In this document: piece by piece, positions 1-64,000 of the stretch
Layout: each line of letters opens with the position of its first letter
Position numbering within the stretch: the stretch's first letter is position 1
NCBI GenBank assembly: GCA_963971425.1
Contig: OZ020519.1
Location: forward strand, 4,852,028 to 4,916,027
Origin: Bryoerythrophyllum caledonicum
Lineage: Eukaryota; Streptophyta; Bryopsida; Pottiales; Pottiaceae
Direction of reading: 5' to 3'
Length of the DNA: 64,000 nucleotides
The notes under the pieces: generated by a model
What the model was told of the DNA's origin: nothing
The model's input: only the letters and a program-made list of their open reading frames with translations
Database searches by the model: none
Made by a program: the position numbers and the translations under genes

Positions 1-668
1 AGTGATTAGATGTACAGCTGCCTTGCTAATTTTGTGGAGGGACTTTGAAGAACCATAACAATCGATTGGTTTAATTTTTGAACTTGAAATTTTTTGTGGT
101 TGAGTGTCAATCTGTTAGCTTTCTAAAAAACTTTAGTATGTTCAATTTGGATATTTCTAGCATTTTTGGCACTCATTTGAGTGCAAAATGTTGTTTGCAA
201 GGAGTTTGAGAAAGAGGTGCGGTTTTTCTAAAACTTGTACATAGTATGTACAATTGTAGATGTATTTAGGAGGCCTGTACCATGAGAGTATAAATACATA
301 TTTTTATACATATTTTTATTAATTTTTATACGACTTTTATACAACTTTTATACGACTTTTATATGACTTTTATACGACCTTTATACAACTTTTATACGAC
401 CTTTTCTACACCTTTATATGACTTTGTGTACGCTTTTATACAACTATATGTCTTTATACAATGGAGTTTATTTTTAATATAAACAAAAACTTATAATGTA
501 TACATTTATTGATGTATGCAGTTTGTTTATATCTTGATTATTCTTTAATACTAAGAAAAGAATGAGTTTGTTTACATCTTTTCTTTGTTTAAGCCCTTAT
601 CATCCTTACTAAAACTAGTTGCAGCCAAAAACCCAGCGTTTGCCTAGAGCAAATTCTCTCTACCCGAA
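1..668 (+). repeat. AT-rich LTR-like DNA upstream of a gag fragment
   Basis: No gene is visible. A degenerate ~12-bp minisatellite (TTTTATACGACT and variants) covers about 305-425. A primer-binding-site-like sequence follows at 672 and a gag ORF at 722, so this is probably the 3' part of a 5' LTR whose start lies outside the window. The LTR assignment is inferred from position only; no second LTR copy is present to confirm it. Confidence 0.4.
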
Positions 669-671
669 ATT

Positions 672-689
672 TGGTGCTTCCACTGAGAG
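672..689 (+). other. PBS-like site of a retrotransposon
   Basis: TGGTGCTTCCACTGAGAG starts with the TGGTGC expected from complementarity to a tRNA 3' end (GCACCA) and lies 33 bp before the gag start. I did not assign the primer tRNA. Confidence 0.4.
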
Positions 690-721
690 ACGCTTTAGGG
701 CAATTAGTTTGAGTTTGTTTT

Positions 722-1693
722 GATGAGGGACATTGGAGGGGCTTCAAGAGGGGCTTCCGGAGGGGCTCTTAGAGGGGCTCAAGCATATATGGAGAATATT
801 TTGGGTGCATTGGCTTTGTTTATGGAACGGGAGAGAGGAAACACTGGTGGTAATGCAGCCACCAAAGCTTTGAGGGGTGTTTGTTGATAAGATCGGGAGG
901 TTTGATGGGAAGAACATTACTAAGTTCTTACAATCTTATGTTTGTGAGATGGAGATGTATCAAGTGCCTGAGGGTCAAATGAATGAGACTTTTCATCTTG
1001 TTGTTGTTCCTGAAATCCGAGAGAGGGTCCGAGAGATTCGAGAAGAAGAGTATGTGACATCATGGGCTACATTTGATGAGAGGTTGAGAGATGAGTATTT
1101 TGATGAGGATACAGAGAGGGTGTCAAAGAGAGTTTTTTTTTTACAGAGTGGAGCAGCAAGCAGGCAAGGGCATCGGCCCAAATGAGTTGTTAAGGGAGTT
1201 TGAGAGAAAGTTTGGTCAACTTCCATTAGCCGATCGGCGTTTCTTGGAGGCTAGAAAATCGAAGCTGTTTTTGCAAGCTGTTGATGATGTTGTAGAAGAC
1301 AGACTACTTCTACTTTTGCAAGATGGAGCGACTGAAGGAGGTTTTACTACCAATTGGAGGCGGATGGAGGAAGCTGTGAGCCTTATTGCCAAACAACAAC
1401 GAATGAAGGCGCGGGGACATAGTTTGAGGATGGAGGTTTTACCAAAGGCAACTGGAAATGCTTCAACTCCGACTGCTATGCCTTCAACTCCTGCAAGATC
1501 TTCAAAGGGTAAAACTTTAGATGAAGATTTCCTTGAAGAACTTGTAAAGGGCCTCAAAGATTTGAGAGTGGAGATGAGTGAACTCAAGAAATCACGAGGA
1601 GGGAGTTTTTCTCAGTCATCAAATAATGCAAAGGGATTTGTGAAACGATGCATATGGTGTGATGATGTAGATCACACACTTTGTGGTTGCACC
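722..1693 (+). pseudogene. Retrotransposon gag fragment, frameshifted and truncated
   Basis: A gag-type polyprotein start. The N-terminal part (from ATG 722) is rich in Gly-Ala repeats (GGASRGASGGALRGA). The middle has the pattern of plant retrotransposon gag (FDGKNITKFLQSY, then charged helices). The end at ~1651-1692 holds a CX2CX4HX4C zinc knuckle (CIWCDDVDHTLCGC). Two frameshifts break it: one near 875 before FVDKIGRF, one near 1130 in a T homopolymer. Protease, RT and integrase are absent, because the sequence changes abruptly to GC-rich tandem DNA just after the knuckle. It is therefore a 5' remnant. I recall similar gag proteins in non-seed plants, but no search was run. Confidence 0.6.
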
Positions 1694-2203
1694 AGGGTTG
1701 TCAGGACGCTCGACGTCCCTGACGTCCGGACGTCAAAACGAAGGACGTCCTCGGGCCTATCAGGACGTCCGGTGACATAACGAGTTTTGTCAATTTACCC
1801 GGGGGTAAATAGCCGTCCGCAGCCTCGGCCGACCGCTCGGCTGTCAGATGCGACCACCCTCCGTCCGCCTATCGCGACCGCCCGGTGATCGGTCAGTGAT
1901 GTCCGCCCTGCCGTCCGCCCGCCACGACCGCTAGGTGGTCGGTCGGTGCCGACCGCTAGGCCGTCCGAATTGCGGTCGGCGCTCGGTCGTCCGAATGGCG
2001 GTCCATAGTTGGTCGTCCGCCTGACCGTCCAAATGGCAGTCAGGGGTTGGCCGTCCGACAACCGTCCGCCCAACCATCCGAATGGCGGTCAGCGTCTTGG
2101 TCGTCCGATCGGCCGTCCGAATGGCGGTCGGCCGTCAGCCGTCCGCCAGATTGTCCGAATGGCGGTCGGCGGTCGGCCGTCCGCTGTGCGGACGGCCCTT
2201 AGA
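1694..2203. repeat. GC-rich degenerate minisatellite (GTCCGAATGGCGGTC)
   Basis: Strongly GC-rich DNA built from GTCCG/CGGAC words. The motif GTCCGAATGGCGGTC or a close variant recurs near 1989, 2028, 2076, 2115 and 2152, spacing about 38-48 bp. Open frames here are by-products of a stop-poor repeat and are not called as genes. A short piece of the same composition reappears at ~3216-3290. Confidence 0.75.
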
Positions 2204-2734
2204 CGTCCGTTGCGCGCTATATACTGTTGGAAGCGCATTTTCAAGACGCTTTGAATGGTATATTACAAGTTCAAAAACTCCTAAAACTGAGGGAGTTATG
2301 GCCAAAAAACCCGTGCGGACGGCTAGGCAGTCAACCGTGCGGACGGGTGAGGGCCGACCGCCGTGCGGACGGCCCATGGGCGTCCGCTGCGCGCTATATA
2401 CCGTTGGAAGCGCATTTTTAAGACGCTCTGAATGGGATATTACACGTTCAAAAACTCTCAAAACTGAGGGAGTTATGGCCAAAAAACCAATGCGGATGGC
2501 TAGGGAGTCAACCATGCGGATGGGTGAGGGCCGACCGCCGTGCGGACGGCCCTTGGGCGTCTGCTGCGCGCTCTATACTGTTAGAAGCGCATTTTTAAGA
2601 CGCTTTGAATGGTATATTACACGTTCAAAAACTCCCAAAAATGAGGGAGTTATGGCCAAAAAACCCGTGCGGACGACTACGGAGTCAGCCGCTCCGGCGG
2701 ACGCCTAAGGCTGACCGCCGGGCGGACGGCCAGG
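2204..2734. repeat. 177-bp tandem repeat, three copies
   Basis: Three consecutive units begin at 2204, 2381 and 2558, a period of exactly 177 bp. Each has CGTCCGCTGCGCGCTATATA, then GAAGCGCATTTT, a run of CAAAAACTC, GGGAGTTATGGCC and a GC-rich CCGACCGCCGTGCGGACGG tail. Units differ by scattered substitutions. The tail continues the word usage of the upstream minisatellite. Confidence 0.85.
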
Positions 2735-4263
2735 CAATCGGTGGGTCGGACGGCCAAGAGTCGACCGAGCAGCGGTCGGCCATAGAGTTCGGAGGGCGAA
2801 CCCTTGTGTAGTGACAAGTGGCAGTTGGAGAGGCGGACAACGGAGGGAAGCATCCAAATGCCAAAGACAGACGGCGGGGCGGACGGTCATTCTAATAGGC
2901 TTGTGGTTAGTAAAGGAGAAAAATGAATCTAGATTTCTTGTGTAGTCTATTTTAAGTGAAACTACTATTCACAAGTTCTATTCTTCATATGTTTCCAAGT
3001 GCATAGGATATATGAAATGGAATATTCATATATATTCGCATAATATCTTTGAGACATTCTTCTGACTAATAATGCACGTGACTCTTTCTCCTAATTTAGA
3101 GTGCACATGCAATGTCTATCTACTCAAAAAAATAATGTTCCAAACCGCTTCCGTGTTGCCAAAGAGTGGAGAGAAGTGGAAGAGGGAAGGAAGTTGCTGA
3201 AATTTGAGGCTTGGTGGCTTGGTGGCCGTCCGCCAAGCTCTAGGAGCGGACGGCATGGCGGTCGACCACCAAGTGCCGACCGACTGGTCTTGAGTCGATT
3301 GATCAAGGTCATTTTTTAAGATCTTCCTAGTGGATGTTTTTTTCCACATTGCGGCCATGTCAATGTAAACAAAAAGAGTACATTTTATGTTACTTGTTTC
3401 TAAATGAACTTGATTGCTTATTTTTAAGTATAAGTGGATGTGTGGAATGAGAAATTTTTATACATTCCAACGTTTCCAACATAGAATTTGAAAGGAGTAA
3501 TTATTTTGGCAAGGATGTATGTAGTAAATTTGGAACTTGGAGAGAGGTGCAAGTGTTAAATGATACTTTCCAAAATCATAATGTCCATAATGTTCTACAA
3601 ACAATGTAATTACATTAGCAATGTCTTAAAATATTCCCAAACACTACACAATTTTGGGGTGGCAATATTTGTGTTCCAAATAGAATTGGAAGTTGGGGGT
3701 TTGAACCAAGGTTGAACTTCTAAACACACTTGGAATAAAAAAAAAGGAGCGTAGAAGTTAAAAGATGAAGTGTTGGACCGGTAGAATCTGACTTCTTTGT
3801 TCATATGAAAGTCCATATTTCTAATACACAATGCTCTTGACATTATAATTTATATTGCCAATTTCGGAATAGTATGGCATCTGAGAATCCGACAAAGAAA
3901 CCAATGACTTCTAAATGGATGAAGCATTCCATTGAAAGAGTTCATCCGTATTTAACGCATCCATTAGTCATCCAATGGACAGTTGCCATACCATCTTGGA
4001 ATGAACATGTCAAGAATAAGAGCGTGAAAGCCCTCAAAAAGCACTTATGATAGAGATCTCAAAACTTAGAAATAGACTACAAGGTTGAGCTCATAAGCTT
4101 AAATCATTGCATGTGGACCACTTTTTAATTCTTAGAATGCCATAATAGAATTAATAGTCCCGCATTTTATTAAAAGGTACGGGTATAGTCGTAGTGGCAA
4201 AAGGAAATGGCTAGATCTTCCATAGTTAGGTATGGCAGTGGCATGTATTCCGAAATTTACATA
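2735..4263. other. Intergenic, no gene recognised
   Basis: Mixed DNA: GC-rich to ~2900, then AT-rich. A fragment at ~3216-3290 resembles the GTCCG minisatellite. Short open frames show no domain or composition signal. Confidence 0.6.
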
Positions 4264-5142
4264 TTAACCCCTAAAGGCCCTTGAGACCGGATTCGGGTCG
4301 CAGCACTTCTGGGCAGGCTATTCTAAGTTTCAGAATTTTATTATTTTCTGAAATTTTTACTCCATGTAGCTCTCAACGACAGCTTTCCAATGGCGCAAAT
4401 TTCAAAGCATTCGCAGTTACGATGCAAAAGTTATGAACTTTAGAAGAATCTGCTCTAAATCCAGGCAGCCAATAACCAATGGAAATCTCCCATTTTCTGC
4501 CCAAGTTGCCCGTCATTCAATAGGGCAGAAAGTGACAAGACAAATTTTCAAAGGGTGGGCGCTTGCAAAATGATGGGCCCAATATTTTTTCATCCATACA
4601 CATTAATGACGGTTTTCATCGAATAGAAAATTTTCATCTAAGTAACCATTTCCATCTAAAGAGGTGGCTNNNNNNNNNNNNNNNNNNNNNNNNNNNNNNN
4701 NNNNNNNNNNNNNNNNNNNNNNNNNNNNNNNNNNNNNNNNNNNNNNNNNNNNNNNNNNNNNNNNNNNNNNNNNNNNNNNNNNNNNNNNNNNNNNNNNNNN
4801 NNNNNNNNNNNNNNNNNNNNNNNNNNNNNNNNNNNNNNNNNNNNNNNNNNNNNNNNNNNNNNNNNNNNNCATTTCAACCAATCAAAAGAAATTTCATTCA
4901 CAAATTGTCAATATTTTACTCGTAATCAAATCAAGAAGTAATTTTAAATTACAAGTTCCAATATTTATAGAAAATATTGGTGATAGCAATCGTAGATCTA
5001 ACCATATGGATAGAATGTATAATTCATAATGTACAACTTTCATTCATATACCAAGTTCTAAATATCGTTATTTTTTGCACTTTATTGTGCATCAATATAA
5101 AATTGCCGAAACTGGATAATGCCGTGGACGTTTAGGGGTTAA
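4264..5142. mobile_element. TTAA-ended MITE-like element, copy 1
   Basis: The left end TTAACCCCTAAAGGCCC and the reverse complement of the right end (TTAACCCCTAAACGTCC) form short terminal inverted repeats directly abutting TTAA. No coding capacity is seen. Its right ~280 bp (from 4870) matches the right part of the element at 38875-39447, including the block GATCTAACCATATGGATAG. A TTAA target is typical of piggyBac-type elements, but TTA or TA targets cannot be excluded from one locus. The gap interrupts it. Confidence 0.7.
4670..4869. other. Assembly gap (200 N)
   Basis: A run of exactly 200 N, an assembler placeholder, so the real length is unknown. Reading frames across it are meaningless. 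Confidence 0.99.
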
Positions 5143-5362
5143 TCCCTAAACGCTATTCATAACAAAAACCCACTTTTGAATGGAACTAACTATTCAATTC
5201 TAATTGGTATGAGGATGATTTCCATCCAATTCTTTTTGTGAAGGATCCGTTGTTTGGTCATGCCATTACTTCAAGTTAAATTCATATCATTCAAGCTATT
5301 TTTGGATTTTACAAGGGTCTTAACTACAAATATTGTCCTAAAAACAATCCTCCACATAGTGT

Positions 5363-6078
5363 ATTTTGGATTATTATGTTTATTTTACTTAAACTAAATT
5401 TTGGGACATGAAAATGAATTATATTTCATTTGAGCTTAACTAACAAAATGAAGCTTAACACAAAAGTGAAGTCGAGTTTCTACTTCACTTTGAAATTTTG
5501 AAAAACTTTTTAAAAAAGTAGTGTTTTACTGGCGTAATTTACACCTTTGGTAAAAATATCGGATTAATTTTTTTAATTTTTAATATATTTTGTAATGATT
5601 TTCAAAAATTGTAGTAATTTCAAAATTTCTCCAAAATTTACAGTGACAACCAGAACCGAGTCCATGTCTCACTCAATTTCACTCCAAAAACAATAACATG
5701 ACAAGAATTGAATAAATCTAAAAGAAAACTATAGCAATTGAAACATGTGAGGTGTGCTACAACCCTACAAAATTGGAAGGAAAAACCAATTATTGTTTGG
5801 AAATAAAGGAATTTCACAGTTGACCACCTCATTGACTCACTTTTGGCACTACTTCTACAATAATCTAGAAAAATTTGTGAAAATTTCTTTCAAAGTCACA
5901 GAAAATTCAAATTTTTTTGCCATGTTATAGGTTGTTTAAGATGCACTTGCATTGATATTGATAAAGTTTGACTCACACATACTTTAAAAGTACACAAACT
6001 ATTGAAGAATTTAGACAATATTTAATTTGAAGGATGCTTGAAGATTTTAATGGAACCAAATATTTGGGACATCTTTAT
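5363..6078. repeat. Dispersed ~715-bp repeat, copy A
   Basis: Nearly identical to 63161-63870 in the same orientation. Both begin ATTTTGGATTATTATG and end GGGACATCTTTAT, and the flanks differ at both sides. Differences are a handful of substitutions and small indels, for example extra bases near 5460. No TIR or long ORF is visible, so the class is unknown. Confidence 0.9.
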
Positions 6079-6788
6079 ACATCATGTACATCCCTACATT
6101 GTATCTCATGTTGTTTTTGCATTCACACTCTATGTTTTAAAGACATTTATGCCATATTGAACACTTGGCAAAAAACAAGATAAATTCATATAAATCATCT
6201 ATAGTGATTTTTTTAGCTTAAATTGACTATATGGGCTTCTACCTAGTACAACCAGTCCAATCACATATTGCTCAATAAAAAGGTACACTTACATAGTTTT
6301 TGAGGTTTTAGGGCTCAGGGTTTAGGTCCAAAGATATGATGATCCTTGTAGTTTGATCGATTTATTAAGTTGGTTATGGAGATGTTATTGTTCTAGGTCA
6401 TGCAGAATGTGGAAACAAAATTATTCTGAAAATAGTCACATCTTTTGCGACTGAGTTTCTGGGAATAAGTGCGGATGACCTTCAGTTCGTGTGACGCGGT
6501 GGCACTGACAAATTTGAGGGTTTTTTCTTTTATGTAGGCCTTCTATGTGGCTTAGTTGATCCTCCGCTTGCAATGTCTTTGAGCAGCAATCGATGTTGGT
6601 CTTCTTTTTTGCAGGAGCCTGTTCCGAAGGGGCATGAAGGGGCCGGTTCCGAAGTTCCCGGAGCTCTTAGTAGTTCCCATCAGGTTCCCCTCCCGTTCCC
6701 TTTTCTTGTCCTGTGACGAGTTGTTGTTCATTTGTTTTAATTATTCTGAACCGGGCCCTTATACCGTTAAAGAAGAAAGACGATCAAC
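6079..6788. other. Intergenic, no gene recognised
   Basis: AT-rich, then moderately GC-rich near 6600-6720. No domain-bearing frame seen. Confidence 0.6.
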
Positions 6789-6791
6789 TTA

Positions 6792-6839
6792 GAGCATCTC
6801 CACCCCGCCAGAGCAACCCGGCAAATGGGGTGGAGATGC
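6792..6839. repeat. Terminal hairpin of the Harbinger element
   Basis: GCATCTCCACCCC at 6794-6806 and its exact reverse complement GGGGTGGAGATGC at 6827-6839 form a 13-bp stem at the left end. The right end has an equivalent pair (CCATCTCCACCC near 31367 and GGGGTGGAGGC at 31405). Confidence 0.75.
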
Positions 6840-7575
6840 TGTGGCGGGGTGGCACGGCCGCCCCCACCGCATGCTTCAATACGGCAGAATCGGGCGGGGT
6901 TTCCCCGTGACAAGGCCCCGTCGACGGGGAACTTCGGCAGTTCCCCGGGGCCCTGTCTCCACACAAGACCTAGCCTGTGGCGGCCAGTGCCACCACTGGC
7001 TGGCTCACGGCCTGCCGCGGCCAGTGGCTGGCGAACGGGCTGCCAGTGGCTGCCGCGGCCAGTGGGCCACGCAATAATAATAATTTTTTTAAATTTTTTT
7101 TTAAAAAAATTTTAATTTTTTTTAATATTCACAGTTCAAAGTGCACTGAAGTGCACTTATGTTTTTATTTTTATTTTTGTTTTTAAAAAAAAAATTAAAA
7201 ATTTAATTTATTTTTTATTGACAGTTCCAAGTGCACTTCAGTGCACTTCATTGCCTCATCTTATTCTCTTTTTTTTTCCTTTCTTTTATTTTTGCTCGCC
7301 TTAACTATTAAAGAACTCCTTTCCATCATTTTGCTTCTCCGTTCTTCATTATTATGGAAACCATAATATATTTACGTTATTTGCTTCACGTAAACCACTT
7401 TCCCCTCACTCTTTCTTAAAACTTTCTTCCTAGAGAATTATTAAGTTTTAGCAAGAAGCATATTCATGTGGTTCAATATTGGTTTAGGGTAACTACTATT
7501 TGTTCAAATTAAGGTTTAGGGTTACTTTTGCACGGTTCTTTTAAGTGTCCACATTGTTGACGTAGATCCCCCACT

Positions 7576-8052
7576 ATGACTTCTACAAATGCTCCCAAAG
7601 CTCCCCGGGGCACCAACTTCACGCCAGATGAGTGCGTGCGACTATGTCGTGCCTGGGTTACTACCTCCCAAGATTCCGCAAGAGGTACGAATCAACCTCA
7701 GGAATCGTTTTGGGAGAAGATTAAAAAGGCGTACGAGAACTTGGAGCCCCGCAATCCTGAGCTTGCGTCTCGGGGTGCGCGATCTCTTGATACGAAGTGG
7801 CAAGAGATCTCCAAGGACGTTTCTAAGTTCACTGGTTTCTACGAGCAAGTACTGCAGATGAGGAAGTCCGGCTGGAATCAAGAAGACGAAATTCGAGAGG
7901 CAAAGAAATTGTACTTGGACTTTTATGGTGGAGGTGGCGAGAAGAAAAAAGCATTTGGATACATCGAGTGCTGGCAATATCTTCGTGACAAGGAGAAGTT
8001 TAAGGCTCAAACCGTAGAAGGAAAGAGAAAGATTGGCACGTCGTCTACGTAG
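7576..8052 (+). pseudogene. Harbinger Myb/SANT-like DNA-binding protein, 5' part
   Basis: This encodes 158 residues starting MTSTNAPKAPRGTNFTPDEC. The trihelix/Myb-like part has the usual tryptophans and spacing: FTPDEC..LCRAWV, SFWEKIKKAYE, RGARSLDTKWQEISKDV. These proteins help PIF/Harbinger transposases bind the element ends and enter the nucleus (family knowledge). The frame ends at TAG 8050-8052, just where the MULE target duplication starts. The frame continues after the MULE at 27043 (QEPEKEG...), so TAG is an internal stop in the ancestral ORF. It is present in both copies of the target duplication and so predates the MULE insertion. Confidence 0.75.
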
Positions 8053-8057
8053 CAGGA
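8049..8057. other. Target-site duplication of the MULE, left copy
   Basis: GTAGCAGGA here is repeated exactly at 27040-27048; a tenth base (G) also matches. A 9-10 bp duplication is the Mutator superfamily norm. Confidence 0.9.
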
Positions 8058-8118
8058 GGACGAAGCTATTTTGCGTGCCTTGAGTCGTGAGCCATGAGCC
8101 GTGAGCCTTCTTTCGCGA
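8058..8118 (+). repeat. MULE left terminal inverted repeat
   Basis: Matches the reverse complement of 26980-27039. Shared core AAGCTATTTTGCGTGCCTTG, then CGTGAGCC-type repeats. The first bases diverge slightly (GGACG versus GGGGGA). Confidence 0.85.
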
Positions 8119-8184
8119 GCCTTAAGCAATTAATTTGGACCGTTTTTGGAAAAGAATATCATTAAAGTGAAAATAAAAGTAAAC

Positions 8185-8330
8185 AAAAAGTTGTTAAAAA
8201 AATGAAAAGTAAAAAAATGAAAAGTAAAAAAATGAAAAGTAAAAAAATGAAAAGTAAAAAAATGAAAAGTAAAAAAAAAAAAAATTTAAATGAAAAGTAA
8301 AAAAAAAGCTAAAAAAAGTAAAAGTTTTCC
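8185..8330. repeat. A-rich 15-bp tandem repeat (GTAAAAAAATGAAAA)
   Basis: About five copies of GTAAAAAAATGAAAA between ~8206 and 8275, degenerating into poly-A. It lies just inside the left MULE end. No gene. Confidence 0.8.
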
Positions 8331-8576
8331 ATAAATTAACATTTCAATTGAAAGTCTGAACCATCGTCTGAGGATAAGGGCCTACTATTGTGGAATTCCT
8401 TAGAAAGTATGGGTTGTTGTCCAAATAATGAATTGTCATGAAGATGATAGGTACCCTATGACCGTGTAAGGGTTACACAACATATTGTAATAGAAGGCGT
8501 ATCGATATCATATGTAGTATTAAAAACTAGGAAATTAATTCCACACTTCACTAGAGCAGACGAAGAAGCCTTGAAT

Positions 8577-9392
8577 TTAACCCATAAAGGACCAAGACAT
8601 TTTCCCCTCAAAGTCAATCCAAAATTGCCATTTTCAACGCATTCAACACGAAATGATACAAAATGTTTTTTCTGAAAATTTAGCCGTAGGATCTTGTACT
8701 ATAGTTGTATGAGAGTGTGTGGTGAAAAGTTTGGTAAGTTTGACCGCACGGATTGAAAGATATCAGCCTTTAAAGTGAGACATAATCTCTTTTTGAGGTC
8801 ATCCTAAACACCTTCTACAAACTTCGACCACCTTCTATGGCAACTTTTTGCACTACGGGCCGTGAATTTATTATGTTGGCCTGAAAAGGATCATGTTAAG
8901 CACATATGCACCAAATTTTAGAAGTAGAAGAGGTGTAGAAGATGTCCTAAAAAATCCTACATTGCAGCTATGTGCTGAGAATCAACAATACATTTTATAT
9001 TTTGCATATATCATATCCTTCTCAAATTTTTGAAATTCACAAATCCGTACGGTAGATGCAAAGATCTCAATTTCTTTTCAAAGAGGACATTTTCTTTCTT
9101 TTATATGGACAAAAACTCGAATTTCTATTGAGTTTAGAAGTTATTAAAGTTTAGTGACAATATTTGTGATATGTCACACTAAACTGCTGCACTATTTGTA
9201 TATATAAGTGAAAATAAATTGTAACTTTTGAACCGTAAGTCGGAATTCTAAGAAATTTGTGTCTACGCAAAGTTCATCAAAAGTTGTCCATTCAATAAAA
9301 ATTCTCAGAAAATAATGCCTAGAATTTAGAACGTGGTACCTTACCCAAACTCAAAATGTCCCCCGAGGGGACTTTGGTCCTTTATGGGTTAA
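8577..9392. mobile_element. TTAA-ended MITE-like element, copy 2 (inside the MULE)
   Basis: The left end TTAACCCATAAAGGACCAA and the right end (reverse complement TTAACCCATAAAGGACCAAA) are almost perfect terminal inverted repeats abutting TTAA. It is 816 bp long with no coding capacity. Its ends resemble those of the elements at 4264 and 38875, but the interior differs. It inserted into the MULE, so it is younger than the MULE at this locus. Confidence 0.8.
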
Positions 9393-9476
9393 ACATGCTT
9401 TTACTCAAATATGATCTAGGTTTCTTAGAAGATGTGAAGCTTCCTTGACCCTACGCCTCTTCACTAAGGGAGGTCT

Positions 9477-9833
9477 CTAATATCTACATGTCATGAGCAC
9501 TGATTCGGAATGAATAGGGCGGTGTATAGGCATGTCGGATCTTTCTTCCTCTCCAATGGAATAATCTTGGTGTTTGGAAGGAATGCTATATGCAGTACTC
9601 TTCTTGAGAAGAATTGTTCCCTCACAATCACACTTGGGCTCTACAACGACCACTACATTGTCTTGCCTCTCCGCATTGCTCGCATCGGCCATACCTGTGA
9701 GAAGTGCTTCATCCGTACAACCTTGTTCATCCTGATCTTCCCTATCAAACTCGTCTAGCAATTGCTCTAGCAACCCTGATGGGATGTAGACATCTACGAG
9801 GGTGACAATCTCATCTTCACAAAATTTAGCCAT
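9477..9833 (-). CDS. Small acidic ORF of unknown function in the MULE
   Basis: A 118-residue frame starting MAKFCEDEIVTLVDVYIPSG. It is acidic (LLDEFDREDQDE) with a hydrophobic VVVVVEP stretch and one CDC motif. I recognise no family. It lies between the young MITE and the methyltransferase gene and has no paralogue in the window. It may be an exon of a passenger gene or a chance frame; its composition is more protein-like than neighbouring short frames. Confidence 0.3.
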   Translation of the reverse strand: MAKFCEDEIVTLVDVYIPSGLLEQLLDEFDREDQDEQGCTDEALLTGMADASNAERQDNVVVVVEPKCDCEGTILLKKSTAYSIPSKHQDYSIGEEERSDMPIHRPIHSESVLMTCRY

Positions 9834-12359
9834 TTATACAAAACTAGTACGTAATGTTCCTCTAATACATTGTTGTAAACCGTCACACTAGCAATTAAGG
9901 GAAGGGGATGCAATCCTTATAGGTAGGGAGTCTTTTAATTTGAGGTAGACATTTATTTTAGGTCAAACCAATGTAGTACAAATGGAAGGATCCTTACACC
10001 ACAACTAAGGTGGGCCAATAAAACCTTATCGATTATGCCACATGGACTTGCAAATTAGTTAAATGTTAAAAAGGAACACAAACAAGACTGACAACAATCC
10101 TAGGAAGTTGAAAATCAAGTGTCGGGGGGAGGGGCGGCGACACTCCAACATAGAGTGTTTTTTTTATCAACATCACGTCCACCGGGTGCACCTACCTTGT
10201 GGAAATTTTGTTGACGTGGACAACACCACGAGCGGCGGTGCTATTTTCATTGAAAGCAACCGAAGAAGGAAACAACTCAACACTATCTTTGTTAACCCTG
10301 AAATCTTAAACCATGTCCACAATTCCAGGGATTGAACTATCTCGAACATCGCCACTAGCTACCTGCTATAATACAATAACATGGAAATACAAGAAGGCAA
10401 AGGGAAAAATTAACATAGAAGGTGACTAAATCTAGGTGAACAAAATAAGCATGTAAAGCGGCCCGACGGGGGCGCTGATAAGCAAGGCTGTTGAGGCCTG
10501 TGAGGAAGGAAAATGAAGACGCACAATTTACTCCCTAAGGTACCGTGAGAGTTTCACATCAAAAACACTTCAAAACTATTTAATTCAAATGCAATGAATT
10601 AAGAAGGAAAAAAAAACTTTCATTTCTAGTTTTGACCAAAGGCTCTCAAATACGACTTAATAAGCAACATACTCACAGAATTTCATAAACTCTGTCCGCA
10701 CGGATTGAAAGATTACAATGTTGAAAGTAAAACAAATGGTTCATTTCCTTTCTTGCGTTGAGTGGATCAACAATGTTTGACTTCACTTGGTGTCAAATAT
10801 TTGCACTACTCAAAGTATAAATCCATTACCATTGTGTTGAGCATGATGTTAGGGAAAAGAAGATTTTTTTAATGTGGAAAAGAAGAAGTTTTTTTGGTAC
10901 CGACAATGTGTGACAATAGAGTTTTCATGAAAGTACTTAGGGTTTAAACCCTGACTGTCATCCCAAAACGCTGATAGGGGTTGTACACGTGAAAGTCCAC
11001 TTGTTTTTGAGAAACATGGTGGTTTGGTTAACTTCGGGATTTATTCCATAAATTATGGTCCTTTGTCAGCCAACCAACATGCTACAGGGTTAATCATCTA
11101 GGCCCAATCACCGTCCAAACATAGATGCAAGGTGGCATTGGTGACTCCAAGTTACCCAATTATAGTGGGGGGTCCCAAGGCCTCGTTGTATGGGGACCCA
11201 CAAAGCCCTTGGGGGAGATGACATGTCGGTTGTCTCTAAGGCAATTAGTGTAGGGAACCACTTAGATTAGAAAAGTACTTACCCTTGGGAGGGGGAAGCA
11301 GTTCTATTACACTAGCCTATGTCCCGTGGCCATATGCATAGTGAAGAGAATGAACAAAGTTCACTATATTCACGGCAATCTCCTTTGGAAACCGGAGTTC
11401 TTCTTCTTCTTCCTATTTTTAAATAAAGACAAAAATGTATTTTTACATTATGAAGGGAAAAATATTACTTGGTAGAATTGAAAATCTCACATTCAATAGA
11501 GAGTTCATTCAATAAAGTTTTTTGAGGTGCCCAAAGTGCCTGCTCGCCCCATTTCAATTTTGAAACCCTATAACTTTTTCATTAAATGTCGGATTTACTC
11601 AAAAATTGATCTCCCACCGAGGACTTAGTAATGTCCTTCTACAGTAAATCTTTCAAAGTAGATGGTTGGAAATTGACACCAAAGAAACCTAACCAAACTT
11701 TCCAGAAGCCTATTTTTTATACTTGGTCCTTTAGGGGTTAAATTGGTCTTGAAACCGTGGCATATTAGAGTACAATTCTAGATGAACGCACCATGTATTT
11801 CACGGCTTATTTTATTTGTGGAGGAACTCATATGTTGAGATTTTAGTATGCTTTACACTTATAGTTAGAACGGGTGGTAGTAGAGATAAATTGTCAATCC
11901 ATTTCCTTGCTGAAATTCTGTCAAAATTATTTGACTTTCAATAAATTGCAATTCGTCGATTGGCATAATATATATTTCTCGACACCATTATAAAAGGTCA
12001 TCATCTCCATTAGCACTCAATTATTACATGTGTTCTTCATGAATTGTTATGGATTTTATTGTATAAACATATGTAAGGACAAAGATTTGAAATCAAATTG
12101 TGTAGGTTGGAGTCCCAACTCTATTTCGACCAAGTTATGTCTTATAGTTACCATATTTATTTGACCAATGATAAGGCTTTAAATGACAACCCTACAACTT
12201 ATGCAAACCAACTACAACGACAACGGCTTTAGGTTGAGTAGAGCAAAGAACAAGGAAAAGAAGGGGTATTGAATGAGAGTATTAGCAAAGCAAATAGAAT
12301 ATCTACATTAGTGGTTGAAAAATATTGCAAATATCTTGGATTATAGGAATGTTTGTTTA
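9834..12359. other. MULE interior without recognised gene
   Basis: No supported gene. The word CCGCACGGATTGAAAG near 10687 also occurs in the 8577-9392 MITE, which suggests another decayed member of the same non-autonomous group. A right-end-like GGTCCTTTAGGGGTTAA at 11725-11741 supports this, but no matching left end was found. Confidence 0.5.
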
Positions 12360-14876
12360 TCATGACATGTCCTCAGAGCTTCCGCACGACGTAGAAATTA
12401 CATGCAGCTCTACGTCAGCCTCATCGTCAATGAATTGAAGAACACGCAGATCAAGTGAACGTTTTCTACTTTTAGAACACGGGGATGATGCAGCTGCCTG
12501 CCTAAGGGCCTCTTCTGCATGCCATGGAGCCATAATGAAGTCTCTAGACGGGAAACAAACGTTGGACATCATTCTGCAAATGCCACAACCAAAGTAGAGG
12601 AAACGTGAGGTGTCATTAGAGGTTAAAATATGAAACATGAGAAGGTGACATTAGAGTCCACATTACTCTACACATAGGGCTAGAAATTTGAGCACAATAA
12701 GGTACAAACTTTGAGAATATTTCCAAATCAAAGATGGTAATTGATTGAAAGATAGAAGGAGCTTACGTACTGAATCTATTTCGCTTCGCCACCGGTTGGA
12801 TTTGGATCTCGTCGGCAAGGCAGGGACTAATGGACGAGGACGTAGTAGGCATTGGAGTATCACGCGGAACTGCACGAAGAGGCTTCAACATGGCCTCAAA
12901 GACGTCATTGTCTTGCTCCAAAGCCACAATGTGGCGCCCAATGTCCTTGCATGCCTGAATAGAATTTCCTGACAAAAATGAAGTTAAGAGAATTGTTATT
13001 GTTTAAAATCGTGGATGCAAATTTAATGGAATAAAGCATATCAAAAGTATTACCTGTGGACGCGAACGCATCAAGGACAAGTGAGCCCGGCTTAGTAAGA
13101 GCTACAATGAGCATTCGGAGAACGACAGTATCTTTTTCACGGGGACCCCTCCATGGGACGTTCCCATTCGTAGACTGCGACTCCAGGGAGGTGTAATTGA
13201 AAATAACATCAGAATCACAGACGTCTACGTTTAATGCCGAGAGTGTCTCATCTGGCGCAATGATGAAATCATCCGGCTGAACTACCTTGGGCATGAATAA
13301 TTGAACCCTAAACCGCCGTGACTGCCAAAAATGAATGATAAAAGTGAGAAGAGTGTACAGAAGTTGAGAGGAATGTGTAGCAACTAAAAATTGATGATAA
13401 TGAAGTTAGTCTGTTACCTTTATTTTAGGATCCACACTTGAATGCAGCGGAAGCTCGTTTATACCCCACCACTCCCGCAACATGTAGAAATCGTACGCAT
13501 CGGCGTAGCTCAAAATATCGGTTCGGACCTTGGGACATTCAGGTGCAAAGGCTAGAATACTACCGTGACGGTGAAGAAATTCATGCCCAAACTCGAAAAC
13601 AGACTCAACATCCTTCTTGTTGTAGTTGTTCCATGTAGGAACGACAGAAGGCTGTATGGATATTGAGGGTACGGGCATCCCATCAGGGAAGTCTCCGATG
13701 ATGAGATTGAAGCCACCGTGCGGGCAAACCTCCGAACGTTTCAAGGTAGTGGTCAAAGCTTGTTTCTGCAAGTAGGATTAAATCGAGGATTAAACCATGC
13801 ATGGAAACAAAAGAACAACAATTGAACATTGGTAGTCTTACCTCCATGCAAAACTTGTTCATGTTAGCTAGAACCGGGTGCACTTGCGGTAGAACATCCA
13901 TTATCTTTGTGAGGCTCGTGTTCTCAATAAGCGTTGAGGACACGAAGTCCACGCCACGCTGTTCGGTGGATTTTCGAGTGGCCATCATCCTCTTCAATCT
14001 TTTGAAATCCATGGATATAGGACTAGTCGAGTCTATAAGCTGAGTATGAGTAGCGGGGGAGATAGAGAAACCTTGCTGAGTCTCGGGGAGTGTCGCAAAG
14101 AAGGATGCCTCTTGAACATCATGATCATCGTTGCCATCGAAGGGCAAAGCAGCATGTTCTTGTTGCCGTCTTGGTGCTGAGTCTCTTGCTACGAGCTGTG
14201 CTTCCAAGGCTGCTGCTTTGCGTGATGCCGTTGCCTCCGCCGCATTTGCGGCCTGTAGCTTCCGCGCCACCTCTTCTTCGGCCTCTTTCAACTTCCTGGC
14301 GACCTCTTCCTCAGCGGCTTTCTTCTTCTTTGCATCTTCCTCGGCTGCCTTTTTCCGTGCCCCTCTAGTCATCTTCATGGGTTCTGTCACAACCGAGACC
14401 AACTCTGTTCCTGCTAGAGCAGGCTGAATTGAATTCCGCAGTGGAATGTCAAACAAAGGAGGTCTACTCTTGGGACAATCTAAGTACCATCCACATTTCT
14501 TCCAGTGCTCCCTATCCCAGTCTTTCATATTCTCCTCAGTGAACATGCAGCTGTCACTAGTTGGATCCAGGTAGTTTGCGAAGAAAGGGGGAATTCTTGA
14601 AACTGCCTTCCTGGGAAGCAACACATAGTGGAAATACCTGTATAAAGTTCGATTGACAGCCTCAGCCAAGAATTTTTGCTCAACTGGAGTGTTGTTTTTA
14701 GAGACACCCTTGGTTGCCAACTTAGTGTTGAAAGCAATCTCCCAAAGGTGAATGCGCATCTGCTCAACCCAGTCAATAATAGTTGGAATGGCATCCTCAT
14801 CAAGTGGGTGATAGTTGACAGTCTCGTTCAGTTCAACCAATGTTCCATGAAGAAGATCGCTTGTTTCAGAAGAGAT
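12360..14876 (-). CDS. Methyltransferase-domain exons (5-9)
   Basis: All five exons are open and join in phase. Exon 5 (ISSETSDLLHG...) includes a long Ala/Glu/Lys coiled coil (VARKLKEAEEEVARKL). Exon 6 has the motif IV region NLIIGDFPDGMP, then helix VFEFGHEFL and strand GSILAFAPE. Exons 7-8 join GPREKDTVVLRMLIVAL, KPGSLVLDAFASTG and NSIQACKDIGRHIVALEQD, which is the FxGxG/motif I and motif X layout of beta-class N4/N6 methyltransferases (motif IV before motif I, Pfam PF01555-like). The usual DPPY tetrad reads DFPD, so activity is uncertain. The tail (exon 9) has a basic KSRKRSLDLR patch that may be a nuclear signal. Confidence 0.72.
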
Positions 14877-14961
14877 CTAAAATCCCACATAAGGCATAAT
14901 TTTAAGACACATGAAAGTATTAAACATGTGAAAATTGAAAAAGGTATCTAAGTCAACACAC

Positions 14962-15450
14962 CTGTGCCCACCAAGTAGCCCGAGTTAGCCAAATGGGGAA
15001 GTCGTGGTCGTTGAATTTGGTCTCAGGAAATCTTATAGCTTTTCGAACAGAGGGCTTCATGTTCCACCGCTCAAGCCACTTAACCTTCATCGTTGCGGAC
15101 ATCGTGGATGTTGCCAAGTAGAACAACTTCTCTTGCGACATCTCCCGATCATCTTCCCGCTTTTCGTAATGGATTTTAACCTGATTGAGAAAATCAGGAG
15201 TGTGCTATGGATCAGAAGGTGGCAACTGCTTCTTCACCTCAGTGACATAGTCCTTCTTCACCTTCTTCACCTTTTCCAAAACTTCGTGGTGCAAATCCTT
15301 CCTGTTCCACTGAGCTGTCTTTTCTGGATACTTCTCAATGAACATTCTATTGGCATGCACTGCTGCTTCACCAATCTCTTGCTGTACATTTCCACGAAAG
15401 ATGTCAGGAATGAGACACAAAAATCATTAGAAAACCCTATACAAGAGACT
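14962..15450 (-). pseudogene. Exon 4 of the ParB-methyltransferase gene, with stops
   Basis: One frame reads PDIFRGNVQQEIGEAAVHAN, a charged helix (EKVKKVKKDYVTEVKKQ), then after TAG (15205-15207) HTPDFLNQVKIHYEKR and a Trp-rich end WLTRATWWAQ at a clean CAG|GTGTGT donor (14962/14961). Adjacent TAA and TGA lie at 15424-15429 in the same frame. The acceptor is uncertain; TCTAG or TATAG just upstream of 15440 would fit. No known domain is recognised. Confidence 0.5.
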
Positions 15451-15539
15451 AGAGAACTACTAGAAGATTCTCCAACAGATAGTGCCGCCAATTGTACCAT
15501 CCTTGAAGGGGGTTAGAGGGAGGAACCCCTTGTCACTCC

Positions 15540-16265
15540 AACAGTGGCGCCGCTAGCGGCACCCCTTTTCAGACTACCCCAGGGTACCTAGCAGCCTCTA
15601 AAATAGTTAGTGCCGCCAGCGGCATTTACTCTACAAGATGCCTTGAACAAATCACTTGCACCTCTAAATGGGTGAGCTGCTGGCATCACTCCTTCTAAAG
15701 TCTGTCTCAAAGAAGCCATTTATACCAGAAAAAGAAGGTGCTGCCAGCGGCACTCTATATATCGGATGCCTTGAGCAAGCAACTTGAACCTCGTAAAGGG
15801 TGAGCCGCTGGCAGCGCTTCCACGAGAGGCTGCCTCAAGAAGCCGTCAACATCCCAAGAAGAGGGTGCCGCCAGCGGCATTAACTCTACAGGATGCCATG
15901 ACCAAACCACTTGCATCTCTAAAAGAGTGAGTTGCTGGCATCACTCCTTCTAAAGGCTATGTCAAAGAAGCCATTTACACGAGAAAAAGAAGGTGCCGCC
16001 ATCGGCACTCTGTTTATTGGATGCTATTTGCAAGCTACTTGAACCTCGTAAAGGGTGAGCCGCTGGCAGCGCTTCCACGAGAGGCTGCCTCAAGAAGCCA
16101 TCAACACCCCAAGGAGAGGGTGCCGCCAGCGGCACCCTCTTTATGGGATGTCTTCAGCAAGACACTTGCACCTCCAAAATGATGAGCCACTAGCAGTTCT
16201 ACCTCTGGAGGCTGCCACAAAATAGCTTTAAGCATTCTGTAAAGGGAGTGCCGTTGGCGGCACTC
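15540..16265. repeat. Intronic higher-order repeat with 16-bp palindromes
   Basis: Palindromes GTGCCGCCAGCGGCAC or variants start near 15547, 15610, 15738, 15865, 15993, 16120 and 16248, a spacing of ~128 bp from 15610 on. Successive 128-bp units alternate between an A type (CACTCCTTCTAAAG...) and a B type (GCAGCGCTTCCACGAGAGG), giving a ~256-bp higher-order period. Each unit also has a half-palindrome such as GAGCCGCTGGCAGCGC. The array lies in the intron between exons 3 and 4 of the methyltransferase gene. Confidence 0.85.
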
Positions 16266-16388
16266 CCTTCAGGAGCTGAAGATGGCATACATCTACCTCC
16301 ACAAGCCATTTTCAAGGAGAATGATCAAACATTTGACTAATAAAAGTTGTCAGATAAATAAAATGTAGATCTAAGAGGTGAATAGTAC

Positions 16389-17436
16389 CTGTTATAGTAC
16401 TCCAACAAGTCCTTTAACAGTAAGCGTGTACCATGTTGGAGTTCTATCCTGTTTTGCAATCGCATCATCAATTTCAGCTTTGGTCACAAGGTTCTCAAAA
16501 TATGAGAGGGGTTGCCCAGCAATTCGTTGAATTCTATAAAGCTTGTGGACTAGATTTGATTTCACGTGGCACCTCTGGTTACGCCTGCATATGGAGTGGG
16601 TGGAGTTAGAGGACAAAATAGACAAATTTAAAAATATTTAAAATTTCAAGAAATCAAAACTTACCAATTGACTTGGTGGAGTGCAGTTACGAGAGGTCCT
16701 GTCGAACCTGTTGGAACATCCAAGATAATCGACTCCACTGCGTAATGCCAATCTTTGTCATCACCGTGGTCTCTATTGATGATCTCCAGCCAAGCTTTGA
16801 GACGATGGTTCCCATCCCAAACATAGAACATCTTACCCGAATACTTCATCAAGTCTTCATCTGCGAGCAACTGTGCCTCAAACTCTTCATTCTTCTTCTT
16901 CCACAATGGACTCCATCCAAGAATAATCTCCTCGCTAACGTCAAGTGTCTTTCCCTGATCATTTTGCAATGCAACATAGAAAACGCCATGACCCTCCATG
17001 TATCCGGTACTCACGAAGTGAGCCCCTAAAGAGCTGACGTCGTTTGAGAGGGGCGGCCTCACCGCCAATACTTCCTTCATTCGACACAGTGGGATATCAA
17101 TCTTGGACTTCTTCCGTGGCTTCATCCGTAGCTTCTCCAGAACAAGACTTGTGTTCACAGATTCCTGCAATACTAGTGTATCCATCTCTCTCCCCAAATC
17201 CTCAGCTGACATTTCCACCCGAAGATCATCATCGACGTTCTCATCCTCCAAATTGATCTCATTGTCTTCATCTTCATTGTGATTGACCCCTGCATCTAGA
17301 GATAGGTTAAACAAATAGTAGAGAATACTGAACCGCTTCCAACAATTCAGTTGCATTTGATACCTGAATTTTCTCGAATTGGAGGTTGCTTGTCGTCTAC
17401 TTGGTCGACTTCGCATTCCACGCCCTCAAGCTCCAT
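16389..17436 (-). CDS. ParB-like domain exons (1-3) of the methyltransferase gene
   Basis: Exon 1 encodes MELEGVECEVDQVDDKQPP and joins in phase to the acidic start of exon 2 (DAGVNHNEDEDNEIN). The core motif is GKMFYVWDGNHRLKAWL, matching the ParB/Srx-fold signature (hydrophobic strand, D-G-x-H-R, helix). It is followed by strand VESIILDVP and then LHQVNWRNQRCHV across the exon 2/3 junction, where ParB-type proteins have a helical continuation. The exon 3 junction is TG|G, giving Trp. Exon 3 ends in a frame that needs a 1-nt correction near 16406 before the donor at 16388. Exact function is unknown: ParB-fold domains include DNA-binding CTPases and nucleases, and the motifs here do not distinguish them. 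Confidence 0.65.
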
Positions 17437-17818
17437 ATCTGCAACAAAGCATTCAGGTTAACTATAAATTTAACAGTGGGACAAACAAATAGTCATTGAT
17501 GATATGATTATATGAAGGAATAAGTGCATGCATATTCGTCAACATCAAATCACAAATAAACATCACTGGTTGCCTAAATATTCTACATGCATGCAGTTGA
17601 ATTTAATCATTAAGTGGTTCAGCTCTCTAATTGACAATTCAAAAACCTGAAAGATCTCAAGTGAAGTGACCCTGAAATGAAAGAAGGTTGAATAATCAGC
17701 AAACCCAAGGTACGAGCCTTGCTGAACATGCCTACAAAAATTAAGTGAAACAGTGCCAATATGCCAAACACATGCATATTGGGAACACTCACAAGTTTGG
17801 GAGGACCCCGTGAAGGAG

Positions 17819-17834
17819 GTGCCGCTAACGGCAC
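17819..17834. repeat. Palindrome GTGCCGCTAACGGCAC
   Basis: Variant of the intronic palindrome. Its context (ACCCCGTGAAGGAG before, TTGCTT after) is shared with the copy at 18494-18509. Confidence 0.8.
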
Positions 17835-18064
17835 TTGCTTTACAGGAGTCCTCGAATAATTCACCTGCCCGTCTCAACAGTGATCTCAAAATTAATAACC
17901 TTGAAACTTATGATCTCGAACTTGTGATCTCGAACTTATGATCTCGACTCATCTCATCTTGAAGTTATGACCTTGAACTTATGAACTGAAACTTATGTTC
18001 TTGAACTTCTGTAATGATCAAAAACTTATGATGTGAACCTCGACTCATCTCAACAAAGCGTTTC

Positions 18065-19200
18065 AAAATTCCAGTTCACAAGCTAGATGCTACGGTATCT
18101 GACTTCTACTGCAGTATCTGACTTGCACGATAATCTACATAAAGTCCTCTACTCATCTCATTGCAGTATTATCAGTATTATCAGTATTATACATGACGAA
18201 GTATCCTACAGTATCATGAATATCAGAAGTATCATGAAGTATCTTCAGTATTGCACATGAAGCAAGAGCCGAGAACACAATGTTGGAAATGCACATGACC
18301 ATACAAAAAACGATAACAAAAAAGTTCAAGATGCACAGCATAAACTTCTAGTTGTAACTTGAACTTCTACTTCTAGAGTGGACTTCAAATACTAGTTGAC
18401 TGTGACCGATTGATTTATGAACATGAGACAGAAAAATACGTCACTCTACTCAGTACCAACTGCAAACTTGTTAGGTAGGACCCCGTGAAGGAGGTGCTGC
18501 CAGCGGCACTTGCTTCACAAGTGTCCTCGTACAATTCACCAAACCGGTCATCAAACCACTACTCCATTAATCCACTGCTCCATTAATGATTTCTAAACGA
18601 GAGGCATATCATCCCTGATTTAAGTGAAAGTTGTGGCAACCACGACTTAATTTCAGTCGTGGTTTAATGTATCTGAAGCACTGTCACCGTAGGTGTCATG
18701 ACTCATAAAGTTCGATATCTCCTTCAAGACATGCCAGAAAGCAACCTGATAGTTGAAACAAACGGAGTGTGTCTTCCACAACACCGCGACCTCTCACTCT
18801 AATGTAGACCTTACGGTGACTCAAAATAATTATACATTCTTCAGGTACAAAAATAATATAAGTTTCAGATCATAAGTTACAAGAGTCTCATAAGTTATGC
18901 AGTATCATCAGTTTCAGATCATTATAGCCTCGACTCAACTCAACAGTGCGTTGCACTAGAATCTGAACTCAACTCAACGTTGGACGATAATCAGAACTCA
19001 ACGTTGCACGCCCAACTCAACAGTTAAGGTATGTGACTTCTACTACAGTATCTCACTTGCTACACGATAGTCCACTACTCATCTCATTGCAGTATCATCA
19101 GTATTGTTCATAAAGATGTATCATGAAGTATCATGAATATCAGAAGTTATCAATATCATAAAGTATCTTCAGTATTTCACATGAAGCAAGAGTTTGTATC
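18065..19200. repeat. Duplicated block of TATCATGAAGTATC repeats
   Basis: About 18075-18270 and 19015-19195 are diverged direct copies: GACTTCTACTGCAGTATCT, ACTCATCTCATTGCAGTAT, repeated TATCATGAAGTATC words, ending CACATGAAGCAAGAG. The block between holds the 18494 palindrome and AT-rich DNA. No gene. Confidence 0.7.
18494..18509. repeat. Palindrome GTGCTGCCAGCGGCAC
   Basis: Same flanking context as 17819 (GGACCCCGTGAAGGAG), showing local duplication of ~70 bp with the palindrome at its centre. Confidence 0.8.
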
Positions 19201-20030
19201 ATGAGTTTCTTCCAAAACACATTATTTCTAGAGCTCCAGATTCCTGTCAACCTAGGCTCAGAGTTCAAGAGAAAAAAAACGATAAAATAATCTTCACCAT
19301 CATCGCCGAGAAACTAGCTTCTTGAATCATGTCAAGTATGTCACCGCAGATTCATGAGTTTGAGTCATGAATTTCTTCCGAAACGCATTATTTTTAGAGC
19401 TCCAGATTCATGTCAACCGAAGCTCAGAGTTCAAGAGAAAAAAACGATAAAATAATCTTCACCATCATCGCCGAGAAACTAGCTTCTTGAATCATGAGTA
19501 TCTCACCGCAGATTCATGAGTTTGAATTATGAATTTCTTCCGAAACACATGATTTCTAGAGCTCCAGATTCTTGTCAATCCAACCTCAGAGTTCAAGGAA
19601 AAAAAAAAACGATAAAATATTCGACACAATCATTGCCGAGAACCTAGCTTCTTGAATCATGAGTAACTCACCGCAGATTCATGAGTTTGTATCATGAGTT
19701 TCTTCCAAAACACATTATTTTTAGAGCTCCAGATTCTTGTCAAGCTAGGCTCAGAGTTCAAGCAAAAAAAAACGATAAAATATTCTTCACCATCATCGCC
19801 GAGAAACTAGCTTCTTGAATCATGAGTATCTCACCGCAGATTCATGAGTTTGAATCATGAATTTCTTCCAAGACACATTATTTCTAGAGCTCCAGATTCT
19901 TGTCAATCCAACCTCAAAGTTCAAGCAAAAAAAAACGACAAAATATTCTACACAATCATTTGCCGAGAACCTAGCTTCTTGAATCATGAGTATCTCACCA
20001 CAGATTCATGAGTTTGAATCATCGACTCCA
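19190..20030. repeat. ~164-bp tandem array, five copies
   Basis: GAGCTCCAGATTC recurs at 19231, 19397, 19559, 19724 and 19887 (spacing 162-166 bp). Each unit has AATTTCTTCCGAAACACATT, GTTCAAGC + A-run + CGATAAAAT, ATCGCCGAGAAACTAGCTT and TCACCGCAGATTCATGAGTT. No coding potential. It lies in the MULE between the two genes. Confidence 0.9.
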
Positions 20031-20219
20031 AACAAACGAATAATTAGTGAACCTACATCTTCACATTCTTAGTTAGGTATTCTAACTCAATTCAAGGGTT
20101 TCTGCTAGAAGTTCGTCTGCACCAGGATTGCTAGAATATCACAGTTTTAAATCAAGCCTGAACATAACGTTGTTGCAGTAGTTCAGGTAGATTCCATAAA
20201 CTAGTAACTAATGAACTTT

Positions 20220-20600
20220 CATAAACTACCTAGTTTAGACCTTTTCAGACCTCGTTCAGACGTTCTTAACATTTAGTTCAGACTTAAGTTACATTCATAA
20301 ACAACCTCTTCAGACCACGTTCAGACCTTCTTTACATTTAGTTGAGACTTAAGTTACGAACAGACTTAAGTTACATTCATTAACTACCTCTTCAGACCTC
20401 GTTCAGACTTAAGTTACATTCATTAACTACCTCTTCACACCTCGTTCAGACTTTAGTTGCGAGGATAATCTAGACCTCCCAGTTTTGAAAGAGGATATTC
20501 TAGACCTCCCAGCTCAGACCTCCGTTATGTTCAGACCTCTTCAAACTTCTTAAGACCTCGTTCAGACCTTCTTTACATTTAGTTCAGACCTTTGAAGTAA
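20220..20600. repeat. Irregular CAGACCTCGTTCAGAC repeat
   Basis: Many copies of TTCAGACCTCGTTCAGAC, ACTTAAGTTACATTCAT and TTTACATTTAGTTC in irregular order. No gene. Confidence 0.75.
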
Positions 20601-21420
20601 AGATGTATGTGGAAACATACATAATCCAAATAAGTAAGTCTTGCAAAACAATGAACTGACCTGCCATGGTAACCTTCACACGCGATGAGTTTTGCTTCCA
20701 CCGTAGCTGCGTCTGAATCTCTCCTTCTTCGTCTGCGGCAACAACAAGAGTTCAGTTCCCTCCTTTAAACCTCCACACCTCTCCCTTGCAAATCAACATC
20801 AACAAATTCCAAGTTCCAAACCCTATTCCAAGTTCAAAACCCGATTCCAAGATCTAAGTTGAAAACCTAACTTCAGAACCCTTCTAGTAGTAACTTGTTT
20901 TAATTATAAACTCTGACTGCGAGCATCCTTCCTACTTCACTGTCAACCACGACCTCAAACACGACTGTGAGCAACCTTCCAACTCCACTCTCAACAACGA
21001 CCTCAAACACCAACAACAGCATTGACCAAACCCTATATCAGCCGCCTAATTCTGTAAACTTCAGAATGAAGAATCACACATGCTGATAATGAAGGAAAGT
21101 ATTCATCCATCACTTCAATTTCCAAAAACACGACTCACAATGTATTGGAGAGCCACCAACATTACTCGCAAACATCTCCAAGCTTGAAAATGACACAAAA
21201 CTATAAGCTGAAGTTATATCTTCGAAGCTGCAAATGAAAACTTCTCAATCTATGGATTTCTTTGACTTCTAAACAATATGAGCTAAACACTTTAGGGTTA
21301 TGTCATCAAGGACATGGATCAAAAACTTCTTGTTACCACTTCTAGTTCTCACGGTGTAATTTAGAGTCTCTAGATATCTTGTCGCATATATTGACTTCAC
21401 ATGTTCTAATGTCTAGAAGG
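20601..21420. other. MULE interior, no gene recognised
   Basis: AT-rich sequence with AC-rich simple stretches (CTCAAACACGACTG words near 20950). Nothing supported. Confidence 0.5.
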
Positions 21421-21801
21421 TTAATAATCATACAGTACATTATCTGATTGTAAAGAAGGTTGCCTTGAGTATGGGTCTCCAGATGCCATGTCTACTTCGA
21501 GTGCTATGCTGCGACTCTCGCTTCTACTAGGGGATCTATGTTCCAGTTGTCCTAGGCCCTGGACAATCGCGGGAATACTTTTGAGGTCTAGATTATCCTC
21601 TCGACTCATTTTCCCAGTTTGAACAACATGATCGAAGAACTCTAAGACTTTCGCCGTCTCACCAATCTCTGCAACTCTAGCACTCTGCTTCTTTTCTCTC
21701 ATCACTTTGTTCCTCAGCATGGTCTTCCTATTACTGAAACAAAACTTCTTCTTTGGCATTCTCTCACAATGACTCACTAATTTGCATCCTAGCCAGACCA
21801 C
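21421..21801 (-). CDS. Small basic ORF upstream of the transposase, unknown
   Basis: A 126-residue frame; the inner Met at ~21759 (MPKKKFCFSNRKTMLRNKVM) is the likelier start because it opens a strongly basic, nuclear-signal-like segment. Then come a helical stretch (AKVLEFFDHVVQTGKM) and a Ser/Arg-rich tail (RSPSRSESRS). It runs divergently from the transposase, whose ATG is ~580 bp away. No family recognised. It may be a third MULE gene or an exon of one. Confidence 0.35.
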   Translation of the reverse strand: MVWLGCKLVSHCERMPKKKFCFSNRKTMLRNKVMREKKQSARVAEIGETAKVLEFFDHVVQTGKMSREDNLDLKSIPAIVQGLGQLEHRSPSRSESRSIALEVDMASGDPYSRQPSLQSDNVLYDY

Positions 21802-22376
21802 TTAACCTATCGAGGCAAACGTATCTGCCAGTAAACCACATCACCAACAAAAGATATTTGACTCAGCTGCAATCAAGATTTTCCATACTTAACTTATATT
21901 GCCACCGCAGCCACCTCCTTAACTGAATAAATGATGGACCCTTGGCGAGATTTAAATTACTATGCATCCATCACCTCTAACTGAATTAGATAACCACAGT
22001 TCCTATTCAAACATATAGCCGTCTTTAGATCACTTTATTGGACTTACGTCCAAGATGTATCGTATTTATTGTAATCTCCTAAACCGTCCAGCCCGCCAAA
22101 TGGGATCCCAATTCTTAATTGTAATCAATATCTGACGTTGTTCCCTACTGATCCAAAATAAGAGCATAGAGTGCGTGACTCAACTTAACACACAATGGCA
22201 CCATTGAGAGCCAATTATCAATTCTCGCTCTATTAAATAGATGCATTTTACCCCTGCGTTTATTACCACGTAATTACCTCGACCTTCAGGCTCTCGTAGT
22301 GAAACCCATATAAGCCTTCACATTCTCTTGTTTTCTCCTCTTCAAACTCTGTTGTGTTAATGGTCCGGTTATTGTC

Positions 22377-25300
22377 ATGGCTACTATTGAGGATCATCTT
22401 AGCCAGAGTGTACTTATTCGTGGAGATGTGCAGGAAGTACCTATCTCATTCGATCTATCTGAAGATGGATACGCTGTTGTAAAGTCTAGTCGACTAGCTT
22501 CAAGATTTCAGCTAGCAGAGAGAGGCTTGCACATTGATAAGGATGTTCATCATAAGGAAAGTGGAAAGATTTCCCATACTATAGCTCAGATCTCTAGTAT
22601 TTGTGAGGATTGCGAAGTGTGGTTGTTGAAATCAGGAGAGTATCGAGTGTATGGGACAAGGATTAGTGAATCCGGTACTCCATCTGTAATTTTGACGCCT
22701 AGACAATCCTCAACTGTTGAAGAGGTGACACCGCTCTTGTCTAAGGTGAAAATTGAACCCACTGAGGATACCATCCTTATTCTCAGTGACGACTCCGACA
22801 CAGAGTGCTTTCCTAGTACCCCAATTAGCACATTTCCAAAGTCGGAGCCTAGCCCTCACATTCCGATTGCGACTCTTCCTATTTCTGCAGGCCCTTCTCG
22901 AATGAAACCACCCTTTGTACCGTCCAGACTAGCTCCTGCTAGTATAGTGGAATGCCTCCAAAATCTCAGCACTCGTCAAAGAGCTAGGTCGGTATTGAGT
23001 AAATTAGATTATACTTCGATGACAATAGAACAGGTGAACGTCCTTCCTATTACTTTTGACGGTGACCGGATCTTTGAGCTTCCCTCATTGGGTAACTACA
23101 CGTGATTGTCTAAGGCTGGACTTCTGGAGGGGATGGACAAAGCTTATAACGGTAATGCCTGGACCCGGACAGTCACGTCCCACATTAAGTCCGAGAACAA
23201 CCTCATGTTTAGAATGTCCTCTTGCTTGGGGAATCTCCAATGCACCAATCCCACTTGCGACTACCTGAGTCGAATCCATCGTACTTCTCCAAAGAATGAA
23301 ACTGAATGGGAGGGCACCGCTGACTCTCCTTTTAATCCTGGTTGTGACCCCCCTCTTAACTCCACTGTCGTATGTTCGATATGTCGGACCCCACCTACTT
23401 GCTTAAAAACGTGCCCCGCTAAAATTTACTATGTCCTTGGCCAGAGTCATCAGAGTCGAGCGTGTATCCATCTGGGATTCCACAGTCATTTAGTTAGGAT
23501 GGGAACTTGCATGGAATCAGCACACATACTCAAGACTCGCATCGCAGAGCAAGTTGAGAAGACACCTACCGCAACAAACTCGTCAATTGTCCTTGAGGCG
23601 AGCAAGGACTATCTTGGAGAGTTACTTCTCTGCCCTGATGGTGTTACAAAGAAGACGTTGAGTTCTGTTGAACTTGTCCCACTCCTAGACAAATTCAAGC
23701 AGATGTCTTCTCCCAGTATCCGGAACGAGGTGACTACTTTTAGGCACCTCCGCCGTTATGGTGAACAGGATAGCATCACCAAGCTCAGAGGTTCCAGCAA
23801 CTGGGCCTTTGTACAGGAAAATCGCTTTCCGGGGTAAGGTAAAGAAGATGACAAGGTATTCATATTCAAGATGTCAGAATTGGGACCAGCGAGTGGCGTC
23901 GACCTGGTGAATCGAATGCAGCCTGGAGGTGATTTGGAGGAGTCGTGGATGATGTTTGACCACGTCAAGCGCCACAAGACATGGACTACAATGGCATGTC
24001 ATGTGTACGACTCCACGTACTGTCGAGTGATGACAATTGCTGTGTGCGACATGATGTTCGAAGACGCCAATGCCCAAGTGCTGTTCTGGAAGAATCTCAA
24101 CGCAGTTGCTGCTCGTTACGACATTGAAAATCCCAATTTTAAGGGATTCATGGCTGACAGCGCCCAATCGAACTGGATTGCAGTGCGCATAGTTTATGGA
24201 AATGGCGACAAGACGGTCCCCATGCCCAACCGAGAACGCACGTGCCTTTTCCATTGGATCCAATCTTTGGAAAAACACACATAGGCAGATATCAGGGCAG
24301 ACCTACGCGATCAACACAAACGGCTCTGCAAACAATATAAGGACTCTAAGTCGATGGAAGAGGCTGAAACAAAGTACCTTGCAATCCGCTCATGGTGGTT
24401 ATCATCAGGAGCAGCAACAGAGGAGGGTCTCCCACGTCTTGATCTGTGGCTCGCGTTCTGGCATTTTCGATACAGACAATGGGGGGGGCTTTATAGAACT
24501 CGTAAGTCTTCTGCACTTGTTATTCACCTTCATATTTTTTTCAGCCTTACTCTTTTCTTGTGATCATGATTACTCCGTGTATCCTTTTATAAAGGTGCTG
24601 CTAACGGCACCACCTCCAAGGTGGTCATTGTAAGAGTGTATGGTGACAAACCTTGAGCGGTGCAGCTGGATGAGTTTCCAAACATTTTTCACATGTATGC
24701 CACGTCACGTAATTATTATTTGGAGCTAACATCTTGTGGTCTTCGCAGAATATGTCCCTATCAGAGTTGGCAGAGATGCCTTCCTGCAATCTTGGCGAAA
24801 CCATCCACAACAAGTGGTTGCAACAATCAGGCAAGAGAGGCAATGATTTGTATGTGGCTACCGTCGATGACATGGTACGTGCCTTCATGCAAGCTGTTGC
24901 GTACTATCAATTTCTAAAGGGTGAGAAGGCCGAAACCGGACCAACCAAGGAAGAACTTCGACTACGTACCGCCCAACGTACAGCAGAGCGGTCTGGAAAT
25001 GCAAAAGTTCTCCATGCGGCCCTCGCCAACATGCCTGGCGCTGCCACCTTCTGTACTCGTGAACCTCATCTTGAAGGTGAGGGAGTCTTCCTATCTCTAA
25101 AACGAAAGGCTGACCTTCCTCCAGGTTCAGAATTCGACTCCCACCGACCTGATAAGATTAGTGTATCACGGCCTCGGGTCAGAACACGACAAAGTAATCG
25201 CAAAATAGTGGACCTGACCAAGGAGGACTGCCCCCAGGAGTTGGATGTAGTGCCAGAGGTTGAAGACAACGTCCCGTCCAAGACTCCACCTTCTTCGCCT

Positions 25301-26201
25301 TGAATTCAGCATGTCAAAGCAGTTCGAGAGATTGTCTGCAATGAAAGGCAGTGGCATATCGCTAGACTCCATAGCCGATCTGCAAAAAAATGTTTTGCTC
25401 AACAAGCGCAAACGAATAAGAAATGCGTTGCCACGATCATCCAAGATGGTAAGCCCACCGCCGCCCCTACGTACATTGGTATCATGGATAACTTCAGGAA
25501 GGCAAGAGAAGAGATAATGCAATTTTTCTTTTGCAACGACGACATTGAGCGATGTGTGAAGGGCACAAGACGGAGGTGGGTAATGACCAGGCCACAAGTA
25601 CCAGACGTGTGGCCTATCAAGATAGGAACGAACCTCACAAAGAAGGAGATTTTTAGCCTTGGAGAATGCAGGTTTTTGCCTAGCTAAACACGTGGAGCTT
25701 TCCCCTCGAAAGCTTTTTGTTGACGAAGTGGCCTCCCTGGACCTCAAGGCCTATCCTACTCCTTCCAACCCTGACGAGCACCCTAAGAAGAGGTATGGTA
25801 AAAATATCCGTAGGAACGCCAATGCACCTACTACTAAGCAGCTCAACAGTTGCGCTTCTGCATTGTCTGTTGTTGGTAAGATTTGTAGGATTCGTATGGT
25901 TCCTCCTAACGCATTGGGTTGCATTGTCACCTTCGAGTCCAAATCCATATCACAAGTATCAAGGTATTTGGTTACCATTGGATAGTTTCCAAGGTGCGAT
26001 TGTTCAGCGTTTACAGAGATGTCGAAGAAGTCACTTGGAAAACGTGGGGCGTGGACCTACTGTAAGCATTTATACTACATCCTCAACATTGTTTGTGGAC
26101 TAGATCCTGAGGTAGATGTCTTCATCCACAGTCCTAGTTTTAGCTGGTACGAGATTATGCGGATTCTCCAAGTTCTGCTTCTTAAACATTATGGTCCTTA
26201 G
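22377..26201 (+). pseudogene. MULE transposase with C-terminal SWIM zinc finger, inactivated
   Basis: The main frame starts at ATG 22377 (TATA-like CATATAAG near 22308) and can be followed to 26201 through stops at 23103 (TGA), 23835 (TAA), 24282 (TAG), 25301 (TGA) and 25983 (TAG), frameshifts near 24485 (G run) and 25655 (extra G), and one intron (donor GTAAGT at ~24503, acceptor TTCGCAG before 24750). Order: N-terminal region with the SUMO-interaction-like ILILSDDSD; a Cys-rich zinc module (CTNPTCDYL, CSICRTPPTC); a catalytic-type segment with GFMADSAQSNW and RERTCLFHWIQSL; a Trp-rich helix block (LWLAFWHFRYRQWGG); a second SIM-like IVDLTKED; and a SWIM finger, CDC...CKH (CxCx(n)CxH), at ~25995-26070. 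SWIM plus the 9-bp duplication supports the Mutator superfamily. I recall similar proteins from non-seed plants. Confidence 0.8.
24595..24610. repeat. Palindrome GTGCTGCTAACGGCAC
   Basis: Another copy of the MULE-specific palindrome, here inside the transposase intron, some 6 kb from the nearest other copy. Confidence 0.75.
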
Positions 26202-26979
26202 TAATCTCAAGTGTATCAGAACTTTGTATTGTACTACTGTTCATTTATGAGAATGCTGTGAGACTACAAGGGCCACACCCAGTGAGTTTTAAATAACATA
26301 CCTCACTACTCTAAACCCTGCATGCACCATTTGATGATGGAAAATACTTCCCCGCTACATTACAGCCAATGCCCTCATCTATATCACTTTCTCTTGTCCA
26401 TCCACGTCCTAAATCCTCAACCCTAAATCCCACCCATACCTACTTCCTATTCTAAATTCTCCTTCTCCCTATTTATCCCTATTCCAAACTCTCCATGTCT
26501 CTACTAATCTCAAAGTCTGTCTCTTATGCAGTCCCTAAACCTGCTTATCCGTGTCCATGAAGTCTCTTCATTGTAATTTCCCTTATCCTCAATTCTCTCC
26601 ATCCTGAACTTTCCGATTGTCTTATTGTCTTTATCCACAAATCTCATTAATTCTCCGCGACCATAGAATATTCCTCTCCAAAATTGTCCCTAAACTAGAC
26701 AAGGGCATCTCCTTAATTGTCTCTTTCCAGACCTCTCCCTCACCGTAATCATCCACATCCGGACCTCTCCTTCTCCCTAACGATCCATAAACCTAAAACC
26801 TTTAGTTCTTTACATGCAAATGTACGGAGTGTTCCATCGTAAATTTTTACAAACATAACTATAAGCACTGAAACTTTTGCTATTTAATCCACGGTAATAG
26901 GTCCAATTTTTATTCTAAAATTAGAAATATCTTCATTAAAAAATACTATCTTTTACTTTTTTCTCTAACTTTTTGGCTT
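26202..26979. other. Pyrimidine-rich right subterminal region of the MULE
   Basis: From ~26340 to 26800 the + strand is strongly C/T-rich and G-poor (TCTCC, CCCTA, ATCC words). No gene. It precedes the right TIR. Confidence 0.6.
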
Positions 26980-27039
26980 TGGGCTCACGACCAAAGGCTC
27001 ACGGCTCACGGCTCAAGGCACGCAAAATAGCTTTCCCCC
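26980..27039 (-). repeat. MULE right terminal inverted repeat
   Basis: The reverse complement begins GGGGGAAAGCTATTTTGC and matches 8058-8118, with three GTGAGCC-type repeats inside. Confidence 0.85.
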
Positions 27040-27048
27040 GTAGCAGGA
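27040..27048. other. Target-site duplication of the MULE, right copy
   Basis: GTAGCAGGA, identical to 8049-8057. Confidence 0.9.
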
Positions 27049-27594
27049 GCCTGAGAAGGAGGGATCAAACATTGTAGCACATGCGAGCGGAGTGGAGCGC
27101 CCTATGGGTAATAAGAAAGCGAAGGCACTTTTGAAGCTCGATGTGATTGCAAAGAACCTTGATGAAGACTTTAAGATTGCCACAAAAAACTTAGCAACAT
27201 CACACAAAGATAGAACGGCGGAGATGAAGATTGCAAACATGAGGAAGATCTTCAAAGAAGACTTGTCAAAACTAGATCCTGACGCCGCTGAATACTTCAC
27301 CTTACTCCGCCAGAAAGCGCTCACAGAACTAAAGGCATCTATGGCCGCTTCTACAACTGCAGAAGCAATTGTTCCCGCAATTGAACCTGCAAATCCCAAG
27401 GTACAAATTCTACATTCTATTTTATTATAACTTCAATGCTAATTACATTAACATATCTACCAAAGATATGTCTTCTTAGCGTACTTCTTTTTTGATGTTG
27501 AGACTCTTGCAAGCGATCGAGATGATGACTCTCCAGAGGTCACAGGGGTCGTTCCTCCACCAGCAGATGAGGACTGTACTGGTCCCAGCAGAAG
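27040..27594 (+). pseudogene. Harbinger Myb/SANT-like protein, 3' part
   Basis: Continues the frame of 7576-8052: CAG GAG CCT reads QEPEKEG, then PMGNKKAKALLKLD and a Lys/Glu-rich helix ending KASMAASTTAEAIVPAI, donor CAAG|GTACAA at 27400/27401. A second acidic exon at ~27480-27594 (DVETLASDRDDDSPEVTG) follows an acceptor-like CTTCTTAG and ends at GAAG|GTATCT. The layout (N-terminal trihelix, GxKxAK motif, C-terminal helix) matches the NAM-associated C-terminal domain of PIF/Harbinger Myb-like proteins. Disrupted by the MULE and by the TAG in the target duplication. Confidence 0.7.
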
Positions 27595-27600
27595 GTATCT

Positions 27601-28648
27601 TGAATTTACATACAATTTATTCTCGCAACCTCTTTTGTTCCTGATTGTGAGAGCATAGTTCTACTTATTGTACTTGTTTATGTCATTCTATAGTTATGTA
27701 GGAGAAGAATTTATACCCCTCGGTTGCTTCAATTTGATCGCACTTAATGTTTTTGGTGCAGAGGCGAATCATGATTCTTACCACACTTGATACGAAGCGG
27801 CTGGTTCTTAAATTTTTAATTTCACAGACATTTTCTTCTATGGTTTTGTTTAGGCATGTGTTTCTAAAACATGTTCCTTGCGAACATGTTCATGTTTGGT
27901 TCTAGGGTGCACATTTATGTGTTAATGGATTCACCTTGTTTTGTTTGTTTGTTTCCAATTCCTCTTGGGATTCATGATTTCTGATAATGATATTTTCTAC
28001 ATATTCCTTTCATCCTTTGTGTATTTCCTTTCTGATTCCAAGAGAATTGCCTTGATTCCCACTACAAATGGAAAGCTTATGTTCTTCTCAATTGTTCCTA
28101 TTCTATATGGAACTAGCATGTTACCCGTGTCTTCCTGATACAAAATTATTTTGTGTTCAGTCCCCACGTCCCCGTCCCCTAGCCCTTCCCTCCAATCCAT
28201 CGTCCCCCCGTCCTTGTCCCCTTGTCCCCCATACCACGTCCCCCATCCCCCGTCCCCCATACCACGTCCCCCATCCCCCGTCCCCCATCCCCGTCCCCAT
28301 CCCCCGTCCCCCGTCCCCGTCCCCATTCCCGCCCCGTCCTTTTATGCAAAACCCTACGTTTTAGCTTTTCTTTCATCCAAAACCCTAACTTGTAGCTTTT
28401 CATCCTAAACCGTTTTTCATGGACGCATTCATCCATCGACGCATTCATTTTTCCATACTTTACTTTTTGTTCTTTACTTTAAGGATGTATTTTACTTTTA
28501 ATTTCTCTTTTACTTTTGGGGATGCCCTCCTAGCTATAAATATGTGATTCTCACACCAATCGCCCTTCTATTTGCTTATCTCTTTATATTTTCAACTATT
28601 TATTTTTTGCGCAATCTAATAGGTTCTATTTAGCTTCGACGGTTTACA
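27601..28648. other. Spacer between the two Harbinger genes
   Basis: AT-rich, with a C-rich microsatellite at 28158-28335. No gene recognised. It contains the remaining introns/3' end of the Myb-like gene and the promoter of the nuclease gene, neither of which I can delimit. Confidence 0.5.
28158..28335. repeat. C-rich microsatellite (CCCCGTCCCC / CCCCCATC)
   Basis: Irregular arrays of CCCCGTCCCC, CCCCCATCCCCCGTC and ACCACGTCCCCCAT. The complementary strand has repeated G4-5 runs. Open frames here (Pro-rich on +, Gly/Asp-rich on -) are low-complexity artefacts. Confidence 0.9.
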
Positions 28649-30010
28649 ATGGATGAAGAGACTGATAGTTCGGACTACTTGGACGATTTGATTGAAGAGG
28701 AAGATGAAGGGGAAGAACTTCTTGAATTGCATATGCTTTATCAAGCATCCCAAAAGAGAGTGGAGGCTGAATGAGCAGAAATATTGGGGAGATGACATGG
28801 TGGATCTAAACCCGGCAAAAAACCAAACATCGACCGAGGTCATGCCCGAGGACATGAACAAATCATGGAGGACTACTTTAATGCAAATGCAACATACGCC
28901 AATTTGTTCCGAACTCGCTTTCGCATGCGTAAAGGATTATTCCTAAGGATCCACGATGGTGTGGTGCATCATGATCTATACTTCCAACAAAAATAAGATG
29001 CAGTGGGACGGGGGGGATTATCTTCTGTGCAGAAGGTATTGGCCCCCTTCCGTATGCTGACTGGTGGTGTAGAAGCAGATTTTCTTGACGATTATATACG
29101 CATTGCGGAGTCAACCACACAAAAGAGTTTTAAAAAATTTGTGAAGGCTGTTGTGGAGGTTTTTGGAGATCGGTACCTAAGGCAGCCTACAAATGAAGAC
29201 ATCAAGAAACAATTGCGCATTAATGAAGAGCGAGGCTTCCCGGGAATGTTTGCTTCCATCGACTGCACTCATTGGGATTGGAAGAATTGTCCGTATGCTT
29301 GGCAAGGACAATATCAAGACAAGGATGGCAATCCATCTATAATTATGGAGGCTGTTGCATCAAAAAATCTATGGTTCTGGCATATTTTTGTTGGCATGGC
29401 GGGTTCTAATAATGACATAATCGTCCTTGATCGGAGCCTGTGGTTAGTGAATTATATAAAAGGTAAAGGAGAACATGTAAAATTCAACGTGAATAATCAC
29501 GAGTATGATAGTTGGTATCTCTTAGCGGACGGAATCTACCTAGATTGGAGTATCTTCATGAAAACGATAGCCGATCCTCAAGGGGAGATGTTCAGCTTGT
29601 ATGCGAGGAAACAAGAAGGTGCAAGGAAAGATATTGAACGTGCATTTGGAGTATTACAACAACGGTGGGGAATCTTATGAGTTCCTCCTAGACAATGGAA
29701 GAAAGAGGAAATGGTTACCACTTAGACGGCTTCTGTGATTCTACACAACATGATAATTGAGGATGAGGAGCCGTTTCCCGAGCTAAATCAAGAATATATT
29801 CTTGATTCCACATGCACAACCACATCTACTTCCACTGTTACTATTGGGCGCAGAGGACAACAAGATGTACAAGAACCGTTGTCCACTGCAAGGTACTTTA
29901 GTGAAAGGGACAAGATAGTTGATGAGGAGGCACATTTTAAACTGAAGAGGGACTTAATCGAACATCTGTGGTGGTGGAAGGGCAATCAACGGAATACACG
30001 TGAAACTTAG
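28649..30010 (+). pseudogene. PIF/Harbinger DDE nuclease (HARBI1-like), five stops
   Basis: One uninterrupted frame from ATG 28649 to the TAG at 30008 carries five internal stops (TGA 28772, TGA 28793, TAA 28994, TGA 29678, TAG 29723) and no frameshift. Order: acidic N-terminus (MDEETDSSDYLDDL), the EDYF..N/RTRFRMRKGLFLRI region, then the DDE nuclease core with SIDCTHWDW (first Asp), WHIFVGMAGSNNDI, YLLADGIYLDW (second Asp), RKDIERAFGVLQQRWGIL (Glu), and VILHNMIIEDE near the end. This is the IS5-fold endonuclease that cuts PIF/Harbinger ends together with the Myb-like partner. The product would be truncated, so the element is non-autonomous here. Confidence 0.88.
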
Positions 30011-31404
30011 TTGTACATATTTATCTCATGCTGAGACAAAGGATTGTTTACGTAGGGGTAATGTTTTTGCAATGTTATGCAATTCAAATGTACGTTGGAT
30101 GGATAGTTGTACAAATTTTTGGTTACTCCATCTCGGTAATTCCTAATTATTGAACTTATGTATAAAAGCCTAGAAAATTTATTTAAAAATAAAATCGGAG
30201 TTAATTGGTGGTTTGACGAATTATTCATAAACCTATTATTTTCAACTATAATAATTAGTAGTGGCTAGAAACTTTCGGTTGTAACACGATGGATTTTGAG
30301 TAATTCAAATATAAAGTGTATGATTTCATGTATATCGTATATTGGATGGCAAATTTGTTTTAAATGTGACAATATTAGTTCAGTTATTAAATTTCCTTCG
30401 CACTTGGTTAAAAAATTCTTGTCTTTAGTGTAAAAAGGCATTTTATTCCAAGTCGAACATTTTCACACATTGTCGGGCAACGGGGGAAAAAACTTTATCT
30501 TTTCTACATAAAACCTAGAGATCTTCATAATTTTCACTTTTTATTTTTTCAACAACAATATGAGGTGAAAACCTTCTTATTGACCGTTTGGATTATCAGT
30601 CGAATACATATGTAGTTCAAAAAAACAAAAAAACCTGAAATGGCAATTTTTGAACCTCCACACCTTGCACACTTGTTTTGAATATGCTACATTTATTTTT
30701 ACCTCTAAAAATTGGTGTGTTGGGAAATAACATCATGCTTAAGACAATGGAAAAAGATTTAGACCTTGTACAATGCAAAAATTTGTTTCAAAGTGAAGTC
30801 AAAGTCTACTGATCTACTCAATGCACGGAAGAAAACGAACCATAGTTTTGACTTCTAACACTAAATCTATCAATCCGTGCGGTGGATAGCAACCAAAATG
30901 TAGGGGCATGTTCATAATGAAGTATACTCAAAGATCTTACGGTTGAAAATCTGAAATTCACTTTAAAATGTGATTTTCATGTCTTTTTTTCATAGTGATA
31001 GTTTTGGACTCGTTTTAGAGCGAAAGTGGTCGTGGTCCTTTAGAAGTTAAATAATTAATAAAGTATGAAAACTATAAACCCAAAAAAAAAAAAAATGGTA
31101 AAAAAAGAGCGAATATACATTACGAATATTAGTATTTCTAATAATGATTAAAAAAACAAAACAAAATATTAAAAATTTAAAATCAAGCCGGCAGGCAGGC
31201 CCGACGCCAGCCCTGCCGCTGGCTGCAGCTGGCCTGGCGCTGACGCCGGCAGCTGGCCCGGCGCTGACGCCGGCAGTTGGCCGGCAGCTGGCCTGCGCGC
31301 AGGCCGTTTGCTGACCTGACGGGTGCGGGGGGAGACTGCAACCCCCCTCCCGTTTGCTCTCACCAACGCCATCTCCACCCTTTGCTGTGGGCGTTTCCCC
31401 GCAA
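30011..31404. other. 3' part of the Harbinger element, no gene
   Basis: AT-rich to ~31180 with a decayed MITE-like right end (GGTCCTTTAGAAGTTAA, 31034-31050), then GC-rich CTGGC/GCCAG subterminal repeats (31185-31300) that mirror the GC-rich left subterminal DNA at ~6980-7070. Confidence 0.6.
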
Positions 31405-31582
31405 GGGGTGGAGGCATCTCCACCGTACACTTCGACCAAAACAGAGAACTTCTGAAGCTCTAGGGTTTAATTGCACTGCTGTAGAGCGCGAGTCTCTTTT
31501 ATTTGCAGGAAGTTCGATTGGCGCATCGCAGTTGGTGGATTGGCTCGGTGTTTTGGTGCAATAGAAGGGACAGTGAGGGTGA

Positions 31583-31771
31583 TTAAGGTTGGAGACGCGG
31601 GCGGACGCGCCAGCGATTGCGAAGCTGATTCAGGAGCTGGCGGAGTTTGAGGAGCTCTCGCACGCATGCTTACAGGTTGAGAGACCATCGTTTGGGGTTG
31701 GAGGGGCGGAGTGGAGATTTCTTGACGCAAGTGAGGGTTTGAGGTTGGAGTTTCCGGGTTGTTGTTTCTAG
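31583..31771 (+). pseudogene. Possible GNAT acetyltransferase N-terminal fragment
   Basis: The frame reads ETRADAPAIAKLIQELAEF and continues EELSHACLQ, which resembles the N-terminal strand-helix of SSAT/NATA-type GNAT acetyltransferases (x-A-x-x-x-D-x-x-x-I-x-x-L-I-x-E-L-A). The usual catalytic and acetyl-CoA motifs do not follow; the frame becomes unlike any GNAT after ~35 residues. It lies just outside the Harbinger right end and upstream of the RHS-like gene. Either a relic of a flanking gene or coincidence. Confidence 0.35.
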
Positions 31772-31782
31772 GGTTTGGGGTG

Positions 31783-34700
31783 ATGTGGCGACGTTGGCAA
31801 TCGTTGAAGGAAAGCATGGACTGGCGCCAAAGATTGAAGTCAATTGTCGAAGACCCCGCTCTGAAGGGGAAGATCATTTATATGTTGGTACGAGAAACCG
31901 CAGAGTTTCGGGATGAGCTATTTGCTGATGATGACGATGATGTTGTGCGAGCATCTCTTTTGGCCCTCATCGAACCCGCTGCTGGAGGTATATTTTCTAA
32001 CTTTTCTATTAAATAGCTACATGTACCTTGCGATGGGGTTAGATACTGCTACATTGCATATTTTGAAGAAGTTTTACATCTTTCACAACACTCACATCTA
32101 AGGTTCTTCAGATTTTGCTCAGTATCAGCAGTTATTGTTCCCCAGAATTAGGGTTGGCATAGGGCTATCACCTCATATCGATATGATCCTGCTTCGTCCA
32201 TTTATGGTTCAGACTATGATTGTTGGGGTTTCACAAGTTTACAATTGTATCACTTGATCTTACAAGTTCTCTTCTCTTAGTATGTACTTTTTCCTTCCTG
32301 GAATTTTGGACTCCTCCTTGCAGGCTTTCTTTAGTGTTGACGCTCATGTTCGTAGCTGTAGTTATGGGTGGTTTGCTATTTAGGGTTCTCTTTCTTTGTT
32401 GCATCCATAACATGATACTGGGCTTATCGTTCGGGTAGGATAACGATTAGATTACGATTGGAGCCGATCTCGTCTACTTTAGGGTTTCAAGCTTATTGAA
32501 AGCTTTGAAAACTTTGTTAAGGCAGGCAGAAGCTCCGTTTAATACTTAGGGTTTTCTTTGCTTAGGGTTTTGGTAGTTCATATCTATTCATTGCTTCTAT
32601 CAATTTGTACGTGCTTGCAGCAAGGCGGATGTTCGGTTTCATTCGATGAATTAGGGTTTCTTGTGATGGCTTGTTCGATGCTTCATTCCACGGCTGATAG
32701 ACTATTAAGGGCAAACTAGGATTTTATCTTCGTTGCTTCTTGCTTGAACAGCGTTGTGTCTATCTTCTTAGCTTGCTTTCTGCTCTGGTCTTGGCTCTGC
32801 TCTCTGACGAGATCGAATTACAGATACCAAGTGATAGTGATACTGAGGGTTTTACTTGATCGTAAAAGGCCTGAAACAGCTCGAAAGGCGATCCAGCTGT
32901 TTGTGCAATCGGTTTCTACACTTGTGTGTTCCCACTTCGTGCCTTGATAGTTAGAAGTTGATCAATCCGTGACTGATTTCTTTAAGACCCACCAGTAAGG
33001 TTTTCTTGTAGTATCAATCGGAACTCCAAATTTTAGATAATTTTGGTGGTGTTTTGAGACAAATATGGTGAACTTTACTAAAAATCTGATAGATAGAAGG
33101 ACTTTGTGAGATTTTGATGATGCAGTTGTTTATTATGATAGCAGATTGCATTATGATTGCTTCTCCTGCTGCTTCTTCATCCTCTGCCTTGGTAAGGACT
33201 TTGTGAGAGTTTGATGAAGTGATTGGTGTGTTGAGCAATGGATTCTTCAGGTGTTAGATTTCGTGGGAGCCCGTTAGGGTTACCACGGATTTTGGGCTTG
33301 CAACCAAGATTTGCACTGAGGGGTTCAAAGGATTAGTTAGGGTTCATTTAATCCGCGCTACTCGCGCTACTTACACTTGTAGAACATGCTTTCGAGGTGG
33401 AGTGGTTAGGGTTGAAGGTAGAATAAGCATGTTTCCAGAGGTGGCGTTGAGTACCTCAGAACCGAAGCTGTGCAGCTCAACAACATGGGTTGATGGGTAG
33501 AGTATGGGGTTGCCGTTCTTGAAAGAAAGCCCAGGAACGGGTTGGAGATGGTTTTGTACAATACTCTCTATCTCCATCGCCTTCTGCAGGTAGCTGGCAT
33601 TGAATTGGATGTTTTTTCAGTCTCCTTGTTCAGTTTTGAACTTTGGTGCTGATTGGTTCTGGATAGAATGTGATTTATGTGGTTTATTTGCTGGCTGTGT
33701 TCTTGCTATGAGTTCTGTTTCTGTTGAGTGGGTCCATGTTTACAAGTGAAATATGCGGAGGGTTTTGTGACAGACGTGGTTGTTTCGGACGTATATGTGG
33801 AATTCTGGTTGTGCACTACGTGATAAGATGCATGGCAACAACATGGGATGATCGCCAGAGTATGATTGCAGTTCGTTTAAGAGTGCCGATGAATAAGTTA
33901 GAGATGGGTTTGTGTATTTTTGGTGGGATGTACGGTGTGCTCTCTAGGGTTGTCTTTCTTTGTTGGGATTTGCTCAGTTCTAGATACTTATGATCTGTTT
34001 AGGTTCGACTGTTATTTTTCTTTGTTTCATGCTCACTGTGCGGGCTGGGCTCCCTGTATGTTGTGCTTCCTGACTTCCTTTCTTCTGGTTTCAATTTTCA
34101 GTGTTCACGCTAAGTTTTCAGAAAAGCAGCTAGTTTCAAGTTTCAGAGTTCCCGTCATGCCGATGGTTTGCAGTCTGAAGCATAGTTTGTCCCTTAAGAA
34201 GCAGTAGTGCGTGTGATTTCTTGATGCTTAGGGTTTTGGGGTACGGGTCAGTTGGGGTGTTAATTGCATAGATTGTCTGTAAATTTTCTTTTGTAATTTT
34301 CTTTTGCTTTGCTTTGCCTGCCAACAGATATGTGGCGTGATTCTCTTTTTTGTCATGGTTGAATTTTGTGACCGTCGTGTGATCCCTTTGTGTAATTTTG
34401 GGAATACAGATTTTGGAGCTTCATTTTGGTCTAGAGTATGAGATTGCAGTTCATCTAAGAGTGCCGATAAACGAGTTAGAGATGGGTTTGTGCATTTTCG
34501 GTAGGATGTGCGGTGTGCTCTCTAGGGTGCTTATGCAGTAACAAGAGGACTGTTAAGAGGAGACATATGCTCCCGCAGATATGTCTTCTTAAGATTTGCA
34601 CTGAGCGGTTCGAAGAATTAGTTAGTGGTTGTACTTGGGGGCACGTGATTGTTAGTGTGTTTTCTTGTTTTCTTATAGACACACCCTCTGTTGAATACAT

Positions 34701-36601
34701 GTCCGCACTACAGGATAGATGGTACTCAACAACATGGGATGATGGTTAGGGTATGAGACTGCAGTTTACTTAAGAAGTGCTGATGAACGGGTTGGATAAC
34801 GGGTTGATATTTGGAATGATGTTGTAGCTAGTCCAAACAAAATGGCATCGACTTATTGACGTTTCACTGATGTTAAGGTCTTCGTCTGGCAAATGCGGCT
34901 GAGATTCAAAGTGCTCCAGATCTATTGCAGCGCTTTGTCCGATCGGCAGCCCGAAATTACGAGGAGTGGGAAAGTGGAAAGAAGAACAAAACAGAACCGG
35001 GAGATGTTCACGGAAAAAAACAAAACAAGTTCTTGGAGGTGGATGGGAATCCGATTGGTTCCTCTGACGGTAGATCTCTGATTTTCATTAGGAAATCCTA
35101 TGAAGATTTGAAGAAGATCTTCATGAAGGGGGAAGATGGTGATAGGCCCATTGTATTGGGCACAGCAGGCATAGGGAAGTCTTTCTTCACAATTTTCTGG
35201 ATCTGTTATCTGGCGACACTGAAGAAGAGAGTTGTTTGGAAGCTTGCTGACGGTCTGTATTATCTTCTGGACTTCAAGGCTGTAACTGCTCGAGGTCCGG
35301 TAACTGATGCAGCACACCCTGCCCTGCAGTCAGTGTTCTATGATCGTTCTTCCTGGCTTATAATGGATGGCAAACAGGAGGCTCCGCTGACGTACACGTG
35401 CAGTATGTTGTTAGCGTGTTCCATGAAAAAGTCAAACCATCATGAATTTGAGAAGCATGGAAAGGCCAAAGTCTACTATCTTCCTGTTTGGGCAGAGGCC
35501 GAGATCAAGGAGTTTTATAAGGATTTTGAAGAGCATAGGTCCAAGTTTTCAGGTATGCATGTGCCTGACAAGCAGACGGCTCTTAAAACTTTTGAGGAAA
35601 TAGGAGGAGTGGCTCGATACGTACTACATGAGGATAAGATGCAGGTCGGCAAGGACAAGCTTAGGTTTGCTGTTGGAAAGGTCAACGCAGCAAACTGCTT
35701 GCAGATTCTTGATGGGGTATATTTCACTGACGTGAGCGACTGTCTTATCCATATGTTTGTGGAGGACCATATGTCAGTGGACAAGGAGGAGGACCATATG
35801 TCAGAGGACAAGGAGGAGGACCATATGCTAGTGGACAAGGAGGAGGACCATATGCCAGTGGACAAGGAGGAGGACCATATGCCAGTGGACAAGGAGGAGG
35901 ACCATATGCCAGTGGACAAGGAGACGAATTATAAAAAATTTGAGTTTCGGTTTGCATCTTCCTTTGCTCGGGAAAAGATTATCAAGCATTTTGATTCAGC
36001 TTGCAAGGCGGAGGTAGTGGCATATTTAGTGAAGAGTATCGACAGCCAAATGCATGGGACCATATGGGGCCACCTCTACGAGCGGGTTGCTCATGTCATT
36101 CTCAGGGAGGGTGGATATTTCCAGAGGAAGATGGTATTCAAGAATGCAGCTAATGATGGAGCCCCTGAGGTCTTCAATCAGAAGAAACTGAAGTTGGTGA
36201 GTTTTAAGGAAGTTCAGGACTTACAAACGATAAAACTTTCTGAGCCCTCAGGGGTTTATTGCAAGCCTTTGAAACTCAATTTGCAGAGCGTGGATGCAGT
36301 TATTCTTCCGGATACTTTGGTACAGTTCTTTAGGTATACGCAGGGGAATCACGGTTACAAGATTCGGGGGTTGTTGGATTTGCACAAGGCCTTGGGAATG
36401 CAGAATTACAACGTGTGGTCGTGTGTGCCTACGGAAACGTTTGAGACAACCAAGTTTCAGAATTGGTTGACTAAGAAAGGTACAAAATGCAAGCTTCGGG
36501 GAAAGGAGAAACAAGGCCTGGTGGAAAAGATGCAGCAATATGTAGTGGAGGTCGACTTCAGGGCCTACAAGGAGGCAACAAAGAGCGACAAAGACAATTG
36601 A
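31783..36601 (+). CDS. Crinkler/RHS-type P-loop NTPase protein, two exons
   Basis: Exon 1 31783-31987 (MWRRWQSLKESMDWRQRLKS..., acidic DELFADDDDDVV), intron 31988-34877 (GAG|GTATAT ... TTAAG|GT), exon 2 34878-36601. The junction codon GGT (Gly) keeps frame, giving ~640 residues. Domains: Walker A LGTAGIGKSFF (~160 codons in), Walker B-like SWLIMDGKQ, a GGVARYVL motif, then a six-copy 9-residue repeat (DHMPVDKEE), the WGHLYERVAHVIL segment, and a C-terminal VDAVILPDTLVQFFRYTQGNH...LLDLHKALG block like the restriction-nuclease-fold part of RHS/Crinkler proteins. Such P-loop plus nuclease proteins are described as transposon-derived effectors or genome-conflict proteins. I see no secretion signal. 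No stop interrupts exon 2, so it may be functional. Intron length is unusual and should be confirmed with transcripts. Confidence 0.65.
33830..34820. repeat. Duplicated blocks within the RHS-like gene intron
   Basis: AACATGGGATGAT..AGAGTATGA, GCAGTT...AAGAGTGCCGAT and GAGTTAGAGATGGGTTTGTG recur in order at ~33838-33955, 34432-34545 and (shorter) 34724-34812; a further AACATGGGTTGATGG lies near 33482. These are diverged local duplications, not exons. Confidence 0.7.
35765..35926 (+). repeat. In-frame 27-bp coding minisatellite, six copies
   Basis: GACCATATGCCAGTGGACAA-type units of 27 bp repeat six times in exon 2 of the RHS-like gene, encoding DHM-S/L/P-V/E-DKEE. The later three copies are nearly identical, which suggests recent expansion. 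It lies between the P-loop and C-terminal domains, so it is a linker-length polymorphism candidate. Confidence 0.9.
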
Positions 36602-38874
36602 AAGTCGTTTGGAAGGTGTGTTCACCACGTTTGAGGTTGTGAAAAAATCATTTGTTTAGTTGTAATTAGATCTGATATTAGTTATTTTGATGTAAAACTA
36701 CCATTGATTAGAAACATGATTCTTAAAAAGATGTTTTGATTTTCCAGAAGAGTGTAGAGAGCTGTGATTTCTGATGGAGGATGAAATTGTCACGAGTGTC
36801 TCTTGATGACTTATTTTCATGTATGTTTATTTCTTTACTCGTTTCAGCTCTATGTAAAGGGTGCAGGAAGCAGGTCCAGTGAAAGATGTTTGTCCTTTGT
36901 TTTTACAAGCAGTTATGGAATTACGGCTATATTGTAAGTTCCACTCTTAGCATATCCTGCACTGTTTTGATGCATCAAGTCAAATATTAGCGTGATATAG
37001 TGATCATAGGTATTGAGGGTTGCCTTTGTAGCTACAGTCCTTGATTGCAATCTGTTATCCTTCTAGTCATTCTTGGATCAGGGTAGTTGTGTTTGCAGGT
37101 ACTGTGTTGGAACATGGGCAGATTTTGCAAGCTTTCCTTGGATGAGGCATGTTTGAGATTGATGAAGATCTTTGTATTAGTACAACATTACCGATTAGGT
37201 ATGGAAGTTTGGGAGGGTTGTTGGGCAAAGTACTGTTACTTTGGAAGAAGCCAAAGGGAATTTGGCTAGACAGGTTGAAGGCATAGTTGTTTGTAAATGT
37301 TGTCGGTCACTAATGCTTACATGGTTTGTAGCATCACTTGTAAATGTTTTCAGAACGCATGCTTTTGTGTACAAATATAGCTTGTAATTGCCTCCACACT
37401 CCTGCTTTTGTGCAAAGACAAAACGTTCCCAGTTCAAGTGACCTCATGCTACCAGACAGTTTTTGTGGATTGTTTCTGTGATGCATTTCTATGATCTTAT
37501 GAAGGAAGCAGTGCAGAGAGATTTCTTGTTCAGGCATCAGTCTTGAGTTTTTGCCCTCATATTTCATGTATAGCAAACATATCATTATATTGCAAAAATA
37601 TCATTATATGACACTTCCTTTGTCCCATAGTATTGGACACTTTTGGGATAAAACATAGTATCGAGGATTTGAAATATGATGTCTGTATAAAAATCAATAT
37701 AAGTATAACTAAAATCAATATAAGTATGTATAAATGTAGTGGAACTGAACTAATAGGTGTAAATAGATCATAACTAAAGTAATTAAATATAAATAATACA
37801 ATATTCCAAAATAGATTACAGTATTTCTACATATAGTAAAATTTTATTTAAACCATAGACAAATATATCTTTGAAGTCAATATAATTACAGCAAACAATA
37901 AGTAATGTATGATTGAAACAAATATTAAATATCAAATAAAATTCCAAATAAGATTAATATACCTTATAAAAACTGGGTGTAGGCTTGTCTTTCTATGGTT
38001 CAGAGTTTGAGTGCAATGGAGGCACATTTTGGCCAACACAATCATGGAAGATCATATGACAAATAAATTTATACATACAAGGAACACCTTTGTCATATAA
38101 TCATGATGCAAACATGTTTCCCACATCCTTCTACAATAATTGTGATATTCGTATAGTGTAGAATGCCGAGATATTAGTGTGGGGCAATCTACTTTCTCTA
38201 TTTAGTGCAGCCTTCTCTGCTTTCTTTTTTGTTGGTGGTGTCTTGTGAAGTTGAGTACTTGTGTGCCACCAACCTACTTGCAGAGGATCAGATATACATA
38301 CATAGTCAAACATTACACTGTATAGAATATTATAAATATATGTCAGACCCTCTTCGAAGCAACTATTGTTTTACTTAATTTTGGCACTATGAAGAGAATG
38401 ATGTATGCATGTCTGAATGTTTGAATGATACTATGACAATTACATCCAAAACATGTTGCATGTACGAGATCAAAAATGAATTATACATTTACATTGTATG
38501 AGATATAAATGTGTTTGTAGTTTCAAAGTTCAAATGGAAAATTGCATGAAGATAACATCAAGGTCAAACCCCATTCTATAAGATGCATGGATGTAGCATT
38601 TAACCCTAAACCAACTCTGGTATTTTGAGGCCTCAAAATTTCATCCTGGCATTTTGGGTTATAAATATTATAGGTTTAAATAGAAGTTAGCTATGGAAAT
38701 CTCAATTGTACAATCTTACACAAACAAGACTTCAATAGAAATCTAACACATCAAAATTTATTGAAAACAAACATTGGATGCAAAATATACAAACCCTAGA
38801 ACTTGTAGAGGCAAAATACGCCATAACTATCAAAAGTTAACACCTAAGTTTGAATGGCCACAAATAATTCACAA
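36602..38874. other. Intergenic, no gene recognised
   Basis: AT-rich. A Stowaway-like fragment (CCTTTGTCCCATAGTATTGG at 37618) has no clear partner end. A TTAACCCTAAACC end-like motif lies at 38600. Confidence 0.5.
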
Positions 38875-39447
38875 TTAACCTCTAAACGTCTACGACTCCA
38901 TGCCACCTATTTCTGGTCAATGGACAAAATCAACCTGTTGTTGCTCATTTTTCATCCACTTTTTGCAGCGTGATTTTTTTACTGAAAATTTTATGGGAAG
39001 TTAACATTGTGCACATAAGAGCCAATTAGAAAGAGTTTAATTTAAAAAAAACTTATGCCTTATTTCATCTTGTATGGTTTTACCATTATTTTATCAGATT
39101 TTAGTCTAAATGTGCTCTTCAAAAAGTCAACTCATAAAATTAAGCAACTAAAAAATCCCCAAAAATCACTACACTTAGAGTTCTACATTTCAACCAATCC
39201 AAAAAAAATTCATTCACAAATTATCAATACCTTATTTGCAATCAAAATATTGAATTATTGTTTCTAAAGTTTATAGAAAATATTGATGATAGCAATTGCA
39301 GATCTAACCATATGGATAGAATCTAGAATTTATAATGTACACTTTTCATTCATATACCAACTTCAAGATATCCTTCTTTGTTGCACTTTATGGTGCATCT
39401 TTGCAAAACTGCCAAAATTGGAAATGCCCATGATGTTTATGGGTTAA
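38875..39447. mobile_element. TTAA-ended MITE-like element, copy 3
   Basis: The left end TTAACCTCTAAACGTCTACG and the right end (reverse complement TTAACCCATAAACATCATGG) abut TTAA. Its right ~270 bp is homologous to 4870-5142 (ATTTCAACCAATC, ATTCATTCACAAATT, GATCTAACCATATGGATAG, GGTGCATC). It gives an independent, gap-free view of the family. Confidence 0.75.
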
Positions 39448-39589
39448 TGTGAAAATTTTACGGCATTGGCAAGCACATCATGAGTGTAGCTTTTAGAATT
39501 TTGATTGAAAATTCACATGGCTGCAAAAGTAATAGTTGTACAAGGTTATTTCTATGAATAAAATTTCCAAGAAATGGATGTCGCATAAT

Positions 39590-40850
39590 TAGGCCTTTCA
39601 TGAGACCGCGCCCAGAATCCCTACTTTCCGCGCTCCGAGATGCGTTCGCTCTCAGACCGACCTGCATGCGCACCCATCCACGCGTCTGCGCTCTGGTACA
39701 ATTTGTGTCTGCGTCCTGGTACAATTTGTGTTTGCGCCCTATTATGCGTCCGCGTCCAAACATAATTTTGTCCACGCCCATGATAAAATCAGTGCCTTGA
39801 CTCAAGTTGCCTTAGCGTTTGACTTAGCATCTGTGTCGAGCCTCTGCGTCCACGCCTCAATTCTGAGTTGGCAACTAGGTGTCTCTAAGGTAAATCCACG
39901 TCAGATTTTCTTACTTTGTTTGAAAGTCAACTACATGTTGACTACATCAAGTGGGCGGCACCTCTAACGGACGGACCAATAAGATGGACGAATCGGATGG
40001 TCAAACGGGCGGTCCAGTCTATCTGGTATACCAACCTTCATTGGAAGCACAAAGCACTAGGCGCCATCTGTGAAGATCTCGGTGAAGGCGATCAAGGCAG
40101 GAATTCTCAAGCGCTAGGCAAAGGCGCATTGGTCTTGAATGGGGGCAATGACAATACGACTAGAACGTTTTGAAGAGTGTATGTGGTGTTATCAAAGGAA
40201 GCTCGACAGCAAACGTCGCAACAGTGTCTTGGCCTAAGGCGAGGCTAAGTACAAGACGAATGTACAAGAGCGGACGAGATTGGGAAGAACGGCCATTTGG
40301 TCAGCAACAACGAGGTGGCAATAGCCAGATTTAATGTGGAAGATCCGCGGCAAGGTGGCCCTTAACTTAATTGGGCAAACGGCAAAGCCCACGGCGTTTG
40401 AGATCTTGTTGATAGCCAATTTGCAATGGAGCCTGTAGCATGTTCGTGGCTGCGAGATGTAATTAGGACGCAAGGGACGGCAGTTTGGCGCCAGAGCTAG
40501 TGAAAATTCAAACAGAATTCCAATCGAGAGGTGGCCAGCCTTAAGTGTCTATAGAGAGGCGCGAGGATTTGCGCAAACAGCAGAGACAGAGAGAGACCTA
40601 GGACTGAATTGGAAGAAGATCCCCTAGAATTGACAACAGCCGAGGTTCCCAGGAAACTAACGCTAAAGAGCCATCAACATACCAAAGAAGGATTGGGAGA
40701 TTCCAAACACGGGAAGTCCTACAGCGAGAGTTCCATCAAGGTTCGACAACCCAATAGTAGAATGAATTGCCAGGGCGGGGTTTTAGCCCTTGCCCAACTC
40801 TCCTTTTTACTCCTCCTAGAACTCTCAGGATGAAACCTGTGATTTAAATT
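39590..40850. other. Possible LTR-element remnant with TGGCGCC-type PBS
   Basis: GC-richer block with CGCGTCTGCGC words and a site TAGGCGCCATCTGTGAAG at 40049-40066 that resembles Asp-type plant retrotransposon primer-binding sites. No pol domain follows; short frames lack motifs. Weak call. Confidence 0.3.
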
Positions 40851-41151
40851 GCAGCTCCTCTTTTCTCTTGCATGTATACTCAATTTGGGTTGTTTTCAAA
40901 TCCTTTTTTGATAGTTGTTGTATAAGGGTCCTAGATGGATGGGAGCTGGTGGTTTAATCTAAAGTTCATTTTTACGGTTCTCCATGTAGTGCGGAAGTGC
41001 TGCCTAGTTTTTGTTCAATGTAGGGTTCTTTAGAATGAATGCTTGACTTGATTTTAGGTTGCTTGGTCCTACTCTTGTCATGGCATGTATAATAACCTTG
41101 AGTAAGGTTTAAAACCCTTGGTTTTTGTTTGTAATTTGTCGAGTTTCAAGG

Positions 41152-42132
41152 TGATACAACAACAAAACTACCAAAATCTAATTGGGTTTTCTTACTCAAA
41201 CAAGTAAGAAAATGCATACTTTACTATAGTAAGATTTTGAGTAAGATTTTGAGGAATAGGAGACAAGTCATTTTTTTCTTACTCAATTTTTAACTAGTAA
41301 GAAAGGACGTTCTCTTTGCACGTTCCCTTAGGTTTAGGACCTCGATTTGGGACCTCACAAGGTTACAACAAGCATGATTAGGTTCAGTCGGACCATGATT
41401 ATTGAATTTTCTACAATTTTTTTCCATGATTGTTATGATTACTGAAACCAATAAGACTTTTACCATGATTACTTAGTCTAATAAGGTTTTTCCCATGATT
41501 ACTCAATCCAATACGGTTTTGATTACTCAATTTAGTGCTATGATTATTCAATCCGGTAATGTTTTTGTGATGACAACGAGTACATTTAGTAAGATTTTTG
41601 CCATGAAAATGACTACGTTCAAGGAGGCCAATTCATATCATCAAAACCATGTCCTTACTTATTGCAAAAAAAATTCCAATCACATATGCTTGTCAAAATT
41701 TACAATAGCTACATCTACTCATATAAATCTACTCTACAATAGCTACATTTACTCATCTACATCTACTTCCATGATTCGCACTATGTCACTTGTCTTCCAC
41801 TACATGAACACTTACAATGTGTAATTAGTAACTTGACAACCCATTTGCTTAGATCTACTTCACAAAGCTATACAAAACAACCATATCACTATAACAAAAC
41901 TTGGGAAATAAAAACCTGCAGTCCAATAAGGTTTTGATTACTCAATCTAGGAAGGTTTTTGCTTTGATTACTAAATCTAGTAAGGTTTCTGTAATGACAA
42001 TGACTACATTGAGTAAGAGTTTTGTATAGTCACTAAATGACTGCAGATTTTTCTTTTTTGATTTTCGACTACCATTTTGTAATTTTTTGTATGTGTAACA
42101 TATCATTGGAAAGGTATATTCAAGGCCTTTCC

Positions 42133-42174
<42 letters not shown>

Positions 42175-43281
42175 CATGCCACAAAATTCAAAAAATTGGT
42201 GTTGCAAATTGAAAAAGAAAAATCTGTAGCAAAAACATTCGATCTATTGTTCTTTCTTAATTCTAGCACCTTTAACTTTAGATCTACTTTGGGTTTCACC
42301 CAATTTTCTTAGATCTAATGCACAAACGTACACAAATTGACTAGATCTACAAGATCCACCACTCAAAACATTCGATCGACTACCACAAAGCGCAATCATG
42401 GCCTCAAGAGTATCAAAACTACTCTAAAACCTCTAAAACGCTAATCTCGTTTTCTCTATGACTATGGGTTCTAATGAGAGAATGAGGGAAAAACTGCAAG
42501 AGAATGAGAAAGTGAGAGCTCCATAAGACCATGAGAGAATGAGGGAGGGAGGAAGTGAGAGCTCTATGAGACCACAAAAGAATGAGGAAATGAGAGCTCA
42601 AGAAGTCCATACTACCCCCCTTCCCCAAATGCCTATTTTAACTCAAATGAATAATCACTAAGTTGGTCCCTTCTTACTTAATCAAGTAATCTCATATCCC
42701 TTCTTACTCAAACGAGTAATCATTTGTCCCTTCTTACTCAAACAAATAATCACAGTGTACTTATAAAAGTATAGATAAAAGTGAATATATCCTAAACCAC
42801 TCAATATAAATATAAACATAAAATAGTATAAGAACCAAAAAATAATTAAAAATTAAAAACATATACACCAAATACAAACAAGTATCATCTATCTATACTA
42901 ATATATTGTAATTTACTGTAGACAAAGGAATTATAATAATAAAATAATTTTAAAATAAATTAAAATAAAATTTGGCATTAAAAACAATGAGAAGATTCCA
43001 ATGGAGTTCCCAATGGAGTTCACAAGACCATTCCTATACAACTATGTGTTCCCAACAATGTACCCACTTGAAGTCTTAAAAACTAACGTTACTAGCAATA
43101 AGAATTTGACGACTACACTGAGTAATAGAGTAAGGTTTTATTGTTTGAATAAGGTTTTGATTACTAGATTGAGTAATCGAGTAAGGTTTTATAGTTCTAG
43201 TAAAGTTTTGATTGCTAGATTAGTAAGATTGGACAATGAGTAAGGTAAGGAGGGTAAGATTTTGGCAATTTTGTTGTAGTG
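41152..43281. mobile_element. CACTA-like non-autonomous element
   Basis: The right end (reverse complement) CACTACAACAAAATTGCCAA and the left end TGATACAACAACAAAACTAC/CAAAATCT share CAAC(A)AAAA.T.CCAAAATCT, the form of CACTA (EnSpm) ends; the left terminus is degenerate. Many subterminal repeats of the type GATTACTCAATCTAGTAAGG occur within ~850 bp of the left end and ~200 bp of the right, as in CACTA elements. No transposase. A matching 3-bp target duplication was not found. Confidence 0.55.
42136..42172. repeat. (TA)n microsatellite
   Basis: About 18 TA units inside the CACTA-like element. Confidence 0.98.
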
Positions 43282-43298
43282 TGATTTGAGTTGATATC

Positions 43299-43358
43299 AG
43301 TGTGGAATATTCCACATTATTTCATCCTTAGGATGAAATGGTGTGGAATAATCCACAC
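43299..43358. repeat. Nested palindrome TGTGGAATATTCCACA
   Basis: GTGTGGAATATTCCACAT and TTTCATCC are mirrored by GGATGAAA and GGTGTGGAATAATCCACACC around a short centre. A diverged copy lies at ~43712-43762 (ATTTCATTCTAAGGATGGAAT, then TGTGGAATATTTCACA). Probably the ends of a small foldback element. Confidence 0.65.
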
Positions 43359-44227
43359 CAAATCAGGAACTACAACACGGAGCCCTAACATATCACAGTC
43401 CTGACAGAGTAAAAGGCCTGAGATGAAGCCTGGATGAAGTTTTGAAAGAGCGAAAAGCAAAGCCACTACTCGCTACTGAATGTTATGAAGCTCTAAATTG
43501 GCATCCTAAGAAAATCACAACACACGAGAGCCTCCAAAATACGATTCAATAGTACCAAGAACCTCAATTTGCATCTTAAACTCCACTATAAGGCTAAACC
43601 TTAACAAGACTAAAAACTTAACAAGACTTAAAACCCAAAAAACCACTGAAAGGGGCTCAACAGGCTAATTTTCAAAAATCACAGCAGTAATCCAAGGTTC
43701 CAAAACACCACTATTTCATTCTAAGGATGGAATGATGTGGAATATTTCACATCATTATGTCCAGCAGAAGTCAGAGCCAGTTTTGGCTATTGAATGTTAT
43801 GTTCTTGGAGCGTTTTTTATGCCTTTCTAGATTGTCTTTGCTAACTAGCCTTAGAGGTAGAATGCCCACATGTGTTTTGTGATGCTTTTGAGCCTTTTTG
43901 GGTGATGTTTGATAGTGATTTCAGCCCTTGATAGTGCGCTGTCAATCTCCATTCAAGTGCAATTTGAGTCCTTTTGGGTTATTTCTTTGGGGTTTTTATG
44001 CTAATTTAGCATCTATGCATGGTAGTAATGGATCCACAGGTGTTTTAGGAGGGTCGTTAGTTCTGTTGATGTTAGGAGGTGTTTTTTTTTTGTGCATGTC
44101 ATGCCTTTGTTTGGTTTGATGCCATTTGATAGATTTTGTAGGATATTTTAGGGCTTTTTAGTGTAGTTTTACTGAGTGTTAGTGGTGAAGGGTATTATGA
44201 TGATTTAGTATAGTAGTGTCAATGCTA

Positions 44228-45660
44228 TGTTTGAGTTAGGGTTTCATGTTGAACTGACATGAATACCCTCATATCCATTGCATTACACCGTTCCTTCATC
44301 ACTCACACTCCCATGCAAGGGTCAATCTAAAGATCAGAGTATGCACCTATCCCTAATTTACATTACCTTCATTTTTATTTTATCCATCAATCTTGCTTTT
44401 ACTTCTACTTTTTGTATTTGTTTATCCTTATTCTCTTCCCCTTTGCTCTAGGTGTCTTGATTGACCTAACTTTAATATTGTCCCACGATAAGTCTAGCTT
44501 ACTATTTATAGTAAATTGCAGTCCAGTCATGTTTAGGAGTCATAGCTTAGAGAGCAATTAGGTTAGTGACACACTCTACGGGCCATTCTTGTGTGCATTT
44601 TGGCCTACTAGTCAAAGTGCTCACAAATTTGGTGCATCTATCGGGAGGTGTCTTTTTGGTTTTAATATTGTTGTCAAGTGTTTGTGTTTTGCTAGGTGCT
44701 TACTATGTGGTGGAAGAGCTCGTCTTATTCAAGTCCTAATTTTTTAGGAATTATTTTAATTGTTATTGATTGTTTTGCTACTTTAGCTTACCCTTGCTTT
44801 AGCTTGTTTTTGCTTTAATTGCTTTGTTTTGGTTTTCAAGTTTGAATTGACTAACTATTTGTGGAATTGAAGTGGGGTAAAGAATCTGCAAGGATAGATG
44901 ACTATTTTGATAATCATTAGGTTTGGAGCTAGAAGACCCCAAAGGCTGTTATGAACCTTTTCATTTCAAGAAATTGCTTTGTTTTTATACTCTTGCTTTG
45001 CTTTGTTTTGTGTGGATCGCAGGTTCAAGTGAATGTTAAGTGTTTTTTATAAACCGTTGTGTATTTTTTGTATTTTTTCTCCTTGGGGATTGGGGCTTAG
45101 CACCGAGGCCAATCTCTGAGCGGAGTAGGGGTAGTGTACCATTGTGGTAGATTCCACCAATATTATGATTGTATGCCAATAATTGTATAGTGTTGAGGGG
45201 TGTTTATTTAGTGGTTAACTCTATATCTTTTGTAAATCATTCACTTGTGAATATCAAGGGAGGTTCCTCCTTGAATTGTGGTAGTTCTTGGGATTCGGTG
45301 ACAAATTACTACAAACAATGATCTGCCATTCTTAAGGACGTGCGGAGGGTGTGTTATTTTTAACATTAGGTGTCCTACCATTGTAGGATGGGACTCCGGT
45401 AGTTCGGGCTTAGCGCTAAAGCCTAGTTAGCCCCTTTTGGACCAGAGGGGCGTATGTCCCAATTTTTATGGGGCCTCCTTTTTATTGTAGTCCTTTGGTA
45501 TTGTCACCTAGGGCACCAAAGTGATCCATTATTGTTGGGTGACGACTTTGTTTGTGTAATTTCTTTCAATTACAAGGTTTTTTATACGGTGAAGTGTTGA
45601 GTAATGACCTGCAAGACCGATTTTATTGTTTGAAATTAAGGAGAAGGACAATGATAACTC
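44228..45660 (+). mobile_element. LTR-retrotransposon 5' remnant
   Basis: TGGTGCATCTATCGGGAG at 44630-44647 closely parallels the PBS of the intact gypsy element (TGGTGCGTCTGCTGGGAG at 53295) and follows a CTCACA LTR-like end. Downstream leader-like DNA resembles the style of the 53.3-53.9 kb leader, but no gag or pol is found. LTR start not identified. Confidence 0.4.
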
Positions 45661-47198
45661 CGATTCTTTGAGAGATTGTATTATGCAAGTTGAACTCACA
45701 GGTTGCCCGACTCTCCATCATCCCAATTTTTGTGGTCACCCATGTGTTCAATATAAATTTAGTAATTATTACTAGTGAAAATTTTCATCAACCCAGAACG
45801 TTGTCTTCTTTCGTTTTTTTGCGCTTTGAGTGTTGTCCTACTTCTCCAATGATTGTTTTAGCGTTCCTAGAATACTACTAGAAACTAGTGAATGAACAGA
45901 TAATCAACTGTCCTCTATCATTTCAGGCAGTAGCGGTCACGACTTGACTTAATCAACAGAGAATTGTTAACAGTTTAACAAACGTCGCGTAGTTTCCGTT
46001 GATTCATGCACCACAACCGAAATGATGTCCATAGTAACAAAACTTGTCATTTTTGGAATCTTTTGGAATCTTTTGGAATCTTACTTCCTTTCACTATATT
46101 TTGGTTTGAAAATCCTTTATGTCTTTTGTAGAATGTTTTGAAAAATATTCATACGCATTTAGGAAATTATTATGATAATTTTTGGTACTTTCTGCATACA
46201 TTCTATAAACAAGTTCCCTATAACAAAATGAATAAAAATGCTCATTACAATCCAAATCCTATAATTTCAAGGAAAACTATTACTTTTATTGTGTAAAAAT
46301 TTTAAGCCTTTTATTTCAAATACTTCATAAATACATTCTACAATATTATGAATGCCATATCACTCTTAAATCCAAACTTTTTCTACACTATTTAAATCCC
46401 CTACTACATCTTTACTCTTTAAACACTATACTACACCCATCATCATCTAGTAATTTTATAAAAACAAAAGAAGTAAAAAAAATATAAATATTATAGTACA
46501 ACAATGAAAATAGAGCGAATCATTATCAAATTTTAAGCCAAATTACAGTACTAGAACATATGTTATAAGAGCATAAGAAGATTATGAATATTCTAATATT
46601 TGTTTAAAGCTTTGTTGAATATGACTTTTACGCCTCATTCATTGATGGAGTGGTGAATTTATGAAAAATCCTAAGATCTTATCTGTAAAAAATTTAAAAC
46701 CCTGAAGATAAAATAAAACTCATACATTGCACCTCTATATGGTTGAGGAGTATTGGAGGTCCAAAACACCTCAAAACAACCATGCTTTGAACTACTATGT
46801 AAACATAAAAATTAAATTTTTTTGGAAAATCTAACCATATGATCTTCTTCATTGCTAAAAAATTAGTCTATCTTGAAACTTTCATGTAATTTAACCGTAT
46901 AGATTTTGAGATATTGATAAATAAAGTGAAGGTTTTGAAAAAACAACAGTTTTTTTCTCCAGGCAAAATGCATTGGCAAAAAGTTGGACTCATGGTTTTG
47001 GAAAAATCACCAAAGTATGAGTTTTGTCCAAATCTTGGTGTTCTTTGCCTATGGAAAGAAAACTTGACAAATTGCATGAAAGGCAAAAAGGTTTTACAAA
47101 AAATGATTTTTTGTGTATAAGGCAGCCCCCAACCCAAGAGTTCCCAAATTGAGCCAAAATGAGCCAAAATTCAAAATTGGTGTTGTTCAAACATAGTA
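45661..47198. other. Intergenic, AT-rich, no gene recognised
   Basis: Contains a short TTTTGGAATC triplicate near 46055. Nothing else supported. Confidence 0.5.
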
Positions 47199-47499
47199 GA
47201 CTTTGGCGGCCATTTCAGCACAGTAAATTAACCTTTTTAAAAAAAATTCTAGAAAAAGGTGGAAAATAAAGTTAAATTTCAGCTTAAACAATCCGTTTGT
47301 GATTTGGAGCCTCCAATCAAAAGTACAAAGTTTAGAGAGGGGCTGAGAAGGAATTTTGTTTTTTTCCATTTTCAAACATCCTCTCTAAATTTTGTCTATA
47401 ACTTTTGATTGGAGGCTCCAAATCACAAACGGATTGTTGGAGCGGAATTATATCTTTTGAGAAAAGGTAGTTTACCATGCAAAAATAGCCGCCAAAGTC
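47199..47499. mobile_element. Foldback MITE with 35-bp perfect inner arms
   Basis: Outer arms GACTTTGGCGGCCATTT (47199-47215) and AAATAGCCGCCAAAGTC (47483-47499) differ by one base. Inner arms 47289-47323 (CAATCCGTTTGTGATTTGGA...) and 47402-47436 are exact 35-bp reverse complements. About 300 bp, no coding capacity. Confidence 0.8.
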
Positions 47500-49611
47500 A
47501 GCTGACTTTAAGAATCACTGGTTTGGAATGAATAATAAAAAAAAAGCTTTCCATTGGACATGACTCACTCAAGACATGGTGTGTTATGGATTTGATCCTT
47601 GATAATGACAAGTTCGTATGTATGCTTGAAATTGTTGAGTAGCTGGCAGTAGGCACCTAAAAAATAAAAAAATTCTACTGCCTGAAATTTTTTAATAGCA
47701 TTTTTTTTAATTAATTAGTTATTAAATAAAAATTTAATGTGTCCAAATCAACAAAACAAATCAACAAGAATATGTTGATTATTGTCCAAATCAAGGCGTC
47801 CAAAACAAGAGAGGTAAACGACAACCCTCTATTGTTTTAGACATGGATTTTTCTAGTAGTGGAAGTCAATAAGATCATAAAAACCTTGAATTTGGTGTCT
47901 CTTAGTCCTTATACCTCAACTTTGTCAAGTTCACCATTTAAAAATAGTATGCTAGGAGGTGAGTATGAACTCAAAGGACATATGTGACCTTGAACTATAC
48001 TAAGGGGGCGGGCGCGTATGATCTTGAAGTATTCTAAGAGGTGTGTGTGACTTTTAAGTATCTTAAGGGAACCTTAAACGCATGATCTCATGTTTGTAAC
48101 CTCTTTGATTTCCAAACTCTTGATACTTGAACTCCAAGTGGGGAAGAGAGGGCATGGAGGCCTAGCTCTAACTCGGCAATGGGGCGCATTCCCTAGTATC
48201 GGTGATCACCTCTTTTTCCAGTGCTTACCTGGCGGAAGGGCATCACGAGCAAAAATCTTCGGCCCTCTCACGCTTAGGTAGTGAGTGCATGGTGCATCGG
48301 AGGAATTCGGCAAACGGTCGGGTATAAGACAAAGCTACCGTTTCCTCCATTTTCCGTCCAAGCACTTTTATGCGGAATGATTGCCAGAAGTCACGGGGTT
48401 TTGAGTTGAGATCCTCCCAAGAGTGATTGCCTTCCCAAACCTTAACTCTAAAAGTATGGATAATAGCCTTGTAGTTTAGGGTTGCCCTTATTGGATTTGA
48501 TAGTCTTTTAAACAGTGGCTTTGGTCATTGAAAGGTCACAATCACCTGGTTTTGTGTTTTTAGTGTTCCTGTTTCCTCTATAAACCTTTAAAGTCCCCTC
48601 CCCTCCTTTTAGGCTAATTCCTCTTGCTAGCTATTTTTAGTATGTTTTTGCTCATTTTTCCTTGCGATTTTAGGATCTAGTACTTTCTCTTGTGCATTTT
48701 TTAGCCTTTTCTATTGAATTGATGTGGATTCCGTTTTATTAGGAGTAGTAAGAGGTGTGATTTTTGTGTGTGATGCTTAGATTGGTATTTATAATAAGTT
48801 GATGGTTAGCCTAGTGTAGTCTAAGAGCATCCTAGGACAACCAATGTATAGTTAAAAGTGGCTCTTGTAGTGTAGTGAAGAGTTAGAGGGGTGGATGCTT
48901 AGGAATCATTATGTGGGAAGACCAATGACCATCAAACCTTCCATGAGCCCCTACTAGTTTTATTTTTGACCAATTGCAAATTTTTACACAAAACTACAAC
49001 TTACTAAAATTAGTAAGCTACCCCGATTTCATAATTAAATAGAGAATTAGGAGAGTATTGAGGTCCTACCCGAATTCCACTAACATTGATTTGATCAAAT
49101 AAGAGAAGAGACCTATGAGCATGTACCCTAGTGAAGGCTGAAGGAGGGACACATTTAACTAAACTCTATGGTAGTGGTGCCATCATTAGATCCTTCATCA
49201 ACCGATAGTTTGTAAAGAACACCTCCTCAATGGATATGTCTATGAGGAAAATCCGGCCTAGTGCTGATGAAATATCTAAAACCTCATCCAATCTTCAGCC
49301 TAACGATGTTCAATATCTCCTTGCCACCACATGGAATTTATTAATCCAAATATTAAGCCTCATTGGATCCTCTATTGAAACCCACTACCCGTACGCCCTT
49401 CACTCATTTTACATAATAACTACCATCTTAAAAACTGCAAGATCCTGTAAAAGAGTTACACACACAATATTCAACAATATGCACTATAAATTTCATATCT
49501 TAGCATTTTTTCCAAAATTTTATAGATCATTCATTCAAAAATGTTCAAAAATGTTCAATCTAGCCTTCCTACTCTTTAATGTGGTCATTGCAATTCATTT
49601 CATAATACACC
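47500..49611. other. Intergenic, no gene recognised
   Basis: AT-rich with a moderately GC-rich patch near 48130-48330. No domain-bearing frame. Confidence 0.5.
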
Positions 49612-49945
49612 TTTACTAAATTTAACAAGTGCAAATTGAAATTAAAAACCCAAAATACTAAATTTAATGTTCTTTGTCCTAATACTCTTTAATTTTGTGT
49701 TTTAAGTTCAATTGATAGCAACATATATTACATTTGAGCCATTTTAACAGTTTTTACTAAATTTATCAGTTACAAATTGAAATTACAAACCTAAAACACT
49801 TAATATTTATATTCATTGCCCTAATACTTTTTAATTTGGTGTTTTCAGTTTGATTCATAGAAATGTTCATTACATTTGAGCCATTTTAACAAATTTTACA
49901 AAATTAAGTAATTGCAAATTATAATTGAAACTGAAAACACTAAAT
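49612..49945. repeat. ~143-bp tandem repeat, 2.3 copies
   Basis: TACTAAATTTA..CAG/AAG and CATTTGAGCCATTTTAACA recur with ~143-bp spacing (CATTTGAGCC at 49731 and 49873). AT-rich, non-coding. Confidence 0.8.
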
Positions 49946-50102
49946 GGGAGCCACCTCGGTGGGTTATGGGCCACGGTAATTCAATTACCTTGGCTTTTAG
50001 ATGTCCAAGAGTATTTATTTTCCCGTTTTAAGCATTAAGGTTCTTAGCATGAATTTCGGGGTACGTTGACCGTAGGAATTAATTGAACTTTTGGAATTCT
50101 TT

Positions 50103-50145
50103 CTAAATTGCTATTTGGCATCCTTAAAGCCAAATAGCAATTTAG
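50103..50145. repeat. Perfect 17-bp inverted repeat (hairpin)
   Basis: CTAAATTGCTATTTGGC, a 9-nt loop, then GCCAAATAGCAATTTAG: a perfect 17-bp stem in otherwise ordinary DNA. Confidence 0.9.
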
Positions 50146-51663
50146 GAACGCCCAGAGTGTGAGTTTTAGGTGTGTTCCTTACGTTAGCGGTATTAGTATT
50201 AGATTAGTTTGGAGAATTGTTAATTAAATTGGGTTGTTTGTTTTGCTAAGTCTAGGGATGTCTTAAGAAGGAGTATAGGCCTTTTAAGAGCTTCGGGATT
50301 TTTTTAGTAGATTTTAGAATTGTTTTGGTATTTTTCTGGGAGTTTTAGGAGTATTTAGTAGTTTTTTTAGGGGCTGCGCTAAGATATTGCATCCCAATAT
50401 GCTAATTTAGTGGACAACGGGCTATCTTATCGCAATCCCCCTAACTTAGCGTTGGATGTGAAGTGCATGGATGTAGGTAGGAAGCCGTTAGTTGTAAGGT
50501 TTTTGAATGATCTGGTGTGTTTTCTTTGTTTTTGAGGTAGTTGCTTTTTTCTAAGTAGCTCTCATTTTTGCTTGACGGCGAAGCCTTGATCAAATGGGGT
50601 TTAGAGATTGATCTAGAAGGGTGAGTTAGAGAATTTATCGATTATGAGAGTACCTAGGTGATTTGGGTACCTTGGTGGTTCTGGTGAAAGGTTCTAGTAG
50701 TGGCGTAATTTGGTGAGTGGCAGTCGATCGGAGGTAGGTAGGATTGATGTGAGTGTGACATCTGAGAAGGAGTCGGACCCATCAACAATGAGCTAACGAG
50801 AGGTCGGAGGGCGATTAGCTGCGGCGTTGTTGGAAGGAGGCAAGCTGTTGGCGCGTGGTAGGCGAGTGCGGCCCTGCAGCTGGCTAGGCGATTGAGCGCT
50901 GGAGGTGCTCAATAGACGATGAAGACCGAGATGCAATCGGAGGAGTTGCCCTTGACGCGATCTTTGTGAGCTAGTTGGGGATCCCAACGTTGCAAGTGCA
51001 AGGACACGTTGCGAGCCAGCAAAGGCGTCTCAGGCGATTGAGGGCACGGCACATTCGAGGACGATGACGGCAAGCCTGACCGAGGTAGGCAACCGGGCAC
51101 GAAACTCGACAAGGACGCAAAGACAAGATTTGGAGTACGCGACAAGGGCATTGGGAATTCAACAGCGTTGACCAATAAGAATGGATGGCAACGATAGAGC
51201 AATAAATTTGGGCAACATCGGAAGCACCGAAAATGAACCCACGAGTGACAATTAGGGTGAGCTTAGGCTGAGGAACCTAGGCCAACCGCTTCCAATAAAA
51301 TGAAGACCTGGTGGCTGCAAGGCAAAACAAATTGAGAGCTAGGTCGGAACGAATAGAGTCGGCGCGACGACCTTGAGAACAAGTTTTGGTTGGTTGCGAT
51401 CTGTGATGCAAGCCTGAGGAGTCGGCAAGGAAGCAGCTCGTCAAGGATTTCCCAATGCCTTCATCGTACACTCCAAATCAACGTCGTTGAGAATGAGGAG
51501 CCAACAACAATAGCTTGTACAACGCAGCTAGGGAACAGAACTGTGGGAAGCCCCACTTCCTCCCTCCTTATTCTAATTCATGCTGTTGATTGTTGTTTCT
51601 AAATTGTTGTTAGAAAAATGAAATCATTGTAATTGTAGTTACAAATTACACCCCTCTTCTTTG
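50146..51663. other. Intergenic, no gene recognised
   Basis: Includes a GC-richer stretch at ~50700-51560 with several short frames on both strands, none with recognisable motifs. May be decayed retroelement DNA. Confidence 0.4.
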
Positions 51664-51668
51664 ATTGT
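51664..51668. other. Gypsy target-site duplication, left (ATTGT)
   Basis: Identical to 62931-62935. Confidence 0.9.
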
Positions 51669-53291
51669 TGTGAGCGCTCAGAAGCGCCACAATGTTAGTT
51701 AGTGATTAGTTAGTGGAAAACTGTCTTGTTTATTTCAATTAGTAGTTAGATTAGTAGTTAGTAGCGCCTTCTAGTGTGTTATTAGTAAAGGTTAGTTAAC
51801 TGGACTCCACGTAGCCTTAAATTAGTGTGGAGGGCAAAATTAGAGTTATTAATAGGAAATTAGACTTGCGAAAAGCAAAAGAGACATAGAAACCCATTAG
51901 TGAATTAGAATTAGTATGTTGTTCTAGGTAATTCAAATTAGTAGTTTAGTATTTAATTCAGTTAGTGGAAAAGTTATATTAGAACCTCAATTGTATGGTA
52001 CTTATGTTATTGTGAAAAGAGAAAAAATAGAAGATAAGAAAAAGAAAAAAGAAAAAAACTAGTAGCAAGTAGATTTAACGATTAAAGTAAACTACTTGGT
52101 TTCTAATGATCTAGAACTCGGATTTGGACTTGTGAATAATCAATCTTGGGATTAAAGTGTGTTTTGAACACATTGGTGGTGTTAATTTTGCTCAAATCCT
52201 ATTAGTTTGGTAGATATAGGCATGTTCAGCCCTAAAATCGAGTTTAGGGCTTTGGTGATCGTGGGCCCTTGATCTTGATTAGGGATTGTTAGATTCAAGG
52301 GTAGGGATGTGGCCGCCACCCTTGGGCCTCCTCCCACTTGGATAAGAGGCGTGGGTGGCCACTCTCCCTCTCTCTTTTTTTGCCTTGGGCGAAGCTATGC
52401 CAAAACTTCTTCTATTTTCCCTCTTATTTTTTAGGCTGCGGTTAATCTTGTTTAGCTAAATGGATACTTAGAGTTAGGACTTGATATTTTAGCAGTAGTT
52501 AGATCTTATGGTTAGCTTTCGAGAGGTATTAAGCACCCTCCATTTGGAGCAGTGACAAAGGAGTTATAGGATAATTTGTAGAAAGAGGTCTGCTGCCTTG
52601 GCAGAATTAGAGCATCAACTTTGGAGGGCCATTGCCGGCGGACCACAACGACTTTGGAGTCTATTTTTTCAGGAAATGTAGCCCTTGAAGTTGGCTTTTT
52701 GTGGACATCCAGCACGCTCAAATCCGAGCACAGAGGACTGAGTTACAGCGGTTTTGGTGTCCGGGGTGCTGCTGCTAGCTTGATTCGGTTCACCAACTTT
52801 GACGGACCTCTGCGAGCGAACGACAACGATTCTGGAGCTGAAAATTGGCACGCTTGTAGATCTTCAAGTCAGGATTCTAGGGACTCTAAGCTCGCTTACA
52901 TCCGATCAGCGACGACAAAGTTATAGGGATTCTAGCGACAAGGGGTGTGCTGCCTTGATCGGAGCACGTTTTTTCATGCATTTTTATTCTCCTTGAATGT
53001 TCATCGTGTATTTTTGACTTCTTACTTCTACCCTTGAGTTTCATTGTTTATTTATTTACTTCCATATCAAGTTACTTATACTTTACCTTGTATGGGTAAA
53101 GTCTTTAACCTTAACCTCATCTAATGAAATTCATCCATTAGGTTTTAGGGATCATCCATTAGGTTTTAGGGTTTCATCCATTAGGTTTTAGGGATCATCC
53201 ATTAGGTTTTAGGGTTCCATCCATTAGGTTTAGGGTTTCATCCATGCAATTTATGTTGGATGAAATTAGATAGGGTTAATTTTGGTTCACA
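51669..53291 (+). repeat. 5' LTR
   Basis: 1623 bp. Aligns with 61201-62930 throughout. Observed differences: near 51768 (CCTT/CTTT), near 52647 (ACAAC/ACGAC), near 52883 (GGGACT/GGAACT), near 53259 (TTATG/TTAGG), and fewer CATCCATTAGGTTTTAGGG units. Confidence 0.95.
53123..53240. repeat. Tandem ATCCATTAGGTTTTAGGG array in the 5' LTR
   Basis: About five ~21-bp units, alternating GGGATC and GGGTTTC joints. The 3' LTR has about five more units. Confidence 0.9.
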
Positions 53292-53294
53292 TAA

Positions 53295-53312
53295 TGGTGC
53301 GTCTGCTGGGAG
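53295..53312 (+). other. Primer-binding site
   Basis: TGGTGCGTCTGCTGGGAG starts 3 bp after the LTR end. It resembles the Asp-type PBS of plant gypsy elements with mismatches; the primer tRNA is not certain. Confidence 0.55.
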
Positions 53313-53926
53313 TCTAACTCTATAGGCTTTAGGATTGCTTGGAAGGTGATTTGTCTATCTCGTAGAACATTGACGTGTGGCTCACATGTAGGTGACGTAC
53401 AGGTGCATGTTGGGGTCGTGTTGGAAGGAGCACTGCCCAGGTTTTATTCCTAACTAACTTTTGTTAGAATAGAAACCCTTGTGATCGAATAGGCCGGTGG
53501 TATACTAACTGCGCAGGAAGCTGGATTGCGGAAGGTACATCTTAACCTTGAATGGATATATGTGAACAATTTAGGTCAGTCTGATAGGTTGCTTGTAGTA
53601 GGTAATGCCAAGAGTGGGCTGAACTGAGAACAAGGAGTCCTGGCCGCCGAGGCAGGGCGTAGTGTCTCGCCCATTACTTGGTCAGCCCTACACAACGTGA
53701 CAGTCTCGTATGCCCAATCCAGATGAGACCTTTGGGGTTTGCCAAGCCGGAGCTTGTCATCAAGGTGTAGTCTGGATTGGGTGGCTTGCGTTCCCTACCT
53801 GTTTGAGGGTAGGCTAGGGTCTTAGTTATCAAAAAACAAAATAAAAATAATATATAATTAAGAAAAAATAATTAAAAGTTAAAAGGAAGTGTAGTTAAAA
53901 AGTGCACGTGGATGTGAGGCCGTTAG
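53313..53926 (+). other. Retrotransposon leader (5' UTR)
   Basis: Non-coding leader between the PBS and gag. It would hold the packaging signal; none is recognisable by eye. Confidence 0.6.
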
Positions 53927-54613
53927 ATGCAACCGCGCACCCGATCCTCTATCCCCAACCTTCTACCTGGATTAGACCATAGATCCCGGAGGCCTCGTGG
54001 AGGGACTGACCAAGACCGGAGGACTTCTGAGGATAGAGTGGGGCTAGACGAACAAGGAAGTGGTGTTGAACAGGAAGCCAGCGTATCTGCAACATCCCGA
54101 AAACCTGTAGGAAGAGATTTTATAGAGGAGGTAGACGTGGAGGCGTTGGACGTCATCGACCCTGGTACTCGAGGTAGTGTCCCAATTATAGAGTTAGTGG
54201 TGGATCAAGGAGCAGAAGCGATGAGCACAGGTAGTGGAGGGGACCAAGGCCCAGTGGCTAGGCTTATAAACCCTTTGGTGCAACCCAGGGGTTTACCCAT
54301 AGTGTTTCCTGCAGGGTTGGCTTCACAATCGGTTCCACCCAACCTCCCCGTGTTCACAGGTTCAAGGGATGAAGACCCTTCATCACACGTGGAGAGGTTC
54401 ATCGAGATTCTCACGACCTCCTTGGTTTCAGAGCCTGGCTATTATTTGGTATGGTTTCCCAATACTTTGAGAGGTAGTGCCTATGCATGGTACCGCAACC
54501 ATGCAGCCAATACCTTCGCGGATTGGAATGCACTTCAGGCGGCATTTTTGGAAGAGTTTCGGCCAGAGGTGGGCCAGAGTGCAGCCTTGACTGCCTTGTC
54601 ATCAATTAGATAG
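53927..54613 (+). CDS. gag: gag N-terminal part, ending at an in-frame TAG
   Basis: 228 residues: a charged, disordered N-terminus, then the retrotransposon gag core (LPVFTGSRDEDPSSHVERFI, AYAWYRNHAANTFADWNALQ, FLEEFRPEVGQ). TAG at 54611-54613 is in frame with the following gag-pol ORF (GMDEDITSYIRRF), and the gag helix clearly continues across it. So TAG is either a recent nonsense change (Gln is usual at this place in related gags) or a suppressible stop. The first ATG is at 53927; other starts are possible. Confidence 0.85.
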   Translation: MQPRTRSSIPNLLPGLDHRSRRPRGGTDQDRRTSEDRVGLDEQGSGVEQEASVSATSRKPVGRDFIEEVDVEALDVIDPGTRGSVPIIELVVDQGAEAMSTGSGGDQGPVARLINPLVQPRGLPIVFPAGLASQSVPPNLPVFTGSRDEDPSSHVERFIEILTTSLVSEPGYYLVWFPNTLRGSAYAWYRNHAANTFADWNALQAAFLEEFRPEVGQSAALTALSSIR

Positions 54614-54616
54614 GGC

Positions 54617-57600
54617 ATGGATGAGGACATCACATCCTACATCCGTAGGTTTGAGTGGGTGGTGACCCGATTTGTGGGTACATTGTTAGACAATGATACT
54701 CTTAAACACTTCTTCTTGCAAGGATTTACTGATGAGAAGGTCATCAGAGAGATCTTAAACTCTCAGCCAGCAAGTTTAACGGCTGCTAAGGAAGCGGCTA
54801 GGCGCGTGGAGCAAGTTAACAAGGAGCAAGAGCGGTTGTGGAGGCGTGAAGGGGAGAAGATTCCGAGTTTCATTCCTATTTATGCTCAGAATCCTGCACC
54901 ACCTCATCCACCAGCTCGTGGAGGAATTCCTATATCTGTGAGATATGGGTCAAACCCGGAACAGCCTAGACTAGTGGCACCACCCGTGGTGACACCAGTG
55001 CAGATTCAGACACCCATACTGGCTCTTCCAGAGCGGAACTGGACAGAAGAAATAAAGAAGGAGATCGAGGACACCCAACGCGGGTTCCATGATCGTATGG
55101 TTCAACAGATGAACCAGATGACTGAACAGATGGCTGCATTGATGAGGAACCACAATCCTAACCCAATTCCTCCAGCCATTGAGTCAGGGAAGCATCCATC
55201 CACTTTGTGGTGTACAAGGTGTGGCCAGGCCGGGCACACCTCACAGTTCTGCCAAGCTCATCACGTGCATTACGCACCACCTCCTCCGCCTCAATTGTAT
55301 GTGCCACCTCACAAGAGTCAAGGTTACCAAAGTGGCAGCCAAGGTTACAACAGCCACGGTAGGGCTAGGAACGAGGTCCATTCCTTTTGTGGCAAGAAAC
55401 ACCCCCCTGGGGAGTGTTGGATTGAGAACCATGTCGTGTGTGGGAACTGTGGAGGCAACCACCCCACGCATGTGTGTAGAAGACCTGACAAGGTTATTGT
55501 GCTACCACATCCACCTGGTAACTATCCACAACAAGCTGTGGATCAACAACGGGGAGCTAGGCAGCCTCCACATCCAAATGATGTTAGGCCTCCAAACCTA
55601 TACTACGATTACAATGCCAATAGGCAAACCCAGCAAGCTCCAGGTGGTTTGCAAACCAAGGCCCAATTTATTCCACTGAATCAGAACCAAGGTGGCAACC
55701 AACACTCACAAGATGTGAGATACGTGAGTCAGACCACCGAAGAAGGATATGGACCGCCACCCCTTACAACTTCTGTGGTCATTGAAAATCTGACGCCAGA
55801 GTCCAATTTCATTACCCATTCTACTTCGAAGGGTGGTAGTTCTATGGTGGTTCCATCTTTGGCTATCATGACAAGGTCTATGGGGCCTATACCGGAGGTC
55901 ATAGAAGAGGAGGAGGATTCTTCCACCACTAATAGTCCTCCTAGATACTCCGAGATAAAGGAGGTAGCACGGAAAGCCGCCAAGGCAATCCAAGTCAAAG
56001 AGGGAGTTCCTTTGAATTTCCATCCCTTGCTAGAAGATTGCCCCTTTCCAATACCAAGTCATAAACAAGATGAAGAAGCGGATGATTGGGAAGGACCCCG
56101 AGTGCCCGATTCAGAGAGGTTGCCACCTCGAGGACCCAAAAAGGTGTCATCACGCCATTCCTATGATTTGTGGGAGGACTTGAGTCGAATGAAGGCGGAT
56201 ATTACCATAGCCCAATTGTTGGAGTTGTCACCGGAGATCCGGAAGCTGCTCAAGACTAAGCTACCCACTAGACCTCGAAGGAAATCCAAGGTCAAGGTGG
56301 CAGCTAGGGCTCATGCACTTAACAAGGTAGCAGAGGTCAAAGCTGTGGAGGTAGAGGCAATCATTGTGGACAAGGTGTTACCACACACACTAGTGGACGG
56401 CGGTAGTAGCTTGAATATCATGCCCTTGCAAACCATGGAGAAGCTTGGGCTAAGCTTTACGGGACCATCTCCCATTGTGATTAGCATGGCTAATCAAAGT
56501 CCTGCAAGGCCTGTAGGCCAAATCAAGGATTGTCAAGTGATGGTAGGGGGTGAAGTGTACACCTTAACAATTCACGTCATCCAGACTCACTCTTTGAAAG
56601 AGTCCTTCCCCTTGCTCTTGGGGCGACCTTGGTTGAGAGCGGCAGAGGCGGTAGTTAATTGGGGTGGGGACAAGCCTCACATATCCTTTGGTCCAACTCA
56701 CAACAGAACCAAAGTAAAGATTAGAGCTTCTCAAACTCAGTTTACTATTGGATCTAGTGACTCATCGGACAATGATGTCTCTGAGGTCCCTCAAGACCTT
56801 CATCAACTTGAGTCCAAGCAGCAGCTACCTAACCCAAGGACAACATTGGGTGGACAACCCCTTGCATGTTGTTTAGGTCCTAGTTTCTATCATTGGCAAG
56901 GAGATGAAGAGTTTGCAGAATGGTTAGAGAAATACCCTGACACAGAATCAGAGGTAGTGGAAACAGTGAATTGGATTGAGGGGGTAGCCATGTTCAGTGA
57001 AGTAGAGATAAACCACAAGGATGTGATTATATCAGAAGAATTCTATACCATGAATATGGATGGGACGATCGAGGAGGATATTGAGATCCTCAACGATGAA
57101 GAACAGTTGAGGCCTCCCCTCCACTTCAAGAAGACTTCTTCAGGCATGATAGTGGGTGGAGGAGTCATTGGTTATCCACCCATCCCCGAGGACTGGTATA
57201 GAGGCCCTGCAGAACAGCCCCACGTGCTTCAATCTGATTGGAAATACCTTGATGTGTCTCGCAATGGAGAAGAGACTCGGAACATCAAGGTTGGAGTCAA
57301 TCTAAGCAACAAGGAGGTTTCCATGTACAAGGAACTGGTGATGGAGTATAGAGATATCTTTGCTTGGTCATACAAAGATCTCAAGGGTATACCTCCAGAA
57401 ATAGCTCAACACCGAATTCCTTTAATCCCCGGAGCCATCCCTGTACGTCAGAAGGAGCGTCGAATGAACCCCCAGTTGCAGTTGGTAGTCAAGGCTGAAC
57501 TGGAGAAACTGCTCCAAGCTGGATTTATTATACCTGTGGAGATTACAGATTGGGTTTCACCCATGGTTTTGGTAAAGAAGAAGAATGGTAAATTGAGGGT

Positions 57601-60019
57601 ATGCATTGATTACCGGAAGCTAAACAAAAGCACTCAGAAGGATCACTTCCCTCTTCCATTCATCAATAGTATCTTGGATGAAGTTGCTGGCCATGAGATG
57701 TACACCTTCATGGATGGCTACTCGGGATACAACCAGGTGTCTATTGCACCTGAAGATAGACACAAGACAGCCTTCACCACCCCTTGGGGTACCTTCATCT
57801 TCTTGGTGATGCCATTTGGGCTTTGTAACGCCCCATCAGCCTTTCAGAGGGCCATGACTTATGCTTTCTCAGACTTGCTTCACAAGTCTATGACAGTATT
57901 CATAGATGATTTCAGCACTCAATCTCATGCTGAATCTCACTTGGAGTGCGTGAGAGAAGCCTTCGAACGGTGTAAGAAGGCCGGAATAGCTCTCAATCCG
58001 GAGAAATTATTCTTAGCAGTTCTCAAGGGCATCACCTTGGGGTATGTAGTTTCCAAGGATGGCAGAGAGCCTGACCCGGAGAAGGTAGCGGTTATCACAT
58101 ACTTAGCTGCACCTGTGAATGTGAAGGGAGTGGAAAGGTTGTTAGGCCATATCGGCTGGTATAGGGAGCTGATCCCAGATTACGCTACACGCACAATCCC
58201 CATCACACGGCTTCAAAGGAAGTTAGTGAAGTTTGAATGGACAGAGGAGTGTGAGACAGCACTTCAGTGGCTCAAAAATGCCTTGAGCTCTTACCCGGTT
58301 TTGAGGCCTCCCAATTGGAATATGCCCTTCCATGTCTATTGTGACGCTTCTGCAATGGCAGTGGGTAGTGCTTTATGCCAACCAAATGGAGATACTAAGA
58401 AGGATCTTCCCATAGCTTTTGCTAGCAAGCAATTGAACGCTGCGGAGAAAAACTACACCACCACGGAGCGTGAGTGCTTGGCTATGGTGTTTTCTGTGAA
58501 GAAATTCCGCCATTACCTCCTTCTAAATCCGGTGGTTTTCTTTGTGGACCATATGGCAATCAAGTATCTAGTAAACAAGGCAGATTTGAGTGGTAGGATT
58601 GCTCGTTGGGTTCTTCTTTTGGAGGAGTTTGACTACAAGGTGGAGTACAAGCCTGGCAAGATCCATAATCAAGCAGACCACTTGTCCAGGTTAAATGAGA
58701 CTGTGGGTTCAACTCCAATTGAGGATGGATTGGTAGATGAAGAGCTGTTCACTGTCACCTCTAGACCCAAGTGGTATGACCACATTGCCCAGTTCTTAGC
58801 CACTCAACAACTGCCTGAAGAGCTGTCACATCATGAGCGTCGCAAGGTGAGGGTGAATAGCCGTCACTTTGCCATTGTGGGCCACCGGTTGTATCGTCGA
58901 GGAGTGGACGGTTTATTGCGACGTTGTGTGATTGAAAAGGAAGTGCCCAAGATCTTAGCAGCATGCCATGACAGCGCATGCGGGGGACACTTTGCTGGGA
59001 GATTGACCGCACAGAAAGCCTTGAGGGCGGGATACTTTTGGCCCACGATGTTTCAAGATGCCCATGATTATGCCAAGTGTTGTGACGCTTGTCAGAGGTA
59101 TGCAAAGAACGATTTGCACATGGCGATGCCGTTACATATCTCCTTGCCACTTGCCCCATTTGAAAAGTGGGGCATTGACTACATTGGAGAAGTTCATCCC
59201 AATTCTTCTCGTGGGATGAAGCACATCATTGTGGCCACAGAGTACCTCACCAAATGGGCTGAGGCTAAGGCTGTAAAGGCTAATGACGCGGTTCATGCAG
59301 CCAATTTTTTGTTTGAGAATGTCATCACAAGGTTTGGGTGCCCCAAAACCCTCATTAGTGATCGTGGCACTCATTTCCTAAACTCCGTGATTGAGTCAAT
59401 GACCGAGAGGTTTGATATCAACCACCGAATGACTACACCATATCACCCCCAAACCAATGGTAATACAGAGAGGGTGAATCAGACTTTGGTGAATATTTTG
59501 AGGAAGACGGTCCACGATTCAAAGAGGGATTGGGACACCAAACTCTCTGCTGCCTTGTGGGCATATCGGACCACCTACAAGGTGACCACAAAAGCCACTC
59601 CATTTTCCTTGGTTTATGGGGTGGAGTCAATTCTTCCTATTGAGTTTGAGGTTCAATCTCTTCGGGTAGCTATTGATGAAAGGATGACGATGGCGCCATC
59701 TTTGATTGAGAGATTGGAGATGCTAGAGAGCCTGGATGAGTCTCGCAGGGCAAGTGCTCAACACATAGAAACTATCCAGCGTAGGAGGAAGTTGGCCTTT
59801 GATAAAAGGCACAAAACACGCATCCTCTTACCGGGTATGTTGGTAATGTTACAAGATGCCAGGAAACTTGATTTTCCTGGTAAGTTTGATGCAGTCTGGA
59901 TGGGTCCTTATTTGGTGGTGGAGGCTTATCCAAACAACTCCGTTCAGCTACAAACATTGAACGGAGAAGTATTTCCGACGAGGACTTCTGGTAATCGATG
60001 CAAGGAATACAAGGTGTGA
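54617..60019 (+). CDS. pol: gag C-terminus and pol polyprotein, 1800 residues
   Basis: Residue positions are approximate and counted from 54617. Gag helices 1-70; CCHC knuckle CTRCGQAGHTSQFC ~199-212; a second Cys/His cluster (CGKKHPPGEC, CGNCGGNHPTHVC) ~258-290; protease LVDGGSSLNIM ~592; RT with VCIDYRKLN ~995 and FIDD catalytic motif ~1095; RNase H with YCDAS ~1241 and TERECLA; integrase HHCC zinc finger (CHDSACGGHF...CCDACQRY) ~1450-1495; integrase DDE with GIDYIGE, ISDRGTHF and NTERVNQ (~1519, ~1580, ~1616). No chromodomain at the C-terminus. No stop or frameshift within the 1800 codons. It makes the enzymes for reverse transcription and integration of the element. RT has FIDD in place of the commoner YIDD, a tolerated variant. 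Confidence 0.95.
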   Translation: MDEDITSYIRRFEWVVTRFVGTLLDNDTLKHFFLQGFTDEKVIREILNSQPASLTAAKEAARRVEQVNKEQERLWRREGEKIPSFIPIYAQNPAPPHPPARGGIPISVRYGSNPEQPRLVAPPVVTPVQIQTPILALPERNWTEEIKKEIEDTQRGFHDRMVQQMNQMTEQMAALMRNHNPNPIPPAIESGKHPSTLWCTRCGQAGHTSQFCQAHHVHYAPPPPPQLYVPPHKSQGYQSGSQGYNSHGRARNEVHSFCGKKHPPGECWIENHVVCGNCGGNHPTHVCRRPDKVIVLPHPPGNYPQQAVDQQRGARQPPHPNDVRPPNLYYDYNANRQTQQAPGGLQTKAQFIPLNQNQGGNQHSQDVRYVSQTTEEGYGPPPLTTSVVIENLTPESNFITHSTSKGGSSMVVPSLAIMTRSMGPIPEVIEEEEDSSTTNSPPRYSEIKEVARKAAKAIQVKEGVPLNFHPLLEDCPFPIPSHKQDEEADDWEGPRVPDSERLPPRGPKKVSSRHSYDLWEDLSRMKADITIAQLLELSPEIRKLLKTKLPTRPRRKSKVKVAARAHALNKVAEVKAVEVEAIIVDKVLPHTLVDGGSSLNIMPLQTMEKLGLSFTGPSPIVISMANQSPARPVGQIKDCQVMVGGEVYTLTIHVIQTHSLKESFPLLLGRPWLRAAEAVVNWGGDKPHISFGPTHNRTKVKIRASQTQFTIGSSDSSDNDVSEVPQDLHQLESKQQLPNPRTTLGGQPLACCLGPSFYHWQGDEEFAEWLEKYPDTESEVVETVNWIEGVAMFSEVEINHKDVIISEEFYTMNMDGTIEEDIEILNDEEQLRPPLHFKKTSSGMIVGGGVIGYPPIPEDWYRGPAEQPHVLQSDWKYLDVSRNGEETRNIKVGVNLSNKEVSMYKELVMEYRDIFAWSYKDLKGIPPEIAQHRIPLIPGAIPVRQKERRMNPQLQLVVKAELEKLLQAGFIIPVEITDWVSPMVLVKKKNGKLRVCIDYRKLNKSTQKDHFPLPFINSILDEVAGHEMYTFMDGYSGYNQVSIAPEDRHKTAFTTPWGTFIFLVMPFGLCNAPSAFQRAMTYAFSDLLHKSMTVFIDDFSTQSHAESHLECVREAFERCKKAGIALNPEKLFLAVLKGITLGYVVSKDGREPDPEKVAVITYLAAPVNVKGVERLLGHIGWYRELIPDYATRTIPITRLQRKLVKFEWTEECETALQWLKNALSSYPVLRPPNWNMPFHVYCDASAMAVGSALCQPNGDTKKDLPIAFASKQLNAAEKNYTTTERECLAMVFSVKKFRHYLLLNPVVFFVDHMAIKYLVNKADLSGRIARWVLLLEEFDYKVEYKPGKIHNQADHLSRLNETVGSTPIEDGLVDEELFTVTSRPKWYDHIAQFLATQQLPEELSHHERRKVRVNSRHFAIVGHRLYRRGVDGLLRRCVIEKEVPKILAACHDSACGGHFAGRLTAQKALRAGYFWPTMFQDAHDYAKCCDACQRYAKNDLHMAMPLHISLPLAPFEKWGIDYIGEVHPNSSRGMKHIIVATEYLTKWAEAKAVKANDAVHAANFLFENVITRFGCPKTLISDRGTHFLNSVIESMTERFDINHRMTTPYHPQTNGNTERVNQTLVNILRKTVHDSKRDWDTKLSAALWAYRTTYKVTTKATPFSLVYGVESILPIEFEVQSLRVAIDERMTMAPSLIERLEMLESLDESRRASAQHIETIQRRRKLAFDKRHKTRILLPGMLVMLQDARKLDFPGKFDAVWMGPYLVVEAYPNNSVQLQTLNGEVFPTRTSGNRCKEYKV

Positions 60020-60360
60020 TGATGTAGAAGTCTAATCTAGGAGTTTCCGCGTTCTAGAAGGTCAGTTAAAGTCTACCTACCTTGGCATCATACATTATTA
60101 GTTGAGCCAATTATAGGATGCCAATCCTAGCTCAACCATGTCCATCCACGATGGCCTTATCTTTTAGGATAAATATCCACGACTGGTGTCAGGGAAAAAT
60201 CACAATGGCACTGTGGTTGTAAATTTAGAAGTATAAACTTAGTATAAGTTGGTGCAAGAGCGATGGCTTCTCATCCTTACCACTTCCTCCACACCTCTCA
60301 TCTTATCCTCTCTTATTTTCTCTCTACTCATTCTTAGTTCTAAGCGTAGCTTCTGTCGAT
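60020..60360 (+). other. Spacer between pol and the extra ORF
   Basis: No gene. A CT-rich stretch at ~60270-60330 precedes the ATG of the next ORF. Confidence 0.6.
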
Positions 60361-61020
60361 ATGTCAAATACCGTATGGTTCCGATCCTCGGGCTCGGCCG
60401 GTGAGGCAGATACCGGTGAACAACCTTCAACTAGTGAGGGTGTTCAACCGTTAGCTAATAACCAGAGTCTAGAGCTATCACTTGCAGACCTTCCAGATAG
60501 AGAAATATCATTGACCCAACCTCCTTCCCCTCATAGTAGGTGGCGTGAACCATCACAAGTCGATTTACTTCCACTACCTCCGGCACAACGTCGGCGGTTG
60601 AATGCCCCATCCAACTTCGGTCAGAGGGGAAGGGGTCCTTTGAGTCCGCACCCACCTTTATTTCCACCTTTGCCGACGCGAGTTGCGGACAGACCGGAAC
60701 CTTCAGCATCAACCAGAAATGAAGTGCTTTATATAGGCAATTTGTTACCTGGACAAGCTAGAGTGCTAGGTCAATTTTTATGGGTTGGTAGAACCGAGCC
60801 AGAGGGCCCAATCCGATACTTCGAGGCTACTTATGAGGGTCCTAATGATGATCAATATTGGGGAGCTTTTAGGCCTCCAATTCCACCACAAGAGGGGGCG
60901 ACACACTGGGGCCATCATCGATGGTTGTTGGGTCATCCAAGGGAGCTATCGGAGGCAGACTTAGCGGCACAGGTCGGAGATATGACACACCGTACGCTAC
61001 GATTTTTGCATCTTCCGTAG
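60361..61020 (+). CDS. Extra 219-residue ORF of the gypsy element, unknown function
   Basis: Sits in sense orientation between pol and the 3' LTR. The N-terminal half is Ser/Pro-rich and likely disordered (PPSPHSRWREPSQVDLLPLP). The C-terminal half is more ordered: LYIGNLLPGQARVLGQFLWV, then RYFEATYEGPNDDQYWGAF and THWGHHRWLLGHPRELSEAD. I see no signal peptide or transmembrane segment, so a classical envelope protein is unlikely. Extra ORFs at this place are known in several plant gypsy lineages. In an element this young an open 660-bp frame is likely to be real. Confidence 0.6.
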   Translation: MSNTVWFRSSGSAGEADTGEQPSTSEGVQPLANNQSLELSLADLPDREISLTQPPSPHSRWREPSQVDLLPLPPAQRRRLNAPSNFGQRGRGPLSPHPPLFPPLPTRVADRPEPSASTRNEVLYIGNLLPGQARVLGQFLWVGRTEPEGPIRYFEATYEGPNDDQYWGAFRPPIPPQEGATHWGHHRWLLGHPRELSEADLAAQVGDMTHRTLRFLHLP

Positions 61021-61097
61021 GCGCAAAACTTCCCAACTCTTCTAATATAGATAGCTTTAGTTTTTATGATAGCTCTCTTACATATAAAAACTATAAA

Positions 61098-61103
61098 ACA
61101 AAA

Positions 61104-61138
<35 letters not shown>

Positions 61139-61140
61139 AT
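61098..61140. repeat. (AAAT)n microsatellite
   Basis: About ten AAAT/ATAA units just before the end of the internal region. Confidence 0.97.
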
Positions 61141-61200
61141 TTTGACCGTGTGCCCAATGTTGGGTATCTCTCCTGTTAGTCGTCCCAGATGGCCGCCATA

Positions 61201-62930
61201 TGTGAGCGCTCAGAAGCGCCACAATGTTAGTTAGTGATTAGTTAGTGGAAAACTGTCTTGTTTATTTCAATTAGTAGTTAGATTAGTAGTTAGTAGCGCT
61301 TTCTAGTGTGTTATTAGTAAAGGTTAGTTAACTGGACTCCACGTAGCCTTAAATTAGTGTGGAGGGCAAAATTAGAGTTATTAATAGGAAATTAGACTTG
61401 CGAAAAGCAAAAGAGACATAGAAACCCATTAGTGAATTAGAATTAGTATGTTGTTCTAGGTAATTCAAATTAGTAGTTTAGTATTTAATTCAGTTAGTGG
61501 AAAAGTTATATTAGAACCTCAATTGTATGGTACTTATGTTATTGTGAAAAGAGAAAAAATAGAAGATAAGAAAAAGAAAAAAGAAAAAAACTAGTAGCAA
61601 GTAGATTTAACGATTAAAGTAAACTACTTGGTTTCTAATGATCTAGAACTCGGATTTGGACTTGTGAATAATCAATCTTGGGATTAAAGTGTGTTTTGAA
61701 CACATTGGTGGTGTTAATTTTGCTCAAATCCTATTAGTTTGGTAGATATAGGCATGTTCAGCCCTAAAATCGAGTTTAGGGCTTTGGTGATCGTGGGCCC
61801 TTGATCTTGATTAGGGATTGTTAGATTCAAGGGTAGGGATGTGGCCGCCACCCTTGGGCCTCCTCCCACTTGGATAAGAGGCGTGGGTGGCCACTCTCCC
61901 TCTCTCTTTTTTTGCCTTGGGCGAAGCTATGCCAAAACTTCTTCTATTTTCCCTCTTATTTTTTAGGCTGCGGTTAATCTTGTTTAGCTAAATGGATACT
62001 TAGAGTTAGGACTTGATATTTTAGCAGTAGTTAGATCTTATGGTTAGCTTTCGAGAGGTATTAAGCACCCTCCATTTGGAGCAGTGACAAAGGAGTTATA
62101 GGATAATTTGTAGAAAGAGGTCTGCTGCCTTGGCAGAATTAGAGCATCAACTTTGGAGGGCCATTGCCGGCGGACCACGACGACTTTGGAGTCTATTTTT
62201 TCAGGAAATGTAGCCCTTGAAGTTGGCTTTTTGTGGACATCCAGCACGCTCAAATCCGAGCACAGAGGACTGAGTTACAGCGGTTTTGGTGTCCGGGGTG
62301 CTGCTGCTAGCTTGATTCGGTTCACCAACTTTGACGGACCTCTGCGAGCGAACGACAACGATTCTGGAGCTGAAAATTGGCACGCTTGTAGATCTTCAAG
62401 TCAGGATTCTAGGAACTCTAAGCTCGCTTACATCCGATCAGCGACGACAAAGTTATAGGGATTCTAGCGACAAGGGGTGTGCTGCCTTGATCGGAGCACG
62501 TTTTTTCATGCATTTTTATTCTCCTTGAATGTTCATCGTGTATTTTTGACTTCTTACTTCTACCCTTGAGTTTCATTGTTTATTTATTTACTTCCATATC
62601 AAGTTACTTATACTTTACCTTGTATGGGTAAAGTCTTTAACCTTAACCTCATCTAATGAAATTCATCCATTAGGTTTTAGGGATCATCCATTAGGTTTTA
62701 GGGTTTCATCCATTAGGTTTTAGGGATCATCCATTAGGTTTTAGGGATCATCCATTAGGTTTTAGGGTTTCATCCATTAGGTTTTAGGGATCATCCATTA
62801 GGTTTTAGGGTTTCATCCATTAGGTTTTAGGGATCATCCATTAGGTTTTAGGGTTCCATCCATTAGGTTTAGGGTTTCATCCATGCAATTTAGGTTGGAT
62901 GAAATTAGATAGGGTTAATTTTGGTTCACA
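61201..62930 (+). repeat. 3' LTR
   Basis: 1730 bp. Near-identical to the 5' LTR but ~107 bp longer, explained by extra CATCCATTAGGTTTTAGGG units at ~62655-62880. No purine-rich tract directly precedes it; the last bases are AGATGGCCGCCATA. Confidence 0.95.
62655..62880. repeat. Expanded tandem array in the 3' LTR
   Basis: About ten ~21-bp units of ATCCATTAGGTTTTAGGG with alternating joints, twice the number in the 5' LTR. Confidence 0.9.
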
Positions 62931-62935
62931 ATTGT
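62931..62935. other. Gypsy target-site duplication, right (ATTGT)
   Basis: Identical to 51664-51668. Confidence 0.9.
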
Positions 62936-63160
62936 GATTCATTATTATCTGCCAGATTATGAATGGTGCTTCTCAACTTGGTTGTTGTATTGAATTTGTT
63001 TGGATTGGGTTTTTTCTTCTTTTTTTCCTTTTGAGTTGATTGTTGCATGGTTGTGAATGCAATTGGGAAGTATTTGGTTGTAGCAAATATTGTCGGATTC
63101 TTGTTTTTATGCAAAAGCGCTAGTAATTTTAGTCTCAAATTTTAGTCTTGATCTCACTTG

Positions 63161-63870
63161 ATTTTGGATTATTATGTTGATTTTACTTAAACTAAATTTT
63201 GGGACATGAAAATGAATTATATTTCATTTGAGCTTAACTAACAAAATGAAGCTTACCAAGTCGAGTTTCTACTTCACTTTGAAATTTTGAAAAACTTTAA
63301 AAAAATTTAGTGTTTTACTGGCGTAATTTACACCTTTGGTAAAAATATCGGATTAATTTTTTTAGTTTTTAATATATTTTGTAATGATTTTCAAAAATTG
63401 TAGTAATTTCAAAATTTCTCCAAAATTTACAATGACAACGAGAATCGAGTCCATGTCTCACTCAATTTCACTCCAAAAACAATAACATGACAAGAATTGA
63501 ATAAATCTAAAAGAAAACTACAGCAATTGAAACATGTGAGGTGGGCTACAACTCTACAAAATTTGAAGGAAAAACCAATTATTGTTTGGAAATAAAGGAA
63601 TTTCACAGTTGACCACCTCATTGACTCACTTTTGGCACTACTTCTACAATAATCTTGAAAAATTTGTGAAAATTTCTTTCAAAGTCATAGAAAATTCAAA
63701 TTTTTTTGCCATGTTGTTACAGGTTGTTTAAGATGCACTTGCATTGATATTGATAAAGTTTGACTCACACATACTTTAAAAGTACACAAACTATTGAAGA
63801 ATTTAGACAATATTTAATTTGAAGGATGCTTGAAGATTTTAATGGAACCAAATATTTGGGACATCTTTAT
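63161..63870. repeat. Dispersed ~715-bp repeat, copy B
   Basis: Same orientation and same end points as 5363-6078, with a small deletion near 63255 and scattered substitutions. Flanks are unrelated. Short frames in it (for example MRWSTVKFLYFQT on the - strand) occur in both copies but carry no known motif. Confidence 0.9.
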
Positions 63871-64000
63871 TTAGTGCAAAGCAGTGTAGATAACTGACTT
63901 AATTTGTCTCAAGTTTGCAATTTGCAGGCTGGTTTGTTTGATCCTGTCACGAACTGTTGGGTGGTCTTGAACATTACAGGAAACGGGCAAGGAAAAAACG

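Follow-up and report, generated by a model that had tools for sequence, protein, structure and literature searches.

A MULE-type transposon of Bryoerythrophyllum caledonicum carries a gene for a ParB-methyltransferase-like protein together with copies of a parS-like 16 bp palindrome, GTGCCG-N4-CGGCAC, which lie in intron 3 of that gene, between it and the divergent transposase gene, and in an intron of the transposase gene. Our preferred explanation, held at a probability of about one half, is self-recognition: the protein would bind the palindrome arrays of its own element and act on chromatin or transcription at the copies of that element. The features are listed in Table 1 by their positions in the window, i.e. 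the whole stretch of 64 000 nucleotides that was analysed.

Table 1. Positions of the transposon, its genes and its palindromes in the window.
Feature	Position	Strand	Details
Whole transposon, MULE-type	8059..27038	.	18,980 bp; from TIRs and TSD
Left TSD, CGTAGCAGGAG	8048..8058	.	11 bp
Left TIR	8059..8107	+	Inner edge approximate
Right TIR	26990..27038	-	Inner edge approximate
Right TSD, CGTAGCAGGAG	27039..27049	.	11 bp
ParB-methyltransferase-like gene	12360..17436	-	Nine exons, GT/AG introns, 1,124 codons plus stop
Exons 1-5	17436-17364, 17295-16665, 16584-16401, 15381-14962, 14876-13842	-	
Exons 6-9	13765-13418, 13321-13054, 12968-12767, 12573-12360	-	
ParB/Srx-fold domain (predicted)	16665..17295	-	Exon 2, DGNHR core; AF2 model and PDB matches
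Beta-class N4/N6 methyltransferase-like domain	12767..13765	-	Exons 6-8; Pfam PF01555, PHROGs, PDB DpnA/CcrM
In-frame TAG, codon 355	15205..15207	-	Breaks the ParB-methyltransferase-like gene of the window copy
Seven palindromes (at most 1 mismatch)	15547..16263	+	127 bp tandem array, intron 3
Two palindromes (17819, 18494)	17819..18509	+	Between the divergent genes
Palindrome in transposase intron	24595..24610	+	About 107 bp past exon 1
Transposase gene	22377..26000	+	Exon 1 approx. 22377-24490, following exon starting near 24752; 3' end approximate

The transposon family and its two genes

The element was taken to extend over 8059–27038 because the TIRs and TSD are placed there; the interval 12360–17436 covers the ParB-methyltransferase-like gene only. 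The MULE-type termini that an earlier, sequence-only reading had described were thus borne out. The TIR pair of the window copy, GACGAAGCTATTTTGCGTGCC.../...GGCACGCAAAATAGCTTTCCCC, comprises about 49 bp per side, and the host site is the interior of a PIF/Harbinger element. Similarity to close copies ends on the right at 27038/27039 in four cases and at 27050 in a fifth. A TIR core is common to the subfamilies (in c94a and g63a the right TIR alone was detected). Of the 12 elements checked, ten had matching TIRs on both sides and a direct repeat flanking them, with TSDs that differ between elements; the exact repeats measured 9–12 bp in nine elements and 7 bp in one, lengths that may include a few TIR end bases since the search tolerated offsets of up to 3 bases. 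The TSD rule of the MULE superfamily is 8–11 bp according to the available part of PMC6446971.

The transposase and ParB-methyltransferase-like genes of the window copy are divergent and lie on opposite strands. Exon 1 of the former is broken by three in-frame stops; other copies contain open exon-1 frames of 749 and 757 amino acids, and at least 150 copies of the transposase are present in the genome. Two open exon-1 proteins gave no match to the Pfam MULE profiles at E ≤ 10, and PF10551 matched other loci of this genome and not this transposase (150 scored of 384 candidates). As the transposase is without a Pfam MULE match, the putative assignment to the MULEs rests on the TIRs, the TSDs and a DDE-like motif layout judged by eye.

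A nine-exon gene opposite the transposase had been proposed and was confirmed by its GT/AG splicing, by a spliced aligner that recovered identical exons when queried with the 1,124-codon protein, and by exon sizes that are unchanged in five of six close copies. In the remaining one (c90), gaps, stops and frameshifts mark decay, also at codon 355; this position is open in the other five. The gene is an open frame in some other copies of the genome, compared with one stop in the window copy. The in-frame stops of both genes, the palindrome arrays and the published algal precedent did not figure in the sequence-only reading.

The transposon family is large and recently active, and four near-identical 12.2 kb copies are located on C7, C8, C10 and C11. 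In the 437 Mb genome a divergent transposase lies 6.3–11.3 kb from the ParB gene in all 20 listed close copies, so that the gene belongs to the element. The dN/dS ratio between two open copies was 0.166 for the whole gene and, by part, 0.046 (ParB), 0.107 (methyltransferase-like) and 0.179 (transposase exon 1); judged by these ratios the gene is under purifying selection. A passenger or captured host gene was ruled out by the 20/20 pairing and purifying selection, and the gene is, as judged from its copies, a resident of the transposon family and no one-off capture.

The ParB fold and the altered methyltransferase domain

An AlphaFold (AF2) model of exon 2 was generated from a deep alignment with a pLDDT of 82.8 and superseded a single-sequence model (pLDDT 36) that was of no use. 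PDB structures of ParB, Noc, PadC and Srx were matched by the model, which supports a ParB/Srx-superfamily fold for the N-terminal part and upholds the ParB/Srx-like context in which DGNHR had been read. The Pfam ParB profile gave no match at E ≤ 10 in five members. A profile built from the ParB part retrieved 569 environmental relatives at E ≤ 10. Among 41 pattern matches in viral contigs there was no relative of the ParB part; weak matches (E of 1 to 9) were obtained for this part to two plasmid and ten phage records, one of which, a desulfovibrio phage protein of 449 amino acids, was read and displayed no ParB feature by eye. No relatives were found with a profile of the full-length protein, all having come from the ParB-part profile.

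The C-terminal part has the permuted motif order of the beta-class amino-methyltransferases (motif IV region first, X–I–II last); the peptides quoted for this order in the sequence-only reading are present. Matches to beta-class N4/N6 methyltransferases span motifs X–I–II only: the PHROGs match over this segment was obtained in five of five members, and in the genome-wide search, in which 150 of 235 candidates were scored, none of the 24 PF01555 matches at E ≤ 0.1 begins before profile position 151. The SAM-site elements (D..A..G and the E of motif II) are invariant across five members, and motif I of the window copy is DAFASTG. The motif IV position of the same copy is GDFPDG, and the eight subfamily sequences read contain GDFPDG, ADIPDG, ADLKDG, FDCQEN, GDLKDG, ADIPKG, GDIPEG and IDQPFE. 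The consensus D[FILC][PKQ][DEK] thus stands in place of DPPY, with DQPF in one subfamily (L043; taken from an open frame and not from a spliced alignment), and a motif of the form DPPY/NPPY/SPPW, i.e. (D/N/S)PP(Y/F/W), was present in none of the eight subfamily sequences read. NLIIGDFPDG had been read as the motif IV region; the peptide exists, but a working motif IV is not supported, as the DPPY-type motif is absent from all eight, which leaves self-methylation possible but unproven.

When the motif IV half was compared with phage methylases, column shuffles scored as high in 21 of 100 (local) and 87 of 100 (global) cases; a MAFFT alignment to these methylases was not used, this half being judged misplaced in it. 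As the shuffle test failed, motif IV was located by three features: where it lies in the domain, the invariant D, and the DQPF of one subfamily. The proposed similarities stood for the ParB part (by structure) and for the methyltransferase over X–I–II, and fell to chance level for the motif IV half. In viral contigs one canonical phage methylase was found for the methyltransferase part among 69 pattern matches. With this part alone as the query no homologue was retrieved among candidates of 0.55–1.75 times the query length, a limit at which full-length relatives could not show.

Active methylation is doubtful because the catalytic DPPY-type motif IV is altered, and the domain is more likely to be a DNA- or SAM-binding module than an efficient methylase because that motif is absent. 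The strongest competing explanation, ParB-guided N6-adenine or N4-cytosine methylation by which the element would mark itself or evade silencing, is consistent with the X–I–II homology in 5/5 members, the invariant SAM site, the purifying selection on the methyltransferase part and the DQPF of one subfamily, which is closer to DPPF/Y and may still belong to an active enzyme; the sequence-only reading had put this idea forward, and the same role was proposed by the Ectocarpus authors in the available part of PMC12477816. We nevertheless consider it unlikely in view of the 0/8 count for motif IV and the late profile start of 24/24 PF01555 matches.

The palindrome and its possible readers

Eleven palindrome matches were found in the window, every one within the element, against 0.54 expected; seven clade elements contain 9–11 palindromes each and four g64 elements four exact ones each. 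Repeat expansion of the 127 bp array may itself have multiplied sites and so inflated counts. The palindromes of these elements lie in non-coding sequence that gave no blastn match with the window. In g64 no palindrome lies in intron 3, which is short there, and g63a has no site of the stricter form GTGCCGCNNGCGGCAC and four only at up to two mismatches of the N4 pattern. Throughout the genome 719 exact sites of the stricter form were counted versus five for a control pattern. About 15 genome clusters were listed, two of them near listed copies; three others were examined, and all three fall in intron 3 of further ParB-methyltransferase-like genes. The total of all dyad-symmetric 18-mers in the elements was mostly not above shuffles, so the enrichment is that of one motif and not of palindromes generally.

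We infer both the binding of the palindrome by the ParB-methyltransferase-like protein and an anti-silencing outcome. The ParB-fold protein would bind the arrays in intron 3, the shared upstream region and the transposase intron, and would then act on the copies of its element through chromatin or transcription, as the anti-silencing VANC proteins do for VANDAL MULEs; the methyltransferase domain would add a second module for binding DNA or SAM. It is suggested, tentatively and at less than even odds, that this amounts to a ParB–parS-like system in which the protein loads at the palindromes and possibly spreads along the element, as with bacterial ParB clamps, the changed methyltransferase domain holding or reading DNA, with self-marking and escape from silencing as the result.

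The ParB-fold protein might instead use the internal sites to assemble, license or immunise a transposition complex, or to nick DNA. The tight pairing with the transposase gene, the palindromes within the transposase intron and a reported Bacillus cereus nickase that joins a ParB domain to an adenine methylase (available part of PMC5512222) agree with such a cofactor, whereas the clustering of palindromes in introns and in the upstream region that the genes share, and not at the TIRs, makes it quite improbable. The reader of the palindrome could also be the transposase or a host factor; alternatively, the motif could act as a hairpin in intron or leader RNA: its arms could form a stem of six pairs closed by a loop of four bases, and several C-to-T variants would keep pairing as G–U on one strand. 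However, the palindrome occurs between divergent genes and in introns on opposite strands, where only a DNA dyad would be strand-neutral, and we regard these readings as very unlikely.

Comparison with known systems

ParB-methylase genes in transposons have already been reported (Ectocarpus Sola1), so that the present family is a variant of a known pairing; what is new here is the palindrome arrays that mark the genes. The available part of the Ectocarpus report (Genome Biol. 2025;26:320, PMC12477816) describes Sola1-1_Ec32, a DNA transposon of 21.5 kb, and its protein of 1,104 amino acids with ParB-like and N4/N6 methyltransferase domains, encoded opposite the transposase; green and red algal cases are also mentioned, and the role given for the algal proteins is a suggested one. 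By this description the two systems are alike in domain pair, in length (about 1,100 amino acids) and in orientation; they differ in that the Ectocarpus element is named Sola1, whereas TSDs of 9–11 bp and MULE-type TIRs are found here. That part of the account is without mention of a palindrome array, a motif IV change, copy pairing or a selection test.

The bacterial ParB and Noc structures (PDB entries 7bm8, 6sdk and 7ol9) share 9–12% identity with a protein that here belongs to a nuclear eukaryotic transposon. DpnA, CcrM (PDB entries 5hfj and 6pbd) and the enterophage methylases (SfV, mEp460) have the same motif order and X–I–II segment; unlike in these, motif IV is not DPPY in the present family and its half could not be aligned above chance.

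The palindrome of this family offers a specific cis target that can be put to experiment, and the family also gives grounds for doubting simple self-methylation. If the binding is true, bacterial-style DNA recognition operates inside a nuclear transposon, and anti-silencing in MULEs would have evolved more than once, from unrelated proteins. In the available part of PMC5735166 the VANC21 sites are tandem repeats in the VANC21 and VANB21 introns and upstream of VANA21, with varying copy number. As far as that text goes, the VANDAL MULEs and the present family share an accessory protein (here a predicted DNA binder) and a clustered motif in introns and upstream of the transposase gene, and differ in that the motif is here a 16 bp palindrome and the protein combines a predicted ParB fold with a methyltransferase-like domain.

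Insertion site and structure of the element

The window (G000:C7:4852028-4916027) was drawn from a 437-Mb genome and its content is eukaryotic. The MULE-type transposon carrying the ParB-methyltransferase-like (ParB-MTase) gene is flanked on either side by one copy of the target duplication CGTAGCAGGAG and had inserted into an ORF of a PIF/Harbinger element; a TAG in the interrupted Myb-like frame falls within the duplicated target site. The nine-exon structure read from the sequence alone, on the strand opposite to the transposase, was recovered with the same exon sizes in five close copies and differed only in the decayed copy c90. The window copy of the gene contains one in-frame TAG, at codon 355. 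Elsewhere in the window, the 574-aa ORF could encode a mobile or host-effector-type NTPase, and the paired 114-aa ORFs may mark the long terminal repeats of a Ty3/gypsy-type element.

Features of the window (positions in nucleotides)
Feature	Position	Strand	Remarks
MULE-type transposon	8059-27038		ends GACGAAGCTATTTTGCGTGCC... and ...GGCACGCAAAATAGCTTTCCCC
ParB-MTase gene	17436-12360	minus	nine exons, 1,124 codons
Transposase gene	22377 to ~26000	plus	three in-frame stops in exon 1 (window copy)
165-bp tandem array	19190-20022		inside the element between both genes; length differs among copies
Myb-like ORF (by eye), PIF/Harbinger	7561-8052, continuing beyond 27049 (27050-27430)		split by the MULE-type element
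Harbinger transposase	28997-29680		Pfam Plant_tran, E = 9e-67
574-aa ORF	34877-36601		N-terminal part P-loop-like (by eye); about six 27-bp repeats
Ty3/gypsy-type polyprotein frame (by eye)	54614-60019		1,801 aa, uninterrupted
114-aa ORFs	52582-52926 and 62114-62458		near-identical; either side of the Ty3/gypsy-type frame

Family, mobility and coding state

The genome contains at least 149 relatives of exon 2, which encodes the ParB-fold domain (149 scored of 1,761 candidates), and at least 150 of the transposase (150 scored of 2,061). Among the matches listed, all 20 gene copies of the window clade had a divergent transposase 6.3-11.3 kb away; a gene partner was present for 20 of the 24 closest transposases, and at least 50 of the 129 remaining gene copies listed were paired. 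Four copies of a second group (g64) also have a transposase, though it was absent among the transposase matches listed, and three further arrangements of the two genes occur within 25 kb. The ParB-MTase gene is a family gene of the transposon.

Ends were analysed in 12 elements (the window element and eleven others that were fetched). Both TIRs were matched in ten, the right TIR alone being found in c94a and g63a, and the exact direct repeats at the ends measured 9-12 bp in nine elements and 7 bp in one. The four 12.2-kb g64 copies, on C7, C8, C10 and C11, each have different target duplications, and the three of equal length differ pairwise at 16-18 positions; the family has thus transposed recently, with the ParB-MTase gene on board.

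Spliced predictions reached the gene end in 11 copies (window, c98, c97, c94a, c94b, c91, c90, g64b, g64c, g64d and g64e), six of them without a stop (c94a, c94b, c91, g64c, g64d and g64e); in the g64 copies the first exons are uncertain. One stop was found in m57, for which the gene region alone was fetched. The gene of g63a is interrupted by a nested sibling element with its own gene (d37). At L019 and L020 (G000:C12:12592540-12612539) a strongly diverged sibling element, with ParB-MTase parts 34-35% identical and FDCQEN at motif IV, lies within another member's ParB-MTase gene.

For c94b versus c91, both open, dN/dS (Nei-Gojobori) was 0.166 over the whole gene, 0.046 in the ParB part, 0.153 in the middle and 0.107 in the MTase part, and 0.179 in transposase exon 1. 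Synonymous sites are saturated between subfamilies, so the within-clade ratio alone is usable.

The methyltransferase half

The assignment to the beta-class N4/N6 methyltransferases stood for the X-I-II segment, which matched PF01555 (Pfam) in four of five members (covering the profile's last quarter in the member shown) and PHROG DNA methyltransferase families in all five. The remaining matches, to the PDB profiles DpnA (E = 7e-5) and CcrM (E = 8e-4) and by hhalign to enterophage methylases (E = 1e-6, 64 columns), likewise comprise this segment, except that to CcrM, which starts earlier. Of 235 genome candidates for PF01555, 150 were scored; all 24 matches with E ≤ 0.1 begin at profile position 151 or later, and a canonical DPPY half was seen in none.

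The motif IV half aligned no better than chance, and the motif IV reading is therefore positional. The subfamilies have GDFPDG, ADIPDG, ADLKDG, FDCQEN, GDLKDG, ADIPKG, IDQPFE (locus L043, open frame) and GDIPEG (locus L048) at this position, the first D being the sole invariant residue. Motif I reads D..A..G, a pattern that occurs in other SAM enzymes, so SAM binding by the MTase part may be retained. L043 (G000:C9:14278700-14280400) represents a subfamily that reads DQPF at motif IV, and a set of eight near-equal PF01555 matches in the genome suggests another young group, which may keep an active methyltransferase.

Palindromes and comparison with known elements

With up to two mismatches allowed, the 64-kb window contains 11 matches to the palindrome GTGCCG-N4-CGGCAC, and all fall inside the element: intron 3 has seven, the region between both genes two, the transposase intron one and transposase coding sequence one, this last with two mismatches. 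Shuffled windows held 0.54, and 11 were reached in none of 100 shuffles. Counted in this way, the palindrome occurs 9-11 times in each of the seven clade elements, and in the six for which the end of transposase exon 1 could be located, one copy lies about 107 bp beyond it. Each of the four g64 elements has five (four exact), and g63a has four (none exact), including one in intron 3, one intergenic and one 84 bp past transposase exon 1. One relaxed palindrome lies in intron 3 of m57. The stricter form GTGCCGCNNGCGGCAC, also with up to two mismatches, was counted 7-10 times in clade elements, four times in g64 elements and not in g63a; the flanks held none for eleven elements and one for c98, the left boundary being unfixed in c94a and g63a. 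The exact palindromes of g64b (an intergenic pair spaced by 128 bp and a pair in the transposase intron spaced by 126 bp) sit in DNA without a blastn match to the window, and its short intron 3 has none. Dyad-symmetric 18-mers overall were near the shuffled level in four of five elements, the excess in the fifth (m57) being mostly a TA run. GTGCTG variants at 15738, 18494 and 24595 are C-to-T changes at CpG, as expected from 5mC deamination.

Exact GTGCCGCNNGCGGCAC sites number 719 in the genome, versus five for a reversed-pattern control. The first 50 sites listed form about 15 clusters or single sites, two of which are close to listed gene or transposase copies (by eye). From these, three multi-site clusters were picked that had neither a gene nor a transposase listed within 25 kb, and their sequence was fetched; in all three, every exact palindrome follows exon 3 and precedes the next exon detected in an additional ParB-MTase gene, which has 44-57% identity to c94b (segments of at least 100 residues).

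The simplest mechanism would be recognition by the ParB-fold protein of its own element at the palindromes, with anti-silencing, by analogy with VANDAL21, as the putative outcome.

The accessible text of PMC12477816 describes Sola1-1_Ec32 of Ectocarpus, with a 1,104-aa ParB-like and N4/N6 methyltransferase protein on the strand opposite to the transposase, proposes self-binding and modification as its role and refers to further cases in green and red algae. The literature searched, which covered few subscription journals, gave no other title about ParB-MTase genes carried by eukaryotic transposons. On this precedent the kind is already known; the present analysis adds a host element of MULE type, the change at motif IV, evidence for selection and for pairing, and the arrays of the palindrome.

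In Arabidopsis VANDAL21, according to the accessible text of PMC5735166, the short motif bound by VANC21 forms tandem repeats in the VANC21 and VANB21 introns and upstream of VANA21, with varying copy number. The palindrome layout of the moss elements, as read from sequence, resembles this arrangement, and the likeness includes an intron 3 that differs by 255 bp between c97 and c98.
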